From assembly GCF_001426435.1 (NCBI RefSeq), contig NZ_LMER01000020.1, positions 589,985-653,984 on the forward strand: a DNA stretch of 64,000 nt, written 5' to 3'. The notes beneath the pieces were generated by a model. That model was not told where the DNA came from. It saw nothing but the letters and a program-made list of their open reading frames with translations, and made no database searches. A program made the translations under genes and the position numbers. The DNA comes from Angustibacter sp. Root456. GTDB taxonomy: Bacteria > Actinomycetota > Actinomycetes > Actinomycetales > Angustibacteraceae. Within the stretch, counting starts at the first letter, position 1; each line of letters starts with the position of its first letter. Shown here one piece after another: positions 1 through 64,000 of this stretch.

Positions 1-1160
1 TGCAGTGCCACGGCCAGGCTCTCGACGTCGTCCGGGCTGGCTTGGGGGCCGGCCGTCGCCTGCGCGAGCGAGTAGATCGTGCGTCCGCTGAGCCACCGGT
101 CGACGGCGCAGCGGCCGGCCCGCAGTCGCACCTCGTGGGGTGCGGGGCCGGCCGTGCCGGCGTAACCCTCGCAGACGGCGCGGTTGACGTAGGCGTCGTA
201 GTCGGCCGCCCCGGCGACGGTCGAGAACGACAGGGTCGTGACGACGATCACCGCACCGGTCGGCCCGGAGTACTGGACGTGGTGGATGTCCTGGACGCCG
301 TCGGTGACCAGCCGCTGCTGGCGGGCCGCCGGATCCGCCGTGCCGGCGGCGTACGTCGGGACGTCCTGCGGCCAGTCGCCTCGAAACTGCCAGGTCGCGC
401 GGCCCACCTGCTCCGCGGCCAGGAGGGTGACGCCGGGCGACGCGGCCGGTGCGTGGTGGGCGGCGGCCGCTGCGGCCCGACACCCGCTGGAGCTGAAGTA
501 CACGGCGACGCGGTCCGGGAGCAGCGCGTACGGCCCGATGGCGACGAGGGCCATCGGTGCGGCACCGACGGCGATGATGGCCAGGACGAGACCCAGCCTG
601 CGCAGGAGCGTGGCGCCGGAGCGCAGCGGCGGCGTTCGGCGGCCACCGACGGCCGTCAGCGCGGTCGCGAGGGCGTCCGCCGCGCGGTCCTCGAAGGGCA
701 GCGTCAGTGAGGTCTGGGATCCGTCGCGCAGCCGCAAGGTCACGGACCAGTAGGAGCCGCCTCGCGTGCGGTAACGGGAGGCGGAGAACTCGTCGACGTC
801 GGCGAGCCGCACGACGCGCCACGGGCCGCCAGGGAAGGTGCGGCGCGCCACCCAGCCCGGGCCACCAGCCACCGTCAATCGACGCCGGGCGGGTAGCACC
901 GCCCAGGCGACGAGGGCGGTGGTCAGCACCAGCACGACGGCGACGCCCGGGTTCAGCAGCCGCGACAGCGGCACACCGGCTCGACCGAGGCGGGAGCCCT
1001 GCAACGCCAGCAGCGTAGGCAGCACCACGAGGAAGGCGCTGCGCACGAGGGGCATCCGGCGCACGACCGTCGCGGGGAAGGGCAGACCAGCCGCACCGGT
1101 CACCTGCTCACCGGGCGGCGGCCAGCTGGCGAGCTGCTGCTCACCCGGGGGAGCCGTCAT
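1..1160 (-). CDS. membrane protein with PH-like cytoplasmic segment (partial, runs off left edge)
   Basis: An uninterrupted frame runs leftward from an ATG at 1160 to the window edge, about 386 residues, so the 3' end is missing. Two membrane segments lie near residues 38-55 and 70-90. A hydrophilic stretch near 95-170 follows, with alternating strands and motifs such as WSVTLRLRDGS, resembling the bacterial PH-like folds of actinobacterial membrane proteins. A third helix (about 185-207) then leads to an outward-facing C-terminal part with two visible cysteines. No catalytic motif is seen and no function is assigned. The codon pattern (G/C in third positions) fits this frame and not the competing short frames. 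The PH-like assignment is inference from pattern only. Confidence 0.7.
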   Translation of the reverse strand, partial: MTAPPGEQQLASWPPPGEQVTGAAGLPFPATVVRRMPLVRSAFLVVLPTLLALQGSRLGRAGVPLSRLLNPGVAVVLVLTTALVAWAVLPARRRLTVAGGPGWVARRTFPGGPWRVVRLADVDEFSASRYRTRGGSYWSVTLRLRDGSQTSLTLPFEDRAADALATALTAVGGRRTPPLRSGATLLRRLGLVLAIIAVGAAPMALVAIGPYALLPDRVAVYFSSSGCRAAAAAAHHAPAASPGVTLLAAEQVGRATWQFRGDWPQDVPTYAAGTADPAARQQRLVTDGVQDIHHVQYSGPTGAVIVVTTLSFSTVAGAADYDAYVNRAVCEGYAGTAGPAPHEVRLRAGRCAVDRWLSGRTIYSLAQATAGPQASPDDVESLAVAL

Positions 1161-1288
1161 CGTGCGGATCATCGACCGTTCGGGCGGCGGCCGAAACGCC
1201 CGTCACCCGTTCGGGTGCTGCGGTCAGCCTCGATCCACGAGGTCGGCGACGTGCTCGGCGCTTGCAGCCTCGACGTCGCCGCGGCGAG

Positions 1289-1864
1289 TCACGGGAGGCG
1301 ACCGCGTCGAACGCGGTGGCCGGCGCGCTCCGGCTGGACGTCCGCCGCCGTCTCCAGCTGCGCCGGCCCCACGCGCAGGACACCGGACGTCGTGGGCAGC
1401 GCTCGCAGGCCGCCTCGGCCGCGCAGTGCGGCGCGGGCGCCTGGCGCGAGCCGGTCGTCCATCCACGCGCACGGCGCGGTCTCGCCAGCAGCCGTGAACG
1501 CGACCGGACCGTCACCGCAGTCGAGGGTGAAGTCGTTGTGCCGCAGCGCATTGAGGTCGATACCACGCACGACTACGTTGCGGCGCGCGAGTCGCGGGTC
1601 GATCGCTCCCCGAGCGAGGCCGAGCTCGTCCTCCACCGCCTCCACGGCCTCGGCGGCGAAGAACGACACCGCCGACGCGAGTCTCGACACCTTGCCGTAG
1701 AAGCGGTCACCGCGGATGCCGAGCCCGGCGTCGACGTCCACGCTCTCGGGGTACGACGTCGGGTGCGGCCCCACGCCCACGGAGGGGTCGGTGGAGTGGA
1801 ACCAGTAGTTGTGGCCCGGCGAGGTCACCAGGGCGACGACATCGACCTCGGTCTTGCGCTGCAC
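1289..1864 (-). CDS. MOSC-domain-like protein
   Basis: A 191-residue protein with the MOSC signature order: RGDRFYGK near residue 52, RRNVVVRGIDLNALR near 93, and a Cys-containing segment ETAPCAWMDDRLAPG near 128 followed by a glycine-rich loop. MOSC domains bind the molybdenum cofactor or act as sulfur carriers, and the conserved Cys is the expected ligand or acceptor. It is a stand-alone domain without the N-terminal beta-barrel of mARC/YiiM proteins. It lies downstream of the Hsp20 gene on the same strand, separated by a long hairpin repeat, so it is probably transcribed separately. The ATG is the first plausible start after that repeat. The substrate is unknown. Confidence 0.75.
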   Translation of the reverse strand: MQRKTEVDVVALVTSPGHNYWFHSTDPSVGVGPHPTSYPESVDVDAGLGIRGDRFYGKVSRLASAVSFFAAEAVEAVEDELGLARGAIDPRLARRNVVVRGIDLNALRHNDFTLDCGDGPVAFTAAGETAPCAWMDDRLAPGARAALRGRGGLRALPTTSGVLRVGPAQLETAADVQPERAGHRVRRGRLP

Positions 1865-1891
1865 CCACCCACCGTACGTCCCCCCTCCCGC

Positions 1892-1940
1892 CCGTGATCA
1901 TGCACGCCAGCGCATGGGGCGCTCGCGTGCATGATCACGG
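1892..1940. repeat. family-1 extragenic palindrome (hairpin copy)
   Basis: Two 22-base arms, 1892-1913 and 1919-1940, pair with a single mismatch around a 5-base loop. The conserved core is CCGTGATCATGCACGCCAG. The same unit recurs at 25174-25263 as three direct copies and at 35018-35102 as one direct and two inverted copies. Here the hairpin separates hsp20 from the MOSC gene and could end transcription. No coding potential is seen. Confidence 0.85.
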
Positions 1941-1951
1941 CAGGGGTGGGG

Positions 1952-2449
1952 TCAGCTGGTGCCTGCGGTCTGCTGCTGAGCCGGCACCTCGGCCGCCGCT
2001 TCTCGCGGCTGCACCGTCGTGCCGCTGATCGCCTGGCCACCAGCGGCGTGCGACACCTGGATGCGTCGCGGCTTGGCCTCCTCGGCCACCGGCAGCAGCA
2101 GCGACAGCACGCCGTCGTCGTACCGCGCCTCGATGCGGTCGAGGTCGAGCCCGGAGCCGAGCGTCAGCTGACGGACGAACGTTCCGGTCGGCCGTTCCTG
2201 CGTGAGCCACTCGACGTCGTCGCCGCGGCGGGTGCGCTCAGCACGGATCGTGAGCACCCGGCCGTCGACGCCGATGTCGATCGAGCCGGGGTCGACGCCC
2301 GGCAGGTCGCACAGCAGGACGTAGTGGTCACCGGACCGGAACAGGTCCATGGGCATCGCCCGCATCGCCTGGCCGAGATCCGTGGCCTGGCTCAGCAGAC
2401 GTGAGGCCATGGCGTCGAAGTCGCGGAACGGGTCGAAGCGCGTCACCAT
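1952..2449 (-). CDS. Hsp20/alpha-crystallin small heat-shock protein
   Basis: A 165-residue ATP-independent holdase. It starts MVTRFDPFRDFDAM, typical of actinobacterial Hsp20, and has a central alpha-crystallin domain (about residues 35-130) with the usual pattern LPGVDPGSIDIGVDGRVLTI and a late strand LLLPVAEEAKPRRIQV. The C-terminal tail is flexible and Gln/Ala-rich. A GAGGAGG ribosome site sits just upstream of the ATG. No HAIR (HspR) or CIRCE (HrcA) operator is recognisable in the 155 bases upstream, so control is probably not by those repressors. It sits beside the cytochrome b and WS/DGAT-AdhE operons, which suggests a shared dormancy or low-oxygen role, as for HspX in mycobacteria (inference). 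Confidence 0.93.
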   Translation of the reverse strand: MVTRFDPFRDFDAMASRLLSQATDLGQAMRAMPMDLFRSGDHYVLLCDLPGVDPGSIDIGVDGRVLTIRAERTRRGDDVEWLTQERPTGTFVRQLTLGSGLDLDRIEARYDDGVLSLLLPVAEEAKPRRIQVSHAAGGQAISGTTVQPREAAAEVPAQQQTAGTS

Positions 2450-2604
2450 CTCGAAACCACCTCCTCGAAGGACGGGGCGCAGCGAGGTGCTCGCTGCCGC
2501 CGCGCGCGGTGCGACGGAGGTGACGCATCACGCCGACCCGCACGCGACAGCTCTGTGATAGCACTCACCCGGGCCGACTGCCAAGTGCGCGGAGCGACTC
2601 CCGT

Positions 2605-3585
2605 TCAGCTGCGGCGCAACGGGTGTGAGCCGTAGTAGTCACGCCAGATGAGCCGGTGCACCGGCACCCAGCGCGGGATCGATCGCAGTCCAGGGATGAA
2701 CGGCAGCAGCACGAGCCCGAGGGTGAGCACCATCATCAGCGCCCACACCAGCGCGTCGGCGTTGTCGGAGGTCGAGAACGGCTTCACCTGGTACCAGAAC
2801 GTGTACAGCCACATCCACGGTTGGCCGGGGTAGTTGCCGGTCTCGTTCATCATCCCCCACTGGTCGCCGCCGAGGTTGCGGGCGCGCGCCTGGTCCTCCA
2901 GGTAGGCGCCGTCGGCCAGCAGCAGCAGCGACCGGGTCTGGTCTCCGCCGTAGAAGGTGCCCGACGACGTCAACGCACCTTCGAGCCCACCGGTGCGGGC
3001 GAGACTGAGCAGCCCTCCGGCGATCGTGGGGACGGGTCCGTAGTCGCCGCCAGCGACCTTGGCCGGATCGCCGTCAGGGGCCTTCGCGAGCGCGTCGGAG
3101 TAGGCGCTCGCCCAGGTCGCGCGTTGGCTGGCGTTCGCGGCGTCCCACGCGGCGACCGCGTCGTGGACCGGCCCGGCCGGGTACGCCGCGGCGAGCGGGG
3201 TGATCACGAGGTCCTGTGCCGAGTCGACCGGCAGCCGCACGCCCGCCCACTTCTGCAGGGCGAGCGGCCCGATCTTCTGGCCCTCGGCGGCCGTGTTGTA
3301 CGGCGCACCGTAGGAGGCGCTGGTGGTGGTGCCCGCGAGCTCACCGGCGGCGGTCGCCACCACGTCGTTCGGCGCGGCGGCCGCCCAGTCGCGCAGGGTG
3401 ATCGCCTTCTCATCGGGCGACGAGAAGGCGGCCGACAGGATGGCTGTCAGCCCGAGAACCACGACCAGGGCGATCACGAGCTCCTTGACCAGGTCGTAGG
3501 AGCGGGTGTCGAAGCCGTGCGAGTCGGGCGTGTGGTCACGGGCGCGGTTGCGGTGAGCGGTGCGGCGAGCGGTCGTCTCGGTCAT
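2605..3585 (-). CDS. cytochrome b-associated membrane subunit with large extracytoplasmic domain
   Basis: A 326-residue protein, last gene of a three-gene operon; its ATG overlaps the upstream stop as ATGA. A charged cytoplasmic N terminus (about 30 residues) leads to one helix (VKELVIALVVVLGLTAILSA). Then comes an exported domain of roughly 200 residues, and finally two C-terminal hydrophobic segments (MWLYTFWYQV and ALVWALMMVLTLGLVLLPFIPGL). The ending IPGLRSIPRWVPVHRLIWRDYY resembles the ends of cytochrome b / subunit IV proteins. No CXXCH haem-c motif or Fe-S motif is present. The likely role is as the second half of a quinol-reactive cytochrome b, but its redox partner is not visible. 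The large extracytoplasmic insertion is unusual. Confidence 0.7.
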   Translation of the reverse strand: MTETTARRTAHRNRARDHTPDSHGFDTRSYDLVKELVIALVVVLGLTAILSAAFSSPDEKAITLRDWAAAAPNDVVATAAGELAGTTTSASYGAPYNTAAEGQKIGPLALQKWAGVRLPVDSAQDLVITPLAAAYPAGPVHDAVAAWDAANASQRATWASAYSDALAKAPDGDPAKVAGGDYGPVPTIAGGLLSLARTGGLEGALTSSGTFYGGDQTRSLLLLADGAYLEDQARARNLGGDQWGMMNETGNYPGQPWMWLYTFWYQVKPFSTSDNADALVWALMMVLTLGLVLLPFIPGLRSIPRWVPVHRLIWRDYYGSHPLRRS

Positions 3586-4220
3586 GGCTGCGCCTCCCTG
3601 CTGCGCTGAGCCGGCACCCGCTCGGCCTCCGCGTCGATCGGTGGCACGACGCCGTGCCGGCGCACCAGCAGCAGGTGCAGCGCCACGAGCACTCCGACGA
3701 CGAACGGCAGCAGCACCACGTGCCAGAGGAGCATCTGGCCGGGGTTGAGCACGTTGAAGAAGGCGCCGAAACCCACCGAGTTGAGCCCGTCCTTGGCCTG
3801 GGTGCTGATCCACTGCGAGTCGAAGTTCGACTGCGAGAGGTAGCCGGTGAACGCCGTCCCGATCGAGCCGACGAAGGCCACCACGCCGGTGATCCACGTG
3901 AGCGTCCGGCGTCCGCGCCATGCCGCCATCCAGAACTTGCCCCACAGGTGGATCACCATGAAGGCGAAGAAGAGCTCGACGCTCCACAGGTGCATCGAGT
4001 TCGTGAAGTGCCCGAGGGCGGAGGTGTGCCACCAGGCCGAGCCGCCCATGGCGAGCACGAACCCGGACGCCAGGACGACGATCAGCGCCGCGCTCGTGAG
4101 CATGCCGAAGACGTAGATCCACGACGCGACGTAGGCAGGCTGGCGGTCCGGAAGCAGCTGACCTGCAGGGACCACCCGGCTCGCCCGGGTGCGTACCGCC
4201 GTCGTCCAGCTGGCGCTCAC
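3582..4220 (-). CDS. cytochrome b N-terminal (di-haem) subunit
   Basis: A 212-residue membrane protein with the four-helix cytochrome b/b6 core. Two His pairs typical of bis-His b haems are visible: one pair spans NSMHLWS to FMVIHLW, the other spans LLWHVVL to ALHLLLV, at spacings close to the family norm. The GTG start at 4220 was chosen because GGGAG lies 6 bases upstream and the codon overlaps the previous stop as GTGA; a longer in-frame extension to 4529 reads as Arg-rich noise. No Rieske protein or cytochrome c1 gene is present nearby, so this is not a complete bc1 locus. It probably forms a membrane quinol-oxidising module with the neighbouring subunit at 2605-3585. Confidence 0.85.
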   Translation of the reverse strand: MSASWTTAVRTRASRVVPAGQLLPDRQPAYVASWIYVFGMLTSAALIVVLASGFVLAMGGSAWWHTSALGHFTNSMHLWSVELFFAFMVIHLWGKFWMAAWRGRRTLTWITGVVAFVGSIGTAFTGYLSQSNFDSQWISTQAKDGLNSVGFGAFFNVLNPGQMLLWHVVLLPFVVGVLVALHLLLVRRHGVVPPIDAEAERVPAQRSREAQP

Positions 4221-4390
4221 GACCGGCTCCCGGAGCCGGGCCGCCGCGTCGCCCCCGGGAACGGCAGGGCGATCGCCAGGGCGAACACCACCACCATCGC
4301 GCCGACGATCGCGAGGTTGGTGACGGAGATGAGGACGACGCCCCAGTGGACGTAGTGGCCGACGGGGTCGGCCGCGAGGGAGAAGAGCAT
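4217..4390 (-). CDS. 57-residue single-helix membrane protein of the cytochrome b operon
   Basis: A short gene that heads the cytochrome b operon. It begins MLFSLAADPVGHYVHWGVVL, has one clear membrane helix (about residues 16-45), and ends in a short basic tail. Its stop overlaps the GTG of the cytochrome b gene (GTGA), implying translational coupling and a 1:1:1 complex. The His residues at the N-terminal membrane edge could interact with haem or quinone, but this is speculative. No family is recognised. Its reality rests on the coupled overlap, the helix pattern and the lack of other coding in that interval. Confidence 0.65.
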   Translation of the reverse strand: MLFSLAADPVGHYVHWGVVLISVTNLAIVGAMVVVFALAIALPFPGATRRPGSGSRS

Positions 4391-4501
4391 CGCGGACCGC
4401 CTTTCGGGGTCGCCCGGGCCGGCTGGCCACAGCGCGGCGACCCTCCACCTCGGATCGTCCTCCGCGTTGCTGAAAGAAGCCAGAGGGTCGCGCGCATTCA
4501 C

Positions 4502-4517
4502 GAGGACCAACGGCTCT
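4502..4517. promoter_or_regulatory. possible DosR/DevR-like box between divergent operons
   Basis: GAGGACCAACGGCTCT lies in the 153-base space between the leftward cytochrome b operon and the rightward WS/DGAT operon. It loosely resembles the GGGACC-N-GGCCC form of DosR/DevR sites known from mycobacteria and streptomycetes, but the right half is imperfect. The gene content (Hsp20, WS/DGAT, AdhE) is what prompts the suggestion. No DosR regulator is encoded in this window. Confidence 0.25.
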
Positions 4518-4543
4518 ACCTGAGCCCACAGGGGGGATCGACG

Positions 4544-5986
4544 GTGGTGACGGAGGCGCGGGTGAGCGTCGAGGAGGCTGCGCGCATGGCGACGGGGCGA
4601 CGGATCGGACCGGTCGACACGATCTGGCTCAACATGGACCGGCCGGAGAACCTCATGGTCATCGAGTCGGTGATGCTGCTCGAGCAGACGCCGGACTGGG
4701 ACGCCGTGCGGGACGTCATCCAGACGCGGCTGGTCGACCCCTACCCCGTCTTCCGCGAGCGGCCGCTGCCGCCTGCGCACGTGTGGGACCTGCCGCAGTG
4801 GGAGCCCGACCCCGACTTCCACCTCGACCGCCACATCCGCCGGCACACCCTGCGCGCGCCGGGCGACGACGCGACGCTGCAGCGCTACATCGACCGCCAC
4901 CTCCACCGGCCCCTCGACCGCCGACGCCCGCTGTGGGAGGCCCACTTCGTCGCCGGGTACCTCGGCGGTGCGGCCGTCTTCTTCCGGATGCACCACAGCC
5001 TGGCCGACGGCATCGCGCTCACCCGGGTGCTGCTGTCGATGACGGACGCCGCACCGTCCGGACGGCGGCGCCGACCCCCGCCGCTGCCTCTCCCGGGAAC
5101 CGCCGGTGGCCTGCCCGCCGTGGCGCGCTCGCTCGTCCCCGGCAGCCCGCTCGACGTCGCCCGGCTCGCGGTGCGGACCGCCCAGGTGGCCAAGTCGCTG
5201 CTGCTGACGCGCAACCCCCCGAGCGCCGTGGGCGGGCAGCCGGAGCTGCGCAAGCGGGTGGTGTGGTCGCACACCTACCCGCTCGACGACCTGAAGGTGG
5301 TGGGACGCCTCTCGGGCGCCACCCTCAACGACGTCCTGATGAGCGCCGTGGCCGGGGCCCTGCACCGCTACCAGGTGGCCAGCGGCGAGCGCCCGGTCGA
5401 CCTGACGACGATGGTGCCGGTCAACGTGCGGCCACTCGACCGCGAGCTGCCCCGCGAGCTGGGCAACCGGTTCGCGCTGGTGTTCTTCACCTTCCCTTCG
5501 GCGCTCGCCGCACCGCTCGAGCGGCTCGCCGAGACCAAGCGGCGGATGGACTGGTTGAAGCACTCGCCGGAGTCGCTGATGACCTTCGGCCTGATCATGG
5601 CGATCGGCCGGACGGTCGCCGACCTCGAGCGGTACGTCGTCGACTTCTTCGCCAACAAGGCGATCGGCGTGACGACGAACGTGGCCGGCCCGGCCGACGT
5701 CCGCTACCTGGCTGGCACGAAGGTCACCGGCGTACTGGGCTGGGTGCCCGGGTCGGGCCACCACACCGTGGGCGTCTGCATCTTCACCTACGCCGGCTCC
5801 GTGCGCGTCGGCTTCCGCGTGGACGCCGCGCGCGTGCGCAACCCGCAGCGGTTGCTCACCGCGTTCGAGGCGGAGCTCGGCGACCTCGTCAGCCTGGCCG
5901 GCGCGTCCAGCCACGCGGATGCCAAGCCGCGCAGGCGGCCCCGCCGTGTCGCCCGCGCCCGAAGGGAGAAGGCTCGTGCCCACTGA
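4544..5986 (+). CDS. wax ester synthase / diacylglycerol acyltransferase (WS/DGAT)
   Basis: A 480-residue acyl-CoA-dependent acyltransferase that makes triacylglycerol or wax esters. The catalytic HHSLADG motif (HHxxxDG) is near residue 150. The usual C-terminal features follow: VPVNVRPLDRELPRELGNRF, then NKAIGVTTNVAGPADVRYLAG, which contains the family's conserved N-V-x-G-P. The GTG at 4544 was chosen because a GGGGGG run sits 7 bases upstream and the length then fits the family (about 460-480). The N terminus matches the usual 'VDTIWLNMDRPENLMVIESV'-type opening (about residues 20-39). It is the first gene of a five-gene coupled operon ending at 10235. In mycobacteria such enzymes (Tgs1) make storage lipid in hypoxia; a similar role is inferred here. 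Confidence 0.93.
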   Translation: MVTEARVSVEEAARMATGRRIGPVDTIWLNMDRPENLMVIESVMLLEQTPDWDAVRDVIQTRLVDPYPVFRERPLPPAHVWDLPQWEPDPDFHLDRHIRRHTLRAPGDDATLQRYIDRHLHRPLDRRRPLWEAHFVAGYLGGAAVFFRMHHSLADGIALTRVLLSMTDAAPSGRRRRPPPLPLPGTAGGLPAVARSLVPGSPLDVARLAVRTAQVAKSLLLTRNPPSAVGGQPELRKRVVWSHTYPLDDLKVVGRLSGATLNDVLMSAVAGALHRYQVASGERPVDLTTMVPVNVRPLDRELPRELGNRFALVFFTFPSALAAPLERLAETKRRMDWLKHSPESLMTFGLIMAIGRTVADLERYVVDFFANKAIGVTTNVAGPADVRYLAGTKVTGVLGWVPGSGHHTVGVCIFTYAGSVRVGFRVDAARVRNPQRLLTAFEAELGDLVSLAGASSHADAKPRRRPRRVARARREKARAH

Positions 5987-6422
5987 CACGTCCACCCAGA
6001 GCGTCGTCGTCCCCGCGAGCAAGGCTCGCGTCCTCCGGCTGCTGCGTGACGTCGCCCACCAGGCGGAGTGGATCCCGGAGATCCGGCGCGCCGAGGTGCT
6101 CGAGCGCGACGGCGACCTGCCCGTGACCGCCCACTTCACGGCCGCGACGCCGGTGGGCTCCGACGAGTACGTCCTGCGGTACGAGCACTCCGACGACGGG
6201 CTCGCGTGGTCGATGGTCTCCGGCCGGCTGCAGACGGGGCAGGAGGGCCGCTACACGCTGGAGCCGTTGGGGCGCGGCAGCACCAAGGTGACGTACGAGC
6301 TGACGATCCACCACCACCTCCCGCTGCCCGGGTTCGTGCGCGGCCGGGTGATCCGCGGCCTGGTGGCCAGCACCCTGAACGGCCTCGCGCACCGCATGGG
6401 AGAAGGAGAGGCGTCCCGATGA
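5976..6422 (+). CDS. SRPBCC (polyketide cyclase/START-like) protein
   Basis: A 148-residue protein of the SRPBCC helix-grip fold, a hydrophobic ligand-binding cavity family. It opens with TQSVVVPASKARVLRLLRDV, continues with AEWIPEIRRAEVLE near residue 35, and has the long C-terminal helix FVRGRVIRGLVASTLNGLAHRM. The GTG at 5976 follows GAAGGGAGAA and overlaps the WS/DGAT 3' end by 11 bases; an earlier ATG gives a non-homologous Arg/Pro-rich extension. The family often binds lipids or fatty-acid-like molecules. Here it may handle acyl substrates for the neighbouring WS/DGAT (inference). Confidence 0.85.
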   Translation: MPTDTSTQSVVVPASKARVLRLLRDVAHQAEWIPEIRRAEVLERDGDLPVTAHFTAATPVGSDEYVLRYEHSDDGLAWSMVSGRLQTGQEGRYTLEPLGRGSTKVTYELTIHHHLPLPGFVRGRVIRGLVASTLNGLAHRMGEGEASR

Positions 6423-6865
6423 CCACCACGACCGCACCCCGACAGACCTCGACGGCGGCTCGTCGCTTCGGCTACCTGGTGGCCGTCGGGGTGAACGTCG
6501 TGCTGCTGTACCTCATCAACGTCGCGCCCGGCTGGCAGGAGCTGACGTTCCTGACCTCGGCCACGGTGAGCGTCCTGACCTGGGTCAACACCTCGCTGGT
6601 CGCCGGCATCGTCGCCAACGTGGTGTACGTCCTCGACGACGCACCGGGGATCCGGGCGTTCGGTGACCTGGTGACCACGAGCATCGGCCTGGCGGCGATC
6701 GTGCGCGTGTGGCAGGTGTTCCCGTTCGCGTTCGACCACCGGGGGCTGCCTTGGGAGCCGGTGATCCGGGTGCTGCTCGTCGTGGCCGGCGTGGGGAGCG
6801 CCATCGCGATCGTGGTGCAGCTGGTGACCCTCGTGCGGCTCGCGGCGAAGGGGTCGAGGCCATGA
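6419..6865 (+). CDS. four-helix membrane protein
   Basis: A 148-residue protein with four predicted membrane helices, near residues 18-36, 45-72, 83-103 and 115-142. A short cytoplasmic Thr-rich N terminus precedes them. The ATG overlaps the SRPBCC stop (ATGA) and the stop overlaps the adhE start (ATGA), so the gene is translationally coupled on both sides. No Cys, haem-binding pair or transporter motif is obvious, and I do not recognise the family. Its position between a lipid-related SRPBCC gene and adhE suggests a membrane role in the same stress or redox module. Confidence 0.8.
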   Translation: MTTTTAPRQTSTAARRFGYLVAVGVNVVLLYLINVAPGWQELTFLTSATVSVLTWVNTSLVAGIVANVVYVLDDAPGIRAFGDLVTTSIGLAAIVRVWQVFPFAFDHRGLPWEPVIRVLLVVAGVGSAIAIVVQLVTLVRLAAKGSRP

Positions 6866-9465
6866 CGACCACGGTCGAGATCGAGGTCGACGCGCGAGCG
6901 CGGGTCGATGACGTCGTGCAAACGGCTTCGGCTGCGGCAGAGGCCTTCCGGCGGCTCGGCCAGGAGGAGGTCGACGCCATCGTCGAGGCGATGGTGCGGG
7001 CCGGCGTCCGTGAGGCGATCCCCTTGGCCCGGCTCGCGGTCGAGGAGACCGGCTTCGGGGTCTTCGAGGACAAGGTGGTCAAGAACTTCGTGGCCACCGA
7101 GTTCCTGCACGACTACCTGCGGGGCAAGCGGTCGGTCGGTGTGATCGACGACGACGTCGAGCGCAACGTCCAGCGAGTGGCCGAGCCGATCGGTGTGGTG
7201 CTCGCCGTCACGCCGGTGACAAACCCGACGTCCACGGTGCTGTACAAGGCGATCGTGGCGGCCAAGACCCGCAACGCGCTCATCTTCAGGCCGTCGCCCT
7301 TCGCCACGCGGTGCGCGCAGCGCGTCGTCGAGGTGCTCTCTCAGGCCGGGGAGGCCGCCGGTCTGCCCGCCGGGGCGCTGCAGGTCGTGCCGGACGTCGA
7401 GCGGGAGGTCACGCACTACCTGTTCGCCCACCCCGGTGTGGACTTCATCTGGGTGACCGGTGGACCCAAGATCGTGGCGCTCGCCAACGCGGCCGGCAAG
7501 CCGACCCTGAGCGTGGGCCCGGGCAACGCCCCGATCTACCTGCACCGCACCGCCGACATCGAGCAGGCAGTGGTCGACGTCCTGATCTCCAAGACCTTCG
7601 ACGCGTCGGTAATCTGCCCCGCCGAGCAGACCTGCGTCGTCGACCACGAGATCTACGACGACGTCGTCGCCGAGTTCGAGCGCATGGGGGCGCGAGTCCT
7701 CACCTCCGAGCAGTCCGCTCGGCTGGCCGACTTCGCCTTCGGCTGCGCAGACAAGGTCAACCTCGCGGCGTTGGGGCAGCAAGCGCCAGAGCTCGCTCGG
7801 CGAGCCGGCTTCGAGGTGCCGGAGGGCACCAAGGTGCTGCTCGCTCCGCTGCCGGACGACCTCGACGAGCTCGCGGCGCACCCCTTGGTGCAGGAGAAGC
7901 TGATGCCGGTGCTCGGGTTGGTGCGAGCTCGCGACGAGCAGCACGCGATCGACGTCGCGGTGCTGGTGACCGAGCACGGGGGCCTGGGGCACACGTCCGC
8001 CGTCTACGCGCGCGACGACGCCGTCATCGACGCGTACAGCCGCGCCGTGCGCACGGGTCGCATCCTCGTGAACGCACCGACCGCCGTCGGCGCGCTCGGC
8101 GGGGTCTACAACAACCTGACGCCGACGTTCTCGCTCGGCTGCGGCACCTGGGGCGGTTCGAGCACGACGGCGAACGTCAACTACCTGCAGCTGCTGAACC
8201 TCAAGACCGTGGCTCGTCGAAGGACGCCGCCGCAGTGGTTCCGCGTGCCGCCGCACACGTACTTCAACGCCGGCGCACTCGACAACCTGCGCGACATCCC
8301 GTGCGACAGCGCGGTGATCATCACCGACCCGGACTGCGAGCGGCGCGGTGTGACCGGGCTCGTGTCGTCGCGGCTGCCGGCTCGGCGCGTCGCGGTGTTC
8401 AGCCAGGTGCTCCCCGAGCCGGGTGAGGACGTCGTGCGAGCCGGCGTCGAGGCGCTGCGGCGCGCGCGCCCCGACCTCGTCGTCGCGGTCGGCGGCGGCT
8501 CGGTGCTCGACGCGGCCAAGGCGATGCGGCTGTTCTACGAGCACCCCGACCTGACGCTGAGCGAGCTGACGCTGCCCTTCCTCGACCCGCGGAAGCGAGT
8601 TGCCACCTATCCGACCGAGCCGCACTCGGTGCGCCTGGTGGCCGTGCCCACGACGGCCGGCACGGGCTCGGAGGTCTCCCCGGCGGCGGTCATCACCGTC
8701 GGCGACCGCAAGCAGACGCTCGTCGACTACGGCCTCGTGGCCGACGTCGCCATCGTCGACCCAGTGCTCACGCTGTCGATGCCGGACGCCGTCACGGTCG
8801 ACAGCGGAGTGGACGCCCTGACCCACGCGCTCGAGGCGGTGGTCTCGATCTTCGCGTCTCCGTACACCGACGCGTACTGCGTGCAGGCGGCGCGCCTCAT
8901 CTTCGACGCACTGCCGCGAGTGCACGCCGACCCTTCGGACCTGGCCGCCCGCACCGACATGTCGAACGCCGCGACCCTTGCAGGACTGGCGTTCTCGAAC
9001 GCCTTCGTCGGCAGCAACCACGCCCTGGCGCACGCCGTCGGGGCCCGCTTCGGGATCGCCCACGGCCGTGCCAACGCGATCTTCCTGCCGCACGTGCTCG
9101 CCTACAACGCCGCGCTGCCGACCAAGTTCATGCCGGCCCCCGGTTACTCGGCGTACGTGGCACCGGAGAAGTACGCGCAGCTGGGCCGGGTCGTCTTCGG
9201 GGGTCGTGAGCCGCAGGAGAGCCGGCGCCGGCTGTTCGCCGGCGTGGAGCAGCTGCTCGACGCCCTCGGCCTGCCGCGCACGCTGCGCGAGGCCGGCGTC
9301 GACGAGCGCGAGTTCCTCGACGCGCTGCCGGCACTGGCGCTGGCGGCCTTCGAGGACCTCAGCAACCGCACCAACCCCCGCATGCCGCTGCTCGCCGAGC
9401 TGACGCAGCTGCTGCGGTTGGGTTTCTACGGCGAGCCACTTCGGGACGAGGGAGGTGAGCCGTGA
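6862..9465 (+). CDS. adhE: bifunctional acetaldehyde-CoA / alcohol dehydrogenase (AdhE)
   Basis: An 867-residue fusion with the two-domain order of AdhE, which reduces acetyl-CoA to acetaldehyde and then ethanol with NADH. The N-terminal aldehyde dehydrogenase half carries the nucleophile Cys252 in FDASVICPAEQT. The iron-dependent alcohol dehydrogenase half starts near residue 465. It shows the nucleotide motif GGGSVLDAAKAMR (about 544), PTTAGTGSEVSP (about 596) and the His-rich metal site NHALAHAVGARFGIAHG (about 720-737). ATG 6862 overlaps the preceding stop (ATGA). AdhE marks fermentative or low-oxygen metabolism and is uncommon in aerobic actinobacteria. It may alternatively use longer acyl-CoAs or aldehydes, given the WS/DGAT neighbour that consumes fatty alcohols (inference). 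Confidence 0.93.
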   Translation: MTTTVEIEVDARARVDDVVQTASAAAEAFRRLGQEEVDAIVEAMVRAGVREAIPLARLAVEETGFGVFEDKVVKNFVATEFLHDYLRGKRSVGVIDDDVERNVQRVAEPIGVVLAVTPVTNPTSTVLYKAIVAAKTRNALIFRPSPFATRCAQRVVEVLSQAGEAAGLPAGALQVVPDVEREVTHYLFAHPGVDFIWVTGGPKIVALANAAGKPTLSVGPGNAPIYLHRTADIEQAVVDVLISKTFDASVICPAEQTCVVDHEIYDDVVAEFERMGARVLTSEQSARLADFAFGCADKVNLAALGQQAPELARRAGFEVPEGTKVLLAPLPDDLDELAAHPLVQEKLMPVLGLVRARDEQHAIDVAVLVTEHGGLGHTSAVYARDDAVIDAYSRAVRTGRILVNAPTAVGALGGVYNNLTPTFSLGCGTWGGSSTTANVNYLQLLNLKTVARRRTPPQWFRVPPHTYFNAGALDNLRDIPCDSAVIITDPDCERRGVTGLVSSRLPARRVAVFSQVLPEPGEDVVRAGVEALRRARPDLVVAVGGGSVLDAAKAMRLFYEHPDLTLSELTLPFLDPRKRVATYPTEPHSVRLVAVPTTAGTGSEVSPAAVITVGDRKQTLVDYGLVADVAIVDPVLTLSMPDAVTVDSGVDALTHALEAVVSIFASPYTDAYCVQAARLIFDALPRVHADPSDLAARTDMSNAATLAGLAFSNAFVGSNHALAHAVGARFGIAHGRANAIFLPHVLAYNAALPTKFMPAPGYSAYVAPEKYAQLGRVVFGGREPQESRRRLFAGVEQLLDALGLPRTLREAGVDEREFLDALPALALAAFEDLSNRTNPRMPLLAELTQLLRLGFYGEPLRDEGGEP

Positions 9466-10235
9466 GTGACGAGACGCCGCGACCGTCGGGCCTGGCGCTG
9501 ATGAAGTCGTGGTACGACCGCGCCCGGCTGTGGATCGTCTACGGCTCGGTGCTGCTCGTGATCGCGATCCTGTACCTGGGCTCGTTCCTCGGGCCGGTGC
9601 GCGATTTCATGCTGCCCGCCGCGCTCGGCGTGCTCACGGCGTTCGGGGTGCAGTCGCTGCAGACCATCGAGCGCCAGACCGGCCCGCACACCACCGAGAC
9701 CGAGTTCGCGCTCGAGGCCGCGGCGGTGCCCGCGCTGCAGAAGATCGTGGCGGCCGACCGGCAGCTCACCGACGTGAAGATCATCGCAGCGACGGGCTGG
9801 ACGACGGTGCGCCAGGTGCTGCCAGCGCTGTGCCAGAGCTCGACCGCGCCGACGTTCCGGATCTCGATGCTCGTGGTCGACGCGGCGGGTCCGCTGGCCG
9901 ACGTCTACCCGGCGCACTGGGCGGCTGAGGTGCAGCGCGTCCTCGACATCGTGCGGCGCGACCTCGTCGACCCCAGGCTGCAGGTGTCGGTGAGCCAGTA
10001 CCGCTACCCACCCCCGCTGCACGGCCTGCTGGTGAACGACGAGTACCTGCTCGTGGGGTTCTTCGGCTGGGCCAGCACGGGTGGGGCGCCGGAACTGGCC
10101 GGCGCCGAACGCCCGCACCGGCTGTACCGGCGAGGTGATCCGGCGTCCGCGCAGCTGTTCGACATCTTCGACGAGTGGTTCGTGCACGTGCCGCGCACGG
10201 AGGTGGTGCACGTGGCGGCCGGGCACCCGGCCTGA
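9462..10235 (+). CDS. membrane protein with C-terminal PLD-like or unknown cytoplasmic domain
   Basis: A 257-residue last gene of the WS/DGAT-AdhE operon. GTG 9462 follows GGAGG by six bases and overlaps the adhE stop (GTGA). After a short N terminus come two adjacent hydrophobic segments (about residues 25-42 and 49-67). A soluble domain of about 180 residues follows, containing HGLLVNDEYLLVGFFGW and a C-terminal DIFDEWF. The soluble part has some resemblance to PLD-like domains used as effector modules in membrane-anchored proteins, but no complete HxKxxxxD motif is present, so the activity is undefined. It may be a regulator or structural partner of the operon products. Confidence 0.75.
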   Translation: MSDETPRPSGLALMKSWYDRARLWIVYGSVLLVIAILYLGSFLGPVRDFMLPAALGVLTAFGVQSLQTIERQTGPHTTETEFALEAAAVPALQKIVAADRQLTDVKIIAATGWTTVRQVLPALCQSSTAPTFRISMLVVDAAGPLADVYPAHWAAEVQRVLDIVRRDLVDPRLQVSVSQYRYPPPLHGLLVNDEYLLVGFFGWASTGGAPELAGAERPHRLYRRGDPASAQLFDIFDEWFVHVPRTEVVHVAAGHPA

Positions 10236-10248
10236 CTACCTTCTAGCC

Positions 10249-10321
10249 GCAGATACCCGTCATTCTCCGGTCATATCGGCCATCTCCTGGCCCCATTCAC
10301 CGGAAATTGGCGGGTATCTGC
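10249..10321. terminator. nested palindrome between convergent genes
   Basis: Three nested stems form one 73-base structure: GCAGATACCCG/CGGGTATCTGC (10249-10259 with 10311-10321), CCGGT/ACCGG (10267-10271 with 10299-10303) and GGCCA/TGGCC (10278-10282 with 10288-10292). It sits between the AdhE operon end (10235) and the convergent methyltransferase end (10348), so a bidirectional terminator is the simplest reading. There is no U-tract. It resembles the other extragenic palindromes here in architecture but not in sequence. Confidence 0.65.
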
Positions 10322-10347
10322 GCGTATCGCCACGCCGCCTCGGGCGC

Positions 10348-11088
10348 TCAGCTCGGCAGCCGGTAGACCGACACGTGCGAGCGGGAGTCGGCGGTGAACC
10401 GCGCACCCGACCAGTCGGCGTGCCGGGACTCGAGCTCGAACCCCGCGAGTCGCGCCATGAGGTCGAGCTCGCTGGGCCAGATGTAGCGGTGTGGTGAGCG
10501 GGTGAGCCGGGCGACCTTGGAGTCGTCGAACCGGAAGTGGTGTGACACCACCCGTTGCTGCAGCACGTCGTAGGTGTCCAGGGCGATGTAGCCGCTGGGG
10601 TCGGTGTGCCACACGGTCGCGTCGGTGCCGACGGGCAGCTTGCGCAGCTCGGGCACCCACAGCTCGATGACGAAGCAGCCGCCGGGCGCGAGGTGGCGGG
10701 CGGCGTTGCGGAAGCACTCGACCTGCTGGTCCTGCGTCAGGAGGTTCGAGATCGTGTTGTAGACGAGGTACACGAGCGTGAACTGGCCGTCGGCCCGGCT
10801 CGTGGCCATGTCACCGACGACGACCGGGAGCTGCTCGGCCGGGGCCTTCTCACGCAGGCGATCGACCATCGGCTGCGACAGCTCGATGCCCACCACGGGG
10901 ACGCCGCGCTCGGCCAGGGGGATCGCCACGCGTCCGGTGCCCACCGCCAGCTCGAGGGCGCGGCCGCCGTCCGCCAGCTGCTCGAGGCGGTCGACGGTGG
11001 GGCCGAGCACCTCCGGCGCGAACACCCCGCTGCCCGGGGTGTCGTAGCGGGCGGCGGCGTCGGCGTCCCAGATGTCCTCTTGGCGCAT
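10348..11088 (-). CDS. class I SAM-dependent methyltransferase
   Basis: A 246-residue protein opening MRQEDIWDADAAARYD, a start typical of actinobacterial small-molecule methyltransferases. Motif I is ALELAVGTGRVAIPLAERG (about residues 40-58), with the acidic residue of motif II in VVGIELSQPM and a motif-III-like VVVGDMATSRA. The later segment ARHLAPGGCFVIELWVPEL is the usual post-motif strand. The ATG at 11088 is the first Met of the conserved opening; the frame extends further upstream without homologous character. It is divergent from the giant surface protein gene (186-base gap). The substrate is unknown. Confidence 0.88.
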   Translation of the reverse strand: MRQEDIWDADAAARYDTPGSGVFAPEVLGPTVDRLEQLADGGRALELAVGTGRVAIPLAERGVPVVGIELSQPMVDRLREKAPAEQLPVVVGDMATSRADGQFTLVYLVYNTISNLLTQDQQVECFRNAARHLAPGGCFVIELWVPELRKLPVGTDATVWHTDPSGYIALDTYDVLQQRVVSHHFRFDDSKVARLTRSPHRYIWPSELDLMARLAGFELESRHADWSGARFTADSRSHVSVYRLPS

Positions 11089-11274
11089 GGGTTCGATCGT
11101 GTCGGGAGGCTGGTGTCGCCGTCCACGGCTTTTGCAGCGCGCAAGTCCGACGTTCAGACGACTCAACTTTGCACAGATGCAAGCCGATGGGTCCGTCATG
11201 GCTCCCGGTGACGTCGCAGCTCAGGTCCGCTCCACGGAACGGGGCTTTGTCGCGCCGAGCCGCGCCCACGCTCT

Positions 11275-14200
11275 GTGCGCTCAGTGAAGCGGCGCACCGA
11301 CCGACCTGCATCGACCACCTGGAGCTCCGCCCGGCAGCCCGCTGCCACGGCGTGGGCGCTGACCTGGCGTAGTGCGCTGGCCGTCGCGGTCGGCGGCGTC
11401 TACGCGATGGTGCTGGTCGCGCTGGTGCTCGTGGCGGTCGGCGTCATGCCGCGCCCCACCGCCGCAGGCTCCGGTGGCCTCGCGCTCGGCCTGGCCGTGG
11501 TGCCCGCCCTGGCGTTGCTGCTCGCGACGATCATCGGACTGGCCACCGGCGTCAGCGGTGTCGCCCTGATCGTGCGCAACCACCTGGACGGCAGAGGCAG
11601 CCGCGCGGCGGCCCGTGCGACGTCCGGGCGCGACCTGCGGCTCGGACGCAGCCTGCGGACCGCCGTCAGGTCGGCTCCCAAGGTCGTGCTCGCCTGCGCG
11701 GCCGGTGCCGTGGTGGTGGCCGTCCTCGTGGCGGCTGCGCCGGTGCTGGTGCTGGCTGCCGCCGGCGTCGCCGTCTGGAAGGCCGTACGCGAGAAGTCGT
11801 CGTGGCGCCGGACCCTGCGCTCGCTGGGCTGGGCGGTGCCCTTCGCGCCGGCTGCGGCTGCTGCGGCGGCCGTGCCGGCGGTGTACGCCTCGGTGCTCAA
11901 CGGCGCGCCGCTGCGCGAGGCCGTTCGAGCGGCCGTCCGGTCGAGCCTTCGGTCTCGCGTGACCACCCTCGTGGGCCTGGTCGTCGTGATCGCGGTCGGC
12001 GGACTCCTCGCGCAGGTCGCCCTGGCAGGCAAGGTCGTCGGCGGCACCGCCTTCGACGTCGCCATCGTGATCTCCCTGCTCGTCGCCGGCGCCGCACTCG
12101 GCGCGCTGGCGCACACCGGGTCGGCCACCGCTGACCCGGGCTCGCCGGGTTCGGGCGTGACGCCGCGTCGTGGTGCCCCCGCGGGTCGCTCGTGGCGGCT
12201 CGCCGTGCGGCGTGCCCGCCTCTCTCGCGTCGCAGGCGTCACCGCGGTCTCGCTCGTGGCGCCGGTGCTCGCCCTCGGCGCCGTCGTCGTGCCAGCCACC
12301 GCCGCGCGGGCGGCCACCGACGTGGTGGTCGACACCGCGGCCGACGCGTCCACCACCGTCGACCCCGACCAGTGCCGGACCGCCGGCGTGCCCTGCGGCC
12401 TGCGGGCCGCCGTGGCCTATGCCGGGGAGCAGGCCGCGGCCGACGGGTCCACCGTCACGGTGACCTTCGCGACGGACACCACGATCCGGCTCGCCGGCAC
12501 CCTCAAGGTGCCGAGCGGCGTCGCGATCGACGGCGGCAACAACGCCGTGACGATCGACGCCGGACACGGCTTCCGCGCCATCGAGGCGTACTCCGCCGGC
12601 GGCGAGGGCCCGAAACTGTCGCTCAAGCACGTGCGGGTCACCGGTGGGAGGTCGACACCCGGTGGTGCCGGGCTCTACTCCGGCGACGTCGGGGTCACCC
12701 TCGTCGAGACCACGTGGGACGACAACGTCTCGGGTGGCGCCGGCGGAGGGTCGGGCAGCTCACCCGACGGCGGCGCGGTGGCACTGCCGGCGAACACGCT
12801 GTGGGTCGAGGACTCGACGTTCGCTGACGACCACGCGACTGCGGGCGGCGGCGGAGCCATGGCGGCCAACCGGGTCTTCGTCACCAACGCGACCATCACC
12901 ACAAGCACCGGGGCCTCGGGGCGCGCCGAGGGCGGCGCGCTGCTCGCGACGTCGGGGGGCCAGATCACCCACGCCACCGTCACCGCCGGTGGCGGCATCG
13001 CGGGCACGACCGGCATGCCGCTGGAGGTGGTGAACACCCTCGCCTCCACGGTCTCCGGCTCCCTCGCGTGCGCCCAGATCACCTCCGCGGACCCGGCCGC
13101 GGGCTCGCCGTCCGTCGGCAACGTCGACCCGGACGGCACCTGCCTCGGCGTCGCCGCCGACCCCGTGCCGCTCGGCGCCCTGGCCGACAACGGCGGACCG
13201 ACGCAGACGATGGCGCTCGCGGCCGGTAACCCGGCGCTCGCCGCGGGTTCGGCCGACTACTGCGCGCTCGCTGATCAGCGCGGCACCGGTCGCGACGCTC
13301 AGCAGTGCGACGCCGGTGCGTTCCAGCTCTCGCAGCCGGCGCCCCCGCCGTCCACCGTCGTCACCCTCTCGGGCGACCGCTACTCCTACATCCAGAACAC
13401 GGTCGGTCTCTACGTCACGGCCGCGCAGGACGGCACGGGTCAGGCGGGCAGCGTCGTGCTGCTCGAGGGCGGCACGCAGGTCGCCGGCCCGTTCACCCTC
13501 AACCCGTTGCTGGACAAGACGGCCATCGAGTTCGACGCACTGCCCCAGGGCCCCCACCAGCTGGTCGCCCGCTTCACCCCGGACGACGGCAGCGCGGCCA
13601 TCGACTCCGAGCCGTTCACCCTCTCGATCGCCAGCCTCAGCCAGGCCGTCCTGAGCACCCAGCAGCCCGCGGCCCTGCACCAGCCCGTCACCATCGTCGC
13701 CACCATCACCGACCGGCCGGACTACGGCTCCGTCGGCGTGGCCGAGCCCGGCACGCCCGTGCGCACGGGGACGGCGACCCTCACGGTCAACGGCGTCGAC
13801 CACCAGGTCACGCTGGTGAACGGCACGGCCACCCTGTACGTCGACGACCTGCAGTCCTCGACGGTCAGCGTGTTCTACTCCGGCGACGACTACTACTACC
13901 CGACCGACAACCTCTCGACGGGCGGCTGGTCGGCGGACATCACGGCCGTCGACACCGCTACCACCACGACCGCCGACGTCGTCCGCGCGGAGTACGGGCA
14001 GCCCCTCACCGTCGCCGCGACGGTGAACGACGCCAGCGGACCTGCCGACGGCACGGTCACCCTCTACCTCGACGGCGCAGCCAAGGACACGCAGACGCTC
14101 GCCGCTGGCCAGGCGACGCTGAGCACGAGCGCACCGGCCGGCGACCACGACCTCTACGTGGCCTTCACCCCGGCGTCCGGCTGGGCCCTCTCGCAGTCTG

Positions 14201-17200
14201 TCCCCGTGACGGTGCACGTGGCTCCCGCGCGCACCAGCGTCACCATCAGCGCGGCCGCTCCCAGCGTCGTCTACCCCGCCCAGCCGGCCGTCGGCTTCGA
14301 CGCCACCGGCACTGGTGCGGCCGACCTTCAGCTCAAGGACGCCGACACGGTCGTCGCGACGGCGCACGTCACCTTGCCGGCCACGGGCCAGTTCACGCTC
14401 CTCGCCGGCTCTCTCGCGGCGGGGACCTACCACCTGCACGCCGAAGTGGTGCCATCGGCGACGGCGGCCGCGTCGTCCTCGAACGCGGTCGACGTGACGC
14501 TCACGACCGGCACCACCGCCGTGACCGCGACTGCCGACGGGGGCGCGGTGGTCGGCTCGCCCACCACCGTGCACCTGAGCGCTGACGCGAGCGCCCTCAC
14601 GACCTACACCGTCACGCGCGACGGCGACGGCTCGGTCGTCGACGTCGTCCACTCCACGGACGGCACCGGGTCGTTCGACTACACGCCGCTCGTGGCCGAC
14701 GTCGCCCTCACCGTGACGGCGACGTTCGACGACGGCAACTACGGCACCGCGGTCGCCCACGTGACGATCACGGCGACCAAGGTCGCCGCCCCGGCGCCCA
14801 CGATGACCTGGCACAACCCGGGCCCGGACTTCGATGCCGCGCCGCCGTACCTGACTCTCACCCTGCCGACCACGGCGGGTCTTCCCGCTCCCACCGGCCA
14901 CGTCCAGCTGCTCGGCCGCCACGCGAACGACCTGGTCAGCGACATCATCGGCTACGGCGACGTCGTCGACGGCACCGTGCGGATCGACTACATCGGCGCG
15001 CCCGGCGTCTGCTACTGCGGCGACCGGACGCCGCGCCTCCAGTACGCCGGCGACGGCACCTACCTCGGCTTCGACGCCGCCGCACCAGAGGTCGACGTCC
15101 CCGCGATCGCCACGACGACGACGCTGTCGGGTGTGCCTGCGACGGTGCGGCCGGGCAACCAGCTGCTGCTGCAGGCGCACACCCAGGCGACGTCCGGCAT
15201 CCCCACCGGGCGCATCGACTTCGTCGTCAACGGTGCCGTCGTCGTGAGCAAGGACCTCGTCAGCGGCAGCATCGGCACGATGTGGACCGTCCCGTGGGAC
15301 CTGGGCGACCACGCCGAGGTCACCGCGCGGTTCGTGCCCGACTCCACCACGTGGCAGGCGTCCAACGGCAGCCAGTCGGCCACCGTGCTCTACCCGCAGC
15401 CCCCGACCGTGACGCTGGAGGCACCCGACCAGCTGAAGGCCGGCGACTGGGGCCACGTGGTGCTGCACGTCGAGCAGTTCGACCAGTTCATCGACGCGGG
15501 CTCGCCGATCACGGTCACCGACGGCGCCGGCGACGTCCTGGCCACCACCTACTGGTGGGGGTCCGCCACCGCCGGCACCGCCGCGCCGGTCGACCTCACC
15601 ATCAAGCCGGTGCACGGCGGGCCGTCGCAGTTCTTCGTGCACTACGTGTTCAACGGTGGCACGGGCGGTGTCTCGGCGCCCTTGTCGACCACCGTCGACG
15701 GCGTGACCACGCACCTCCTCGTCGAGCCGGACCCCGCTCCCGTCGCCGGGTACCCGTTCAGCGTCCGGGTGTCCCTGGGTGGCTTGCCTGCGGGCGTCCA
15801 GGCCGGCGTCCTGCCCGTGCAGCTGTACGCCGACGGCGTGCCCTTCGGCTTCCCGCAGTACGCATACTCGACCGGCACCGAGCCGCCGAGCGCCGTCTTC
15901 TACGGGTCCGTCGCCAAGCGCGGGTTCGTCAGCTTCAGCGCCACCACGGTCGGCGACGGAGCGGACCTCGGCGCGGGCATCGGCGGCTCGACCGTCCTGG
16001 TGGCCGGCGCGCCGCTGCACCTGTCCGCACGGGACGGCATCCGGTACGAGGCGACGTTCGGCAAGGCCCTCACCATCACCCCGCAGTTCTCGTGGGGGGC
16101 CACCACGGGCTCCGGGCCGACTGACGGTCGACTCACCGTGGCCCTGGTCGGCGACGACGGCACGAGCCGCACGTGCGAGGCCCAGCTGCCTGCGCTGAAG
16201 TGCACCTTCGCGTCGTACGCCGTCCCGGCGCCGGGCACCTACAGCGTGCGGGTCAGCTACTCCGGCGGCTCGTTCTACGCCGACACCCCGGCTGACGGGC
16301 CCGGCGACGGCTCCGGTGGCACCAGCGTCGGGCAGCTGGTGGTGTCGGGCACGCGCAGCACCCTCGCGACCACCTTCGACCGCAACCCCCTCACGTGGGT
16401 GGTCGGTCAGCGGGTCACCGCCACGTTCGACGTCGCCGACCCGCTCGACGACACGCTGCTCGCCACCGGGTTCGTCACGCTGCGCGCGGGTGAGACGACG
16501 CTGTGCTCGACGAGGGTCGACCACGCGCGCCGCACGACCTGCGCGTTCACCGTGCCGGACCCGCAGCAGCCCCTCGCGCAGCAGAAGCCGTCCGACCTCG
16601 TCGGTACCTTCACGTCGGACGGCCCTTCGCTGCCCGGCTCGTCGTGGGCGCAGCTGGGCCCGCTCCCGCGCTGCTTCCTCGTCACCAGCACCTACGGCAA
16701 CATGCCGGGGGCGCGCCACGTGCCGGCGGTCAGCGGCCGCACGTGCGACACCGCGGGTGCCGCTCCCGGGCACCCGGGCACGATGCCCGGCTACCTCGAG
16801 GGCTCCGCGGTCGACCTCACCCTGGTCGACCCCGTCACGAGCGGGTGGAAGTACACCGGCAGCCAGGCGACGTACTCCGACGGAACCACCCAGCCCCAGC
16901 AGCTGATCGCCACCGGCAAGACCGTCACCGTGTGGAACCTCAGCCAGGACGTCAGCGTCACGCCGCAGTACCGCTGGGACCCCACGTGCGTCACGGTCGT
17001 CACCGGGTTCGAGAGCTCCGTCACCCCGGTCGGCATGACGCTGGGGCAGTGGCGGCAGTACAACCACGGTGAGCCCGACCCGGCGAACGGCCTGCGGCTC
17101 ACCACTCCGAGCAACTGCGACCAGCCGTCGGGATCGAGCGCCCGCGAGATCGAGGACCTCAAGAACGGCATCGGCCACTACGTCATCGGCACCGACCTGT

Positions 17201-19608
17201 ACGGCGGCCGCAGCCACCCCGGCCCCGACCCGGCACCGCAGAAGGTGCAGTGGGACATCGTCGAGGTCCCGGGGGGCACGGCTCCGGCCGCGGGCGGCTC
17301 CACGTGGCACGCGAAGGCCACCGGCCCGAACTCCGGCAGCGTCCAGATCGTCTTCGGCCGCTTCCGGTGGTCGGCGCAGATGTGCCGCCCGCTGCAGCTC
17401 GAGCCGGGTGAAGGCGGCACCCTCGCGGTGACCGGGTCGCACTTCCCCGCCGGGTGGTCGGAGTTCGACGGCGCGAGCGGTACCTGCACCACGCCGTCCG
17501 GCCAGCACGGCTACTTCGCCGGCACCGACGTCGAGGTCACGGCCACACCGGCGAGCCGGACCAACGGCACCCGCATCGACGGCAAGCCGAACTACTACCT
17601 GTACCGCTGGCTCACCGCGGCCGACCTCGCCGGCTCGGGCTCCGACCCCTACGCCATGGCGTTCCAGCCCCGCTGGGCCCTGTACGCCAAGGCGCGCACC
17701 GAGGTGCCGGGCACGACCGGCAACGTCACCGGCGACCCTTACGCCGCCCACACGACGTCGCGCACGATGCCCTTCGACGCGACGACCCCGACCGTGGTCG
17801 GCGCGGAGTACGGCGTCCTCAGCTGCGTGCCGGTGATGGTGAATCTGCACGACTTCCCCGGTGCCACGCACGTGAACATGACCCCCACCAACTGCCCGGG
17901 CATCACGCCCGACAACGACGGCTCGCGCGGTGCTCACCGGGCGGACGCGACGACGTACTACACCTACAACACCCACGTCGAGGTCAGCACCGACGCGCCG
18001 AGCACCCACAACGGCAAGGCGATGTCGTGGACCGGTCGCTACGACGGCGGCGAGTGGTCGTGGGAGAACGAGTCGACGGCCGCGATCAAGGTGCCGTACG
18101 CGCTGGACGGCGTCACGCTCGACGCCAGCTACTTCGACGTCCTGTGCTTCAAGCGCCAGGACGGGCTGGAGCAGGTGGACGCCAACGGCTACGGCTCGCG
18201 CGTCAACGCCGACCGCAACTGCCTGCCAGGTTGGACGAAGGGAGGCGCCACCCAGCGTGCGATCATCCCTCCCGCCGCCCAGGCGAACCACGTCAAGGCC
18301 GAGTGGCGGGTGAGCGCCGCCCGCCAGCTGGTCTCTGCGGGGGACTACGAGATCAGGAACCTGGACCCGACCACGCACGAGGTCGGCTTCCCCGTCGTCG
18401 TCGACAGCAACCTCATCGCCTACGCCGACCTGGACCAGTCGTACACCTCGGGCGGCAAGACCGTCCCGAGGTTCCACCAGACACGCGTGGACCTGCGGTT
18501 CTGCCGCGACCTCAGCGACGTCGTCACGACGAGGATCGTGGACCCGAACGGCCACCCGATGTCTTGGGGCAGTGGGGAGTTCGGGCACGCACCCGACGCG
18601 CAGGACGTGATGAAGACGCAGTCGGGCTGCTACGGCTTGGCCACCGAGCCGGGGAGCAAGGACGCCGTCCGGCTCACCGACGCGGCCCAGAAGAAGTGGA
18701 CCCTCCTGGCGTGGCGCAACACCACCACGGGTCGGATGCAGCTGAACACGCCGCAGAGCTACGGCATGGCCTTCCTGTCCTCGACCGACGACGGCGTGGT
18801 CTCCACCTCGTGGGAGGCGATCGTGACGCCGCGGTGCTACACGCTGGACTACAGCGAGCGCGTGAACGTCAACACCGCGCCCAACTGCGCCGGCGTCGAC
18901 CCGAACCTTCACATGTACAACCCCGGGACCGTCGTCCACGTGAGCTGGGACTCCGGCCACGACGACAGCTGGGGTGGCTGGGACGGCGCATCCGGAGGTC
19001 AGGGCGACGGCACGGTCGTCATGGACCAGGACCGCACCGTGCGGGCCACCTGGACCCACGACGACAACTTCAAGACGAACATCCTCAACCCGCTGAGCAA
19101 CACAGCCCAGAGGGTGGTCGGTGCGATCGTCACCGGCTTCAACTCCTGGCTGCTCGAGCCGGCTGCCGCGGTGCTCTCGGTGGTGCAGAAGGTCGCGACG
19201 GTGTGCAACCTGGTGGCGAGCGGGCTGGAGATGCTCGGTGTGCACGGCGCCGCGATCGACGGGCTGAAGAGCGTGAGCGCCGCGATCGGCTCGAGCATCG
19301 ACATGCTGAACGCGCTGGGATCGTGCACGGTGCAGTGGGCCACCGGGGACGCGCAGGCGATGACGCCGACGACCACCGAGGGCAAGGCGGCGAAGGCTGC
19401 CGCCGGCGCGATCGCGAAGAAGGTCAGCGCCAGCGTCGGCAACGACTGGATGAAGGACGCGTCGGTGGGCGTCGACCTGGTGACGCTGTTCTCCGGCAAC
19501 CTGGACTCCTTCTCGCAGGACCCCAAGGCGGCGTGGTCGTCGATCACCGGCATCGGGTCGTGCCTGCAGGAGAAGGCGGAGACGGCCGCGGGCAACTTCG
19601 GTGGGTGA
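11275..19608 (+). CDS. giant membrane-anchored surface protein: beta-helix, Ig-like repeats, Cys-pair modules
   Basis: A 2,777-residue protein. Residues 30-350 hold about seven hydrophobic segments, the last ending at VVVPATAARAA like a signal or anchor. Residues 350-680 are a parallel beta-helix region ending in the 'choice-of-anchor Q' signature (GNPALAAGSADYC, DQRGTGRDAQQCDAGAFQL). Residues 690-1790 are tandem Ig-like domains (recurring TTTLSGVP, FTPDDGS, YSGDDYYY patterns). From about 1800, seven modules each contain a Cys followed by a second, often Asn-Cys, pair and a GT-V-x-V / W pattern; they begin near residues 1800, 1906, 2036, 2184, 2291, 2410 and 2522. Residues 2600-2700 are hydrophobic and helical. 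GTG 11275 is the best open start; GTG 11284 is possible. Adhesion or surface structure is likely. The multi-pass N terminus joined to an exported repeat protein is odd. Confidence 0.85.
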   Translation: MRSVKRRTDRPASTTWSSARQPAATAWALTWRSALAVAVGGVYAMVLVALVLVAVGVMPRPTAAGSGGLALGLAVVPALALLLATIIGLATGVSGVALIVRNHLDGRGSRAAARATSGRDLRLGRSLRTAVRSAPKVVLACAAGAVVVAVLVAAAPVLVLAAAGVAVWKAVREKSSWRRTLRSLGWAVPFAPAAAAAAAVPAVYASVLNGAPLREAVRAAVRSSLRSRVTTLVGLVVVIAVGGLLAQVALAGKVVGGTAFDVAIVISLLVAGAALGALAHTGSATADPGSPGSGVTPRRGAPAGRSWRLAVRRARLSRVAGVTAVSLVAPVLALGAVVVPATAARAATDVVVDTAADASTTVDPDQCRTAGVPCGLRAAVAYAGEQAAADGSTVTVTFATDTTIRLAGTLKVPSGVAIDGGNNAVTIDAGHGFRAIEAYSAGGEGPKLSLKHVRVTGGRSTPGGAGLYSGDVGVTLVETTWDDNVSGGAGGGSGSSPDGGAVALPANTLWVEDSTFADDHATAGGGGAMAANRVFVTNATITTSTGASGRAEGGALLATSGGQITHATVTAGGGIAGTTGMPLEVVNTLASTVSGSLACAQITSADPAAGSPSVGNVDPDGTCLGVAADPVPLGALADNGGPTQTMALAAGNPALAAGSADYCALADQRGTGRDAQQCDAGAFQLSQPAPPPSTVVTLSGDRYSYIQNTVGLYVTAAQDGTGQAGSVVLLEGGTQVAGPFTLNPLLDKTAIEFDALPQGPHQLVARFTPDDGSAAIDSEPFTLSIASLSQAVLSTQQPAALHQPVTIVATITDRPDYGSVGVAEPGTPVRTGTATLTVNGVDHQVTLVNGTATLYVDDLQSSTVSVFYSGDDYYYPTDNLSTGGWSADITAVDTATTTTADVVRAEYGQPLTVAATVNDASGPADGTVTLYLDGAAKDTQTLAAGQATLSTSAPAGDHDLYVAFTPASGWALSQSVPVTVHVAPARTSVTISAAAPSVVYPAQPAVGFDATGTGAADLQLKDADTVVATAHVTLPATGQFTLLAGSLAAGTYHLHAEVVPSATAAASSSNAVDVTLTTGTTAVTATADGGAVVGSPTTVHLSADASALTTYTVTRDGDGSVVDVVHSTDGTGSFDYTPLVADVALTVTATFDDGNYGTAVAHVTITATKVAAPAPTMTWHNPGPDFDAAPPYLTLTLPTTAGLPAPTGHVQLLGRHANDLVSDIIGYGDVVDGTVRIDYIGAPGVCYCGDRTPRLQYAGDGTYLGFDAAAPEVDVPAIATTTTLSGVPATVRPGNQLLLQAHTQATSGIPTGRIDFVVNGAVVVSKDLVSGSIGTMWTVPWDLGDHAEVTARFVPDSTTWQASNGSQSATVLYPQPPTVTLEAPDQLKAGDWGHVVLHVEQFDQFIDAGSPITVTDGAGDVLATTYWWGSATAGTAAPVDLTIKPVHGGPSQFFVHYVFNGGTGGVSAPLSTTVDGVTTHLLVEPDPAPVAGYPFSVRVSLGGLPAGVQAGVLPVQLYADGVPFGFPQYAYSTGTEPPSAVFYGSVAKRGFVSFSATTVGDGADLGAGIGGSTVLVAGAPLHLSARDGIRYEATFGKALTITPQFSWGATTGSGPTDGRLTVALVGDDGTSRTCEAQLPALKCTFASYAVPAPGTYSVRVSYSGGSFYADTPADGPGDGSGGTSVGQLVVSGTRSTLATTFDRNPLTWVVGQRVTATFDVADPLDDTLLATGFVTLRAGETTLCSTRVDHARRTTCAFTVPDPQQPLAQQKPSDLVGTFTSDGPSLPGSSWAQLGPLPRCFLVTSTYGNMPGARHVPAVSGRTCDTAGAAPGHPGTMPGYLEGSAVDLTLVDPVTSGWKYTGSQATYSDGTTQPQQLIATGKTVTVWNLSQDVSVTPQYRWDPTCVTVVTGFESSVTPVGMTLGQWRQYNHGEPDPANGLRLTTPSNCDQPSGSSAREIEDLKNGIGHYVIGTDLYGGRSHPGPDPAPQKVQWDIVEVPGGTAPAAGGSTWHAKATGPNSGSVQIVFGRFRWSAQMCRPLQLEPGEGGTLAVTGSHFPAGWSEFDGASGTCTTPSGQHGYFAGTDVEVTATPASRTNGTRIDGKPNYYLYRWLTAADLAGSGSDPYAMAFQPRWALYAKARTEVPGTTGNVTGDPYAAHTTSRTMPFDATTPTVVGAEYGVLSCVPVMVNLHDFPGATHVNMTPTNCPGITPDNDGSRGAHRADATTYYTYNTHVEVSTDAPSTHNGKAMSWTGRYDGGEWSWENESTAAIKVPYALDGVTLDASYFDVLCFKRQDGLEQVDANGYGSRVNADRNCLPGWTKGGATQRAIIPPAAQANHVKAEWRVSAARQLVSAGDYEIRNLDPTTHEVGFPVVVDSNLIAYADLDQSYTSGGKTVPRFHQTRVDLRFCRDLSDVVTTRIVDPNGHPMSWGSGEFGHAPDAQDVMKTQSGCYGLATEPGSKDAVRLTDAAQKKWTLLAWRNTTTGRMQLNTPQSYGMAFLSSTDDGVVSTSWEAIVTPRCYTLDYSERVNVNTAPNCAGVDPNLHMYNPGTVVHVSWDSGHDDSWGGWDGASGGQGDGTVVMDQDRTVRATWTHDDNFKTNILNPLSNTAQRVVGAIVTGFNSWLLEPAAAVLSVVQKVATVCNLVASGLEMLGVHGAAIDGLKSVSAAIGSSIDMLNALGSCTVQWATGDAQAMTPTTTEGKAAKAAAGAIAKKVSASVGNDWMKDASVGVDLVTLFSGNLDSFSQDPKAAWSSITGIGSCLQEKAETAAGNFGG

Positions 19609-19650
19609 CGTCCCTGACGCGGGTCGTGGCGTTCGGGGCAGGCATCGTGT

Positions 19651-19745
19651 CAGGCGGCTCGAGCTTCTCGAGGGTTGCCTGCGGTTGTCGAGGGTTGCAC
19701 CCCTCGGCAAGCGGAGTGTCGCCCACATAACGTGATCAACGGGCG
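19651..19745. repeat. family-3 extragenic repeat, copy 1
   Basis: A 95-base element nearly identical to 20273-20367 (only about six differences by eye) and related to 38804-38884. It carries a hairpin core (GGTTGTCGAGGG with CCCTCGGCAAGC) and a conserved right end GTGTCGCCCACA followed by CGTGATCAACGGG. It follows the giant surface gene and lies downstream of the GNAT gene. It could also serve as a terminator. Confidence 0.88.
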
Positions 19746-19828
19746 AGCCCAAGCGTCCACACGATGCGGCCGCTCAGCAGCAAGTAGCCGGCGCCGACCG
19801 CCCAGCGTCCCTCGGCGTCGAGCCGGGC

Positions 19829-20257
19829 TCAGAGGTCCTTGCGGAAGTGGACGTCGGCGTGTCCGACCACGGGGACGCCGTCCCACCGGAAGATCTCGCG
19901 GTAGCCGTGCCGCTCGTAGAAGCCCGGCGCCTGGAAGGTGAACGACGTGACGAACACGTGGGTGCAGCCGCGGCGGCGCGCCTCGGCCTCGAACTCCTCG
20001 AGGAGCCGGCTGCCCAGGTGGGCGCCGCGGACGTCGTCGCGCACCCACGTCATGCCGATGCCGGCCGCGACGCCCCACGTCCAACCGCTGAGTCCGGCGG
20101 CGAGCTCGCCGTCCGCGTCGTGGACCTGCACGGTGAGCTCGCGGGCGGCCGCGGTGCCGGGCGTGGCCGCCGCGTTGTGCCGGTCGAGCTCGTCGGACAG
20201 GCGCTGGTCGAGTGCGGGGACGCCGTCGGCGACGGTGGTGCGGAAGGAGTCGGTCAC
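19829..20257 (-). CDS. GNAT-family N-acetyltransferase
   Basis: A 142-residue protein with GNAT motif A as DDVRGAHLGSRLLEEFEAEA (acetyl-CoA pyrophosphate loop, about residues 77-96), the following strand RGCTHVFVTSFTFQAPGFYERHGY, and a C-terminal strand (about 119-140). The GTG at 20257 gives the usual length. The frame upstream enters the family-3 repeat, which is not protein-like. The gene sits alone between two same-orientation 95-base repeats. The substrate is unknown; similar small GNATs act on small amines or protein N termini. Confidence 0.85.
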   Translation of the reverse strand: MTDSFRTTVADGVPALDQRLSDELDRHNAAATPGTAAARELTVQVHDADGELAAGLSGWTWGVAAGIGMTWVRDDVRGAHLGSRLLEEFEAEARRRGCTHVFVTSFTFQAPGFYERHGYREIFRWDGVPVVGHADVHFRKDL

Positions 20258-20272
20258 GACGTCGCATCGTGC

Positions 20273-20367
20273 CAGGCGGCCCGAGGTTCTCGAGGGTTGC
20301 CTGCGGTTGTCGAGGGTTGTACCCCTCGGCAAGCGGAGTGTCGCCCACATATCGTGATCAACGGGCG
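20273..20367. repeat. family-3 extragenic repeat, copy 2
   Basis: A same-orientation copy of 19651-19745, starting 622 bases further right and 16 bases upstream of the GNAT start. Its proximity means the GNAT promoter must lie inside or beyond the repeat. Recombination between the two copies would delete the GNAT gene precisely. Confidence 0.88.
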
Positions 20368-20496
20368 GGCGGCCCGGGGAGCGGTGTTCGCACTTTCGCT
20401 TGGTTGCAGGTCAAGGCATGCAATCTGCGGGGAGACCGAGGTGGCACCAGCCGCCGCCAAAGCCAGCACCTCCGCCAACAGTGGGGGGCCGCCGGC

Positions 20497-20640
20497 TCAG
20501 CGGGACGGCAAGGCGTCCCGCCTGCGCCGCCGTACGCCCAGCTCGTAGCTGTCACCGCCCTGCAACAGCGGCGGTCCGTAGGTCAGGGCGAGGGCCAGCG
20601 CCAACCCGACGAGCAGCCCCACGACCACGCCACGCCCCAT
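20497..20640 (-). CDS. 47-residue membrane protein
   Basis: A short gene starting MGRGVVVGLLVGLALALALT, with one membrane helix (about residues 4-22) and a basic tail containing RRRRR. A strong GAGGGGG ribosome site lies five bases upstream of the ATG, and the codon pattern is normal for the window. It follows the fusion oxidoreductase gene, whose stop is at 20748, on the same strand. No function is recognised. Confidence 0.6.
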   Translation of the reverse strand: MGRGVVVGLLVGLALALALTYGPPLLQGGDSYELGVRRRRRDALPSR

Positions 20641-20747
20641 GCCAGCCCCCTCGATCCGTCGAGTCTGCCCGCGCTCTGGCAGGCGGGTCACTTGAACCTG
20701 CCGACACTGTGCCGCGTCCAGCCGGGGCCGTTGCCCGGGCGGGCGAG

Positions 20748-22352
20748 TCACGTGGTCCGGCGTGCGCGCAGGATCCGGTCCTGGGCGTGATGGGCTGCGC
20801 TCGCTGAACCTGTGGGCCGGGGACGCTTGTCGTTGACCTCGATGGTCCAGCCTGGGGTGGCGTCGAGTACGGCGGCGAAGTCGTCGAGGTCGAGGTAGGC
20901 ATCGGGGTCGAACGGACGGTGCTGGTGCTGCGGGTCGCGCATGGCCTCGATGTCGTGGCTGAGGATGACGAGCGTGCCGCCGGGTGCGACCGCGTCGAGG
21001 ACGTTGTGGACGCCGCGCAGGTCGGGCGTGCGCGGGATCGAGGCGTATGCCGCGAAGACCAGGTCGAATCCACCGCGGGTGAACGGCTCGCTCGCGTTGG
21101 CGTCGACCAGCGCGCACCTGACCGGCAGGTCACGGCGCCGAGCTTCGGCCTGGACCCTGGCGAGCGCCCGCGTGGAGATGTCGCTTGCGGTCACCTCCCA
21201 TCCGTGCTCGGCCAGCCAGAGCGCGTCGCCACCCTCACCGGCGCCGACGTCGAGCGCGCGGCCGGTGGGCAGGTCGGCCACTTCCGCTACCAAGGAGCCG
21301 TTCGGGTTGCCACTCCACATCGGGGCGCCGGAGTAGCGGTGATCCCAGTCGGCGACCGAACCGGACGGACGAGCCGCGATTCGCGTGTCCTCTTCGGCGA
21401 GGCTGAACGCGACAGCACCACCGACGCGACTGCCGTGTGCGGCGGCTGGAAGCACCTGCTGGCCCGGGTCGGTGATGCTGCCGGCCGCGAAGACTCCGTC
21501 GACAGCAGTGGCTCCCAGCGCATCGATCTCGATCACTTCGCCGATGCCGGTGACGTGGGGCGCGGGGCTCAGCCCCAACCCGGCGAACGGCTCGATGCGC
21601 GGATGGAACCGGGGCCCGACGAGCATCGCATCGGCGTCGACCCTCGAGCCGTCGGCCAGCTCGACCCCGGTCAGCCGACCATCGGCATCGGCAAGGACAC
21701 GCTTCGCGGTCGTGGCGACGCGCGCGTCGACGCCTGCGGCCGCGAGGGTGTCGATCTGGGGTTCGTCGACGTCGACCCCGTCGGCGATCAGCATGGTCAG
21801 GCGTGCGGTCAGCTGGCGCAGCAGTGGCGCGACGTGCAGCCCCATCGGGTGGGTGACGAGCTGGACCAGCCGCTGGTCGCGGACCTCGTAGCCGTGGCAG
21901 AACGGGCAGTGGATCACCGCGCGTCCCCAGTGCTCGGCAAGCCCCTCGACGGCGGGGAGCTCGTCGACCAGGCCGGTCGCGACGATGATCCGGCGGGCGA
22001 CGACGCTGTCGCCGGTGGCGAGCTCGGTGACGAAGCGGTCGTCGTCGCGCCGCACCTGCACCGCTCGCCCAAGCAGCACCTCGCCCCCGTAGCTTCGTAC
22101 GTCTGCTCGGCCTGCGGCGAGCAGCTCTGCCGGTTCGGTGCCATCACGGCCGAGGAAGCTGTGCATGTGCTCAGCCGGCGCGTTGCGCGGCTCACCGGAG
22201 TCGACCACGATCACCGATCGGCGTTGGCGGCCGAGCTGCAGGGCGGCGGCGAGCCCGGCGGCTGATCCGCCGATGATCGCGACGTCGCAGTGGCGGACGA
22301 CGGTGGGCACGGCGGAGCCGCTGGCGTCGGAATGGGGATGCTGGTCGCTCAT
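20748..22352 (-). CDS. thioredoxin-reductase-like FAD oxidoreductase fused to a SAM methyltransferase
   Basis: A 534-residue two-domain protein. Residues about 20-310 are a FAD/NAD(P) oxidoreductase of the thioredoxin reductase family: CDVAIIGGSAAGLAAALQLG binds FAD, the redox pair is HCPFCHGYE, and the late FAD motif is TAVDGVFAAGSITDP. Residues about 335-525 are a class I methyltransferase with motif I GRALDVGAGEGGDALWLAEH and the post-motif VLDAVAPGGTLVILSHD. ATG 22352 is the first Met, and the divergent regulator gene begins 66 bases away across a perfect palindrome. This fusion occurs in other actinobacteria beside an XRE-cupin regulator (recalled). The substrate is unknown; methylation and thiol redox chemistry on one small molecule is plausible. 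Confidence 0.9.
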   Translation of the reverse strand: MSDQHPHSDASGSAVPTVVRHCDVAIIGGSAAGLAAALQLGRQRRSVIVVDSGEPRNAPAEHMHSFLGRDGTEPAELLAAGRADVRSYGGEVLLGRAVQVRRDDDRFVTELATGDSVVARRIIVATGLVDELPAVEGLAEHWGRAVIHCPFCHGYEVRDQRLVQLVTHPMGLHVAPLLRQLTARLTMLIADGVDVDEPQIDTLAAAGVDARVATTAKRVLADADGRLTGVELADGSRVDADAMLVGPRFHPRIEPFAGLGLSPAPHVTGIGEVIEIDALGATAVDGVFAAGSITDPGQQVLPAAAHGSRVGGAVAFSLAEEDTRIAARPSGSVADWDHRYSGAPMWSGNPNGSLVAEVADLPTGRALDVGAGEGGDALWLAEHGWEVTASDISTRALARVQAEARRRDLPVRCALVDANASEPFTRGGFDLVFAAYASIPRTPDLRGVHNVLDAVAPGGTLVILSHDIEAMRDPQHQHRPFDPDAYLDLDDFAAVLDATPGWTIEVNDKRPRPTGSASAAHHAQDRILRARRTT

Positions 22353-22391
22353 GTTTCGAGCGTAGGCGGCCCTCGCGATATGCGGTAGACT

Positions 22392-22410
22392 CCTTGCAGA
22401 ATCTGCAAGG
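22392..22410. promoter_or_regulatory. perfect palindromic operator in the XRE/oxidoreductase divergent promoter
   Basis: CCTTGCAGAATCTGCAAGG is a perfect inverted repeat (9-base arms, one central base). Its right arm overlaps the AAGGAGA ribosome site of the XRE-cupin gene. It also overlaps the start region of the divergent fusion gene; TAGACT at 22386-22391 is a possible -10. Position and symmetry fit autoregulation by the adjacent XRE protein. Confidence 0.75.
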
Positions 22411-22417
22411 AGACCCC

Positions 22418-22984
22418 ATGACCGCACGTGTCGACGTCGAGCGCATCGTCCGGACCCGGTTGCGCAGCCTGCGGACCACGCTCGGGCTGTCTCTCGACGA
22501 CCTCTCCGCGCGTACAAATCTGAGTCCGTCGACGATCAGTCGCATTGAGACGGGGAAGCGCTCGATCGGGCTCGACGTGCTGTTGCCGCTGGCGAGCGGC
22601 CTGCAGGTAGGCCTGGACGCGCTCCTTGACGTGAGCGGCGATGACGACGTGGTGATCCGGCCCACGCCGAGCGAAGTCGAAGGCCGTACTACCTGGGCGC
22701 TGAGCCGTCCCGAGAGCAGCACGGTCGCGGTGAAGACGCGGGTCGAGCCGACTGCCGCCCAGCCGCAGCAGCGCGTCCATCCCGGCCACGACTGGCTCTT
22801 CGTCCTCAGCGGCCGCATCTTGCTCCTGCTCGGTGAGCGCGAGGTCACCGTCGAGGCTGGCGAGGCGGCCGAGTTCGCCACCATGACCCCGCACGCGTTC
22901 GTCGCGATCGACGGTCCCGCCGAGCTGCTGATGATCTTCGATCGGGACGGCCAGCGCGCGCACGTGCACCACGGCCGAGACTGA
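22418..22984 (+). CDS. XRE-family regulator with cupin sensor domain
   Basis: A 188-residue regulator. The N-terminal helix-turn-helix (about residues 10-65) contains LGLSLDDLSARTNLSPSTIS followed by RIETGKRS. The C-terminal cupin domain (about 100-180) has the strand-turn pattern HPGHDWLFVLSGRILLLLG and VEAGEAAEFATMTPHAF. Such proteins sense a small molecule through the cupin barrel and control a divergent gene. ATG 22418 has AAGGAGA immediately upstream, preferable to the in-frame TTG at 22394 that lies inside the operator. Autorepression is likely because the palindrome covers its ribosome site. Confidence 0.92.
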   Translation: MTARVDVERIVRTRLRSLRTTLGLSLDDLSARTNLSPSTISRIETGKRSIGLDVLLPLASGLQVGLDALLDVSGDDDVVIRPTPSEVEGRTTWALSRPESSTVAVKTRVEPTAAQPQQRVHPGHDWLFVLSGRILLLLGEREVTVEAGEAAEFATMTPHAFVAIDGPAELLMIFDRDGQRAHVHHGRD

Positions 22985-23319
22985 CGTCGCTCCGCCCACG
23001 CCAGGGCTGCCGCCGCGCCGGGCACCCGCCGCTTCTGCCGCGATCCGAGGGTCAGAAGTCGGTGTCCTCGAGACCGAGTCAGCTCTCGTCCGATACGAAC
23101 ATGCCGTGGGTGACATCCAGCGTCACCCGTGGAGCCCGCATCAAGATCATCCACGTGGGAACTCCCCCGTGGCGACGTTCCGGTTGGTGACCTGGCTGTT
23201 GCGGCGCACCGCGGCCGGCGCGGCAGAACCCAGGCTGAGCTGAGCAAACCACCGCGCGACGGCGGCGTCGACGGCGTGCTTGCTGACGCCGTCGAGGCGT
23301 CGGGTGGATCCACGGACGG
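22985..23319. other. 335-base interval without a recognisable gene
   Basis: Short open frames here have no ribosome site or family pattern. The only structure noticed is a modest inverted repeat, GGGTGAC/GTCACCC near 23106-23130, and a CCACGTGG-like pair around 23151-23175. It separates the XRE gene from the tRNA and may hold the end of the XRE transcript and the end of the tRNA transcript. Confidence 0.5.
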
Positions 23320-23390
23320 AGCGGGTGACGGGAATCGAACCCGCACTGTCAGCTTGGGAAGCTGATGTTCTGCCATTGAACTACACCCGC
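23320..23390 (-). tRNA. tRNA-Gly (anticodon CCC)
   Basis: A leftward tRNA of 71 bases. The acceptor stem GCGGGTG (from 23390) pairs with CACCCGC (to 23321). The D-arm contains TAGTTCAATGGCAGAAC. The anticodon stem TCAGC/GCTGA encloses loop TTCCCAA, giving anticodon CCC. The T-arm is GCGGGTTCGATTCCCGT. The discriminator is T, as usual in bacterial tRNA-Gly, and CCA is not encoded. It lies just upstream of dcd on the opposite strand, a neighbourhood common in actinobacteria. Confidence 0.95.
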
Positions 23391-23503
23391 GCGGCCCGTC
23401 GTCCGGGCGCGAGCACGAGCATATCCGATGCGCGCGGCCGTTCCCGAGCCCTCCGACCGGCTCGGGTCGCGAGAAGCCGTGTCCACTCCTCGGGCGCGCC
23501 GGA

Positions 23504-23509
23504 TACCCT
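23504..23509 (+). promoter_or_regulatory. -10 element for leaderless dcd transcript
   Basis: TACCCT fits the actinobacterial TANNNT -10 and ends seven bases before the GTG of dcd, so transcription should begin at or next to the start codon. No Shine-Dalgarno sequence precedes the GTG, which supports leaderless translation. Confidence 0.5.
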
Positions 23510-23515
23510 GCCTGC

Positions 23516-24091
23516 GTGCTGCTCAGTGACCGCGACATCACCGCCGAGATCGACGCCGGCCGCGTCGTCCTCGACCCCTACGACCCGGCGATGCTGCAGC
23601 CGTCGAGCGTCGACATCCGGCTCGACCGGTTCTTCCGGCTCTTCGACAACCACAAGTACGCCGTGATCGACCCGGCCGAGGACCAGCCCGACCTCACCCG
23701 CCTGGTCGAGGTCGACCCCGACGAGCCGTTCGTGCTGCACCCCGGCGAGTTCGTGCTCGGCTCGGTCTACGAGACCGTCACGCTGCCGGACGACGTCGCC
23801 GCCCGCGTCGAGGGCAAGTCGAGCCTGGGGCGCCTCGGCCTGCTCACGCACGCGACGGCCGGCTTCATCGACCCCGGCTTCAGTGGCCACGTCACCCTCG
23901 AGCTGAGCAACGTCGCGACGCTGCCCATCAAGCTGTGGCCGGGCATGAAGATCGGCCAGCTGTGCTTCTTCCGGCTCTCCAGCGCCGCTGACCACCCGTA
24001 CGGCAGCGAGAAGTACGGCTCGCGGTACCAAGGCCAGCGCGGCCCGACGGCGAGCCGCTCCTACCAGAGCTTCCACCGCACCCGGGTCTGA
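23516..24091 (+). CDS. dcd: dCTP deaminase
   Basis: A 191-residue homotrimeric enzyme of pyrimidine deoxynucleotide synthesis. It opens [20 protein letters not shown]. The motif [14 protein letters not shown] and the catalytic region [13 protein letters not shown] (with Arg and Glu) are followed by [19 protein letters not shown] and the C-terminal [17 protein letters not shown] that closes over the nucleotide. The family ranges from mono- to bifunctional enzymes that also hydrolyse dUTP; mycobacterial Dcd is bifunctional, and this sequence is close to that type. GTG 23516 is the start; the mRNA is probably leaderless. It is followed 12 bases later by an unknown gene that may be cotranscribed. 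Confidence 0.96.
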
Positions 24092-24103
24092 CGGGCCGAC
24101 GGT

Positions 24104-25159
24104 ATGGGGCTGTTCGGACGGCGCAAGAGCTCTGACGAGCCGACGCTCGAGCAGCTGCGCCACTGGCACCTGCTCCTGCTGCCCCACCACGTCAACCACG
24201 CCGAGGTCGACCGCCTGGTGCGCAACCGCTACCCCGACGCCCGGCTGGCCGACAACCGCCGTGCGCGCCTGGGCCGCCAGTCGTCGATCAGCGGCCCTCA
24301 CCTGCTCGAGCCGGACGAGCTCGACTACGTCAAGGTGCCCTCGCCGTGGTCAGTGGCCTACGCCCTCGAGGTGGAGCCCGAGCCCGACCCCGAGGCCTTC
24401 GACGACATCGCCGACCCCGTGCTGCGGGCCTGGTGGATGCGCGCGTTCCCGCGGGGCAAGCCGTTCCGCGAGGAAGGGGACGCCGTCGACCTGGGGCTCG
24501 CCCTCGCCCGCCGGCTCGGCGGGGTGCTCCGGGCAGCGGGCAGCAACGTCGTCCTCGAGCCCGACCACGAGCGGATCACCGACCTCACCGTGTGGTCCGG
24601 CTACTGGCTCGACCCCGAGCGGCTCCTCGCGCTGCTGTCACCGCTGCTGCCCGGCGCCGACGTCGACCTCGGGGTGCACGGGCGGCACGAGGCCCCCCGG
24701 CGGCGGACGGCGCAGCCGTGGTCGGTCGACCCGCTCGACCCGCTCGGTGCCGACCTCGCGCACGCCCTCGGCGACGCCGATCACGAGATGATCGACGCCG
24801 TCAGCGCCGAGCACGACGCCACCGCGCTCGAGCAGGGCGTGGTGCTCGACGGCTACGCGCTGACGGCGGCCGGCAACATCGTCGTCGAGGTGATCCAGGA
24901 GGACGCCGTGCCCGGCTGGGTGCGCGAGCGCGTCGTCCACCAGCTGCTCGACGAGAGCAACCCCGTGGTCACGTACTCGGTGCGCTGGCTGCCCGAGGAC
25001 CTGACGCTGCTGGAGTCGGAGGACCCGCCGTACGCCTTCCGGATGGAGCGCGAGCGGTACCGGCCCCGGATGCGCGCCGCGGCGCTGGCGCTCGCGGAGG
25101 CCACAGCGGGTGTGGTCAGCGACGGCTCCGGCTTCGAGGTCGACCGCTACTCCCTCTAG
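24104..25159 (+). CDS. uncharacterised 351-residue protein
   Basis: A soluble protein with no signal peptide or membrane helix, starting MGLFGRRKSSDEPTLEQLRH. It is acidic overall, with many Glu/Asp-Pro segments. Visible landmarks include FPRGKPFREEGDAVDLGLAL (about 125), VWSGYWLDPERLLALLSPLLPG (about 165) and YSVRWLPEDLTLLESEDPPY (about 300). The gene starts 12 bases after dcd and is probably in the same transcript. I do not recognise a domain; the two-half layout may indicate duplicated alpha/beta domains. It is followed by a block of extragenic repeats. Confidence 0.8.
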   Translation: MGLFGRRKSSDEPTLEQLRHWHLLLLPHHVNHAEVDRLVRNRYPDARLADNRRARLGRQSSISGPHLLEPDELDYVKVPSPWSVAYALEVEPEPDPEAFDDIADPVLRAWWMRAFPRGKPFREEGDAVDLGLALARRLGGVLRAAGSNVVLEPDHERITDLTVWSGYWLDPERLLALLSPLLPGADVDLGVHGRHEAPRRRTAQPWSVDPLDPLGADLAHALGDADHEMIDAVSAEHDATALEQGVVLDGYALTAAGNIVVEVIQEDAVPGWVRERVVHQLLDESNPVVTYSVRWLPEDLTLLESEDPPYAFRMERERYRPRMRAAALALAEATAGVVSDGSGFEVDRYSL

Positions 25160-25173
25160 CCCCCCCTCCCTTC

Positions 25174-25263
25174 CCGTGATCATGCACGCCAGCGCACGTG
25201 CCGTCGTCCGTGATCATGCACGCCAGCGCACCTGCCTTCGTCCGTGATCATGCACGCCAGCCC
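25174..25263. repeat. family-1 extragenic repeat, three direct copies at 34-base period
   Basis: CCGTGATCATGCACGCCAGC occurs three times in the same orientation, beginning at 25174, 25208 and 25242, so the 23-base units are separated by 11 bases. The last copy has a changed end. Unlike the copy at 1892-1940, these cannot pair as arms of one hairpin, though each has a self-complementary TGATCA core. Confidence 0.88.
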
Positions 25264-25267
25264 ACCG

Positions 25268-25350
25268 CTGGGGAGCATCACTGCATTCGATGATGGCGAC
25301 TGGGGCACCCCACTTCACTAGGTTGGCGACGGGGTGCCACCGCGGCCAAC
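25268..25350. repeat. family-4 extragenic repeat, copy 1
   Basis: This element shares a long pattern with 27008-27090: CTGCATTC, then CTGGGGCACCCCACT-CACTAGG, then ACGGGGTGCC and CGCGGC-AAC. Internal inverted repeats (GGGGCACCCC and GGGGTGCC) suggest a folded structure. It lies directly downstream of the diiron oxygenase gene, where it could act as terminator. Confidence 0.82.
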
Positions 25351-25372
25351 CCAGGGGAGAGGTGCGGGCGGG

Positions 25373-26272
25373 TCAGAGGAGGTGGATGCGACGCCACCGG
25401 CGCGCGCTGAGGCCGCCGATGAGCCCGAGGTCGTCGAGGAACCTCACGAGACCGCGCGCGCTCGAGCGCAGCTGCTCGGCGTAGTGCTCGTTGGATGCGG
25501 CGGCCGCGCGCGCGACACGCGGGTCGAGCCCCACCGCGGCGTACACGTCGGGATGCACGAGATTGCTGACGATGACCTCGGCGACGACCGCGATCACCGC
25601 GCGGTGCCGGCGCCGCTCGGACGCCGAGAGCTGGGGCGCCCGACGCGCGAGCTCCTCGCGCGCGAACCGCATGTGGCGCGCCTCCTCGATGACGTGGATG
25701 CGGCTCACCTCGCGCGACAGCGGCTGCACGCGCTCGTCGGTGATGAGGTCGCGCTGCAGGATGTCGAGCACCTCCTCGGCCACGAGGATCGCCGCGTACG
25801 CCGCCGGCCCGTGGCCGATCGTCTTGAAGAGCCGGCCGAGCCGCCGTCCGCGCGGCGACGGCCCGTACGCCGGGCAGCCGTACGCCGCGGCCATCCGCGC
25901 GAACATCACCGAGTGCCGGCACTCGTCGCCGATCTCGGTGAGGGCGAACTGCACGTGCGGCTGCGACGGGTCGTCGTCGTAGACGTCGCGCAGCACCAGC
26001 TGCATGAGGATCATCTCGAACCAGATGCCGACGCCGCTGATCGAGGCGAACTCGTGGCGGGTGAGCTCGGCCTGGCGCGCGGGGTCGAGGTCGTCCCACA
26101 GGTCGGTGCCGTAGAGCGTCGACCACTGCGGGCTCATGCCGTGCAGGGACGGGTCGATGGGGGCGCCGTAGTCGAGGGCGACGTTGGGGTCGAACGAGGC
26201 CTTGGCGGACGACTTCAGCAGGCGCGTCGGGACGACCTCGCGGTCGAGGGTGGCGGGGCGAGCGGGGGGGAT
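25373..26272 (-). CDS. AurF-type diiron N-oxygenase family protein
   Basis: About 299 residues of the diiron oxygenase family related to AurF (p-aminobenzoate N-oxygenase). The four-helix metal site is visible as ELTRHEFASISGVGIWFE, ALTEIGDECRHSVMFARM, LVAEEVLDILQRDL and IHVIEEARHMRFAREEL, supplying the Glu and ExxH ligands. Family members begin about ten residues before LDREVVPTRLL. There is no ATG, GTG or TTG at that point. An AGGAGG site at 26277-26282 precedes an ATC codon at 26272, taken here as a tentative non-canonical start. The frame remains open upstream into the TetR gene. It is divergent from a TetR regulator and probably repressed by it. The substrate is unknown; AurF oxidises an arylamine. 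Confidence 0.85.
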   Translation of the reverse strand: MPPARPATLDREVVPTRLLKSSAKASFDPNVALDYGAPIDPSLHGMSPQWSTLYGTDLWDDLDPARQAELTRHEFASISGVGIWFEMILMQLVLRDVYDDDPSQPHVQFALTEIGDECRHSVMFARMAAAYGCPAYGPSPRGRRLGRLFKTIGHGPAAYAAILVAEEVLDILQRDLITDERVQPLSREVSRIHVIEEARHMRFAREELARRAPQLSASERRRHRAVIAVVAEVIVSNLVHPDVYAAVGLDPRVARAAAASNEHYAEQLRSSARGLVRFLDDLGLIGGLSARRWRRIHLL

Positions 26273-26295
26273 CTGGCCTCCTCTGGCGAGTAACT

Positions 26296-26310
26296 GTAAA
26301 TCATGTTTAC
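26296..26310. promoter_or_regulatory. TetR operator candidate in divergent promoter
   Basis: GTAAATCATGTTTAC is an inverted repeat (5-base arms GTAAA/TTTAC, 5-base spacer) between the diiron oxygenase and TetR genes. It is AT-rich against a very GC-rich background. TAATCT (26314-26319) lies 7 bases before the ATG at 26327 and could be the -10 of a leaderless tetR transcript, so a protein on the palindrome would cover that promoter. Confidence 0.6.
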
Positions 26311-26326
26311 TGCTAATCTGACTCGC

Positions 26327-26959
26327 ATGCAAGAGGTCGACGGGCGCCGGCAGCGATGGGCCGGCCACCGGCAGGTCCGGCGCGCGGAGTTCGTGGGCGC
26401 CGCCCTCGAGGCGATCCGGGCGCACGGGCCGCAGACCGGCCTCGACGAGATCGCGGCCCAGGCCGGTGTGTCCAAACCTGTGCTGTACCGCCACTTCGCC
26501 GACCGCTCGGACCTGTTCGCCGCCGTGCTGGACGCCATCGCCGACGAGGTGCTGCTACCGCAGATCGGCCTTGAGGCGCTGGCCGACGCCGGCGGCGAGC
26601 TCACTGACGGCGAGACGGTCCGGCGCGTCGTCCAGGCGTTCGTCACGGTCGTGGACGACGAACCGCACCTCTACCGGTTCGCGCTGCGGCACGCCGGGGT
26701 GGGCTCGGACGGCGACTTCGTCGCGGCGACCGAGCGCCGGATCGCCGTCGCCCTCTCGGCGCTGGTGGGCGACCGGTTGCGCGCGCTCGGGCTGGACTCG
26801 GGTGGCGCGCAGGTGTGGGCGTTCGGCGTGGTCGGGATGGTGCAGCTGGCCACGCGCCGCTGGGCCGACGAGCGCTCGATGTCGGCCGACGCGCTGGTCG
26901 ACTACCTCGTGCGGATCATCCAGGGTGGTCTCGTGGCGCTGACCACCCCGCCCGCCTGA
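26327..26959 (+). CDS. TetR/AcrR-family transcriptional regulator
   Basis: A 210-residue regulator. The N-terminal helix-turn-helix reads LDEIAAQAGVSKPVLYRHFA followed by DRSDLF (about residues 37-62). The C-terminal ligand-binding part is all-helical and of average length. ATG 26327 is preferred over ATG 26303 because a TANNNT -10 lies between them and the earlier ATG is inside the palindrome. The gene is divergent from the diiron oxygenase gene, its most likely target. The pair is flanked on both sides by same-orientation family-4 repeats. Confidence 0.9.
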   Translation: MQEVDGRRQRWAGHRQVRRAEFVGAALEAIRAHGPQTGLDEIAAQAGVSKPVLYRHFADRSDLFAAVLDAIADEVLLPQIGLEALADAGGELTDGETVRRVVQAFVTVVDDEPHLYRFALRHAGVGSDGDFVAATERRIAVALSALVGDRLRALGLDSGGAQVWAFGVVGMVQLATRRWADERSMSADALVDYLVRIIQGGLVALTTPPA

Positions 26960-27007
26960 GTGACCTCGCCAACCGGGGACGCAGGGATCCGCCCCGGTGC
27001 GCTGGCC

Positions 27008-27090
27008 CTGGGGCGCTCTACTGCATTCCCTGAATGCCGCTGGGGCACCCCACTGCACTAGGAGTGCAACGGGGTGCCCCCGCGGCGAAC
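27008..27090. repeat. family-4 extragenic repeat, copy 2
   Basis: A same-orientation partner of 25268-25350, located between the tetR stop (26959) and the convergent end of the Fe-S oxidoreductase gene (27092). It shares TGGGGCACCCCACT and ACGGGGTGCC segments at identical spacing. The two copies bracket exactly the diiron oxygenase/TetR pair. Confidence 0.82.
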
Positions 27091-27091
27091 C

Positions 27092-29404
27092 TCACTTGCC
27101 GCGGTTGACGGCGGCGAGCAGCATCTGCGCGACGTCGACCACCTCGACGTCCTCGCGCGCGGACCCGTCGGCCTGCTGAGCGGCCAGCCCGTCGCTGAGC
27201 ATCACCCGGCAGAACGGGCAGCCGATCGCGATCTTGTCGGCCCCGGTGGCCACGGCCTCGGCGGTGCGGTTGCTGTTGATCCGGGTGCCGAGCTTCTCCT
27301 CCATCCACATGCGCGCACCGCCGGCGCCGCAGCAGAACGAGCGCTCCTTGCTGCGCTCCATCTCGCGGTACTCGACGCCGGGGATGGCCTCGATCAGCTC
27401 GCGCGGCGGCTCGTAGACGCCGTTGTGGCGGCCGAGGTAGCAGGGGTCGTGGTAGGTGATCGGCGTGCCGGCCGCGGTGACGCCGTCCTTGGCCGCCGCG
27501 CTACCGGCTACCGGGGCGACGGGCACGAGCCGCTTCTCGCGCACCAGCCGGTTGAGCAGCTGGGTGTGGTGCACGACCTCGTACTTGCCGCCGAGCTGGG
27601 GGTACTCGTTCGAGAGGGTGTTGAAGCAGTGCGCGCAGGTGACGACGATCTTCTTGGCGCCCACCTCGTTGAGCGTCTCGACGTTCCCCTGCGCGAGCAT
27701 CTGGAAGAGGAACTCGTTGCCGGCGCGCCGAGCCGGGTCGCCCGTGCAGGCCTCGCCGTCACCCAGGACGGCGAAGTCCACGCCGGCCGTGTTGAGCAGC
27801 TCGGCGACGGCTCGCGTCGTCTTCTTGGCGCGGTCCTCGAACGCACCGGCGCAGCCGACCCAGAAGAGGTACTCGACGTCGTCCAGCGACTCGACGTCCT
27901 GGCCGACCTGCTTGACCTCGAAGGGCAGGTCCTTGGCCCAGTCCAGACGCATGCGGGCGTTCATGCCCCAGGGGTTCTGCGCGTTCTCGAGGTTCTTGAA
28001 CAGCCCGCCCAGCTCGCTGGGGAACGCCGACTCGATGAGCACCTGGTAGCGGCGCATGTCGACGATGTGGTCGACGTGCTCGATGTCGACGGGGCACTGC
28101 TCGACGCAGGCGCCGCACGTGGTGCAGCTCCAGAGCACGTCCGGGTCGATGACGCCGAGCTCGGCCGCGGCCGAGCCGTCCGGGTTGTAGGCGCGCAGGA
28201 AGTCGAGGTTCTCGTGGCCGGCGTACCCGGTGTCACCGATGAGGGGGCGTTCGGCGGCGGCGCGGGTGCGCGGTGCCAGCGCCTCGACGTCCGGCTCGGC
28301 GGCCTGCAGCGGCTTGCCGTTCTGGGCCGCCAGGTAGGTCGGGTGGGCCAGTGCCTCGAGGTACGGCGCCTTGGCGCGGGTGTGGTCGCGCAGCCCCATG
28401 ATGAGCAGCTTGGGCGACAGCGGCTTGTCGGTGTTCCACGCCGGGCACTGGCTCTGGCAGCGGCCGCACTCGGTGCACGTGTTGAAGTCGAGCAGACCCT
28501 TCCAGGTGAAGTGCTCGGCCTGGCCGACGCCGAGGGCGGCGTCCTCGTCGAGCTCGTCGATGTTCTCGAAGTCGACCGGCTCGCCCTTGACGGCGATGGG
28601 CTGCAGCGCGCCGAGCGACGTCCGGCCGTCGGCGTGGCGCTTGAACCAGATGTTGAAGAAGGCCAGGAACCGGTGCCAGGCGATGCCCATCGCCGGCTGC
28701 AGCGCGACGGTGATGAACCACGCCATCGAGATGAGGATCTTGATCGTCGCGACGACGATGATGGCGTTCTCGAGCGCGCCGCGGGTCAGGCCGGTGAAGG
28801 CGTTGCCGAACCAGAAGGTCAGCGGGAAGTGCAGGGCGCTCGCCCAGCCGTCGCCGACCTGCTTGCCGAGCGCGTACTCCAGGCCGCGCAGCAGGATGAC
28901 GCAGATGACCACGCCGAGGATCGTCAGCTCGACGTAGTAGGCCTGCCAGAACGTCGAGCCGAAGAAGCGCGAGCGGCGGCCGTCGTCGGGCGCGCTGCGC
29001 GGGTGCTGCTTCTGCCGGATCGCCATGAGCGTGAGGATGCCGACCAGCGACAGCCACGCGATGGCCTCGGTCGCCCACTCGAACGGCACGAAGTGGCCGA
29101 TGAACGGGATCGCGAAGTGCGGGTCGAACAGCTGCCCGTACGCGGTGACCAGCGAGAAGAACAGCAGCCCGAACGAGACCATGACGAACCAGTGCGCCAC
29201 GGCCACGACCGGCAGCCGAGCCATGCGCGTGTGACCGAGGAACTCGCGCACGAGCGTGACGGTGCGCGTGACCGGCGCGTTGGTGCGGCGTCCGTCGGGC
29301 TGCCCGAGGCGCACCGTGCCGACGATCGTGCCGACGGTGCGGGCGAACAGCGCGACCCCCACCGCGGTAGCGGCCAGGGCCAGGACGATGGCGGCGACCT
29401 GCAT
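27092..29404 (-). CDS. membrane-bound (Fe-S) heterodisulfide-reductase-like oxidoreductase
   Basis: A 770-residue protein. The N-terminal 240 residues hold five or six helices of the NarI-like/cytochrome-b type (AHWFVMVSFGLLFF, TIKILISMAWFITVAL). Two ferredoxin-like [4Fe-4S] motifs follow: CTECGRCQSQCP (about 306) and CTTCGACVEQCP (about 430; second residues approximate). The C-terminal half has two CCG-type domains, with DPCYLGRHNGVYEPP and RSFCCGAGGARMWMEEK, as in HdrB/HdrD and GlpC/LutA. It corresponds in layout to mycobacterial Rv0338c-type iron-sulfur reductases, which link electron-transfer flavoprotein or beta-oxidation electrons to the quinone pool (family knowledge). No partner gene is adjacent. 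Its 3' end abuts a family-4 repeat. Confidence 0.9.
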   Translation of the reverse strand: MQVAAIVLALAATAVGVALFARTVGTIVGTVRLGQPDGRRTNAPVTRTVTLVREFLGHTRMARLPVVAVAHWFVMVSFGLLFFSLVTAYGQLFDPHFAIPFIGHFVPFEWATEAIAWLSLVGILTLMAIRQKQHPRSAPDDGRRSRFFGSTFWQAYYVELTILGVVICVILLRGLEYALGKQVGDGWASALHFPLTFWFGNAFTGLTRGALENAIIVVATIKILISMAWFITVALQPAMGIAWHRFLAFFNIWFKRHADGRTSLGALQPIAVKGEPVDFENIDELDEDAALGVGQAEHFTWKGLLDFNTCTECGRCQSQCPAWNTDKPLSPKLLIMGLRDHTRAKAPYLEALAHPTYLAAQNGKPLQAAEPDVEALAPRTRAAAERPLIGDTGYAGHENLDFLRAYNPDGSAAAELGVIDPDVLWSCTTCGACVEQCPVDIEHVDHIVDMRRYQVLIESAFPSELGGLFKNLENAQNPWGMNARMRLDWAKDLPFEVKQVGQDVESLDDVEYLFWVGCAGAFEDRAKKTTRAVAELLNTAGVDFAVLGDGEACTGDPARRAGNEFLFQMLAQGNVETLNEVGAKKIVVTCAHCFNTLSNEYPQLGGKYEVVHHTQLLNRLVREKRLVPVAPVAGSAAAKDGVTAAGTPITYHDPCYLGRHNGVYEPPRELIEAIPGVEYREMERSKERSFCCGAGGARMWMEEKLGTRINSNRTAEAVATGADKIAIGCPFCRVMLSDGLAAQQADGSAREDVEVVDVAQMLLAAVNRGK

Positions 29405-29495
29405 CGGTGCTCCTGTTCGGGATGTGGACCAGCCCGGTCACTCTACGGGGCGGTAACTTGCGCGGCCACGTCGTGTGACGAGCGTCGCGTTGGCG

Positions 29496-30278
29496 TCAGC
29501 CTGGCAGGGTTCGTCCCCCGATGCGTCGCGACATCTCGCGCGCGGTGCGCGCCGTGGCTTCGGCCAGCCGCGCGGGGTCGACGCGGTCGACGCCGTCCCC
29601 GGTCGCGTAGGTGATCGCCAGGCCGGCCGCCGGGTGCCCGGCGTGGTCGAGGACGGCGGTCGCGACGCTCGCGAAGCCCGGAGTGATCTCGCCGTCCTCG
29701 GTGGCGTGACCCCGCGCGCGGACGTCGACGAGCAGCCGGCGCAGCGCGGACGGCGAGTCCGGCCCGGCGGCGTGGCGCAGCACGAACGCCTCGCGGTCGG
29801 GGAAGAGCGCACGCACCTGCGCCGCGGGCAACGCGGCGAGCATCGCCCGGCCGGACGCCGTCAGCTGAGCGGGCAGCCGCACGCCCACGTCGGTGACCAG
29901 CGAAGGCCGTCCCTTCGCGCGCTCCTCGACGACGTAGAGCACCTCGCGCCCGTGCAGCACGGCGAGGTGCGCGCTCTGGCCGATCGAGTCCACGAGGCGC
30001 GCCAGCAGGGGGCGGGCCAAGCGGGCGAGGGCGTCCTGGTGCGTGTACGCCGACCCGACCTCGAACGCGGTGACGCCGAGCCCGTAGCGCCGCTCCTCGG
30101 GCAGGTGGACGGCGAACCCGGCGTCCACGAGCACGGTGAGCAGGTGGTAGGTGGTCGACCGGGGCAGCCCGAGGTCGGCGGCGATGCGTGCGGCGGGAAG
30201 CGGGCCCGCGTGCCGCGCCAGGTGGGTGAGGATGCGTAGGGTCTGCTCGGCAGCGGGCACCCGGCTCGCGCCGGTCAC
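29496..30278 (-). CDS. IclR-family regulator, probable repressor of the hut genes
   Basis: A 260-residue regulator. The winged helix at residues 1-65 contains RIAADLGLPRSTTYHLLTVL. The effector domain (about 80-250) carries RLVDSIGQSAHLAVLHGREVLYV and the ligand-pocket segment LTASGRAMLAALPAAQV. GTG 30278 is the start; the divergent gene starts only 14 bases away. IclR-type HutR controls histidine utilization in Corynebacterium, as I recall, through a palindrome TCTGwwATwCCAGA. A very close match lies just upstream of hutH here, so this is the best candidate regulator. Confidence 0.88.
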   Translation of the reverse strand: MTGASRVPAAEQTLRILTHLARHAGPLPAARIAADLGLPRSTTYHLLTVLVDAGFAVHLPEERRYGLGVTAFEVGSAYTHQDALARLARPLLARLVDSIGQSAHLAVLHGREVLYVVEERAKGRPSLVTDVGVRLPAQLTASGRAMLAALPAAQVRALFPDREAFVLRHAAGPDSPSALRRLLVDVRARGHATEDGEITPGFASVATAVLDHAGHPAAGLAITYATGDGVDRVDPARLAEATARTAREMSRRIGGRTLPG

Positions 30279-30292
30279 GGGAGGAGCCCCGG

Positions 30293-31009
30293 GTGGACGG
30301 GATGCTCACGCGCGAGCGCTACCTCGACGCGCTCGAGGGTGATGTCGCCGCCATGGCCGACCACCTGACGTCGGGCGACCTGTCCGCTCCCGTCGCCGGC
30401 TGCCCCGGGTGGGACCTCGGCGACCTGGGCAGCCACCTCGGCGTCACCCACCGTTGGGCCACCGACGCGCTCGGGTCGCAGACCCCTCCGGCTGAGGGCT
30501 CTCCGCCGCCACGTGACGAGCTCGCTGCGTGGTTCGTCGACGGAGCCGATCGACTGCTCGGCGCCCTGCGCGGCACCGACCCGGCCACGGAGTGCTGGGG
30601 CTTCGGGCCGAAGCCGTGCACCGCCGCGTTCTGGGTGCGGCGGCAGGCGCTCGAGACCGCGGTGCACGTCTGGGACGCCGCGATCGCGCTCGACCGTCCG
30701 GCGCGGGTCGCGGCTGACCTCGCCGCCGACGGCGTCGAGGAGGTGGCCCGCGTGTTCTACCCGCGACAGGTGCGCCTCGGCCGACGCGAGCCGCTGGCCG
30801 CACCTGTGGTGCTGCGCTGCACGGACGTCGGCTGCGACGTCCTGCTGGGGGAGGGCGAGGCGGTGGCCGCCATCGAGGCGGCCGCCGAGCCGCTGCTGCT
30901 GCTCGTCTGGGGACGGCACGACCTGGCGTCGCTGGCCGCGGACGGCGCGCGCGTGACCGGCGACGAGGCGGCGGTGCACTCGGCGCTGTCGGTGCCCCTC
31001 ACCCCCTGA
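30293..31009 (+). CDS. mycothiol-dependent maleylpyruvate isomerase-like (DinB/MDMPI) protein
   Basis: A 238-residue protein of the MDMPI family. The N-terminal DinB-like four-helix bundle includes CPGWDLGDLGSHLGVTHRWA, with a His expected to bind metal, and WVRRQALETAVHVWDAAIAL supplies a further His. The C-terminal part (about 160-238) is the small SCP2-like domain common in this family (LGEGEAVAAIEAAAEPLLLLVWGR). GTG 30293 follows GAGGAG by six bases; ATG 30302 is an alternative. Family members use mycothiol in isomerisation or thiol transfer. It is between the IclR gene and hutH and may share their regulation, but a role in histidine breakdown is unproven. Confidence 0.85.
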   Translation: MDGMLTRERYLDALEGDVAAMADHLTSGDLSAPVAGCPGWDLGDLGSHLGVTHRWATDALGSQTPPAEGSPPPRDELAAWFVDGADRLLGALRGTDPATECWGFGPKPCTAAFWVRRQALETAVHVWDAAIALDRPARVAADLAADGVEEVARVFYPRQVRLGRREPLAAPVVLRCTDVGCDVLLGEGEAVAAIEAAAEPLLLLVWGRHDLASLAADGARVTGDEAAVHSALSVPLTP

Positions 31010-31018
31010 GGCGATCCT

Positions 31019-31085
31019 CCGGCAAGTTCCCCGGAACTCGTCGCCTGAGCGACCTCCAGGCGTCGAGTTCCGGGGAAGTCGTCGG
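31019..31085. repeat. family-2 extragenic palindrome, copy 1
   Basis: A 67-base near-perfect hairpin: CCGGCAAGTTCCCCGGAAC continuing to CGCCTG on the left, CAGGCG through GAGTTCCGGGGAAG on the right. It is shared with 32757-32824. It lies after the MDMPI gene and 19 bases before the hutH operator. It could end the upstream transcript. Confidence 0.88.
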
Positions 31086-31103
31086 GAGCGAGGGTCAGGC
31101 ACA

Positions 31104-31121
31104 TGTCTGGGATACCAGACA
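31104..31121. promoter_or_regulatory. HutR-type IclR operator upstream of hutH
   Basis: TGTCTGGGATACCAGACA is an inverted repeat with perfect 7-base arms and a 4-base spacer, 54 bases before the chosen hutH ATG. It agrees with the recalled corynebacterial HutR consensus TCTGwwATwCCAGA except for GG in place of ww. Confidence 0.75.
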
Positions 31122-31175
31122 CAACGTCGCCGTGGCGACTGCCGCGGCCGAGTGGACGGCGCTGCAATGGACGGC

Positions 31176-32750
31176 ATGACCGACACGCTTCATCGCCCGG
31201 CAGCCACGACCCACGTCACCGTCGGGCGCGGCCCGGTGTCGCCGTCCGACCTGGTGGCCGTGGCGCGGCACAGTGCGGGGGTGCGCCTCGCGGACGACGC
31301 GCTGACGGAGATCGCCCGCACCCGCGCCGTCGTGGAGGCGCTCGCCGACGACGTCGACCCCCACTACGGCATCTCGACCGGCTTCGGGGCGCTCGCGACC
31401 CAGCACATCCCGGTGGAGCGCCGGGCCCAGCTGCAGCGCAGCCTCGTGCGCTCGCACGCGGCGGGTTCTGGCCCCGAGGTCGAGCGCGAGGTGGTGCGTG
31501 CGCTGATGCTGCTGCGACTGTCGACGCTCGCTACGGGCCGCACCGGTGTGCGTCCGGTGGTGGCCCAGACCTACGCCGCGATCCTCGACGCCGGGATCAC
31601 GCCGGTGGTGCACGAGTACGGCTCGCTCGGATGCTCGGGTGACCTCGCGCCGCTCGCGCACTGCGCGCTGGTGCTGATGGGCGAGGGTGAGGTGCGGGAC
31701 GCTGACGGCGTGCGGCGTCCGGCCGCGGAGGTGTTGCGCGAGAACAGGATCGAGCCCGTCGAGCTCGCCGAGAAGGAGGGCTTGGCCCTCATCAACGGCA
31801 CCGACGGCATGCTCGGCATGCTGCTGCTGGGCCTGCACGACCTGCGCGAGCTGCTGGTGGCGGCCGACATCGCCGCGGCGATGAGCGTCGAGTCGCTGCT
31901 CGGCACCGACGCGGTGTTCGCCGACGACCTGCAGGCCCTGCGCCCGCACCCGGGTCAGGCCGCCAGCGCCGCCAACCTGCGCACCCTGCTGGCCGGCAGC
32001 GGGATCATGGCGAGCCACCGGACGCCGGACTGCACCCGTGTGCAGGACGCCTACTCCCTGCGCTGCGCGCCCCAGGTGCACGGCGCCGCCCGCGACACCG
32101 CCGACCACGCGGCGCTGGTGGCCTCACGCGAGCTGTCGGCCGCCGTCGACAACCCGGTGATCACCGTCGACGACCGGGTCGAGAGCAACGGCAACTTCCA
32201 CGGCGCCCCGGTGGCGTACGTGCTCGACTTCCTCGCGATCGCGGTGGCCGACGTCGCGTCGATGAGCGAGCGCCGCACCGACCGGTTCCTCGACGTCGCG
32301 CGCAACCACGGGTTGCCGCCGTTCCTCGCCGACGACCCCGGCGTCGACAGCGGGCACATGATCGCGCAGTACACCGCGGCCGGGATCGTCAGCGAGCTCA
32401 AGCGGCTCGCGGCGCCCGCGAGCGTCGACTCGATCCCCAGCAGCGCGATGCAGGAGGACCACGTCTCGATGGGCTGGGCCGCCGCGCGCAAGCTGCGTCG
32501 GGCTCTCGACGGGCTGACCCGCGTCGTCGCGATCGAGCTGCTCACCGCGGCCCGCGCGATGGACCTCCGGGCACCGCTCGAGCCCTCGCCGGCCACTGGC
32601 GCGGTGCGCGACGTCCTGCGGGCGTCCGGTGCGGCCGGCCCCGGGCCCGACCGCTTCCTGGCCCCCGAGATCGAGGCGGCGGTCGAGGCGGTGCGTGGAG
32701 GCGCCGTCCGGCAGGCGGCCGAGACCGCCCTCGACCACCCCCTCACCTGA
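31176..32750 (+). CDS. hutH: histidine ammonia-lyase
   Basis: About 524 residues; deaminates histidine to urocanate, the first step of histidine utilization. The MIO prosthetic group forms autocatalytically from a tripeptide, seen here as Cys153-Ser-Gly in YGSLGCSGDLAPLAH; most textbook enzymes have Ala-Ser-Gly. Other family landmarks are YGISTGFGALATQHI, the Asn-containing GLALINGTDGM, DAYSLRCAPQVHGAARD, and SIPSSAMQEDHVSMGW. ATG 31176 is chosen as the start; in-frame GTG 31152 and ATG 31167 are possible, and none has a convincing ribosome site. A HutR-like operator lies upstream. The gene is bracketed by two family-2 palindromes. Confidence 0.95.
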   Translation: MTDTLHRPAATTHVTVGRGPVSPSDLVAVARHSAGVRLADDALTEIARTRAVVEALADDVDPHYGISTGFGALATQHIPVERRAQLQRSLVRSHAAGSGPEVEREVVRALMLLRLSTLATGRTGVRPVVAQTYAAILDAGITPVVHEYGSLGCSGDLAPLAHCALVLMGEGEVRDADGVRRPAAEVLRENRIEPVELAEKEGLALINGTDGMLGMLLLGLHDLRELLVAADIAAAMSVESLLGTDAVFADDLQALRPHPGQAASAANLRTLLAGSGIMASHRTPDCTRVQDAYSLRCAPQVHGAARDTADHAALVASRELSAAVDNPVITVDDRVESNGNFHGAPVAYVLDFLAIAVADVASMSERRTDRFLDVARNHGLPPFLADDPGVDSGHMIAQYTAAGIVSELKRLAAPASVDSIPSSAMQEDHVSMGWAAARKLRRALDGLTRVVAIELLTAARAMDLRAPLEPSPATGAVRDVLRASGAAGPGPDRFLAPEIEAAVEAVRGGAVRQAAETALDHPLT

Positions 32751-32756
32751 CCCCTT

Positions 32757-32824
32757 CCGGCAAATTCCCCGGAAAACGTCGCCTGGATTGCCCTCAGGCG
32801 CCAAGTTCTTGGGAATTTGCCGGG
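32757..32824. repeat. family-2 extragenic palindrome, copy 2
   Basis: A 68-base hairpin between hutH and hutU. The left arm begins CCGGCAAATTCCCCGGAA and includes GTCGCCTG; the right arm is CAGGCGCCAAGTTCTTGGGA ending TTTGCCGG. It is the same family and orientation as 31019-31085. It may attenuate readthrough from hutH into hutU or stabilise the hutH mRNA. Confidence 0.88.
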
Positions 32825-32846
32825 GCACCGACGAAGGAGAACGACG

Positions 32847-34502
32847 ATGGACGGAGCCCGACCGGTGCGGGCCGCGCGCGGCACCACGCTGACCGCGCGC
32901 AGCTGGCAGACCGAGGCGCCCCTGCGCATGCTGCAGAACAACCTCGACCCCGAGGTGGCCGAGCGGCCGGACGACCTCGTCGTCTACGGCGGCACCGGCC
33001 GCGCCGCCCGCGACTGGCGCAGCTACGACGCGATCGTGCGCACCCTCACGACGCTGGCGGACGACGAGACCCTGCTCGTGCAGTCCGGCCGGCCGGTCGG
33101 CGTCATGCGCACGCACGAGTGGGCGCCGCGAGTGCTGATCGCCAACTCCAACCTCGTCGGCGACTGGGCGACCTGGCCGGAGTTCCGCCGCCTCGAGCAG
33201 CTTGGTCTCACGATGTACGGCCAGATGACGGCCGGTTCGTGGATCTACATCGGCACCCAGGGCATCCTGCAGGGCACCTACGAGACGTTCGCGGCGGTGG
33301 CGGCCAAGCGGTTCAACGGCACCCTGGCCGGCACGCTCACCGTCACCGGTGGCTGCGGCGGCATGGGTGGCGCTCAGCCGCTGGCCGTCACGCTCAACGG
33401 CGGCGTGTGCCTGGTGATCGACGTCGACGAGGCCCGGCTTCGTCGTCGGGTCGAGCACCGCTACCTCGACGAGGTCGCCACCGACCTGGACGACGCGATC
33501 GCCCGCTGCGAGGTCGCCAAGCGCGAGCGTCGCGCGCTCAGCGTGGGCCTCGTCGGCAACTGCGCCACCGTGCTGCCTGAGCTGCTGCGCCGCGGTGTCG
33601 ACGTCGACGTCGTCACCGACCAGACCAGCGCGCACGACCCGCTCAGCTACCTGCCCGAGGGCATCGACCTCGCCGACTGGCACGACTACGCCGCCGCCAA
33701 GCCGGAGGAGTTCACCGACCGCGCCCGGCTCTCGATGGCCAAGCACGTGGAGGCGATGGTCGGGTTCATGGACGCCGGCGCCGAGGTGTTCGACTACGGC
33801 AACTCGATCCGCGACGAGGCTCGCCACGGCGGCTGCGACCGCGCCTTCGCGTTCCCGGGCTTCGTGCCGGCGTACATCCGGCCGCTGTTCTGCGAGGGCA
33901 AGGGGCCGTTCCGGTGGGCGGCGCTGAGCGGTGACCCGAAGGACATCGCCGCCACCGACAAGGCAGTGCTCGACCTGTTCCCCGACAACGACCACCTGCA
34001 CCGCTGGATCCGTGCGGCGCAGGATCGTGTGGCGTTCCAAGGTCTTCCGGCTCGGATCTGCTGGCTCGGCTACGGCGAGCGCGACAAGGCGGGGCTGCGG
34101 TTCAACGAGCTGGTGGCGTCCGGCGAGGTGAGCGCGCCGATCGTCATCGGGCGCGACCACCTCGACTGCGGCAGCGTCGCCTCGCCCTATCGCGAGACCG
34201 AGGGCATGGCCGACGGCTCCGACGCCATCGCCGACTGGCCACTGCTCAACGCGCTGGTCAACACGGCGTCCGGCGCGTCGTGGGTGTCGATCCACCACGG
34301 CGGCGGCGTGGGCATCGGCCGCTCGATCCACGCCGGGCAGGTGTCGGTGGCCGACGGCACCGAGCTGGCCGCGGCGAAGCTCGAGCGGGTGCTCACCAAC
34401 GACCCCGGCATGGGCGTGATCCGGCACGTGGACGCCGGCTACGACCTCGCCGAGCACGTGGCGCAGGAGCGTGGCGTGCGTGTGCCGATGCGTGAGGACT
34501 AG
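32847..34502 (+). CDS. hutU: urocanate hydratase (urocanase)
   Basis: A 551-residue NAD+-dependent enzyme converting urocanate to imidazolonepropionate. It shows the urocanase opening [11 protein letters not shown], the NAD-binding stretch [20 protein letters not shown], the segment [15 protein letters not shown] with the active-site Cys region, and late motifs [20 protein letters not shown] and [21 protein letters not shown] 32847 follows AAGGAG. The stop codon overlaps the convergent ybaK stop in the palindrome CTAG, so the two transcripts must overlap at their ends. The operator seen before hutH is not repeated here. Confidence 0.96.
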
Positions 34503-34957
34503 GCGCTGATGTCGGCCAGCTGCGCGTCGAGGGCCTGCGCGACGTCGTCCGCCTGGGCGACGATGCCGACTCCGTGGGCCCCGGCGCCGAGCGAGATCTC
34601 CTGCCCCGCAACGGACTCGTCCATGACCACCGGCCACGGGCGCAGCGAGCCGAACGGCGTGATGGTGCCGCGGACGTACCCGGTGACGGCGAGCGCGGTC
34701 TCGGCGTCAGGCATCGAGATCCTGTTGACGCCCAGCAAGGCGCGCAGCTTCGGCCAGGAGATCTCGCGGTCGCCGGGCACGAGGACGAACAGGAAGTCGT
34801 CGTCGGCCCGACGCACCACGATGCTCTTGAGCAGGGCGCGGGGCTCGATGCCGCGGGCTGTGGCGGCCTCGGCCAGCGACCGGACGGCGCCGTGCCGCAC
34901 CACGCGGTACGCGATGCCGCTGGCCTCCAGCGCGGCCAGTGCGCGCTCTTCGCTCAT
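34499..34957 (-). CDS. YbaK/EbsC-type aminoacyl-tRNA deacylase
   Basis: A 152-residue single-domain editing protein that hydrolyses misacylated tRNA. Family features are [20 protein letters not shown], the lysine-bearing strand [22 protein letters not shown] (catalytic Lys region), and the glycine-rich [24 protein letters not shown] 34957 gives the standard length. It sits convergently inside the hut region between hutU and the amidohydrolase gene, with its stop inside the CTAG shared with hutU. No functional link to histidine is apparent. Confidence 0.9.
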
Positions 34958-35017
34958 GGCACCGCACCCTACGACCCACCCCCTCGCCCCCACTCCCCTC
35001 GCCCCCTCCCCCCTCGC

Positions 35018-35102
35018 CCGTGATCATGCACGCCAGCGCAGTGCCCGTGCGCTGACGTGCATGATCACGGGAGGGGAGGTGCGCTGGCGTGCATGATCAC
35101 GG
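35018..35102. repeat. family-1 extragenic repeat, one direct and two inverted copies
   Basis: The unit CCGTGATCATGCACGCCAG occurs forward at 35018-35040 and inverted at 35048-35070 and 35080-35102. The forward and first inverted copies form a long hairpin. The third copy ends 13 bases before the amidohydrolase GTG, so the gene's promoter or leader must include it. Confidence 0.88.
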
Positions 35103-35115
35103 GAGGGTGGGGGGC

Positions 35116-36303
35116 GTGAGTGGGAGCACCGGAAGCTTCGAGACGTGGTGGGATGACCTGGCGCCGATCGGGCGCACCGCGTCGGGCGGGTACCGCAGGT
35201 TCGCCTGGACGCGTGAGGACGCCACGCTGCGCGAGTGGTTCGTCGGCACGGCGCAAGGCCTGGGCCTGGACGTCGTCACCGACCGCGCCGGCAACCTGTG
35301 GGCTTGGTGGGGTCACCCCGACCGCGACGGCCCGGGCGTGGTCGTCGGCAGCCACCTCGACTCGGTGCCCGAGGGCGGCGCCTTCGACGGCCCGCTCGGA
35401 GTGGTGTCGTCCCTCGCGGCGGTGGAGACATTGCGCGGCAACGGTTTCACGCCGAGTGTGCCCATCTCGGTGGTGTGCTTCGGCGACGAGGAGGGTGCTC
35501 GGTTCGGCATCGCCTGCGCCGGCTCGCGGCTGCTCACCGGCGCTCTCGACGCCGACCGCGCCCGTCGCCTCACCGACGCCGACGGCGTGTCCATGGCCGA
35601 GGCGGTGCGCGCCGCCGGCCGCGACCCCGAGCAGCTCGGGGCCGACCCGCAGGCGCTCGCGCGCGTCGGCCAGTTCGTCGAGCTGCACGTCGAGCAGGGC
35701 CGCGCACTCGTCGACACCGGGGACGCGGTGGGCGTCGGCGCCGCGATCTGGCCGCACGGCCGCTGGCGGTTCGACCTCGCCGGCCGCGCCGACCACGCCG
35801 GCACGACCCGGCTCGCCGACCGCAACGACCCGATGCTCGCCCTAGCCGCCCTCGTGACCGGCGCGCGGTCGGCGGCCGAGCGCCACGACGCTCTCGCCAC
35901 TGTCGGCAAGGTGATCGTGCAACCCAACGGAGTCAACGCGATCCCGTCGCTCGTGCAGGCCTGGCTCGACGCGCGCGGTCCCGACGAGGACGCGGTGCGG
36001 TCGCTGGTCGCCGACCTGGCTGCCGAGCACGGCGAGGCCGAGCGAGAGTCCTGGACCCCGCGCACGCCCTTCGACATCGACCTGACCCGCCGGCTGTCCC
36101 GCACGCTCGGCGACGTCCCGGTCATCGAGACCGGCGCCGGGCACGACGCCGGAGTGCTGGCGGAGGCCGGCGTGCCGACGTCCATGCTGTTCGTGCGCAA
36201 CCCCACTGGCGTCTCGCACTCGCCGCACGAGCACGCCGAGCTCGACGACTGCCTCGCTGGTGTGCGCGCGCTCACCCGGGTGCTGGAGGATCTGGCCTCA
36301 TGA
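35116..36303 (+). CDS. allantoate amidohydrolase-like M20 family enzyme, candidate N-formylglutamate deformylase of the hut pathway
   Basis: A 395-residue binuclear metallo-amidohydrolase. Metal ligands expected in this family are visible: VVGSHLDSVPEGGAFDGPLG (His and bridging Asp), CFGDEEGARFG (Glu-Glu), ELHVEQG (His) and HSPHEHAEL (His). A dimerisation-domain Arg/Asn region, VIVQPNGVNAIP, fits carbamoylase/allantoate hydrolase enzymes. GTG 35116 lies after a G-rich site. The stop overlaps hutF (ATGA), and hutI follows, so it is embedded in the second hut operon. The pathway through HutF needs a deformylase (HutG), which is missing; this enzyme is the obvious candidate (inference). Confidence 0.88.
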   Translation: MSGSTGSFETWWDDLAPIGRTASGGYRRFAWTREDATLREWFVGTAQGLGLDVVTDRAGNLWAWWGHPDRDGPGVVVGSHLDSVPEGGAFDGPLGVVSSLAAVETLRGNGFTPSVPISVVCFGDEEGARFGIACAGSRLLTGALDADRARRLTDADGVSMAEAVRAAGRDPEQLGADPQALARVGQFVELHVEQGRALVDTGDAVGVGAAIWPHGRWRFDLAGRADHAGTTRLADRNDPMLALAALVTGARSAAERHDALATVGKVIVQPNGVNAIPSLVQAWLDARGPDEDAVRSLVADLAAEHGEAERESWTPRTPFDIDLTRRLSRTLGDVPVIETGAGHDAGVLAEAGVPTSMLFVRNPTGVSHSPHEHAELDDCLAGVRALTRVLEDLAS

Positions 36304-37616
36304 CGTCGTGGTGGTGCGAGCACGCCTGGCTCGGGGACGCGCCCGTCGCGGGGGTGCGGGTGACAGCGCAGGGTGGTGTCATCGCCGCCGTCGAGCGCAG
36401 TGCGGCGCCGCAGCCGGACGACGTCCGGCTGGCCGGGCTCGTGCTCCCGGGTTTCGCCAACGCCCACTCGCACGCCTTCCACCGGGCCCTGCGCGGCCGG
36501 ACCCACGACATGGGAGGCACGTTCTGGACGTGGCGCGAGCGCATGTACCGCGTCGCCGAGCGGCTCGATCCGGAGTCCTACCTGGCGCTCGCCCGCGCGG
36601 TCTACGCCGAGATGGTCTTGGCCGGAGTCACGTGCGTCGGCGAGTTCCACTACCTGCACCACGGTCCCGGCGGCACACCGTACGACGACCCGAACGCGAT
36701 GGCGGAGGCCTTGCGGCAGGCCGCGCGCGAGGCCGGGCTGCGCATCACGCTGCTCGACACGTGCTACCTCGCCGGTGGGCTCACGGCTGAGGGTCACACC
36801 CGGCCCGACCCTGTGCAGCAACGTTTCTCGGACGGTTCGAGCGCGCGGTGGGCTGATCGCGTGGCGCGCCTGAGGGCGGACGACAGCTTTCGCGTCGGCG
36901 CGGCGATCCACTCGGTGCGGGCGGTGCCCCGGCTCGAGCTCGCCGACGTCGCGCAGGCCTTTCCCGACCGCCCGCTGCACGCCCACCTGTCCGAGCAGTT
37001 CGCCGAGAACGAGGCGGCACTGGCGTTCTACGGCCGCTCGCCCACCGAGCTGCTGGCCGGTGCGGACGCCCTCGGTCCGCGCACCACCGTCGTGCACGCC
37101 ACCGTCGCGCCGCACATGGAGCTGCTCGGCAGCACGGGCACGTCCGTGTGCCTGTGCCCGACCACCGAACGCGACCTCGCCGACGGCATCGGGCCCGCCA
37201 AGCTCATGGCCGAGCACGGAAGCCCCCTGTGCCTCGGCAGCGACCAGAACGCCGTGGTCGACCTGCTGGAGGAGGCGCGCGCGCTGGAGATGCATGAGCG
37301 GCTGTTCTCGTTGGAACGCGGGGTGTTCACGCCCGCTCAGCTGGTCGAGGCGCTCACCGTGAACGGCCACGCCTCGCTGGGCTGGCCCGAGGCTGGCCGC
37401 ATCGCAGTCGGGGCTCCGGCCGACCTGGTGGCCGTGCGGCTCGACACCGTACGCACCGCGGGAACCGCTGTGCCGCAAGCCATCTACGGTGCCACGGCGT
37501 CCGACGTCCACACGGTGGTGAACGCCGGGCGCACGGTGGTCTCCGACGGACGTCACGTGCTCGGTGACGTCGGCCGCCTGCTGGCCGAGGCCATCGCGCC
37601 GTTGTGGGAGGACTGA
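36300..37616 (+). CDS. hutF: formimidoylglutamate deiminase
   Basis: A 438-residue amidohydrolase-superfamily enzyme converting N-formimino-glutamate to N-formylglutamate and ammonia. The zinc site begins [18 protein letters not shown] (HxH). Further features are [29 protein letters not shown] and the late Asp in [16 protein letters not shown]. The Arg-rich opening and WTWRERMY are typical of HutF rather than cytosine or guanine deaminases. ATG 36300 overlaps the upstream stop and the next gene starts one base after its stop, so three genes are coupled. Confidence 0.95.
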
Positions 37617-37617
37617 G

Positions 37618-38796
37618 ATGTCGAGCGTGCTGCTCACGGGCATCAGCGAGCTGGTCACGAACGACGCCAGCCTCGGTGACGGCTCGCCGCTGGGGGTGAT
37701 CGAGCAGGCCGCCGTGGTGGTCGAGGGCGCCACGGTGGCCTGGGTCGGGCCGCAGCGCCAGGCACCTGACGCCGATCAGCACCTCGACCTCGCCGGCCGC
37801 GCCGTCGTCCCGGGCTTCGTCGACTCGCACAGCCACCTCGTCTTCGCCGGTGACCGCTCGCGAGAGTTCGAGGCGCGGATGACCGGCACGCCCTACGACG
37901 GCGGCGGCATCGCCACGACCGTCGCCGCCACGCGCGCCGCTCCCGACGAGCTGCTGCTGGCTCGCGCCCGCGCGCTGCAGGCCGAGATGCGCGCCCAGGG
38001 CACGACGACCCTCGAGGTCAAGAGCGGCTACGGCCTCACGGTGGCCGACGAGGCGCGCAGCCTGCGCATCGCCCGTGAGATCACCGACGAGACGACGTTC
38101 CTCGGCGCCCACGTCGTGCCGGCGGGCGCTGACCGGCGCGCGTACATCGACCTGGTCACTGGCCCGATGCTGGCGGCCTGCGCGCCGCTCGCCCGGTGGG
38201 TCGACGTCTTCTGCGAGCCCGCGAGCCCGCACGCCTTCGACGGCGACGAGGCGCGCGTGGTGCTCACCGCCGGCATGGCGGCGGGGCTGCTGCCTCGGGT
38301 GCACGGCAACCAGCTCTCGGCGGGGCCCGGCGTCCGGCTCGCCGTCGATCTCGGTGCGGCGAGCGTCGACCACTGCACGCACCTGAGCGCGGCGGACGTC
38401 GACGCGCTCGCCGGCGCGAGCCCCGCGCCCGGGCGCGACGGCACGGTGGCGACGCTGTTGCCCGGCGTCGAGTTCTCGACCCGCTCGCCGTACCCGGATG
38501 CCCGCGCCCTCGTCGACGCGGGCGTGGTGGTGGCCCTCGCCACCGACTGCAACCCGGGCAGCTGCTACACCTCGTCGATGCCGTTCGTCATCGCGCTCGC
38601 GGTGCGCGAGATGGGGCTGTCACCGGCCGAGGCGCTGTGGGCGGCCACGGCCGGGGGTGCCCTGGCGCTGCGGCGTCCGGACGTCGGCCACCTGGGCGTG
38701 GGTGCTCGGGCCGACCTCGCGGTGCTGGAGGCGCCGACGTACCGGCACCTGGCCTACCGTCCGGGCGTCCCGCTGGCGCGCGCGCTCGACCTCTAG
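37618..38796 (+). CDS. hutI: imidazolonepropionase
   Basis: A 392-residue metal-dependent amidohydrolase that opens the imidazolone ring to formiminoglutamate, the step between HutU and HutF. Landmarks are [21 protein letters not shown] (HxH metal site), [38 protein letters not shown], and [15 protein letters not shown] (conserved Asp). It is the last gene of the coupled operon and is followed by a family-3 repeat hairpin with a perfect 14-base stem that can serve as terminator. Confidence 0.96.
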
Positions 38797-38803
38797 TCCG
38801 CTG

Positions 38804-38884
38804 CTCCTCGAGGGTCGCGTCCGCTTGTCGAGGGGTGCAACCCTCGACAAGCGGGGTGTCGCCCACTGAACGTGATCAACGGGG
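38804..38884. repeat. family-3 extragenic repeat, copy 3, with perfect hairpin
   Basis: This copy shares the layout and right end (GTGTCGCCCACTG, then CGTGATCAACGGGG) with the two copies at 19.7 and 20.3 kb but has diverged. The hairpin CCGCTTGTCGAGGG/CCCTCGACAAGCGG (38821-38834 with 38841-38854, 6-base loop) is perfect. It lies between convergent hutI and the DUF4235 gene. Confidence 0.85.
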
Positions 38885-38892
38885 AGGGGCGC

Positions 38893-39171
38893 TCACTGCA
38901 CCTCGGCCATGTCGGGCGGCAGGTGCCCGGTGGAGTTGCGGTAGTACTCGGCAGCCTTGCGCGTGGCCAGCATGCGCGCCACACCGATCACGGCGCCGCT
39001 GAGCACGGCCCACAGCACGGCCTCGTGCCACTCGACGTCGGGGTGCTCGGGGTTGGTGGGAGGGGCCGAGCCCGTCGCCGCCTTCCAGCCCGTGGTGAGC
39101 AGGTTGCGTGCGGCGATGCCGGCGACCACCGCGCCGCCGGTACCGAGGATCTTCCACGTCGTTGCACCCAT
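38893..39171 (-). CDS. DUF4235 membrane protein
   Basis: A 92-residue protein with two membrane segments (about residues 5-23 and 51-67). It has the DUF4235 pattern TTWKILGTGGAVVAGIAARN, then WHEAVLWAVLSGAVIGVARM, and a polar C terminus. ATG 39171 starts directly with MGATTWK, as in homologues; a longer frame adds non-homologous residues. The family is common in actinobacteria and its function is unknown. It is divergent from the thiamine transporter leader. Confidence 0.85.
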   Translation of the reverse strand: MGATTWKILGTGGAVVAGIAARNLLTTGWKAATGSAPPTNPEHPDVEWHEAVLWAVLSGAVIGVARMLATRKAAEYYRNSTGHLPPDMAEVQ

Positions 39172-39218
39172 GCCGCCAGCCTGCCCCACCGGACGCCGGG
39201 CAGCCACCCGTCGGCGCA

Positions 39219-39254
39219 GTCGACCGGACGGTCGACCGGACGGTCGACCGGACC
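39219..39254. repeat. three tandem 12-base units in the thiamine-transporter promoter
   Basis: GTCGACCGGACG occurs at 39219 and 39231, and with one change (final C) at 39243. Each unit contains the palindrome GTCGAC. The third unit contains the putative -35 of the promoter, so the array could be a binding site for a helical-turn-spaced activator or simply a slippage product. Confidence 0.8.
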
Positions 39255-39272
39255 GTCACACCGGTGTAGCGT
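39244..39272 (+). promoter_or_regulatory. promoter for the TPP riboswitch and ykoEDC
   Basis: TCGACC (39244-39249) and TAGCGT (39267-39272) are separated by 17 bases, which fits a sigma-70-like actinobacterial promoter. Transcription would begin near 39279, a few bases before the riboswitch core. Confidence 0.5.
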
Positions 39273-39283
39273 GGGATCACACG

Positions 39284-39370
39284 ACAGGGGAGCGCCACCA
39301 GGCGCTGAGAGTGCGGGCAACCGCAGACCCTCGAACCTGATCCGGTTAGCACCGGTGGAGGGAGTCGGGA
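39284..39370 (+). ncRNA. TPP (thiamine pyrophosphate) riboswitch
   Basis: Matches the THI-box core: CAGGGGAGCG, then GGCGCTGAGAGTG, and the highly conserved ACCCTCGAACCTGATC, CGGTTAGCACCGG, and GGAGGGA. The variable P3 arm is short (GCGGGCAACCGC). It lies in the leader of the thiamine transporter operon. Confidence 0.95.
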
Positions 39371-39377
39371 ATCTCGA

Positions 39378-39442
39378 CCGCCGTGTCGGTGCGTCGAGCA
39401 CGTGCCGCCACGGCGGTACCCCTCCTGCTGCAACGTAGGAGG
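39378..39442 (+). promoter_or_regulatory. expression platform of the TPP riboswitch with anti-Shine-Dalgarno
   Basis: Two mutually adjacent hairpins follow the aptamer. CCGCCGTG (39378-39385) pairs with CACGGCGG (39409-39416). CCTCCT (39421-39426) can pair with the AGGAGG ribosome site (39437-39442), ten bases before the ykoE ATG. Sequestration of AGGAGG when TPP is bound would block translation, the usual mode in high-GC bacteria. No U-tract terminator is present. Confidence 0.7.
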
Positions 39443-39451
39443 TTCCACACC

Positions 39452-40111
39452 ATGACGGCACCCGCTGTCACCTCACGTCCGTCGCTGGGCGAGCTCACCC
39501 GCTGGCGCACCGTCGACCTCGTCACCGCCGCGATGCTGGGTGTCGCGTTCGGTGTCGCCTACTGGGGCTGGTCGGCGGCGTACACCGTCGTGAGCCCCGC
39601 GTTCACCGCCGTCCCGGCGCTCGGGGGTCTGCTGGGCGGCCCGTGGCTGCTGGCCGGCGTCGTCGGTGGGCTCGTCGTCCGGCGTCCCGGCGCCGCCCTG
39701 CTCGCCGAGCTCGTGGCCGCCAACGTCGAGTACCTGCTCGGCAACCAGTGGGGCGTCGCGACGCTCGTGTCCGGGCTGCTGCAGGGCCTGGGCGTCGAGA
39801 TCGTGCTGGCCATCTTCTTGTTCCGCCGGTTCGGCCCGGGCGTGGCTGCGCTCAGCGCCGCGCTCGCGGCAACGCTCGAGACGGCGTACGAGTACTTCAC
39901 CTACGACTACGCCACGACCTTCGGCGCGGGCGGCACGGTGCTCTACCTGGTGACCTTCATGCTCTCGGGCGTGCTGCTGGCCGGACTGCTCGGCTGGCTG
40001 ATCGTGCGGGCGCTGACCCGCTCGGGCGCCCTGGCGGCCTTCCCGGCCGGACGCGAGCAGGCCCGCGCCCGCGACGCAGAGCTGCAGCGGAACACCACCT
40101 CCGCGCGGTGA
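39452..40111 (+). CDS. ykoE: thiamine ECF transporter substrate-binding membrane component YkoE
   Basis: A 219-residue integral membrane protein with about six helices. It opens LTRWRTVDLVTAAMLGVAFG and has YWGWSAAYTVVSPAF, typical of YkoE, the S-component for thiamine or its pyrimidine precursor HMP. ATG 39452 follows AGGAGG by nine bases. Its stop overlaps the ATPase start as GTGA. Regulation is by the upstream TPP riboswitch, so expression should rise when thiamine pyrophosphate is scarce. Confidence 0.93.
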   Translation: MTAPAVTSRPSLGELTRWRTVDLVTAAMLGVAFGVAYWGWSAAYTVVSPAFTAVPALGGLLGGPWLLAGVVGGLVVRRPGAALLAELVAANVEYLLGNQWGVATLVSGLLQGLGVEIVLAIFLFRRFGPGVAALSAALAATLETAYEYFTYDYATTFGAGGTVLYLVTFMLSGVLLAGLLGWLIVRALTRSGALAAFPAGREQARARDAELQRNTTSAR

Positions 40112-41577
40112 GCGGCGCCAGCGTCGACGTCCGCGGTCTCACGTGGCGGCCGTGGGGACGCCGCGACCGCGTGCTCGACCAGATCGATCTGCGGCTCGAG
40201 CCCGGCGAGCGCATCGTGCTCGCCGGGCCGAGCGGGGCCGGCAAGTCGACGCTGCTGCGTGCCCTGGCGGGGCGTCTGTCGGCCGACGACGGCGAGCTGG
40301 CCGGCGAGGTGCAGGTCGACGGCGTCACCGGCCTGCTGCTGCAGGACCCCAGCGCCGCCGTGGTCGCCGACCGGGTCGGACGCGACACGGCGTTCGGCCC
40401 CGAGAACCTCGCACTGTCGCGGGACGACATCTGGGCGCGCGTCGAGGACTCGTTGCGGCGCAGCGCCTTCCCCTACGCCGCCGACCGGCCGACCGCGGCG
40501 CTGTCGGGCGGTGAGGGCCAGCGGCTGGCGCTCGCCGGTGCCCTCGCGCTGCGCCCGGGCCTGCTGCTGCTCGACGAGCCGGCAGCGATGCTGGACGCCA
40601 CCAACGCCGCCCGCGTGCGCGAGGCGGTGCTGGCGGTGGCCGAGCGCAGCGGCTGCACCCTCGTGGTGGTCGAGCACCGCATGGCGCCGTGGCTCGACCA
40701 CGTCGACCGCCTCGTGGTGCTGGGCTCCGCCGGCGGTGTGGTGGCCGACGGCGCGCCTGCCCGGGTGCTGGCCGACGCCGCCGACCAGCTGCGCGGGGCG
40801 GGCCTGTGGGTCGACGACGTGGCCCCCGTGGTCCCGGAGGTCGTCGCCACAGCGCCCGGCGCCTGCCTGCTCAGGGCCCGCGACGTCGTCGCTCGCCCCG
40901 GCAGCGGGCGCGGGCGCGGCCCGGCGGCAGGGGTCGGCCCGTTCGACGCGAGCCTCGTCCGCGGTGTGGTCACGACCGTCACCGGACGCAGCGGCGCGGG
41001 CAAGTCGACGGCGCTCGGCGTGCTCGCCGGGCTCGCCGCACCGACCTCCGGTGAGCTGCTCGCGGACGCCGAGTGGGCCCCGCGTCGCGAGCGGCGACCG
41101 CATCGCTGGCGCTCGCGTGAGCTGGCGGCGCGAGTCGCCTGGCTGCCGCAGGCGCCCGAGCACGCGCTCGTCGCACGCACCGTGCGCGACGAGGTGCTCG
41201 CGACGTCCCGGGCGCTGGGGCGTCCGGCCGCCGCGATGGAGCAGCGCGCCGACGCCCTGCTCGAGACGCTCGGCCTCGCGCGCCTCGTCGACACCGACCC
41301 GCACTACCTGTCTGGCGGGGAGCAGCGGCGGCTGGGCCTCGCGGCCTCGCTCGTGCACGGGCCCGACGTCCTGCTGCTCGACGAGCCCACGGTGGGCCAG
41401 GACCGCAGCACCTGGAGGGCCGTGCTCGAGACGGTGCTCCAGGCGGTCACAGACGGTTCGGCCGTGGCGCTGGCCACCCATGACGGCGACCTGCTGGCCG
41501 CCGTCGGGGCAGCGACTTGCACCAGCGCGGTGCACCTGGGTGCTGACGTGCCCGACCTCGCGGTGGTGCCGTCATGA
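40108..41577 (+). CDS. ykoD: thiamine ECF transporter duplicated ATPase YkoD
   Basis: A 489-residue protein with two fused ABC ATPase domains. Domain 1 has Walker A GPSGAGKSTLL, signature LSGGEGQRLALA and Walker B GLLLLDEPAAMLD. Domain 2 has Walker A GRSGAGKSTAL, signature LSGGEQRRLGLA and Walker B VLLLDEPTVGQD. GTG 40108 overlaps the ykoE stop, and its own stop overlaps the ykoC start (ATGA). Both catalytic sites look intact. Confidence 0.93.
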   Translation: MSGASVDVRGLTWRPWGRRDRVLDQIDLRLEPGERIVLAGPSGAGKSTLLRALAGRLSADDGELAGEVQVDGVTGLLLQDPSAAVVADRVGRDTAFGPENLALSRDDIWARVEDSLRRSAFPYAADRPTAALSGGEGQRLALAGALALRPGLLLLDEPAAMLDATNAARVREAVLAVAERSGCTLVVVEHRMAPWLDHVDRLVVLGSAGGVVADGAPARVLADAADQLRGAGLWVDDVAPVVPEVVATAPGACLLRARDVVARPGSGRGRGPAAGVGPFDASLVRGVVTTVTGRSGAGKSTALGVLAGLAAPTSGELLADAEWAPRRERRPHRWRSRELAARVAWLPQAPEHALVARTVRDEVLATSRALGRPAAAMEQRADALLETLGLARLVDTDPHYLSGGEQRRLGLAASLVHGPDVLLLDEPTVGQDRSTWRAVLETVLQAVTDGSAVALATHDGDLLAAVGAATCTSAVHLGADVPDLAVVPS

Positions 41578-42266
41578 GCTGGCCGCCGAGCGCCCGCTGC
41601 TCACCGCTCGCGCTGCTGTCGGCCGCAGCCCTGGCCGTGGTCGGTTCGACGCAGGTGCACGACCTGCGCGACGGGCTGGTGATGGTGGCGGCCGAGCTGC
41701 TGCTCGCGCCGCTCGCGGTGGCCCGCCCGGTCCAGGCCCTGCGCCGCCTCACGCCCGGCCTCCTGGCCGCCGCGTCGCTCGGCGCCTCGAGCTGGTGGTT
41801 CGCCGGCAACGACGCCGCCACGGCGCTCGGCGCCGGACTGCGGATCCTCGCGCTGGTGCTGCCGGCGTCGCTCGTCGCGACGTGGGTCGACCCGAGCCGG
41901 CTGGGGGACGAGCTGGCGCAGTGGCTGCGCTTGCCGGCCCGGGCCGTCGTCGCGTCCGTGGCAGCGCTGCAACAGCTCGAAGAGCTCTCGACCACGTGGA
42001 CGACGCTCGACCGCGTGCGCCACGTGCGCGGGCTGGGTCCCACCCGCTCTGCGTGGTCACGGGCCAAGCACGTCGGCTCGCTCACCTTCGCGCTGCTCGT
42101 GCACACGCTGCGTCGGTCGGGGCAGCTGGCGCTCGCGATGGATGCCCGGGGGTTCGCCACGGCGCACCAGCGCACCTGGGCGCGCGCACCCCACTGGGGG
42201 GGCCGCGACACCGTCCTGCTCGCCCTCGCCGGGTTCGTCGCCGCGACGCCGCTGCTGGTCGGCTGA
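41574..42266 (+). CDS. ykoC: thiamine ECF transporter transmembrane component YkoC
   Basis: A 230-residue T-component of an energy-coupling-factor transporter with several hydrophobic helices. It has the Arg-containing coupling segments typical of EcfT, seen here as TLDRVRHVRGLGPTRS and RRSGQLALAMDARGFATAHQ (the conserved A-x-ARGF motif that contacts the ATPase). It completes the YkoE-YkoD-YkoC set. Its end is only seven bases from the convergent histidine kinase stop, and no terminator hairpin is seen there. Confidence 0.92.
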   Translation: MSWPPSARCSPLALLSAAALAVVGSTQVHDLRDGLVMVAAELLLAPLAVARPVQALRRLTPGLLAAASLGASSWWFAGNDAATALGAGLRILALVLPASLVATWVDPSRLGDELAQWLRLPARAVVASVAALQQLEELSTTWTTLDRVRHVRGLGPTRSAWSRAKHVGSLTFALLVHTLRRSGQLALAMDARGFATAHQRTWARAPHWGGRDTVLLALAGFVAATPLLVG

Positions 42267-42273
42267 CCCGACC

Positions 42274-43464
42274 TCAGCCGTCGAGCACCGATGACGGTGA
42301 CCCCGTCTGCCGCGGCACGCGCGTGCCGAGAAGGTTGGGCAGGTCGGGCACGGTGAGGCGCCCCACGGCCGCGACGGGGAAGTTCACGGGGAAGGTCACC
42401 GAGAGCGCGGCGCCACCCTCGGGTGCACGGGAGGCGTAGAGGGAACCACCGCGTGCGTGTGCGATCTGGCGCACGATGCCCAAGCCCAGACCGGTGCCGG
42501 CCAGCCGGTCGACCGAGCCGAGCGGCGTCTCAGCCTGCTGCGGTTGCTCACCGGCGTTGATCGCCATGATCTGGCTGTCGGTGAGTCCCGTGCCGGAGTC
42601 CAGCACCGCGACGACGAACTCCGCCTCACGGCGCACGCCGAGCAGGCGGATCGTGTCGCCCGGCACCGTGTAGCGCAGCGCGTTCTCGATGAGCGTGTCC
42701 AGGCAGGTGCGCAGGCGCTCCGCCGAGCCGTGGCAGTGGCCCAGCCGGGACTTCAGCACCCAGTGGCGGTCGGCGACGATGCGCCAGCGCTCGACGGCCT
42801 GCGACAGGACGCGGTCGAGGTCGACGTCCTCGGTGACCGTGTCGTCCTGCAACCGGATCATCCGGATCAGCCGGTCGCTGACCCGTGAGAGCCGGTCGAG
42901 CTCGTCGGCGGCCACTGCGAGGTCCTGCTGGTCCTCCAAGTCGGTCACGCGCTCCTGCAGCAGCTCGACGTAGCCGCGAGCGATGGTGAGCGGGGTGCGC
43001 AGCTCGTGCGAGGTGAGGCGCATGAGGCGCTCGCGGTCGCGAGCCGCCTGGATGTCGCGCTCGGCGAGCACCCTGGCGTGGCTCAGGGCCTCCTGGCGAC
43101 GGTGGACGTGCCACACCATCAGCAGGGCCAGGGCGAACATCAGCGGGATCTCGTTGGTCTCCTGCCACTCGACGTTGCCGACAAGGGAGCTGCGGGTGAG
43201 CACCACGCCGCTCGCCACGGTGTAGCCCGCGAGGGCCGCCACCAGCTGCCAGCGATGCCAGGTGGCGAGGCCGTAGGCGAGCGCGAAACCGGCCCAGCCC
43301 AGGTGGTAGGGGATGGTCTCCTGCCCCGGCAGCACGAGCATCGCGAACGTGCACAGCGTCGCCCACACCGCCCACGCAGGGATGAGGCGGGCCCGCCACG
43401 CCGGTTCGCGGGCGTTGACCGCCGCTGTGGCCGTGTCGAGGGGGCTCCCCGATGTCGAGGTCAT
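42274..43464 (-). CDS. membrane sensor histidine kinase (multi-helix sensor)
   Basis: A 396-residue kinase. The first 125 residues hold about five helices with almost no extracytoplasmic domain, so it probably senses the membrane or an internal ligand. The H-box is RLMRLTSHELRTPLTIARGY (phosphorylated His), the N-box CLDTLIENALRYT, and the G-boxes VLDSGTGLTDSQI and GTGLGLGIVRQIAHARGG. It follows its response regulator by four bases. The pair is divergent from the secreted beta-helix/multicopper oxidase cluster and is the likely controller of it (inference from position). Confidence 0.92.
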   Translation of the reverse strand: MTSTSGSPLDTATAAVNAREPAWRARLIPAWAVWATLCTFAMLVLPGQETIPYHLGWAGFALAYGLATWHRWQLVAALAGYTVASGVVLTRSSLVGNVEWQETNEIPLMFALALLMVWHVHRRQEALSHARVLAERDIQAARDRERLMRLTSHELRTPLTIARGYVELLQERVTDLEDQQDLAVAADELDRLSRVSDRLIRMIRLQDDTVTEDVDLDRVLSQAVERWRIVADRHWVLKSRLGHCHGSAERLRTCLDTLIENALRYTVPGDTIRLLGVRREAEFVVAVLDSGTGLTDSQIMAINAGEQPQQAETPLGSVDRLAGTGLGLGIVRQIAHARGGSLYASRAPEGGAALSVTFPVNFPVAAVGRLTVPDLPNLLGTRVPRQTGSPSSVLDG

Positions 43465-43468
43465 GGCA

Positions 43469-44143
43469 TCACCGGTCGTAGACGCAGTAGCCCACGCCGC
43501 GCACCGTCTCGATGGGCGGGTCCGGCCTCAGCTTGTGGCGCAGTCGGCGGACGCAGACGTCGACGACGTTGCTGCCGGGGTCGAAGTCCAGGCCCCAGAC
43601 GTCGTGCAGGAGCTCCTCGCGCGTGCACACGTCGCCACACCGACGCATCAGGTGAGCCAGCAGCGCGAACTCGCGTTCGGTGAGGCTCACGGAGCCGGCG
43701 GCGGTCGTCGCTCGCCGCCGGTGCAGGTCGAGCTGCACGCCGCCGACCTCGAGATACCGGTTCTCTCCACGCGGGGGAGCGGGGTGCTGGTGCAGGTGGC
43801 GCCGGATGCGCGCCGTCAGCTCGGCGGTCGAGAACGGCTTGCCGACGACGTCGACGGCACCCCGATCGAGCGCCTGAACGCGCGCCGAGATGTCGGTGAC
43901 CGCCGACAGGACGATGACGGGCGGGCTGTCCTCTCGCTGACGCAGGAGCGAGAGCACCCCGAGACCACCCAGCCGGGGCATCGCGAGGTCGAGGAGTACG
44001 AGGTCGACGTGGTGCTGTGCGAGGTGCTCGAGCGCGGCCTCACCGTCAGCCGCTTCGTGCACGACGTGCCCCTGACCGGACAGCGCGCGGTGCAGGTACG
44101 TGCGGATCCGCGGCTCATCGTCGACGACCATGACCTTGGCCAT
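43469..44143 (-). CDS. OmpR/PhoB-family response regulator
   Basis: A 224-residue regulator. The receiver domain has Asp8/Asp9, the phosphoacceptor Asp52 in LVLLDLAMPR, and Lys in VDVVGKPFS. The winged-helix output domain has LTEREFALLAHLMRRCGDVCTREELLHDVWG, seen at about residues 152-182 (recognition helix VVDVCVRRLRHKL follows). The gene reads away from the large secreted protein gene, and a perfect 10-base-arm palindrome lies in the space between them. Confidence 0.94.
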   Translation of the reverse strand: MAKVMVVDDEPRIRTYLHRALSGQGHVVHEAADGEAALEHLAQHHVDLVLLDLAMPRLGGLGVLSLLRQREDSPPVIVLSAVTDISARVQALDRGAVDVVGKPFSTAELTARIRRHLHQHPAPPRGENRYLEVGGVQLDLHRRRATTAAGSVSLTEREFALLAHLMRRCGDVCTREELLHDVWGLDFDPGSNVVDVCVRRLRHKLRPDPPIETVRGVGYCVYDR

Positions 44144-44297
44144 GTTGCCCTCCCCTCTGCTGCAGCGCAGCGACTTCGAGGATGGGCAGTTGGCCGCCCG
44201 CGCGCCACCAAAACAGCGAAAGTGGCGCGCTCGCTGATCGTGTCCGCACCGCTTTGACCGCCTTTGGCCCGGCCGCCCATGACGCCTGGATGACGAG

Positions 44298-44320
44298 CGC
44301 CGTCACGTCTCGTGACGGCG
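44298..44320. promoter_or_regulatory. perfect palindrome in the divergent promoter of the copper-protein cluster
   Basis: CGCCGTCACG and CGTGACGGCG form perfect 10-base arms around TCT, within the 301-base gap between the response regulator start (44143) and the secreted protein start (44445). Partial copies of the half-site (TGACGCCTGGATGA, GATGACGGCTGGATGG) flank it on both sides, suggesting an extended operator. A hairpin in the leader RNA is an alternative. Confidence 0.6.
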
Positions 44321-44444
44321 GCGTGATGGGAGATGACGGCTGGATGGCGCTTCATGAGCGTTCCGTGATGCGGCTGTCCTGTGCCGGACGACCGCCCCCT
44401 GCTGGCTCGACCCTCGACGCAGAGTTCCCGTCTTGGAGGTCGTC

Positions 44445-47400
44445 ATGGGACGTCGTGTCACCCGTCTGCGGGCCGTGGTCATCACCCTCGCCGTACTCGC
44501 GCTGTGTGTCGGGCAGCTGACGCTGCCGCGGCTGGCGCAGACGGCGAAGGCGGCTGACCCCGTCGATCCGGGCAGCATCACCTTGCACGTGCAGAGCGCG
44601 CGGTCGGTCAACACCGGCCCGGGCTTCGTGCACGAGGGTGATGCCGTCACCACCTACAAGTGGCTGATCAACGCGGAGGACGTCGGCAACACGAAGGACG
44701 CGCCCGAGCACTGTCTGCCGGGGCTGGCGAGCGACCCGAAGTTCGCTGACACCTGCCAGTGGCCGTCGGTGCGCACGACGCCCGGCTACGCGCCGATCGT
44801 CGCCCAAGGCGACGAGACGACGTTGAACGACAGCGTCGCCCTGCCGGGCCTCCCTGTCGGCAAGTACCTCATCTCGCTCACGGCCGACGGCTACAAGATC
44901 GACGGCGCGCACTTCACGGTCACCTCGGGCTCGGCTCAGCAGGTCGTCGTGAAGATGCAGCCGCTTCCCCTTCCGCTGCAGACGATCCGGTTGCAGGTGT
45001 TCAACGACAACGCGCCGGTCGACGGCACGTACGAGGTCGACGCGGAGCAGGGGCTGGCCGGCTTCACGGCGAACCTCACCGACGTCCTCGGGCCGGTGTC
45101 GACCGACTACTACGGCAACCCGCTGTGCACCGTCTACCTGCACGCCGGCGGGGTCGCGACGCGACCGATCCTGTTCAACGCCGCGGGCAAGCCGCGGGTC
45201 GACACCACGAAGTCGACCGGCAAGTGCGTCAGTGACGCCGACGGCCAGATCGTGATCCCCAATCTCGGCCCGAACCGCTACGCCGCAACGGTTTCCCCGC
45301 CTGCCGGACAGGGGTGGGTGCAGACGACCACGCTCGAGGGCGGCCACGACTACGACATCTGGCAGCAGGAGGGCGAGACCGGCTTCGACACCGAGCAGAC
45401 CAAGGGTGCCGAGCTGGTGCCGTACGTGCACTTCGGGTTCTCCAAGCAGATGGCGCTGGCGGCGCCCGCTGCCGGTCAGCCGGCCCCCACGGGTGAGATC
45501 AAGGGCGTGGCCGTGGCCGCGCTGCCGTACGTCGGTGGCCAGAACGGCCAGGTCGTCCCCGAGACCGGCTTCGCCGGAGCCAAGATCGGCGGTCCGATCC
45601 GCCGTCCCTGGATCGCGCTGTCCGACCTCGACGCCGGTGACGCGGAGGTCTACCTCGGTCGCGGCGCTGTCGACGGCTCGTTCGACATCAAGAACGTCCC
45701 CGACGGCACGTACTCGCTGACCGTCTGGGACGACGACCAGGACTACATCCTGTGGGCCTTCCAGGTCGAGGTGCACGACGGCCAGCTCGTCGACGTCGGC
45801 AACAAGTCGCTCGTGGGTTGGTTCACGCACATCTACGGCTCGGTGTTCGTCGACGACAACGAGAACGGCAAGCGCGACCCGGGTGAGCAGGGCGTGCCGT
45901 CCTTCACGCTCACCCTGCGCGAGCGGGACAACTCGCTGATGGACCAGTACACGAACACCGTCATCACCGACACGGTCGGCAACTACTCGATCAACGAGGG
46001 CTACCCGCTCAGCAAGTGGCTGGTGCTCGAGGGCTTCAACACCCGGTACCAGGCCACCGGAATCACCTACCAGGCCGAGAACGACCCCAAGCCGACCACG
46101 CTGCTCGGTGGTGCGGTCGACATCAACGTGCTGAACGTGATCGGCCTCGGCGGCCGGGTCGACTGGGGCGTCAAGCCGTACGTCGGCGGTACGAACGGCG
46201 GCATCGTCGGCACCATCACCTACGACACGACCCGCAACGAGCTCGACCCCGCGGACGCGGCGGCGGAGGCCTACCAGCCGGGCGTGCCCGACGTCCCCGT
46301 GCACCTGTACGCGCCGGTGCCCTGCGAGCCGACCACACCGGCCGACGAGTGCAGCGGCGGCTTCCAGCTCGACACCGCCACGGGTGCCCTCAAGAAGGGC
46401 CCGGAGCTGCAGGAGGCCTACACCTCCGAGACGTGGCAGCCGCCTCGCGGTTGCACCGCCCGGATGTACAACGGCCAGCCGCTGACCGACCAGCAGGCGC
46501 TGTCGCAGTTCGGCCTCGCCAACGACCGCAAGTGCATCGAGGCGCCCATGATGGGCTTCCAGGTCGGTGCCGAGGTCAACTCCGGACCGGACGGCTTCAG
46601 CCAGCAGGTCAACGGCAACTACGGGTTCGCGACCTCCAAGCTGAACCTCTACGCGCCCGGCGACCCCCGCAACCCGGCCGCTGACCACCAGCTGCCGCTC
46701 TACGCCGACTTGGCCGCCCTCGGTCTGCCGGAGCAGGACCTGCGCCCGCAGGAGTACATCGTCTCGGTCGAGATCCCGCAGAACCCCGTGGGCGGCGGCG
46801 CGATGTACAAGGTCACCCGCGAGGAGGACGTCAACGTCTTCGACGGCGACACCTACCTGCCGCAGGAGAACTACCCGCCGACCGTGGCCCAGGCGACTGA
46901 CACGCCGCCGGGTGCGGGCAGCGGTGAGCCCACGCCGTCGCAGGACCCCTCGCAGACCGGCGGCATCGTCTCGGGCTGCGTCGGACCGCTGCACACGGTG
47001 CACGTGACGAACCAGAACTTCATCGACGGTGGCGGTAGCCCCTACGAGGGTCAGTCGCGGCCGCTCTGCACCGACAAGCTGGTCAACCTGCGCAACGCGC
47101 AGGCAGTGGCCCCGACGTTCAACCTCTTCAGCGACGTCCCGATCCCGACCCACTTCTGGGGTCTGACGATCAACGACCTCGGCCTCTCGCTCGACAAGCG
47201 CAGCGTCGAGTACGGCGAGGCGCAGGGCCTGCCGTTCGTGCCCATGGGCATCTACGACTGGACCGGCCGCCTGGTCGACACCGTGCAGACCGACTTCAAC
47301 GGCTTCTACGAGGCCCTCGAGCCGTCGACGTCGACCTACAACTGCCCCCTGCCCGCCGGCCCCTGCCCGAACATGTACCGGTTCGTGGGCAACGACCCGG

Positions 47401-49763
47401 GCAGTCCAGGTCACCTCAACCCGGACTACAACTCGAGGTTCCGCACCATCGCGACGAACTTCCAGGCGTGGCCGGGGCTGTACACGGTGACCGACACCGC
47501 ACCGACCCAGGTGCAGGCGACAGCCCTGACGCCGGGCACCACCCAGGTCGACCGCACGATGTGCGACCTCGACCCCGCGCAGCCCCAACCGCTGGCGGTC
47601 GACCGGCCGTACATCCGGCGGGGTGACACCAACCGCGCGATCACCATCACCGGCTTCGGTTTCGGTGCCCTGAAGGGGCAGGTGCTGCTCAACGGCCAGC
47701 CCACCGGAGTGCCGAGCTGGACGGACAAGCAGATCACCTTCAACGTCCCGAACGCGACGGCCTTCGGCCCGACGTCAGTGGAGGTCGTGGCGCGCAACGG
47801 AAAGCGGAGCGTCAACGGTCTGACCGTGCAGGTGCTGAGCGCCCCGACGCTGATCGGGCCGCAGGGACGCACCCCGCAGAACCCGCTGATCGCTGAGGTC
47901 GGCCCCGGCAAGCCCTACGCCACCATCCAGGCAGCGCTCGAGGCCGCCAAGCCGACGTCGACCAAGCCGTACTGGCTCGTCGTGGTGTGGCCGGGCGAGC
48001 AGACCGCCGGCAACCCGCACGGTGAGTACACCGAGAACGTGATCTTCCACCACCAGGTGCGACTGCAGGGTGTTGGTGCCGGCGGCTTCGACCCGGACGG
48101 CAACTTCGTCCCCGGCTCGATCATCGACGGCGCCGGCTTCAACCCCGACAACCCCAGCGGCGCCGACTGGATCGCCCTGCTGAGCACCTTGCGCTACAAC
48201 GGGCCGGCCGCGGTGCCGGACGCCGCGACGGTCACGGTGCTCAACGACCCGCAGCTGGCCGGCGTGGTGCCGTCGACCTACTTCCCGGCGATCGACGGCT
48301 TCACGATCACCGGTGGGTCGCAGTCGGACTTCCCGGCGAGCATCAACGAGGTCAACGGCGGCATCAAGACGCCGTACGGCGCCGACGGTGCGCTCGTGAC
48401 GCAGGGCGGCGGCGTGTTCGTCCACTCCGGCGTCATGAACCTGCGAATCACCGACAACGTCATCCGTGGCAACAGCGGCTCCTACGCCGGTGGCATCCGC
48501 GTGGGCACGCCGTACGCCGGCAACCTGCGCAACTACAACCTGTACGTCGGCCACAACCAGATCCGCGACAACGGCGGCACCAACCTCGCCGGCGGCATCG
48601 GGCTCTTCAACGGCAGCGACGGCTACCAGATCGACCACAACGCGATCTGCGGCAACTTCTCTGCCGAGTACGGCGGCGCCATGACGGCCTACGGCTACAT
48701 GGTGCACCCGGCGCAGGACTCCCAGCTCGGCGTCCTGCCGGGTGGGCGGGTCACTGACAACACGATCTGGTTCAACCAGTCGTACGACGAGGGTGGCGCG
48801 GTGATGATCGCCGGCGAGCTGCCGTCCGACCCGTCGCTGCTCTCGGAGGGATCGGGCCCGGTGCTCATCGACTCCAACGTCATCTCGACCAACCTGGCCA
48901 ACGACGACGGCGGTGGCATCCGGCTGCTGCAGACGAGCGGGTCGCACATCACGCGCACCGACCCGCAGACGATCACCATCTCCAACAACACGGTGACCGA
49001 CAACGTCTCGGCGCACGAGGGCGGTGGCCTGGCCTTCGACGACGCAGCCTTCGTCGACGTCGTCAACAACACGGTCGCTCGCAACCTCACCACCGCCACC
49101 GCGATCACCAGCGACGGGCAGCCGGCACCGGCCGGGCTGTCGACGGCGAACAACTCCGACCCGCTGATGGCTCGCCTGAGCAGCACCGCCTTCCGGTTGT
49201 CGAACCTGCTGTCGCAGACCACGTTCAGCAAGCCGACGCTGCTCAACAACGTGTTCTGGGACAACCGGGCCGGCAGCTACAGCGGTGGCTACGTCTACGG
49301 CATCGGAGGCCAGCTGCCGGACGGCTCGCCGAACGACGTCAACAACTGGGACATGGGCGTCGCCGATGACCCCGCGGCCTTCCTGACGCCGATCTCGTCG
49401 GTGCTGCAGACGACACAGGGTGTGGATGTGGGCACCACCAACGTGGTCACCAACGACCCCGGCCTGAAGGACCCCTACGAGGTGACGGTCAACATCCTCG
49501 CCGCCCGTGGCTACCCGGCGTACCGCCAGGCCGCCATCGTCGCCGAGCTGCTGCCGCCGCACCTGCAGGGCGACTACCACCTGACCGGATCCACGTCCCC
49601 TGCCTACGGCCTCGGCACCGGCTTCACGACGGTCGCCTGGGACTCGCGGGCCATCGGTTGGCACTACACGGTCTCGGCACCCAGCCGCGACATCGACGGC
49701 GACGTCCGGCCCTCGCCGGCACCCGCGCTGAGGTACGACGCCGGATCGGACCAGCTGTCATGA
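44445..49763 (+). CDS. secreted 1,772-residue protein: SdrD-B-like, TIG and parallel beta-helix domains
   Basis: The signal peptide occupies about residues 1-40 (basic start MGRRVTRLR, hydrophobic core VVITLAVLALCVG, AKA cleavage). The middle carries SdrD-B/Cna-B-like domains, with a calcium-type loop VFVDDNENGKRDPGEQGVP near 465. A TIG/IPT domain at about 1055-1145 contains ITITGFGFGALKGQVLLNG. The last 600 residues are a right-handed parallel beta-helix with repeated N-x-V-x-x-N steps (DNVIRGNSGSYAGGI, HNAICGNFSAEYGGA). There is no LPXTG or C-terminal helix, so it may be secreted or noncovalently bound. GGAGG precedes ATG 44445. It heads the cluster with three multicopper-oxidase-like genes and may scaffold them (inference). 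Confidence 0.85.
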   Translation: MGRRVTRLRAVVITLAVLALCVGQLTLPRLAQTAKAADPVDPGSITLHVQSARSVNTGPGFVHEGDAVTTYKWLINAEDVGNTKDAPEHCLPGLASDPKFADTCQWPSVRTTPGYAPIVAQGDETTLNDSVALPGLPVGKYLISLTADGYKIDGAHFTVTSGSAQQVVVKMQPLPLPLQTIRLQVFNDNAPVDGTYEVDAEQGLAGFTANLTDVLGPVSTDYYGNPLCTVYLHAGGVATRPILFNAAGKPRVDTTKSTGKCVSDADGQIVIPNLGPNRYAATVSPPAGQGWVQTTTLEGGHDYDIWQQEGETGFDTEQTKGAELVPYVHFGFSKQMALAAPAAGQPAPTGEIKGVAVAALPYVGGQNGQVVPETGFAGAKIGGPIRRPWIALSDLDAGDAEVYLGRGAVDGSFDIKNVPDGTYSLTVWDDDQDYILWAFQVEVHDGQLVDVGNKSLVGWFTHIYGSVFVDDNENGKRDPGEQGVPSFTLTLRERDNSLMDQYTNTVITDTVGNYSINEGYPLSKWLVLEGFNTRYQATGITYQAENDPKPTTLLGGAVDINVLNVIGLGGRVDWGVKPYVGGTNGGIVGTITYDTTRNELDPADAAAEAYQPGVPDVPVHLYAPVPCEPTTPADECSGGFQLDTATGALKKGPELQEAYTSETWQPPRGCTARMYNGQPLTDQQALSQFGLANDRKCIEAPMMGFQVGAEVNSGPDGFSQQVNGNYGFATSKLNLYAPGDPRNPAADHQLPLYADLAALGLPEQDLRPQEYIVSVEIPQNPVGGGAMYKVTREEDVNVFDGDTYLPQENYPPTVAQATDTPPGAGSGEPTPSQDPSQTGGIVSGCVGPLHTVHVTNQNFIDGGGSPYEGQSRPLCTDKLVNLRNAQAVAPTFNLFSDVPIPTHFWGLTINDLGLSLDKRSVEYGEAQGLPFVPMGIYDWTGRLVDTVQTDFNGFYEALEPSTSTYNCPLPAGPCPNMYRFVGNDPGSPGHLNPDYNSRFRTIATNFQAWPGLYTVTDTAPTQVQATALTPGTTQVDRTMCDLDPAQPQPLAVDRPYIRRGDTNRAITITGFGFGALKGQVLLNGQPTGVPSWTDKQITFNVPNATAFGPTSVEVVARNGKRSVNGLTVQVLSAPTLIGPQGRTPQNPLIAEVGPGKPYATIQAALEAAKPTSTKPYWLVVVWPGEQTAGNPHGEYTENVIFHHQVRLQGVGAGGFDPDGNFVPGSIIDGAGFNPDNPSGADWIALLSTLRYNGPAAVPDAATVTVLNDPQLAGVVPSTYFPAIDGFTITGGSQSDFPASINEVNGGIKTPYGADGALVTQGGGVFVHSGVMNLRITDNVIRGNSGSYAGGIRVGTPYAGNLRNYNLYVGHNQIRDNGGTNLAGGIGLFNGSDGYQIDHNAICGNFSAEYGGAMTAYGYMVHPAQDSQLGVLPGGRVTDNTIWFNQSYDEGGAVMIAGELPSDPSLLSEGSGPVLIDSNVISTNLANDDGGGIRLLQTSGSHITRTDPQTITISNNTVTDNVSAHEGGGLAFDDAAFVDVVNNTVARNLTTATAITSDGQPAPAGLSTANNSDPLMARLSSTAFRLSNLLSQTTFSKPTLLNNVFWDNRAGSYSGGYVYGIGGQLPDGSPNDVNNWDMGVADDPAAFLTPISSVLQTTQGVDVGTTNVVTNDPGLKDPYEVTVNILAARGYPAYRQAAIVAELLPPHLQGDYHLTGSTSPAYGLGTGFTTVAWDSRAIGWHYTVSAPSRDIDGDVRPSPAPALRYDAGSDQLS

Positions 49764-49815
49764 CGTCCGTCCGCCCGCCCGCCTCTTCCACCTCGAACGA
49801 CCTGAGGAGCACACA

Positions 49816-51084
49816 GTGACTGACGACACCGCTCGCCGCGGACTCTCGCGACGGACCTTCATCTCCGGCGGTGCCGGCCTGGCCGCCGCCGTCACGGGGG
49901 CGCACCTCGTCGGCGGCCAGGTCGCGCAGGCGGCGCGGCGCACCTCGCTCGCGGCGGCGGTCACGCACCCGCGGGTCGACATGCACCTCGTCGGCACCGA
50001 CGGCTGGGTGTCGATGCCGGCAGCAGCGCCCGCGGACCCGCCGTTCTTCCCCGACTCCTACGCTCCTTCGCCGTTCAACACCTACGTGTTCGGCTTCCGG
50101 GACGTCACGGGGCTGTCGGACACGCAGGTGGCGGCGCAGCGGGGCAAAGCGCAGATCAGCGCTCCGATGCTGTCGTTCGACGAGGAGGACGACATCTACC
50201 TCACGTTGACGAACCTCGGCCTGGTGCAGCGTCCGGACCTCTTCGACGGACACACCCTGCACTGGCACGGTTTCGTCAACGCGATCCCGCTCTTCGACGG
50301 CGTCCCTGAGCTCTCGCTCGCCGTGCCCATCGGCCGCGACCTCACCTACTTCTACCGCCCTCACGACGCGGGCACGTACATGTACCACTGCCACTTCGAG
50401 GACGTCGAGCACGTGCAGATGGGCATGACCGGCATGGTGTTCGTGCGGCCGAAGCAGAACAAGAGCCCGCGAGTCCCAGGAGAGCGGTACGCCTACAACG
50501 ACGGCGACTACAGCACGGCCTACGACCGCGAGTTCGCGTTCATGATCACCGAGCTGTGGTCGGCCGCCCACTACCGGGACGCGCACATCCAGGTGAACGA
50601 CTGGACCGACTACGACCCGAGCTTCTGGCTGCTCAACGGCCGCGCCTGGCCAGACACGTTGCAGCCCAACGGCGATCCCATGACGAGCACCGGACGGCTG
50701 AAGTACCAGCCGATCAGCTCGCTCATCACGTGCAACGCCGGCGACCGCGTGCTGCTGCGGCTCTCGAGCCTCGGCTACCAGAACCACGCCATGACCATCG
50801 ACGACATCACGATGACGGTCGTCGCCAAGGACGCCGCGCTCCTGGAGGGCCGGGACCACACAAAGTCGTACATCACCACGAACACCGTCGACGTCGGCCC
50901 CGGCGAGAGCCGCGACGTCATCTTCACCGCGCCCGACCCGGGGACCTACCTGCTGTACGACCGCCGGTACTCCTACCTCGGCAACGGAGGCGGCCCGGGC
51001 TACGGCGGCATGATGACGCGCATCGTGGTCAACCCGCCGGGCACGCTGCCGCGGCAAGTGAACGCCAACGAGAACCCGGTCTGA
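49816..51084 (+). CDS. Tat-exported two-domain multicopper oxidase subunit with domain-1 copper ligands only
   Basis: A 422-residue protein. The Tat signal is SRRTFISGGAGLAAAV (residues 11-26). Cupredoxin domain 1 contains DGHTLHWHGF (HxH at 149/151) and MYHCHFEDVEHVQMGM (His191, Cys192, His193, His199, Met204). These supply a type 1 copper set plus half of a trinuclear site. Cupredoxin domain 2 lacks its half: where HxH is expected it reads SLGYQNHAMTIDD, and the final motif position reads LLYDRRYSYLGNGGG. Alone it therefore cannot complete a canonical trinuclear centre. GTG 49816 follows GAGGAG. The next gene supplies a domain-2 ligand set. Confidence 0.9.
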   Translation: MTDDTARRGLSRRTFISGGAGLAAAVTGAHLVGGQVAQAARRTSLAAAVTHPRVDMHLVGTDGWVSMPAAAPADPPFFPDSYAPSPFNTYVFGFRDVTGLSDTQVAAQRGKAQISAPMLSFDEEDDIYLTLTNLGLVQRPDLFDGHTLHWHGFVNAIPLFDGVPELSLAVPIGRDLTYFYRPHDAGTYMYHCHFEDVEHVQMGMTGMVFVRPKQNKSPRVPGERYAYNDGDYSTAYDREFAFMITELWSAAHYRDAHIQVNDWTDYDPSFWLLNGRAWPDTLQPNGDPMTSTGRLKYQPISSLITCNAGDRVLLRLSSLGYQNHAMTIDDITMTVVAKDAALLEGRDHTKSYITTNTVDVGPGESRDVIFTAPDPGTYLLYDRRYSYLGNGGGPGYGGMMTRIVVNPPGTLPRQVNANENPV

Positions 51085-51106
51085 CCGGGCCGGACGGAGG
51101 ACCACG

Positions 51107-52399
51107 ATGAGCACCACACCACGCGCCCGTCTCCGGCTGGCCCTGTCAGCAGCGCTCGCGACCGCCATGGCCGCAGCCGCTCTGGCCACGCTGCCTCAGG
51201 CAGAAGCGGCCCCGTCATCGGGGCTGCCGTGCGACACCGCACCCGACAACGCGTTCTCGCTCACTGCGAGCGACGGCTACGTCTCGACCCCCGACGGCAA
51301 CTCCATCTACATGTGGAGCTACGGCAACTCCAAGCGCGGGTTCCAGCTGCCCGGGCCGACCCTCTGCGTGACGTCCGGCCAGCAGGTGACGGTCGTCCTG
51401 CACAACACACTGCCGGAGGCGACCTCGATCATCTTCCCCGGGCAGTCCGGCGTCCGGGCCGGCGGGAGCCCCGCGCAGCCGCAGTTCGACAGCGGTGGCT
51501 CCCTGACCTCGATGGTGCAGGCGGCCGCGCCGGGCAAGCAGGTGACGTACACGTTCACGGCCGGGAGCCCCGGCACCTACCTGTACGAGAGCGGCACCGA
51601 CGTCGACAAGCAGGTGCAGATGGGCATGTACGGCGCGCTCGTCGTGCGGCCGGCTGGCCACCCGGACCAGCTCAACAACCGCGTGGACTCGACGTTCAAC
51701 GCGGACAAGGACTACGTGTTCCTGCTGTCCGAGATCGCGCCCGACGTCCACCTCGCGGTGGAGCGGGGCCAGGCGGTCGACCCGAGCAGCTACCGCGCCC
51801 GGTACTTCATGATCAACGGCCGCAGCATGCCGGACACCCTGGCGCCGAACTTCGCGTCGTGGCTGCCGACCCAGCCGTACAGCGCGCTCGTGCACATCAA
51901 GCCGTACGACGCGGCGACCAACCCCCGGCCGGCGGCGATCCGCTACCTCAACGCGGGCAGCGTCAACTTCCCGTTCCACCCGCACGGCAGCGACGAGCGG
52001 GTCGTCAACCGCGACGGCCGTCCGCTCGAGGGTCCGGACCACCAGGACCTGTCGTACCTGAAGTACCTGCTCGACGTCGGCCCGGGCCAGACCCTCGACG
52101 TCCTCATGGACTGGCGTGACGCGGAGTCGTGGGACCCGGTGGACAACCCGATCCCGACCCAGATCCCGGTGATCACCGACCAGGACCTCGTCGGTCCCGA
52201 CACGTGGTTCAGCGAGAGCGGCTACCTCGGCGTCAAGAACGAGCTGCCCACGAACATCACGTCGAACAACGAGTGCGGCGAGTACTACCACATCGCTCAC
52301 AGCCACGCGCTGGAGCAGGCAACCAACTACGGCGCGGCCTTCGGCGGCATGATGACGGTCTTCCGCATCGACCCGCCCAACGGCTGCCCGACGAACTGA
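51107..52399 (+). CDS. Sec-exported multicopper oxidase-like protein with domain-2 copper ligands only
   Basis: A 430-residue paralogue of the preceding protein. The signal peptide is about residues 1-34 (LALSAALATAMAAAALATLPQAEA). Domain 1 has lost its ligands: the HCH position reads TYLYESGTDVDKQVQMGM and the HxH position reads TSIIFPGQSGV. Domain 2 keeps NFPFHPHGSDE (His291, His293) and EYYHIAHSHALEQ (His395, His398, His400). The latter looks like an HCH motif with Ser in place of the type 1 Cys. This pattern complements the upstream protein. GGAGG precedes ATG 51107 by six bases. Cys42 and Cys87 could form a disulfide. Confidence 0.9.
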   Translation: MSTTPRARLRLALSAALATAMAAAALATLPQAEAAPSSGLPCDTAPDNAFSLTASDGYVSTPDGNSIYMWSYGNSKRGFQLPGPTLCVTSGQQVTVVLHNTLPEATSIIFPGQSGVRAGGSPAQPQFDSGGSLTSMVQAAAPGKQVTYTFTAGSPGTYLYESGTDVDKQVQMGMYGALVVRPAGHPDQLNNRVDSTFNADKDYVFLLSEIAPDVHLAVERGQAVDPSSYRARYFMINGRSMPDTLAPNFASWLPTQPYSALVHIKPYDAATNPRPAAIRYLNAGSVNFPFHPHGSDERVVNRDGRPLEGPDHQDLSYLKYLLDVGPGQTLDVLMDWRDAESWDPVDNPIPTQIPVITDQDLVGPDTWFSESGYLGVKNELPTNITSNNECGEYYHIAHSHALEQATNYGAAFGGMMTVFRIDPPNGCPTN

Positions 52400-52408
52400 G
52401 GACGGGCG

Positions 52409-55400
52409 ATGACGATGCAGACGCGTTCGCGAAGCGGCGGCTCGACCCGTCGGACGCTTGCCGTGGCGGTGACGGCGGCTCTTGCCCTGGTCGGCTGGCA
52501 GCCGGCGAGTGCGGCGACCCGGCCCGCCGGCTCGGCTGCGGCGGCTCAGGCCGCCGGGGTGCGGTCGGCGCTGCCGGCCGCACCGGTCGGCCACCTGCAG
52601 CCGAGCGGCTGCACGGGAACCGGCTCGGTGCTGTGCGAGCTCTACGCCAGCGCAGGCACCACCACGGTGGCGGGCACGGCGATCCCCATCTGGGGCTTCT
52701 CGTCGACGGCGGGGTCGGCGTCCACGCCCGGGCCCGTGCTCGTCGTACACCAGGGCGACAGCGTGCGGATCCGGCTGCACAACGACCTGGCCGCAGAGCG
52801 CGTCTCGCTGGCCCTGCCGGGTATCGACGGGGTCACGTGGGGCACGCGCCACGACGACGACACGGCCGGCGTCGCCACGGGCGGCACCCGCATCTACAGC
52901 TTCACCGCGTCGCGGCCGGGCACGTTCCTGTACGAGGCGGGCCACACCGCCAACGGCACGCGCCAGGTGGCGATGGGCCTGGCCGGCGCGCTCGTGGTGC
53001 TCCCGGCTGACGGCACCGCCTACGGGTCGCAGACCGGCTACCCCTCGACCGCGTACGACGACGAGGCCGTCCTGGTGCTGTCGGAGATCGACCCCAAGCT
53101 GAACGCCGACCCGACCGCCTTCGACATGCGGTACTTCTCGCCGCGGTTCCGGCTCGTCAACGGCAAGGCGTTCCCCGAGACCGACGTGATCAGCACCGAC
53201 CAGGGCCACAAGGTCCTGCTGCGCTACGTGAACGCCGGGTCGCAGTTGCACGCCATGAGCACGCTGGGCGTCGACCAGGTCGAGGTGGCGCAGGACGGCC
53301 ACGCGATGAGGTACGCCTCGACCGTCGTGGCTGAGGACATCGTGCCTGGGCAGACGCTCGACACGATCGTCACGGCCCCCACCGGCCAGGAGTCGAAGGT
53401 TGCGGTGTACGAGGCCGCCTCCCGGCTCAGCAACGACGGCCAGCACGCGGCGAACCCGCTTCAGCTGGCCTTCGGGGGGATGCTCACCTACATCGACACC
53501 AACGCGCCGCCGCCCAGCACGGACGACGTGGGGCCGTTGGCAGACAACATCTCTCTCTCGCCGCAGCCGGCGTCCGGCCTCGTCGACGTGACGGTGCGCG
53601 CCGACCTCAGCGATGGTGCCACCGGCGGTTCGTCGGTGACCCAGGCCGAGTTCGTCGTCGACGACACGAGCACCGCGCTGGGCGCGGGCACGCCGATGTA
53701 CGGCGCGTTCGGTTCCGTCGACGTGACCGGTGTCGTCGGCACGCTGTCGACCGCCGCGATGGCTGATCTCCAGGCGGGCAAGCACATCGTGTTCGTGCGG
53801 GCCCAGGACTCAGCCGGCAACTGGGGGGTGGTCGCCTCCGCGGTCCTCAACCTGCCGAAGGTCGGTCCGCAGACCAGGAGCGGCACGGCGTCCGACAACC
53901 CGACGAACGGGGCCAGCGACGTCAGCATCACCGCCACGGGCGACGACCGGACCCTCGGCGGCAACATCGACGCGGCCGAGTACTCCATCGACGTCGAGGC
54001 GGCCCCGGGGTCAGGCACCGTCATGACGCTCAACAAGATGGCACCGGTGGTGTCGGAGACCGCGACCATCCCGGCCGCGACGGTGGCCGGTCTGGGTGAC
54101 GGCAAGCACATCGTCTACGTCCGCAGCCACGACTCCGGTGGGCTCTGGGGGCCGACGCACAGCATCGAGCTCGTGGTCGACCTGGCCGGCCCGGTGGTCG
54201 ACGCGGCGTCGGTCGGACCCAACCCGACCAACGGCATCCTGAGCGACAAGGGCAACCCGGGCTACCTGCTGGTGTCGGCGCACCTCGTCGACCAGCCCGG
54301 TCCCGGCGGCTCGGTGTCGACCCTCAAGGACGCGGAGGCGTTCCTCGACCTCGCGGCCGGAGCCCAACCCGCGGGCGGCAGCGGCCTGCAGCTCATCGCA
54401 GTGGACGGGTCGATGGACGCCTCCGACGAGGCGGTCTACGGGCTCCTCCCGCTGTCGCAGGTGAAGGCGCTGACCAACGGCACGCACCGGTTGTACGTGC
54501 GAGGGCTGGACGCCGCCGGCACGTGGGGCGACGTCTACGTCACCGATCTGCTCGTCGACAAGACGGCTCCCGTGTTGTCGGGCCTGAGCGCCAGCCCGAA
54601 CCCGACCGCCGGTGCACCGCAGATCACGCTCACCACGACCGTCACCGAGGCGAACACGATCGCGGCGGCCGAGTACTGGGTCGGCACCACCGACCCCGGT
54701 GCCGGGCGGGCGACCTCGGCGGCGAGCGTCAGCACCGCGGGCACGCAGCTCACGGTCGACGTCTCGACGGCGAACCTCGCCCGGGGTGCGCAGCGGATCA
54801 ACCTGCGGGTCAGGGACCTCGCGGGCAACTGGAGCAACGCCGTCGCGACCACCGTGACGGTCGAGCCGCCCAACGCGATCTTCTCCGACGACTTCGAGTC
54901 CGGCAGCATCGCGGCCTGGTCGTCGTCGGTGGGCGCAAGCGGCCTGGCGGTCACTGGTACGGCGGCCCTCGCCGGCACCGAGGGTCTGGCGGTGACCCAG
55001 CCGTCCGGCGGCACCGCGCGGTACCTGGTCGACACCACTCCCAGCGCGGAGCCGACGTACCACGCGCAGTTCCGGTACAGCGCCGGCACGTGGGTCGGCG
55101 GCGTGACGACGGTGTTCCAGGGGATGTCGAGCACGAACGCGCCGGTGCTTGCCGTGCAGGTACGCAAGAGCGGAAGCACCTACCAGGTGCGCGGCGTCCT
55201 GCGTCGCTCGACGGGCACGAACGTCACCGGCACCTGGGTGTCGCTCACCAGCGGACCGCACACGCTGCGGGTCGACTGGGCGGCGGGGACCGCCGGCACC
55301 TTGCAGCTGTCGGTGGACGGCGTCGCCAAGCAGCTGCTCACCGCGGCCAACTCGACGCTGCGCGTCGAGACCGCACAGCTCGGGGCGGTCACCGTCGCGA

Positions 55401-55462
55401 GCACCACCCACGGCGTCGCGTACTTCGACTCGTTCGAGTCGACCCGTCAGACGCTGCCGTAG
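52409..55462 (+). CDS. exported ligand-free multicopper oxidase-like protein with Ig-like repeats and jelly-roll domain
   Basis: A 1,017-residue protein. An export signal ends near ASAA (residue 36; the STRRTLAVAV start could be Tat-like). Residues about 60-370 are the same two-cupredoxin layout as the two upstream proteins, but no copper motif survives (domain 1: TFLYEAGHTANGTRQVAMG; domain 2: GSQLHAMSTLGVDQ). Four Ig-like repeats of about 110 residues follow (SLSPQPASGLVDVTV, SDNPTNGASDVSI, GPNPTNGILS, SASPNPTAGAPQI). The C-terminal 190 residues start DDFESGSIAAW, a jelly-roll/LamG-like domain often used for carbohydrate or surface binding. It is most likely the structural and anchoring subunit. 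A perfect 15-base hairpin follows. Confidence 0.87.
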   Translation: MTMQTRSRSGGSTRRTLAVAVTAALALVGWQPASAATRPAGSAAAAQAAGVRSALPAAPVGHLQPSGCTGTGSVLCELYASAGTTTVAGTAIPIWGFSSTAGSASTPGPVLVVHQGDSVRIRLHNDLAAERVSLALPGIDGVTWGTRHDDDTAGVATGGTRIYSFTASRPGTFLYEAGHTANGTRQVAMGLAGALVVLPADGTAYGSQTGYPSTAYDDEAVLVLSEIDPKLNADPTAFDMRYFSPRFRLVNGKAFPETDVISTDQGHKVLLRYVNAGSQLHAMSTLGVDQVEVAQDGHAMRYASTVVAEDIVPGQTLDTIVTAPTGQESKVAVYEAASRLSNDGQHAANPLQLAFGGMLTYIDTNAPPPSTDDVGPLADNISLSPQPASGLVDVTVRADLSDGATGGSSVTQAEFVVDDTSTALGAGTPMYGAFGSVDVTGVVGTLSTAAMADLQAGKHIVFVRAQDSAGNWGVVASAVLNLPKVGPQTRSGTASDNPTNGASDVSITATGDDRTLGGNIDAAEYSIDVEAAPGSGTVMTLNKMAPVVSETATIPAATVAGLGDGKHIVYVRSHDSGGLWGPTHSIELVVDLAGPVVDAASVGPNPTNGILSDKGNPGYLLVSAHLVDQPGPGGSVSTLKDAEAFLDLAAGAQPAGGSGLQLIAVDGSMDASDEAVYGLLPLSQVKALTNGTHRLYVRGLDAAGTWGDVYVTDLLVDKTAPVLSGLSASPNPTAGAPQITLTTTVTEANTIAAAEYWVGTTDPGAGRATSAASVSTAGTQLTVDVSTANLARGAQRINLRVRDLAGNWSNAVATTVTVEPPNAIFSDDFESGSIAAWSSSVGASGLAVTGTAALAGTEGLAVTQPSGGTARYLVDTTPSAEPTYHAQFRYSAGTWVGGVTTVFQGMSSTNAPVLAVQVRKSGSTYQVRGVLRRSTGTNVTGTWVSLTSGPHTLRVDWAAGTAGTLQLSVDGVAKQLLTAANSTLRVETAQLGAVTVASTTHGVAYFDSFESTRQTLP

Positions 55463-55474
55463 CAGGAGATCACC

Positions 55475-55510
55475 GGGCCTGCGGCCGCCGCGCACGGCGG
55501 CCGCAGGCCC
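55475..55510. terminator. strong hairpin after the multicopper oxidase trio
   Basis: GGGCCTGCGGCCGCC (55475-55489) pairs perfectly with GGCGGCCGCAGGCCC (55496-55510) around a 6-base loop, starting 13 bases after the stop. There is no U-tract, as is common for actinobacterial terminators. It separates the trio from the CopC-CopD pair, or reduces readthrough into it. Confidence 0.8.
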
Positions 55511-55529
55511 ACCAGGGAAGGGGAGACCG

Positions 55530-56066
55530 ATGAGTGTTGTGGGAGAGCTGATGGAGGTGCCGCAGGGGCCGGCGCCCACGCAGCCCGGGCTGGCGACCCA
55601 CCTGCGCGGGCACCTCGCCGCCTGGTCGGCGGCGCAGTGGGTGAGCGCGGTGCTGACGGTGCTGGCGCTCGCCCTCGGTGGGCTCGTGGCCCGCAACGTG
55701 GTGGTGCACCAGGCGACGCACGACGTGAGCGTGCCGCGCAGCGGGGCCATGGAGCTGGCGACGGGCGTGCGGTTCGACCGCGTGGCCGTCGTCGGTGACG
55801 GTGGGCTGGTCGAGGTCAGCTTCGTCGCGCTCGACGTCGACAAAGCGCAGGCCTTCATGGAGGACTCCGCGAACTCGCCCACGATCCGCGCGGAGGACCG
55901 CGCCGGTGGCACCGAGCGCATCTCGGTGATGAGGCAGGGCCACAACATGCGCCCGGGACAGACGTACTACTTCGTCTACCAGAACACCGGCGGCGCGGTG
56001 CGCCCCGGTGAGCACGTCACGCTCGTGGTCGGCTCCCAGCAGCTGCGGCACGTGCCGGTGCGGTGA
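55530..56066 (+). CDS. membrane-anchored extracytoplasmic protein upstream of copC-copD
   Basis: A 178-residue protein with one membrane helix (about residues 37-56) and an exported C-terminal domain of roughly 115 residues. That domain is rich in beta strands, with ERISVMRQGHNMRPGQTYYF carrying His and Met residues that could bind copper. ATG 55530 follows GAAGGGGAGA. The stop codon overlaps the next gene's ATG (TGATG), so it is translationally coupled to the CopC-CopD fusion and probably works with it. I do not recognise the family; a copper-delivery role is inference from position and the His/Met content. Confidence 0.75.
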   Translation: MSVVGELMEVPQGPAPTQPGLATHLRGHLAAWSAAQWVSAVLTVLALALGGLVARNVVVHQATHDVSVPRSGAMELATGVRFDRVAVVGDGGLVEVSFVALDVDKAQAFMEDSANSPTIRAEDRAGGTERISVMRQGHNMRPGQTYYFVYQNTGGAVRPGEHVTLVVGSQQLRHVPVR

Positions 56067-58054
56067 TGAGCCCCCACCCCCGTCGCCTGCCTCGCTGGTC
56101 GGCTCGTCTCGTCGCCCTCGGTGTCGCGCTCACGGCCCTGGTGTGGCTCGGTGCACCGGCCGCTCACGCTCACACGTTCCTCGTGGGGAGCAACCCCGCG
56201 GACGGCCAGGTCCTCGACACGGCCCCGGCTACGCTGCGTCTGGACTTCAGCGAGGCGCTCGTGCTGGGTGCCACCCAGGTGAGCCTCACCGACGGACACG
56301 GAACCCGGGTGATGCCGGTATCCATCACCGTCGCGTCAGCTCGTGACGGCGCCGACACCGAGCAGCCGGTGCAGGTGGCCGTCACGCTGCCCCACCTGCC
56401 ACGCGGCACCTACCGCGTCGCGTGGAAGACCCTCTCCGCCGACGACCTCCACCAGGCCTCCGGTGTCCTGGCGTTCGGCGTCGGCGAGCAGGTCGGCGCG
56501 GTAGGGGTGGTCGACGAGGCCCCGGGGCTCAGCGAGGCGGCGACGCGATGGGTGATGTGGTCGTGCCTGGCCGGGCTGCTCGGGCCGCTGGTCGTCGCGG
56601 CGCTCGCGGGTCGCACGCTGCGGGGGCGACGGCGCTCGCGGCTGGTGCGCCTGGCGCGTGCAGCGGGCGCCGTCCTCGTGGCCGCGTCCGTGGTGCTGCC
56701 CGCGGCCCAGCTGCGGTCAGTGAGCCAGGCCTGGCTCGCGGCGCACGACCCGGCCCTCGGTGTGGCGTGGGTGCTGCGTGTCGTCGGTGCTGTCGTGGCT
56801 CTGGCGCTGGTCGGGCGGGCGATCCGCCAGGTGACCGAGCGAGGCCTGCGCCCGACGCTGGGCCGCTACCCGGCCGAGTCGGCGCTGCTGGTCGCTGCGC
56901 TGCTGCTCGTGCCGGTGGTCAGCGGCGTCCGCGGGCACATCTGGTCGTCGTCGCACCCGCTGGTCGTCGCGGAGGTCCTCCACATGGTGGCCGCTGCGAC
57001 CTGGGCCGGTGCCGTCGTCGCCCTGGCGGTGATCCACGCGGGTGGGCGGGGCCTGCGTCCAGCCGTGCCGGCCCGGGCCTTCGCGTTGCTGTCGGCGACG
57101 TGCGTCGCGGTGGCCGTCGCCACCGGCTTCCTGCTCGCCGGGCACGGCGTGGCCACCACCACGGCGCTCCTGAGTGCGCGGTACGGCGTCACCCTGGTCG
57201 TCAAGAGCGCGCTGATCGGTGCCGTGCTGCTCCTGGCGCTGCGCAACCACCGGCAGGGACGAGCTGACGGTGTCGTCGGCGCGTCCGGCCGCCGCGGCGT
57301 CGCAGTCGAGGCCGCGTTGCTGGTGAGCGTGCTGGCCACCGCGGGGCTGCTCGCAGCGACGTCGCCCGCCAACTCACCGCAGTGGACGCCGGGCCCGGCG
57401 GCGTCCCGCTCGGTGGCCCTGCACGCCGACGACCTGCTCGTGCAGGTGTCGATCGGCCCCAACGCCGTCGGTCCGGCGTACGCCAACGTCAGCGTGCTCG
57501 AGACGCGCAGACCCGCGCCGGCACCCGTCCACGCGGTGCGCGTCACGTTGCGCCGCACCGGTTCGACCCCCGTCACCGGCGTTGCCTCCGCACACCCCGA
57601 CGGAACGTGGGCGCTGCCGCTGCAGGTGCCGGAGGCCGGCCCATGGCACCTCACCGTCGAGGCGGAGCGCGCCGGACTGCCCGTCGCGACAGCTCGTGGC
57701 ACGTGGGTGGTGGCAGGTGGCGTCCACGGCCCTGTGGGGCGCGAGCTCGCGTCGCTGACGACACCGGCCGCGGCCCTCGTCGCGCTCGGCTGGCTGGCCT
57801 TGCTGCTCCTACTGCGCCGTGACCGCAGCGTCGCTCGCAGCACCCTCCCGAGCTCCACCCGGACTCGGCGTCCGACCAGACGACCACGACCAACCCCCCA
57901 CCCATCGTGGCCGTACCGGACGTCGCCGGAGGCTGTGTCCCCGCACAGTCCCGGAGGTGCCGGCTCCCCCGGTGGCCGCTGTGCCACCGGGGGAGCTGGT
58001 GGCACCGACCGCCGTGCTCCTGTGGTCGCTCCGACCGCCCCGACCGCCCGGTAG
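56066..58054 (+). CDS. CopC-CopD fusion, copper-binding and copper transport membrane protein
   Basis: A 662-residue protein. After a signal peptide ending AHA comes a CopC domain (about residues 35-140) with the copper-site His at the mature N terminus (HTFLVGSNPADGQVL) and DDLHQASGVLAFGV near its end. The CopD part (about 155-450) has eight or so helices with HIWSSSHPLVVAEVLHMVAAAT carrying conserved His residues. An extracytoplasmic domain and one more helix follow, and the last 80 residues are Pro/Arg/Ser-rich. Family role: copper uptake or delivery in the periplasm or cell wall. Here it probably supplies the neighbouring multicopper oxidase. The C-terminal tail overlaps a terminator-like hairpin, so its true end is uncertain. 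Confidence 0.88.
   Translation: MSPHPRRLPRWSARLVALGVALTALVWLGAPAAHAHTFLVGSNPADGQVLDTAPATLRLDFSEALVLGATQVSLTDGHGTRVMPVSITVASARDGADTEQPVQVAVTLPHLPRGTYRVAWKTLSADDLHQASGVLAFGVGEQVGAVGVVDEAPGLSEAATRWVMWSCLAGLLGPLVVAALAGRTLRGRRRSRLVRLARAAGAVLVAASVVLPAAQLRSVSQAWLAAHDPALGVAWVLRVVGAVVALALVGRAIRQVTERGLRPTLGRYPAESALLVAALLLVPVVSGVRGHIWSSSHPLVVAEVLHMVAAATWAGAVVALAVIHAGGRGLRPAVPARAFALLSATCVAVAVATGFLLAGHGVATTTALLSARYGVTLVVKSALIGAVLLLALRNHRQGRADGVVGASGRRGVAVEAALLVSVLATAGLLAATSPANSPQWTPGPAASRSVALHADDLLVQVSIGPNAVGPAYANVSVLETRRPAPAPVHAVRVTLRRTGSTPVTGVASAHPDGTWALPLQVPEAGPWHLTVEAERAGLPVATARGTWVVAGGVHGPVGRELASLTTPAAALVALGWLALLLLLRRDRSVARSTLPSSTRTRRPTRRPRPTPHPSWPYRTSPEAVSPHSPGGAGSPGGRCATGGAGGTDRRAPVVAPTAPTAR
57963..57996. 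terminator. hairpin between convergent copper and electron-transfer operons
   Basis: GCTCCCCCGGTGGC (57963-57976) pairs perfectly with GCCACCGGGGGAGC (57983-57996), loop of six bases. It lies inside the low-complexity 3' tail of the CopC-CopD frame and 69 bases from the convergent ferredoxin stop (58065). It could terminate both transcripts. Confidence 0.65.
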
Positions 58055-58064
58055 CCCCGCAGGC

Positions 58065-58268
58065 TCAGCGGGCTGGGACGTCGACGAGCCGCAGGGCGAG
58101 CGTCGGGCACGCCGTCACCGCCTGGCGCGCCAGCTCGACCAGGTCGTCCGGCAGCTCGCCCACCACGGGGTAGCCCCACTCGTCGAGGCCGACGACCTCG
58201 GGCAGCAGCTCGTGGCAGAGGCCGTGCGCACTGCAGCGCGGCCAGTCGACGCGCAGCCGCCGGCTCAT
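58065..58268 (-). CDS. small ferredoxin (CxxHxxC...CP type)
   Basis: A 67-residue ferredoxin. The cluster motif is RCSAHGLCHELLPE with a distant ACPTLAL, so the second ligand position is His rather than Cys, as in actinobacterial 3Fe-4S-type ferredoxins that serve cytochromes P450. ATG 58268 overlaps the stop of the NuoF-like gene (ATGA). As the last gene of a five-gene coupled operon it probably passes electrons to or from the NuoF-like flavoprotein. Confidence 0.9.
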   Translation of the reverse strand: MSRRLRVDWPRCSAHGLCHELLPEVVGLDEWGYPVVGELPDDLVELARQAVTACPTLALRLVDVPAR

Positions 58269-59551
58269 CGACCGCTCCGCGGGCCGCCGGCGAGCTGGTG
58301 CGGTGGCTGCCTCGGGGCACGGCCTCGTGCGTCACCTGCCCAGTGGCAGCGGCCCTCGAGGTGCTGGGCGACCTCGACGGGGAAGCGGTCGAGCAGCGAG
58401 CGCACCAGCCGGGCGGTGCCGTCGGGGTGCGCGCACGCGCCGCGGCCGGTGACGACACCCGCGAGCTCGAGCAGGCGCCGATCGTCACCACCGGCTCGGG
58501 CAACCCGCTCCAGCTCGGCGGCCAACGCCGGCAGGCCGAACCGGCACGGACCGCAGCGCCCGGCGGACTCGCCCGCGAGGTACGTGACGATCCCTGACGT
58601 GCGTGTCACCGGGCAGATCCCTTGCGGCAGAGGCAGGACGACGCCCGCGCCGAGGGCGAAGCCGGCGACTGCGAGCGCGTTACGGTCGAGTCGCGCCGAC
58701 TCGACGTCGGTGCCCGTGAGCCAGGTGCCGTGGTACCCACCGAGCAACACCGGCATCCCGGGCAACCACCGGGTCGACAGCGCCTCGACCAGCCGGCCGC
58801 CACCGGGGGCCTCCAGCACCTCAGGGGCTGGACCGTCGCCGTCCACCGTCAGCAGCACGGTGCCCGGGGTGCTCGGGTTGCCGTAGGCCGCGTACGCCCT
58901 GGGGCCCAGTCGGCTCACGGCGGCGACGTGGGCGAACGTCTCGGCGTTAGACAGCAGCGTCGGGCGCCCGCGATGGCCGCTGACGGCTTCTGGTGCCCAC
59001 GCGGTCACGGGCTTGTTCTCGCGCCCGGCCATCAGCTCGAGCACCGCCCGGGCCTGCCCGGCGACGAACCGGTCGGCGGCCTGGTGCAGGTGCCAGCGCA
59101 CGCGTTCTCCCGCCTTGCGCCGCTCGCGGACGGCGGCCGCGACGGCCTGCACCATCGCCGGCCGGGCGCTCGGCACCACGACGTGGACCTCGCGCGTGCC
59201 GAGGGCGCGTGCGGTCACCACCGCACCGTCGAGCACCAGGTGCGGCACGCGGGTCACGAGCGCTTCGTCCTTGTGGCTCGCGGGCTCGCCCTCGGACGCG
59301 TTGACCACCACCAGTGCGCGGCGTCGTGCCGCCGTGGTGAGCTTGCGGGAGAAGGGAAATCCCGCGCCACCCCGTCCGCGCAGCTGAGTCTCGTCAGTCC
59401 ACGCGGCCAGCGTCGCCACGTCGAGCTCCGGAACCGGGCCGAGCCGCGAGCGGTGGGCAGCCCACGACGCGTCGCGGCCGACGTCCGCCAGCAGCAGCGT
59501 GCCCTCGCGGACGACGAGGGGCGTATGCGCGGCGACCGGCGCGCGACTCAC
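58265..59551 (-). CDS. NuoF-like flavoprotein (NADH dehydrogenase 51-kDa-type, SLBB-containing)
   Basis: A 428-residue cytoplasmic protein. The FMN/NADH-type motif LRGRGGAGFPFSRK (about 58), NASEGEPASHKDEALV (about 85) and the cluster motif ESAGRCGPCRFGLPAL with a later GACAHPDG Cys match NuoF/HoxF. The usual glycine-rich NADH site is partly altered, with SEGEPASHKD replacing DEGEPGTFKD, so donor specificity is uncertain. GTG 59551 overlaps the upstream stop (GTGA); longer upstream frames read as Arg/His-rich noise. It probably oxidises NAD(P)H or ferredoxin and feeds the membrane protein encoded at 59548-60093. Confidence 0.88.
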   Translation of the reverse strand: MSRAPVAAHTPLVVREGTLLLADVGRDASWAAHRSRLGPVPELDVATLAAWTDETQLRGRGGAGFPFSRKLTTAARRRALVVVNASEGEPASHKDEALVTRVPHLVLDGAVVTARALGTREVHVVVPSARPAMVQAVAAAVRERRKAGERVRWHLHQAADRFVAGQARAVLELMAGRENKPVTAWAPEAVSGHRGRPTLLSNAETFAHVAAVSRLGPRAYAAYGNPSTPGTVLLTVDGDGPAPEVLEAPGGGRLVEALSTRWLPGMPVLLGGYHGTWLTGTDVESARLDRNALAVAGFALGAGVVLPLPQGICPVTRTSGIVTYLAGESAGRCGPCRFGLPALAAELERVARAGGDDRRLLELAGVVTGRGACAHPDGTARLVRSLLDRFPVEVAQHLEGRCHWAGDARGRAPRQPPHQLAGGPRSGR

Positions 59552-60093
59552 GACGACACCAGCTCGTCGCGGCGCAGCGTCACCAGGCGGGTCGCGGCGG
59601 CCAGCAGGACGGCGACGACGCACCCCACGGTGACCGCGACGCTCCACGGCTCGCCGGCGTCGGTGCCGATCCCGATCCCGTGCACCACGCCGAGGGCGAA
59701 CACCGCGTACGTCGACACGTGGATCGCCCGCCACAGCCCGTGGCGCATGCGGTGGCGCAACAGGCTGGTGCCCGCGGCGGCGAGCATGAGATCGAAGGCG
59801 AGCGTGCCGAGAGACAGCCAGAACGGCCGGTACGTCGCGCCGAACGGCACCAGCGCCTGCCACCACCGGATGTCGACGTACTCATCGATCACGGCGGTGC
59901 CGGCGTGCGCGAGAGTGAGCGCCACGCCGAGGAGCGCGACGTTGCGGTGCAGTCCCTGGGTGAGGAAGCGAGGCCACAGGCGCGAGCCGGCCCGGGCGGT
60001 TGACAGCACGCCCAGCACGGTCGACAGGGTCACCACGACCAGCAGCACCACGCCGGTGCCTCGGTTGGCGAACCACAGCGCCGGGCCATGCAT
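59548..60093 (-). CDS. ferric-reductase-like transmembrane haem protein
   Basis: A 181-residue protein with five or six helices and paired His residues on two helices: LTQGLHRNVALLGVALTLAH and GLWRAIHVSTYAVFALGVVH. This is the b-haem pattern of ferric reductase / YedZ (MsrQ)-like proteins. ATG 60093 overlaps the apbE stop (TGATG). It is the membrane conduit of the operon, expected to move electrons from the cytoplasmic flavoprotein/ferredoxin to an extracytoplasmic acceptor. In similar actinobacterial loci that acceptor is an FMN-bearing protein made by ApbE; none is evident here. Confidence 0.88.
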   Translation of the reverse strand: MHGPALWFANRGTGVVLLVVVTLSTVLGVLSTARAGSRLWPRFLTQGLHRNVALLGVALTLAHAGTAVIDEYVDIRWWQALVPFGATYRPFWLSLGTLAFDLMLAAAGTSLLRHRMRHGLWRAIHVSTYAVFALGVVHGIGIGTDAGEPWSVAVTVGCVVAVLLAAATRLVTLRRDELVSS

Positions 60094-61049
60094 CACGAGC
60101 TCACCACCTGCCCGTTCCACCCGGGGGTGCGCACCACGGTGCCGTCCTGCGCCACGAGGCGGGCTGCGACATCGTTGCGCTGCAACCACTCCAGCGCTTG
60201 ATCCCCCATCACGATCGCCGCGGTCGTCGCCGTGTTGGCCGCGACCGCGGTGAGCCCGAAGGCGCTCACCGTGCGCCACGGGCCACGGGTGGGCTCGCCG
60301 GTGCGGGGGTCGAGCAGGTGGTGCCGCGGGACGCCGCCGCGCACCCAGCGCCGGGCCAGCGTGGTCGAGGTGGCCAAGCCGCCGGCGGGCACCATCACGA
60401 CGTCGACGGCGTCGATCGCACCCACGACCTCGCTCACGGCGACGGGCCAGGGGGTGGCGCCGTGCACCGCGACGTCGCCGCCGAGGCTCGCGACGACGTC
60501 GACACCGAGCGCATCGGCGACAGAGGCGACCACCAGGTCAGCGGCCCACGCCTTGCCGGTGGCCCCCAGGTCGAGGGCGCACCCCTCGGGCACGGTGACG
60601 ACGCCCGCGGGGTCGGCGAGCACCTCGCGCCAGGCCCCGGTGCGGGCAGGCACCGGCACCATCGAGGGATCCGTGCTGGCCTGGGGGAGCAGCGCGAGGT
60701 CGCGGTCGTAGCCCACCGCCACCAGCGCGTGGCCGAGCGTGAGGTCGACCAACCCGTCGGTCTCGCTCGCCGCCGCGACGGCCACCTGCACCGCTGCCGC
60801 GAGCAGCGGGCTGACGTCGGTGGGTCGCCCCGCGCGTGCGTTGGCGCGCACCAGGTCGGAGTCGCTGCGAAACCGGCTGCAGGCGCGGTCGACCTCGTCG
60901 AGCACCTCGCTCGCGAGCCGGGCGGCGTCGTCGAGAGCCTCGGCAGGCGAGGTCGCGACGCGCACGTACGTGCCGAGCGCCTGCCACTCGCGCGTGGAGG
61001 GCGCCGGCGCCTGATCGAGCCGGCGGTCGTCCATGGTGCGGCCTGTCAC
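60093..61049 (-). CDS. apbE: FAD:protein FMN transferase
   Basis: A 318-residue ApbE-family enzyme that attaches FMN to a Ser/Thr of extracytoplasmic target proteins. Features include WQALGTYVRVATSPAEAL, the Arg/Ser/Asp region DRACSRFRSDSDLVRANA, DLGATGKAWAADLVV (the conserved D-x-G-x-x-x-K motif), VVASLGGDVAVHG (the S-x-G-G-D equivalent), RHHLLDPRTGEPT, and the late metal-site T-A-x-x-AN segment LTAVAANTATTAA. GTG 61049 overlaps the upstream stop (GTGA). No signal peptide is visible. Its flavin acceptor is not obvious in this window. Confidence 0.94.
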   Translation of the reverse strand: MTGRTMDDRRLDQAPAPSTREWQALGTYVRVATSPAEALDDAARLASEVLDEVDRACSRFRSDSDLVRANARAGRPTDVSPLLAAAVQVAVAAASETDGLVDLTLGHALVAVGYDRDLALLPQASTDPSMVPVPARTGAWREVLADPAGVVTVPEGCALDLGATGKAWAADLVVASVADALGVDVVASLGGDVAVHGATPWPVAVSEVVGAIDAVDVVMVPAGGLATSTTLARRWVRGGVPRHHLLDPRTGEPTRGPWRTVSAFGLTAVAANTATTAAIVMGDQALEWLQRNDVAARLVAQDGTVVRTPGWNGQVVSS

Positions 61050-61570
61050 GACCCGGACGACGGCACGGTCGGCTGCGGCGGTGGCGGCGGCGGGGGAGCC
61101 GGCGCCGCGGGCTTCGAGCCACCGGACGAGCCCGACGAGTGGCCGGTCGAGCCTGATGACCCCGACGAGCCCGACGAGCCCGACGACCCCGCCGACCCTG
61201 ACGAGCCCGATGAACCAGACGAACGCGAAGACGTGTGGCTCGTGCCGTTCGACGAGCGCGACGACGTGAAGCCGCCCACCCGTGCCGATCCGGCCGCCGA
61301 GACGGCTCGGACGACGTGCTCGCGCACGACCGTCCGCGTCGGCAGCGGCTTCGGCTTCGCGGGTGCGGCGGTCACGGTCACGGTCGGCGTCGGCAGGGCG
61401 GCGAGCGCCGCGGCCTTCGCGCGGGCCTTGGCCGCCTGCTGCTGCGCCGTCGCGTCGGCGGCTGCGCCGGTGGCCCAGCCCGTGGCCGACACGGCAGCGG
61501 CCGTGAGGGTGCCGGTGAGCACCGGCAGCGTCGACAGCGAGCGGTCACGCGAACGCGGGGTGTGTGCCAT
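61046..61570 (-). CDS. exported Ser/Gly-rich low-complexity protein, first gene of the apbE operon
   Basis: A 174-residue protein. The N terminus MAHTPRSRDRSLST leads to a weakly hydrophobic signal or anchor (VLTGTLTAAAVSATGWATGA) and an Ala/Lys-rich helix. A Thr/Val/Pro segment (TPTVTVTAAP) is followed by about 60 residues of SSGSSGS-type repeats and a terminal poly-proline run. No FMN-binding domain or DGATS-like flavinylation motif is seen. Its start is separated from the divergent acidic protein by phased direct repeats. The low-complexity tail looks like a wall-spanning linker. It occupies the operon position where an FMN-carrier protein is normally expected. Confidence 0.8.
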   Translation of the reverse strand: MAHTPRSRDRSLSTLPVLTGTLTAAAVSATGWATGAAADATAQQQAAKARAKAAALAALPTPTVTVTAAPAKPKPLPTRTVVREHVVRAVSAAGSARVGGFTSSRSSNGTSHTSSRSSGSSGSSGSAGSSGSSGSSGSSGSTGHSSGSSGGSKPAAPAPPPPPPPQPTVPSSGS

Positions 61571-61634
61571 GCGATGAGCTCCGTGGTCGACCTCGATGGA
61601 CCACCAGCGTGCAGGCGGGTGCGGCAAGCCAGCC

Positions 61635-61698
61635 TCAGGCCAGCGTTAAGAGCACCTCATGAAACCGGACCTCCCGGTCATTCTTGACGTTCTCTTGA
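61635..61698. promoter_or_regulatory. 11-base-phased direct repeats in a divergent promoter
   Basis: Three half-sites, TCAGGC (61635), TTAAGA (61646) and TCATGA (61657), are spaced 11 bases apart. On the other side TCTTGA occurs at 61682 and 61693, again 11 bases apart, and reads TCAAGA on the minus strand. Spacing of one helical turn is the hallmark of OmpR/PhoB-type response regulator sites. They lie between the apbE operon and the acidic protein gene, near a second two-component system. Confidence 0.6.
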
Positions 61699-61766
61699 GG
61701 TTCCGGCGAGGCGCCCATAGGGCGGCGCCCTGCACCGTCGTGGTGACCGCTCGAGAAGGGAACACC

Positions 61767-62297
61767 ATGAGGATCAGCGCGACGCTTGCGACCGTCGTCG
61801 GAGCCGGGGTCGGTCTGGTGGCCGCCGGAGCCACCTACGCCGCCACCGCCGGGCAGCCAACTGACGCCAGCCCGGTGTCGGCCAGCGCCCCGCAGGCCGT
61901 CACGACCACCGTCGTGCCGACGGTGGAGCCCACCTGCAGCGAGCACGCCGTGCTCACGAACGGCGTCTGCGTCGTCACGCTCGACCGCACCACCACGGTG
62001 GCACCGCGCGTCGTGAGCGAGTCGGTGCAGGAGGCCACGGACAGCACCACGACGCGCAGCACGCGTCACACCGACGAGGCCGAGCCCGACGCCACCGAGC
62101 ACGCGCAGGCTGACGACGAGGGCGACGACCAGGGCGAGCACGCCGAGGGCGACGACCACGGTGACGACAGCGGCGAGCACGCTGAGGAGGGCGACGACCA
62201 CGGCGAGCACGCCGAGGGCGACGACCACGGTGACGACAGCGGCGAGCACGCCGACGATGGCAGCGAAGACAGCCACGACGGCGGCTCCGACGACTGA
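61767..62297 (+). CDS. exported acidic His/Asp/Glu-rich protein
   Basis: A 176-residue protein. The signal peptide is about residues 1-29 (ISATLATVVGAGVGLVAAG). A Thr/Val-rich middle contains one Cys pair (PTCSEHAVLTNGVCVV), probably a disulfide. The last 80 residues are almost entirely Asp, Glu, His and Gly (DDHGDDSGEHAEEGDDHGEH), able to bind many divalent cations. ATG 61767 follows GAAGGGA. The phased repeats just upstream and the convergent two-component genes suggest that this system controls it. Similar acidic repeat proteins are associated with metal or envelope stress; the exact role is unknown. Confidence 0.82.
   Translation: MRISATLATVVGAGVGLVAAGATYAATAGQPTDASPVSASAPQAVTTTVVPTVEPTCSEHAVLTNGVCVVTLDRTTTVAPRVVSESVQEATDSTTTRSTRHTDEAEPDATEHAQADDEGDDQGEHAEGDDHGDDSGEHAEEGDDHGEHAEGDDHGDDSGEHADDGSEDSHDGGSDD
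62142..62251 (+). repeat. 69-base internal tandem duplication in the acidic protein gene
   Basis: A segment of about 41 bases beginning GCCGAGGGCGACGACCACGG recurs 69 bases (23 codons) later at 62211, nearly unchanged. It encodes the repeated EGDDHGDDSGEHA block. Near identity at the DNA level points to recent expansion, and the copy number probably varies among relatives. Confidence 0.8.
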
Positions 62298-62306
62298 CCC
62301 GCGCTA

Positions 62307-62337
62307 GCTCCCGGCCGCCTCACCGGCGGCCGGGAGC
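62307..62337. terminator. bidirectional hairpin terminator
   Basis: GCTCCCGGCCGCC (62307-62319) pairs perfectly with GGCGGCCGGGAGC (62325-62337) around TCACC. It follows the acidic protein gene and overlaps the last codons of the convergent histidine kinase gene. Confidence 0.8.
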
Positions 62338-63609
62338 GAACGTCACGATGGCCACCGTGCCACCCCGCAGGCCGCGGCGGACGACGAGCTCGCCGCCCGC
62401 GGCCTCCGCCGTGCGCCGCACGATGTCGAGGCCGAGTCCCGTCGATCCGGCGCCGCTGACTCCCCGCTCGGTGAGCGAGGGGTCGGTGAGGCCGGGGCCG
62501 GCGTCGATGACCTCCAGGCGCACGGCGCCTGCGCTGTCGTGCGACAGGGCCACCTCGAACGGCGTCCCCTCGGGGGTGTGGGCGAAGACGTTGTCGAGCA
62601 GCACGTCGAGGGCGTCCGCCAGCTCGGTGGCGTCCAGCGCTGCGGGCACGGGTCGCTGCGGCACCTCCACGGTGACGGTGCGGTCCTGGTCGGTGGCCAG
62701 CGCCGACCAGAAGTCGACGCGCTCGCGCACCACGGCGGCGGCGTCGCACCCTCGGTCGAGGCTCGACAGCACCGGCCGGCGGGCCTCCTTGACGATCGCG
62801 TCGACGGTGCGCTGCAGGTGCTCGACGTGAGCGCCCAGCCGTTCGGCGGCCTCAGCCGGGCGCACGGCGTCGACATCGAGCCGCAGCGCGGTGATCGGCG
62901 TGCGCAGGCGGTGCGACAGGTCGGCCACCGCCTCGCGCTCGATGCGCAGCAGCTCGCCGATGCGGTCGGCGAGCCGGTTGAGCGACGACGCGAGGTCCGC
63001 GACCTCCGGCGGGCCGCCCACGTGGGCGCGCGCCGTCATCTCGCCCTCGCGCAGCCGGTGGGCCACCAGCGACACCTCGCTGATGGGAGCCGCCACGCGC
63101 CGTCCGAGCCGGTCGGCGGCGAACAGCGAGCCCGCGAGCAGCAGCAGCCCGAGCGCGGCGATCGTCAGCCACGCGGCGGTGAGTCCCCGGTGCAGCTCGC
63201 CCCCGGGAACCACGCTGCGGACGACGGCGGTGCCGTCCTGCGTGACCACGGGCACGTAGACGCGCGCGGAGCCGTCGGGGCGGCGCGAGGTGAAGGCCTC
63301 ACCGCTGCGCGCCCGCTCCAGCAGCTCGTCGTCCGCGGTGCCGATCGCCGGCCCGATCTGCGTGCCGTCGGCCAGCGCGACGCTGGTCTGCAGGCGCGAC
63401 CGCTCGCCGACCCCCGCCACGAGGTCGGCCAGCTGCCGCTGGTCGCTCACCGCGGCCACGAGCGCGGCGACGCTCTGAGCCTCCTGGCTGGCGCTGGCGA
63501 GGGCGCGGTCCTCGGCGAGGGTCCGCACGAGCAGGCCGAGGGGGATGAGGAATGCCAGGATCACCGCTGAGGTGGTGGCTGCCACGAGCAGCCAGATCTG
63601 CCGCCGCAT
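62320..63609 (-). CDS. HAMP-domain sensor histidine kinase
   Basis: A 429-residue kinase. Two membrane helices (about residues 5-30 and 145-165) flank an extracytoplasmic sensor of about 110 residues. HAMP follows (about 168-220: RRVAAPISEVSLVAHRLREG). The H-box is EREAVADLSHRLRTPITALR (phospho-His), the N-box DALDVLLDNVFAHTPEG, and the G-boxes VIDAGPGLTDPSL and STGLGLDIVRRTAEAAGG. The H-box with SHRLRTP is of the CutS/BaeS-like actinobacterial kind. ATG 63609 overlaps the response regulator stop (TGATG). Signals may concern envelope, copper or redox stress, judged only from neighbours. Confidence 0.93.
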   Translation of the reverse strand: MRRQIWLLVAATTSAVILAFLIPLGLLVRTLAEDRALASASQEAQSVAALVAAVSDQRQLADLVAGVGERSRLQTSVALADGTQIGPAIGTADDELLERARSGEAFTSRRPDGSARVYVPVVTQDGTAVVRSVVPGGELHRGLTAAWLTIAALGLLLLAGSLFAADRLGRRVAAPISEVSLVAHRLREGEMTARAHVGGPPEVADLASSLNRLADRIGELLRIEREAVADLSHRLRTPITALRLDVDAVRPAEAAERLGAHVEHLQRTVDAIVKEARRPVLSSLDRGCDAAAVVRERVDFWSALATDQDRTVTVEVPQRPVPAALDATELADALDVLLDNVFAHTPEGTPFEVALSHDSAGAVRLEVIDAGPGLTDPSLTERGVSGAGSTGLGLDIVRRTAEAAGGELVVRRGLRGGTVAIVTFAPGRR

Positions 63610-64000
63610 CAGGCGCCGTCGTCGGTCGGCGCCTCGAGCAGCAGCCCCACGCCGCGCACGCTGTGCAGGTACCGCGGCTGCGCGGCGCTCTCGCCGAGCT
63701 TGCGGCGCAGCCACGACAGGTGGACGTCGATGGTGCGGTCGCCGCCGCCGTACGGTTGACGCCACACCTCGGCCAGCAGGTCGCGCTTGCTGACCACCTC
63801 ACCGTGTCGGCTGGCGAGCGCGTAGAGCAGGTCGAACTCCTTGCGCGACAAGTCGATCGGCTCGCCGGCCAGACTCACCTTGCGGGTGCGGCCGTCGATC
63901 ACCAGCTCCCCGATGGTGACCGACGACGACTCGGCCGGCCCGCGGCCACCGCGCCGCAGCACCGCCCGGATCCGCGCCTCGACCTGGTCGATGCCGAAGG
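63609..64000 (-). CDS. OmpR-family response regulator (partial, runs off right edge)
   Basis: Only the C-terminal 129 residues are present; the frame is open to the window edge, where FGIDQVEARIRAVLRRG is the normal end of a receiver domain. The winged-helix domain is complete: IDLSRKEFDLLYALASRHGE, VVSKRDLLAEVWRQPYGG, the recognition helix RTIDVHLSWLRRKLGE, and the C-terminal hairpin PRYLHSVRGVGLLLE. Translationally coupled to the kinase gene. It is the best candidate for binding the phased repeats at 61635-61698. Confidence 0.93.
   Translation of the reverse strand, partial: FGIDQVEARIRAVLRRGGRGPAESSSVTIGELVIDGRTRKVSLAGEPIDLSRKEFDLLYALASRHGEVVSKRDLLAEVWRQPYGGGDRTIDVHLSWLRRKLGESAAQPRYLHSVRGVGLLLEAPTDDGA

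Follow-up and report, generated by a model that had tools for sequence, protein, structure and literature searches.

A putative heteromeric multicopper oxidase of Angustibacter sp. Root456 with copper ligands divided between two paralogous proteins

In the textbook cases, the active sites of multicopper oxidases are located between identical subunits or inside one chain. A locus of Angustibacter sp. Root456 raises the question of whether such a site can also be divided between two different gene products. The window, which is the whole stretch of 64,000 nucleotides that was analysed, contains adjacent genes for three cupredoxin proteins, referred to here as subunits A, B, and C. A sequence-only reading had proposed that A and B form a heteromer with a single composite active site.

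Subunit A (49816-51084, plus strand) is a two-domain cupredoxin protein of 422 aa with a Tat-like signal (SRRTFI). Its translation contains all the type 1 copper ligands together with the half of a trinuclear site that belongs to domain 1. The domain 1 ligand region (50251-50427, plus strand) possesses H149-W-H151, H191-C192-H193, H199, and M204, exactly the residues named in the sequence-only reading, as well as the remaining type 1 histidine, H146, which that reading had not listed, and M202. Domain 2 was said to have lost its motifs, and only an isolated His324 is found there. All eight domain 1 ligands (H146, H149, H151, H191, C192, H193, H199, and M204) are kept in 89 of 89 homologues, both by alignment and by a motif recheck without alignment. 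The HCH motif stood in one of the six peptide patterns that gathered these homologues, so its conservation is partly selected. The selection used neither the HWH of A nor any ligand of B, and these are therefore independent evidence. Overall, domain 1 of A is more conserved than domain 2.

Subunit B (51107-52399, plus strand; 430 aa) is also a two-domain cupredoxin protein and has a Sec-like signal. Its domain 1 is without ligands, with TYLYESGT at the HCH position and no HxH. The domain 2 ligand region (51977-52306, plus strand) contains H291-P-H293 and H395-I-A-H398-S-H400, which represent the other trinuclear half-site, and Ser399 takes the place of the type 1 Cys. Both the loss in domain 1 and the motifs kept in domain 2 were named in the sequence-only reading and are borne out by the translation. 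H291 and H293 are present in 85/85 homologues and H398 and H400 in 84/85, where one sequence is truncated; these counts were obtained by alignment and rechecked by motif without alignment. H395 is kept in 51 of the 85 and is thus not a conserved ligand. Between the last two histidines the homologues have Ser, Asn, or Ala and never Cys (n = 85), and a motif search without alignment found HCH nowhere in any of them (0/85). Mean conservation is 0.48 for domain 2 of B versus 0.55 for domain 1, which counts against the simple expectation that the active domain would be under tighter constraint. The full type 1 set and the eight trinuclear histidines of the multicopper oxidase superfamily are reached only by A and B together.

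Approximately 85,000 species genomes were scanned, and 79 loci were collected from Actinomycetota, Chloroflexota, and Bacillota. All of these (79/79) keep the split, and none was found with a full ligand set in one protein or with one partner alone. The genes are ordered A, then B, then C on one strand in every locus of sufficient length, and the five loci without a recovered subunit B all stop at a contig or fetch edge. The same triplet is present in Cupriavidus metallidurans, on a chromid. Each of the three subunits has its own open frame in all complete loci, in place of a six-domain single chain. No natural A-B fusion was found in any collected locus, nor any homologue among viral contigs.

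The sequence-only reading had looked to co-occurrence as well as ligand conservation, and the genome samples agree with it. Among 297 genomes of the same order, A was found in five and B in the identical five. Among 396 genomes of the phylum, A was found in three and B in the identical three; there were two extra weak B-profile matches (approximately 85 bits) in A-less genomes of this sample, and the stretches fetched from these genomes encode whole two-domain oxidases whose HCH is in domain 2. Together, these two evenly drawn samples comprise approximately 690 genomes. The cassette is sporadic. The host genome has a single A, B, C set, and a second genome of the host's genus has none. Kribbella pratensis possesses two divergent copies of the cassette, L069 and L011, whose A proteins are 46% and 76% identical to that of the window. 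Oscillochloris sp. ZM17-4 has an extra B-C pair a few kb ahead of a full cassette (L044, 235-4920 and 9851-15000), and the subunit A of this first copy would fall past the fetched edge.

Two-domain oxidases are classed by the position of the type 1 copper, which in type C is in domain 1 (PMC13151041). This is the arrangement of A, which has type 1 ligands in domain 1 only, while B has none at all. A type 1 Cys in domain 2, as in the SLAC group, is found in neither, the second domain of A being without ligands. Subunits A, B, and C all match Cu-oxidase families in Pfam and have two cupredoxin domains, as in type C; for none of the three proteins was there a curated NCBIfam family above its own cut-off.

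Subunit C (52409-55462, plus strand; 1017 aa) consists of a two-domain cupredoxin part (about residues 60-375) and Ig-like C-terminal repeats. It had been taken for a third cupredoxin protein, and this proved right; the cupredoxin part possesses no copper ligands. Among 66 homologous C cores, no ligand motif was found at the four site positions, and any HxH is present in only three. The C subunits of Bacillota are bare two-domain units, and those of Actinomycetota carry long extra domains. It is probable that the ligand-less subunit C belongs to the active partnership.

Just upstream of A is a gene for a beta-rich protein of 1776 aa (44433-49763, plus strand) with SdrD_B-like, CarboxypepD_reg-like, IPT/TIG, and beta-helix regions. 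A homologue adjoins the cassette in 76 of the 79 loci, a linkage about as tight as that among A, B, and C themselves. Its domain order is the same in Bacillota, and 222 of its positions are conserved at 90% or more. In Cupriavidus, subunit C runs on into an SdrD_B and Ig/cadherin-like region that resembles this protein, which suggests contact of C with the 1776-aa protein.

Other genes of the region were also explored. A small protein of 178 aa (55530-56066, plus strand) has one predicted membrane segment, one conserved histidine (H138), and no annotation or Pfam match; homologues are found in 57 of the 79 loci, and it is a candidate assembly or copper-delivery factor. It is followed by a CopC-CopD-like copper protein (56063-58054, plus strand; homologue in 47/79 loci). 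On the minus strand there are a histidine kinase (42274-43464) and a response regulator (43469-44143), with homologues in 36/79 and 42/79 loci. Adjacent minus-strand frames at 58265-61049 were read from their translations as NuoF-like, ferric-reductase-like membrane, and ApbE-like (FMN transferase) proteins, so that the copper genes may be closely followed by a module for flavin electron transfer. Translations at 31152-38796, upstream of the copper genes, indicate a histidine-utilisation cluster with HutH, HutU, HutI-like, and other proteins.

The arrangement of the subunits was explored with structure models. Among solved structures, A and B are both closest to the Nitrosomonas europaea two-domain oxidase 3g5w, a type C enzyme, to which subunit A alone was matched with Z 28.9 over 280 residues in a fold search. 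Since A and B of the window are in different reading frames, the Kribbella orthologue L011, in which they share a frame, was modelled. A and B were folded as one chain, with the stop codon read as Gly and the signal peptide of B as a long linker; the read-through serves the modelling only and implies nothing about the gene itself. This model reached a pLDDT of 86 and a pTM of 0.87, and its low-confidence stretch is the linker (376-413). Residues 4-801 of this copper-free model, in which the linker may have an effect, match the three-domain oxidase 6vow over 377/409 residues at 2.7 A (Z 24.5). Since B domain 2 ends close to residue 801 and the chain of 6vow ends with its third domain, B domain 2 in the model sits on A domain 1 as domain 3 sits on domain 1. 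In laccases of the three-domain kind, the trinuclear site lies where domain 3 meets domain 1. Thus, B domain 2 is predicted to stand where the third domain completes the trinuclear site. A prediction with the half-sites far apart would have spoken against the composite site, and here B domain 2 is set against A domain 1.

A second model joined A, B, and C of locus L075 (15 rows). Its pTM was 0.41, the subunits were not confidently packed, and the arrangement is uninterpretable; the fold search matched single subunits only, with 6vow matching 256 residues of B, or two domains. An alignment of the A and B model to ceruloplasmin by Foldseek had an rmsd near 16 A and was discarded. Sequence comparison did not reveal a relation to MnxG, and 9bxa appears solely as a fold match.

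The complementary conserved ligands, the co-occurrence, the synteny, and the L011 model all support the heteromer of the sequence-only reading. Very probably, the paralogues A and B are obligate partners in a heteromeric multicopper oxidase with one trinuclear centre at the A/B interface. Domain 1 of A would hold the type 1 copper with H146, C192, H199, and M204. It would also give H149, H151, H191, and H193, and domain 2 of B would give H291, H293, H398, and H400, so that the eight histidines could form a single trinuclear copper centre. Electrons would enter at the type 1 copper of A and pass within A along the Cys192-His191/His193 path to the shared centre, where O2 would be reduced. We infer that the sites are loaded with copper, that the chemistry is that of an oxidase, and that the subunits are present one each. 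Subunit C would complete a pseudo-threefold ring as its third member, and either its extension or its connection with the 1776-aa protein could anchor the enzyme to the cell surface.

In the loci outside Bacillota, the Tat motif in its strict form (RRxF) is present in A in 34/67 loci, in B in 1/61, and in C in 0/62, and a Sec-like hydrophobic segment is present in B in 61/61 and in C in 61/62; these are motif counts and do not amount to signal-peptide predictions. It appears from such motifs that A may exit folded via Tat and that B and C may exit unfolded via Sec. With different export routes, a shared centre would assemble outside the cytoplasm, and this is probably where the trinuclear site is put together. 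The Bacillota proteins start straight at the first domain, have no signal peptide, and seem not to be exported.

The relationships of the subunits were inferred from a tree of A, B, and C with ten other sequences, of which one proved to be a C homologue and the remaining nine, mainly type B, are ordinary two-domain oxidases. One branch sets off the A subunits (100/100) and another the B subunits (96/95), and B and C group together (99/97); type C enzymes are absent from the tree, so the root of A, B, and C is not placed. The split between Bacillota and the rest is repeated within A, within B, and within C. These patterns fit a history of triplication at an early stage, complementary losses in the copies, and inheritance of the whole set as one unit, and the best reading is that the enzyme stems from type C two-domain oxidases. 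We lean towards a fuller history in which a type C homotrimer was triplicated and complementary loss of half-sites made the A-B-C heterotrimer obligate, with one interface live and the other two dead. The result would resemble a ceruloplasmin ring encoded by three separate genes. Its half-sites would take different export routes and meet only outside the cell, on a giant protein of the surface or the spore.

Other explanations of the locus were considered. Subunit A could carry electrons as a blue copper protein, and B could bind copper or serve as a scaffold, with their histidine pairs as relics and no trinuclear site. Domain 2 of A and domain 1 of B have clearly lost their sites, as this would suppose, but relics would drift, and the exactly complementary halves are invariant in 84-89 homologues across phyla. 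In addition, A keeps all four trinuclear histidines of domain 1, which would be superfluous in a protein that only carries type 1 copper, and so this explanation is quite improbable. A copper nitrite reductase-like complex of A and B with a mononuclear type 2 site is harder still to credit. It would share the fold and the type 1 copper in domain 1, and NirK structures rank among the best fold matches. However, the HCH of A with the HxH and HSH of B gives eight histidines, a trinuclear pattern, and the NirK model scores only 39 bits for A and 33.3 bits for B against a cut-off of 296.3.

Two further explanations leave the A/B site in place. In one, A and B would form the active site within an A-A-B or A-B-B ring, and C would act apart from them at the surface or in electron transfer. 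C is not confidently placed by any model, and the long extra domains of the Actinomycetota proteins would suit such a role. This is unlikely, however, since in complete loci the cupredoxin pair of C keeps its syntenic position beside A and B, C mirrors the tree split of A and B, and in Bacillota it is reduced to the bare two-domain unit. The enzyme could also be a manganese or iron oxidase that forms minerals at the cell or spore surface, a split counterpart of MnxG, which acts on spores (PMC5622069). The lack of signal peptides in the Bacillota members and the presence of Spo0A in 8 of 9 Bacillota carrier genomes tested would agree with this, and a spore location in Bacillota is a reasonable inference. 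Moorella mulderi has a Mn-catalase-family gene and a Coat_F gene near its cassette (L079, 4503-5255 and 17508-18074), the first of which is shared only by the related Moorella locus L081; these neighbours would also agree with such a role. However, coat-gene neighbours are found in Moorella alone, and MnxG is a six-domain protein with its type 1 site placed otherwise (PMC3600357). A mineral-forming role is thus possible but doubtful.

The proposed A/B enzyme can be compared with several known systems. It is most like the type C oxidases (3g5w and the metagenomic 2zwn), which also consist of two cupredoxin domains with the type 1 copper in the first, and in which a trinuclear site is likewise expected between domain 1 and domain 2 of different subunits. 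In type C, however, each chain has both half-sites and the trimer is made of like subunits, whereas here the halves are on different gene products, and two of the three interfaces would be ligand-less; A lacks the domain-2 half and B the domain-1 half. Type B laccases (SLAC) are also homotrimers with trinuclear sites at their interfaces, but their type 1 copper is in domain 2, where Cys is never found here. The six-domain oxidases (ceruloplasmin, Fox1, and MnxG) similarly have three two-domain units and one trinuclear site, the rest having been lost. They are one chain with type 1 copper in an even domain, and in the bacterial ones the trinuclear site is between domains 2 and 3 and the type 1 copper in domain 2 (PMC3600357). 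Here there are three genes, and the type 1 set is in domain 1 of A. The heterodimeric fungal laccases of the POXA3 type are laccase-like enzymes of two different subunits, but the catalytic site is in the large one and the small one is credited with stabilising it (PMC10741624). The Mnx complex (MnxE3F3G) is likewise a multicopper oxidase that depends on partner proteins (PMC5622069). The literature searched, outside of which most subscription papers fall, yielded no enzyme whose paralogous subunits share the trinuclear ligands between them.

It appears that different subunits here share one multicopper oxidase site and that a third copy has been kept without ligands, over at least four phyla. 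The cassette would offer a natural case for testing how an enzyme with symmetry can become an obligate heteromer by complementary loss, a route comparable to that proposed for ceruloplasmin and its relatives, minus the gene fusion. Each of the genes would on its own be annotated as a defective laccase, and so single-gene expression or screening would miss the enzyme.
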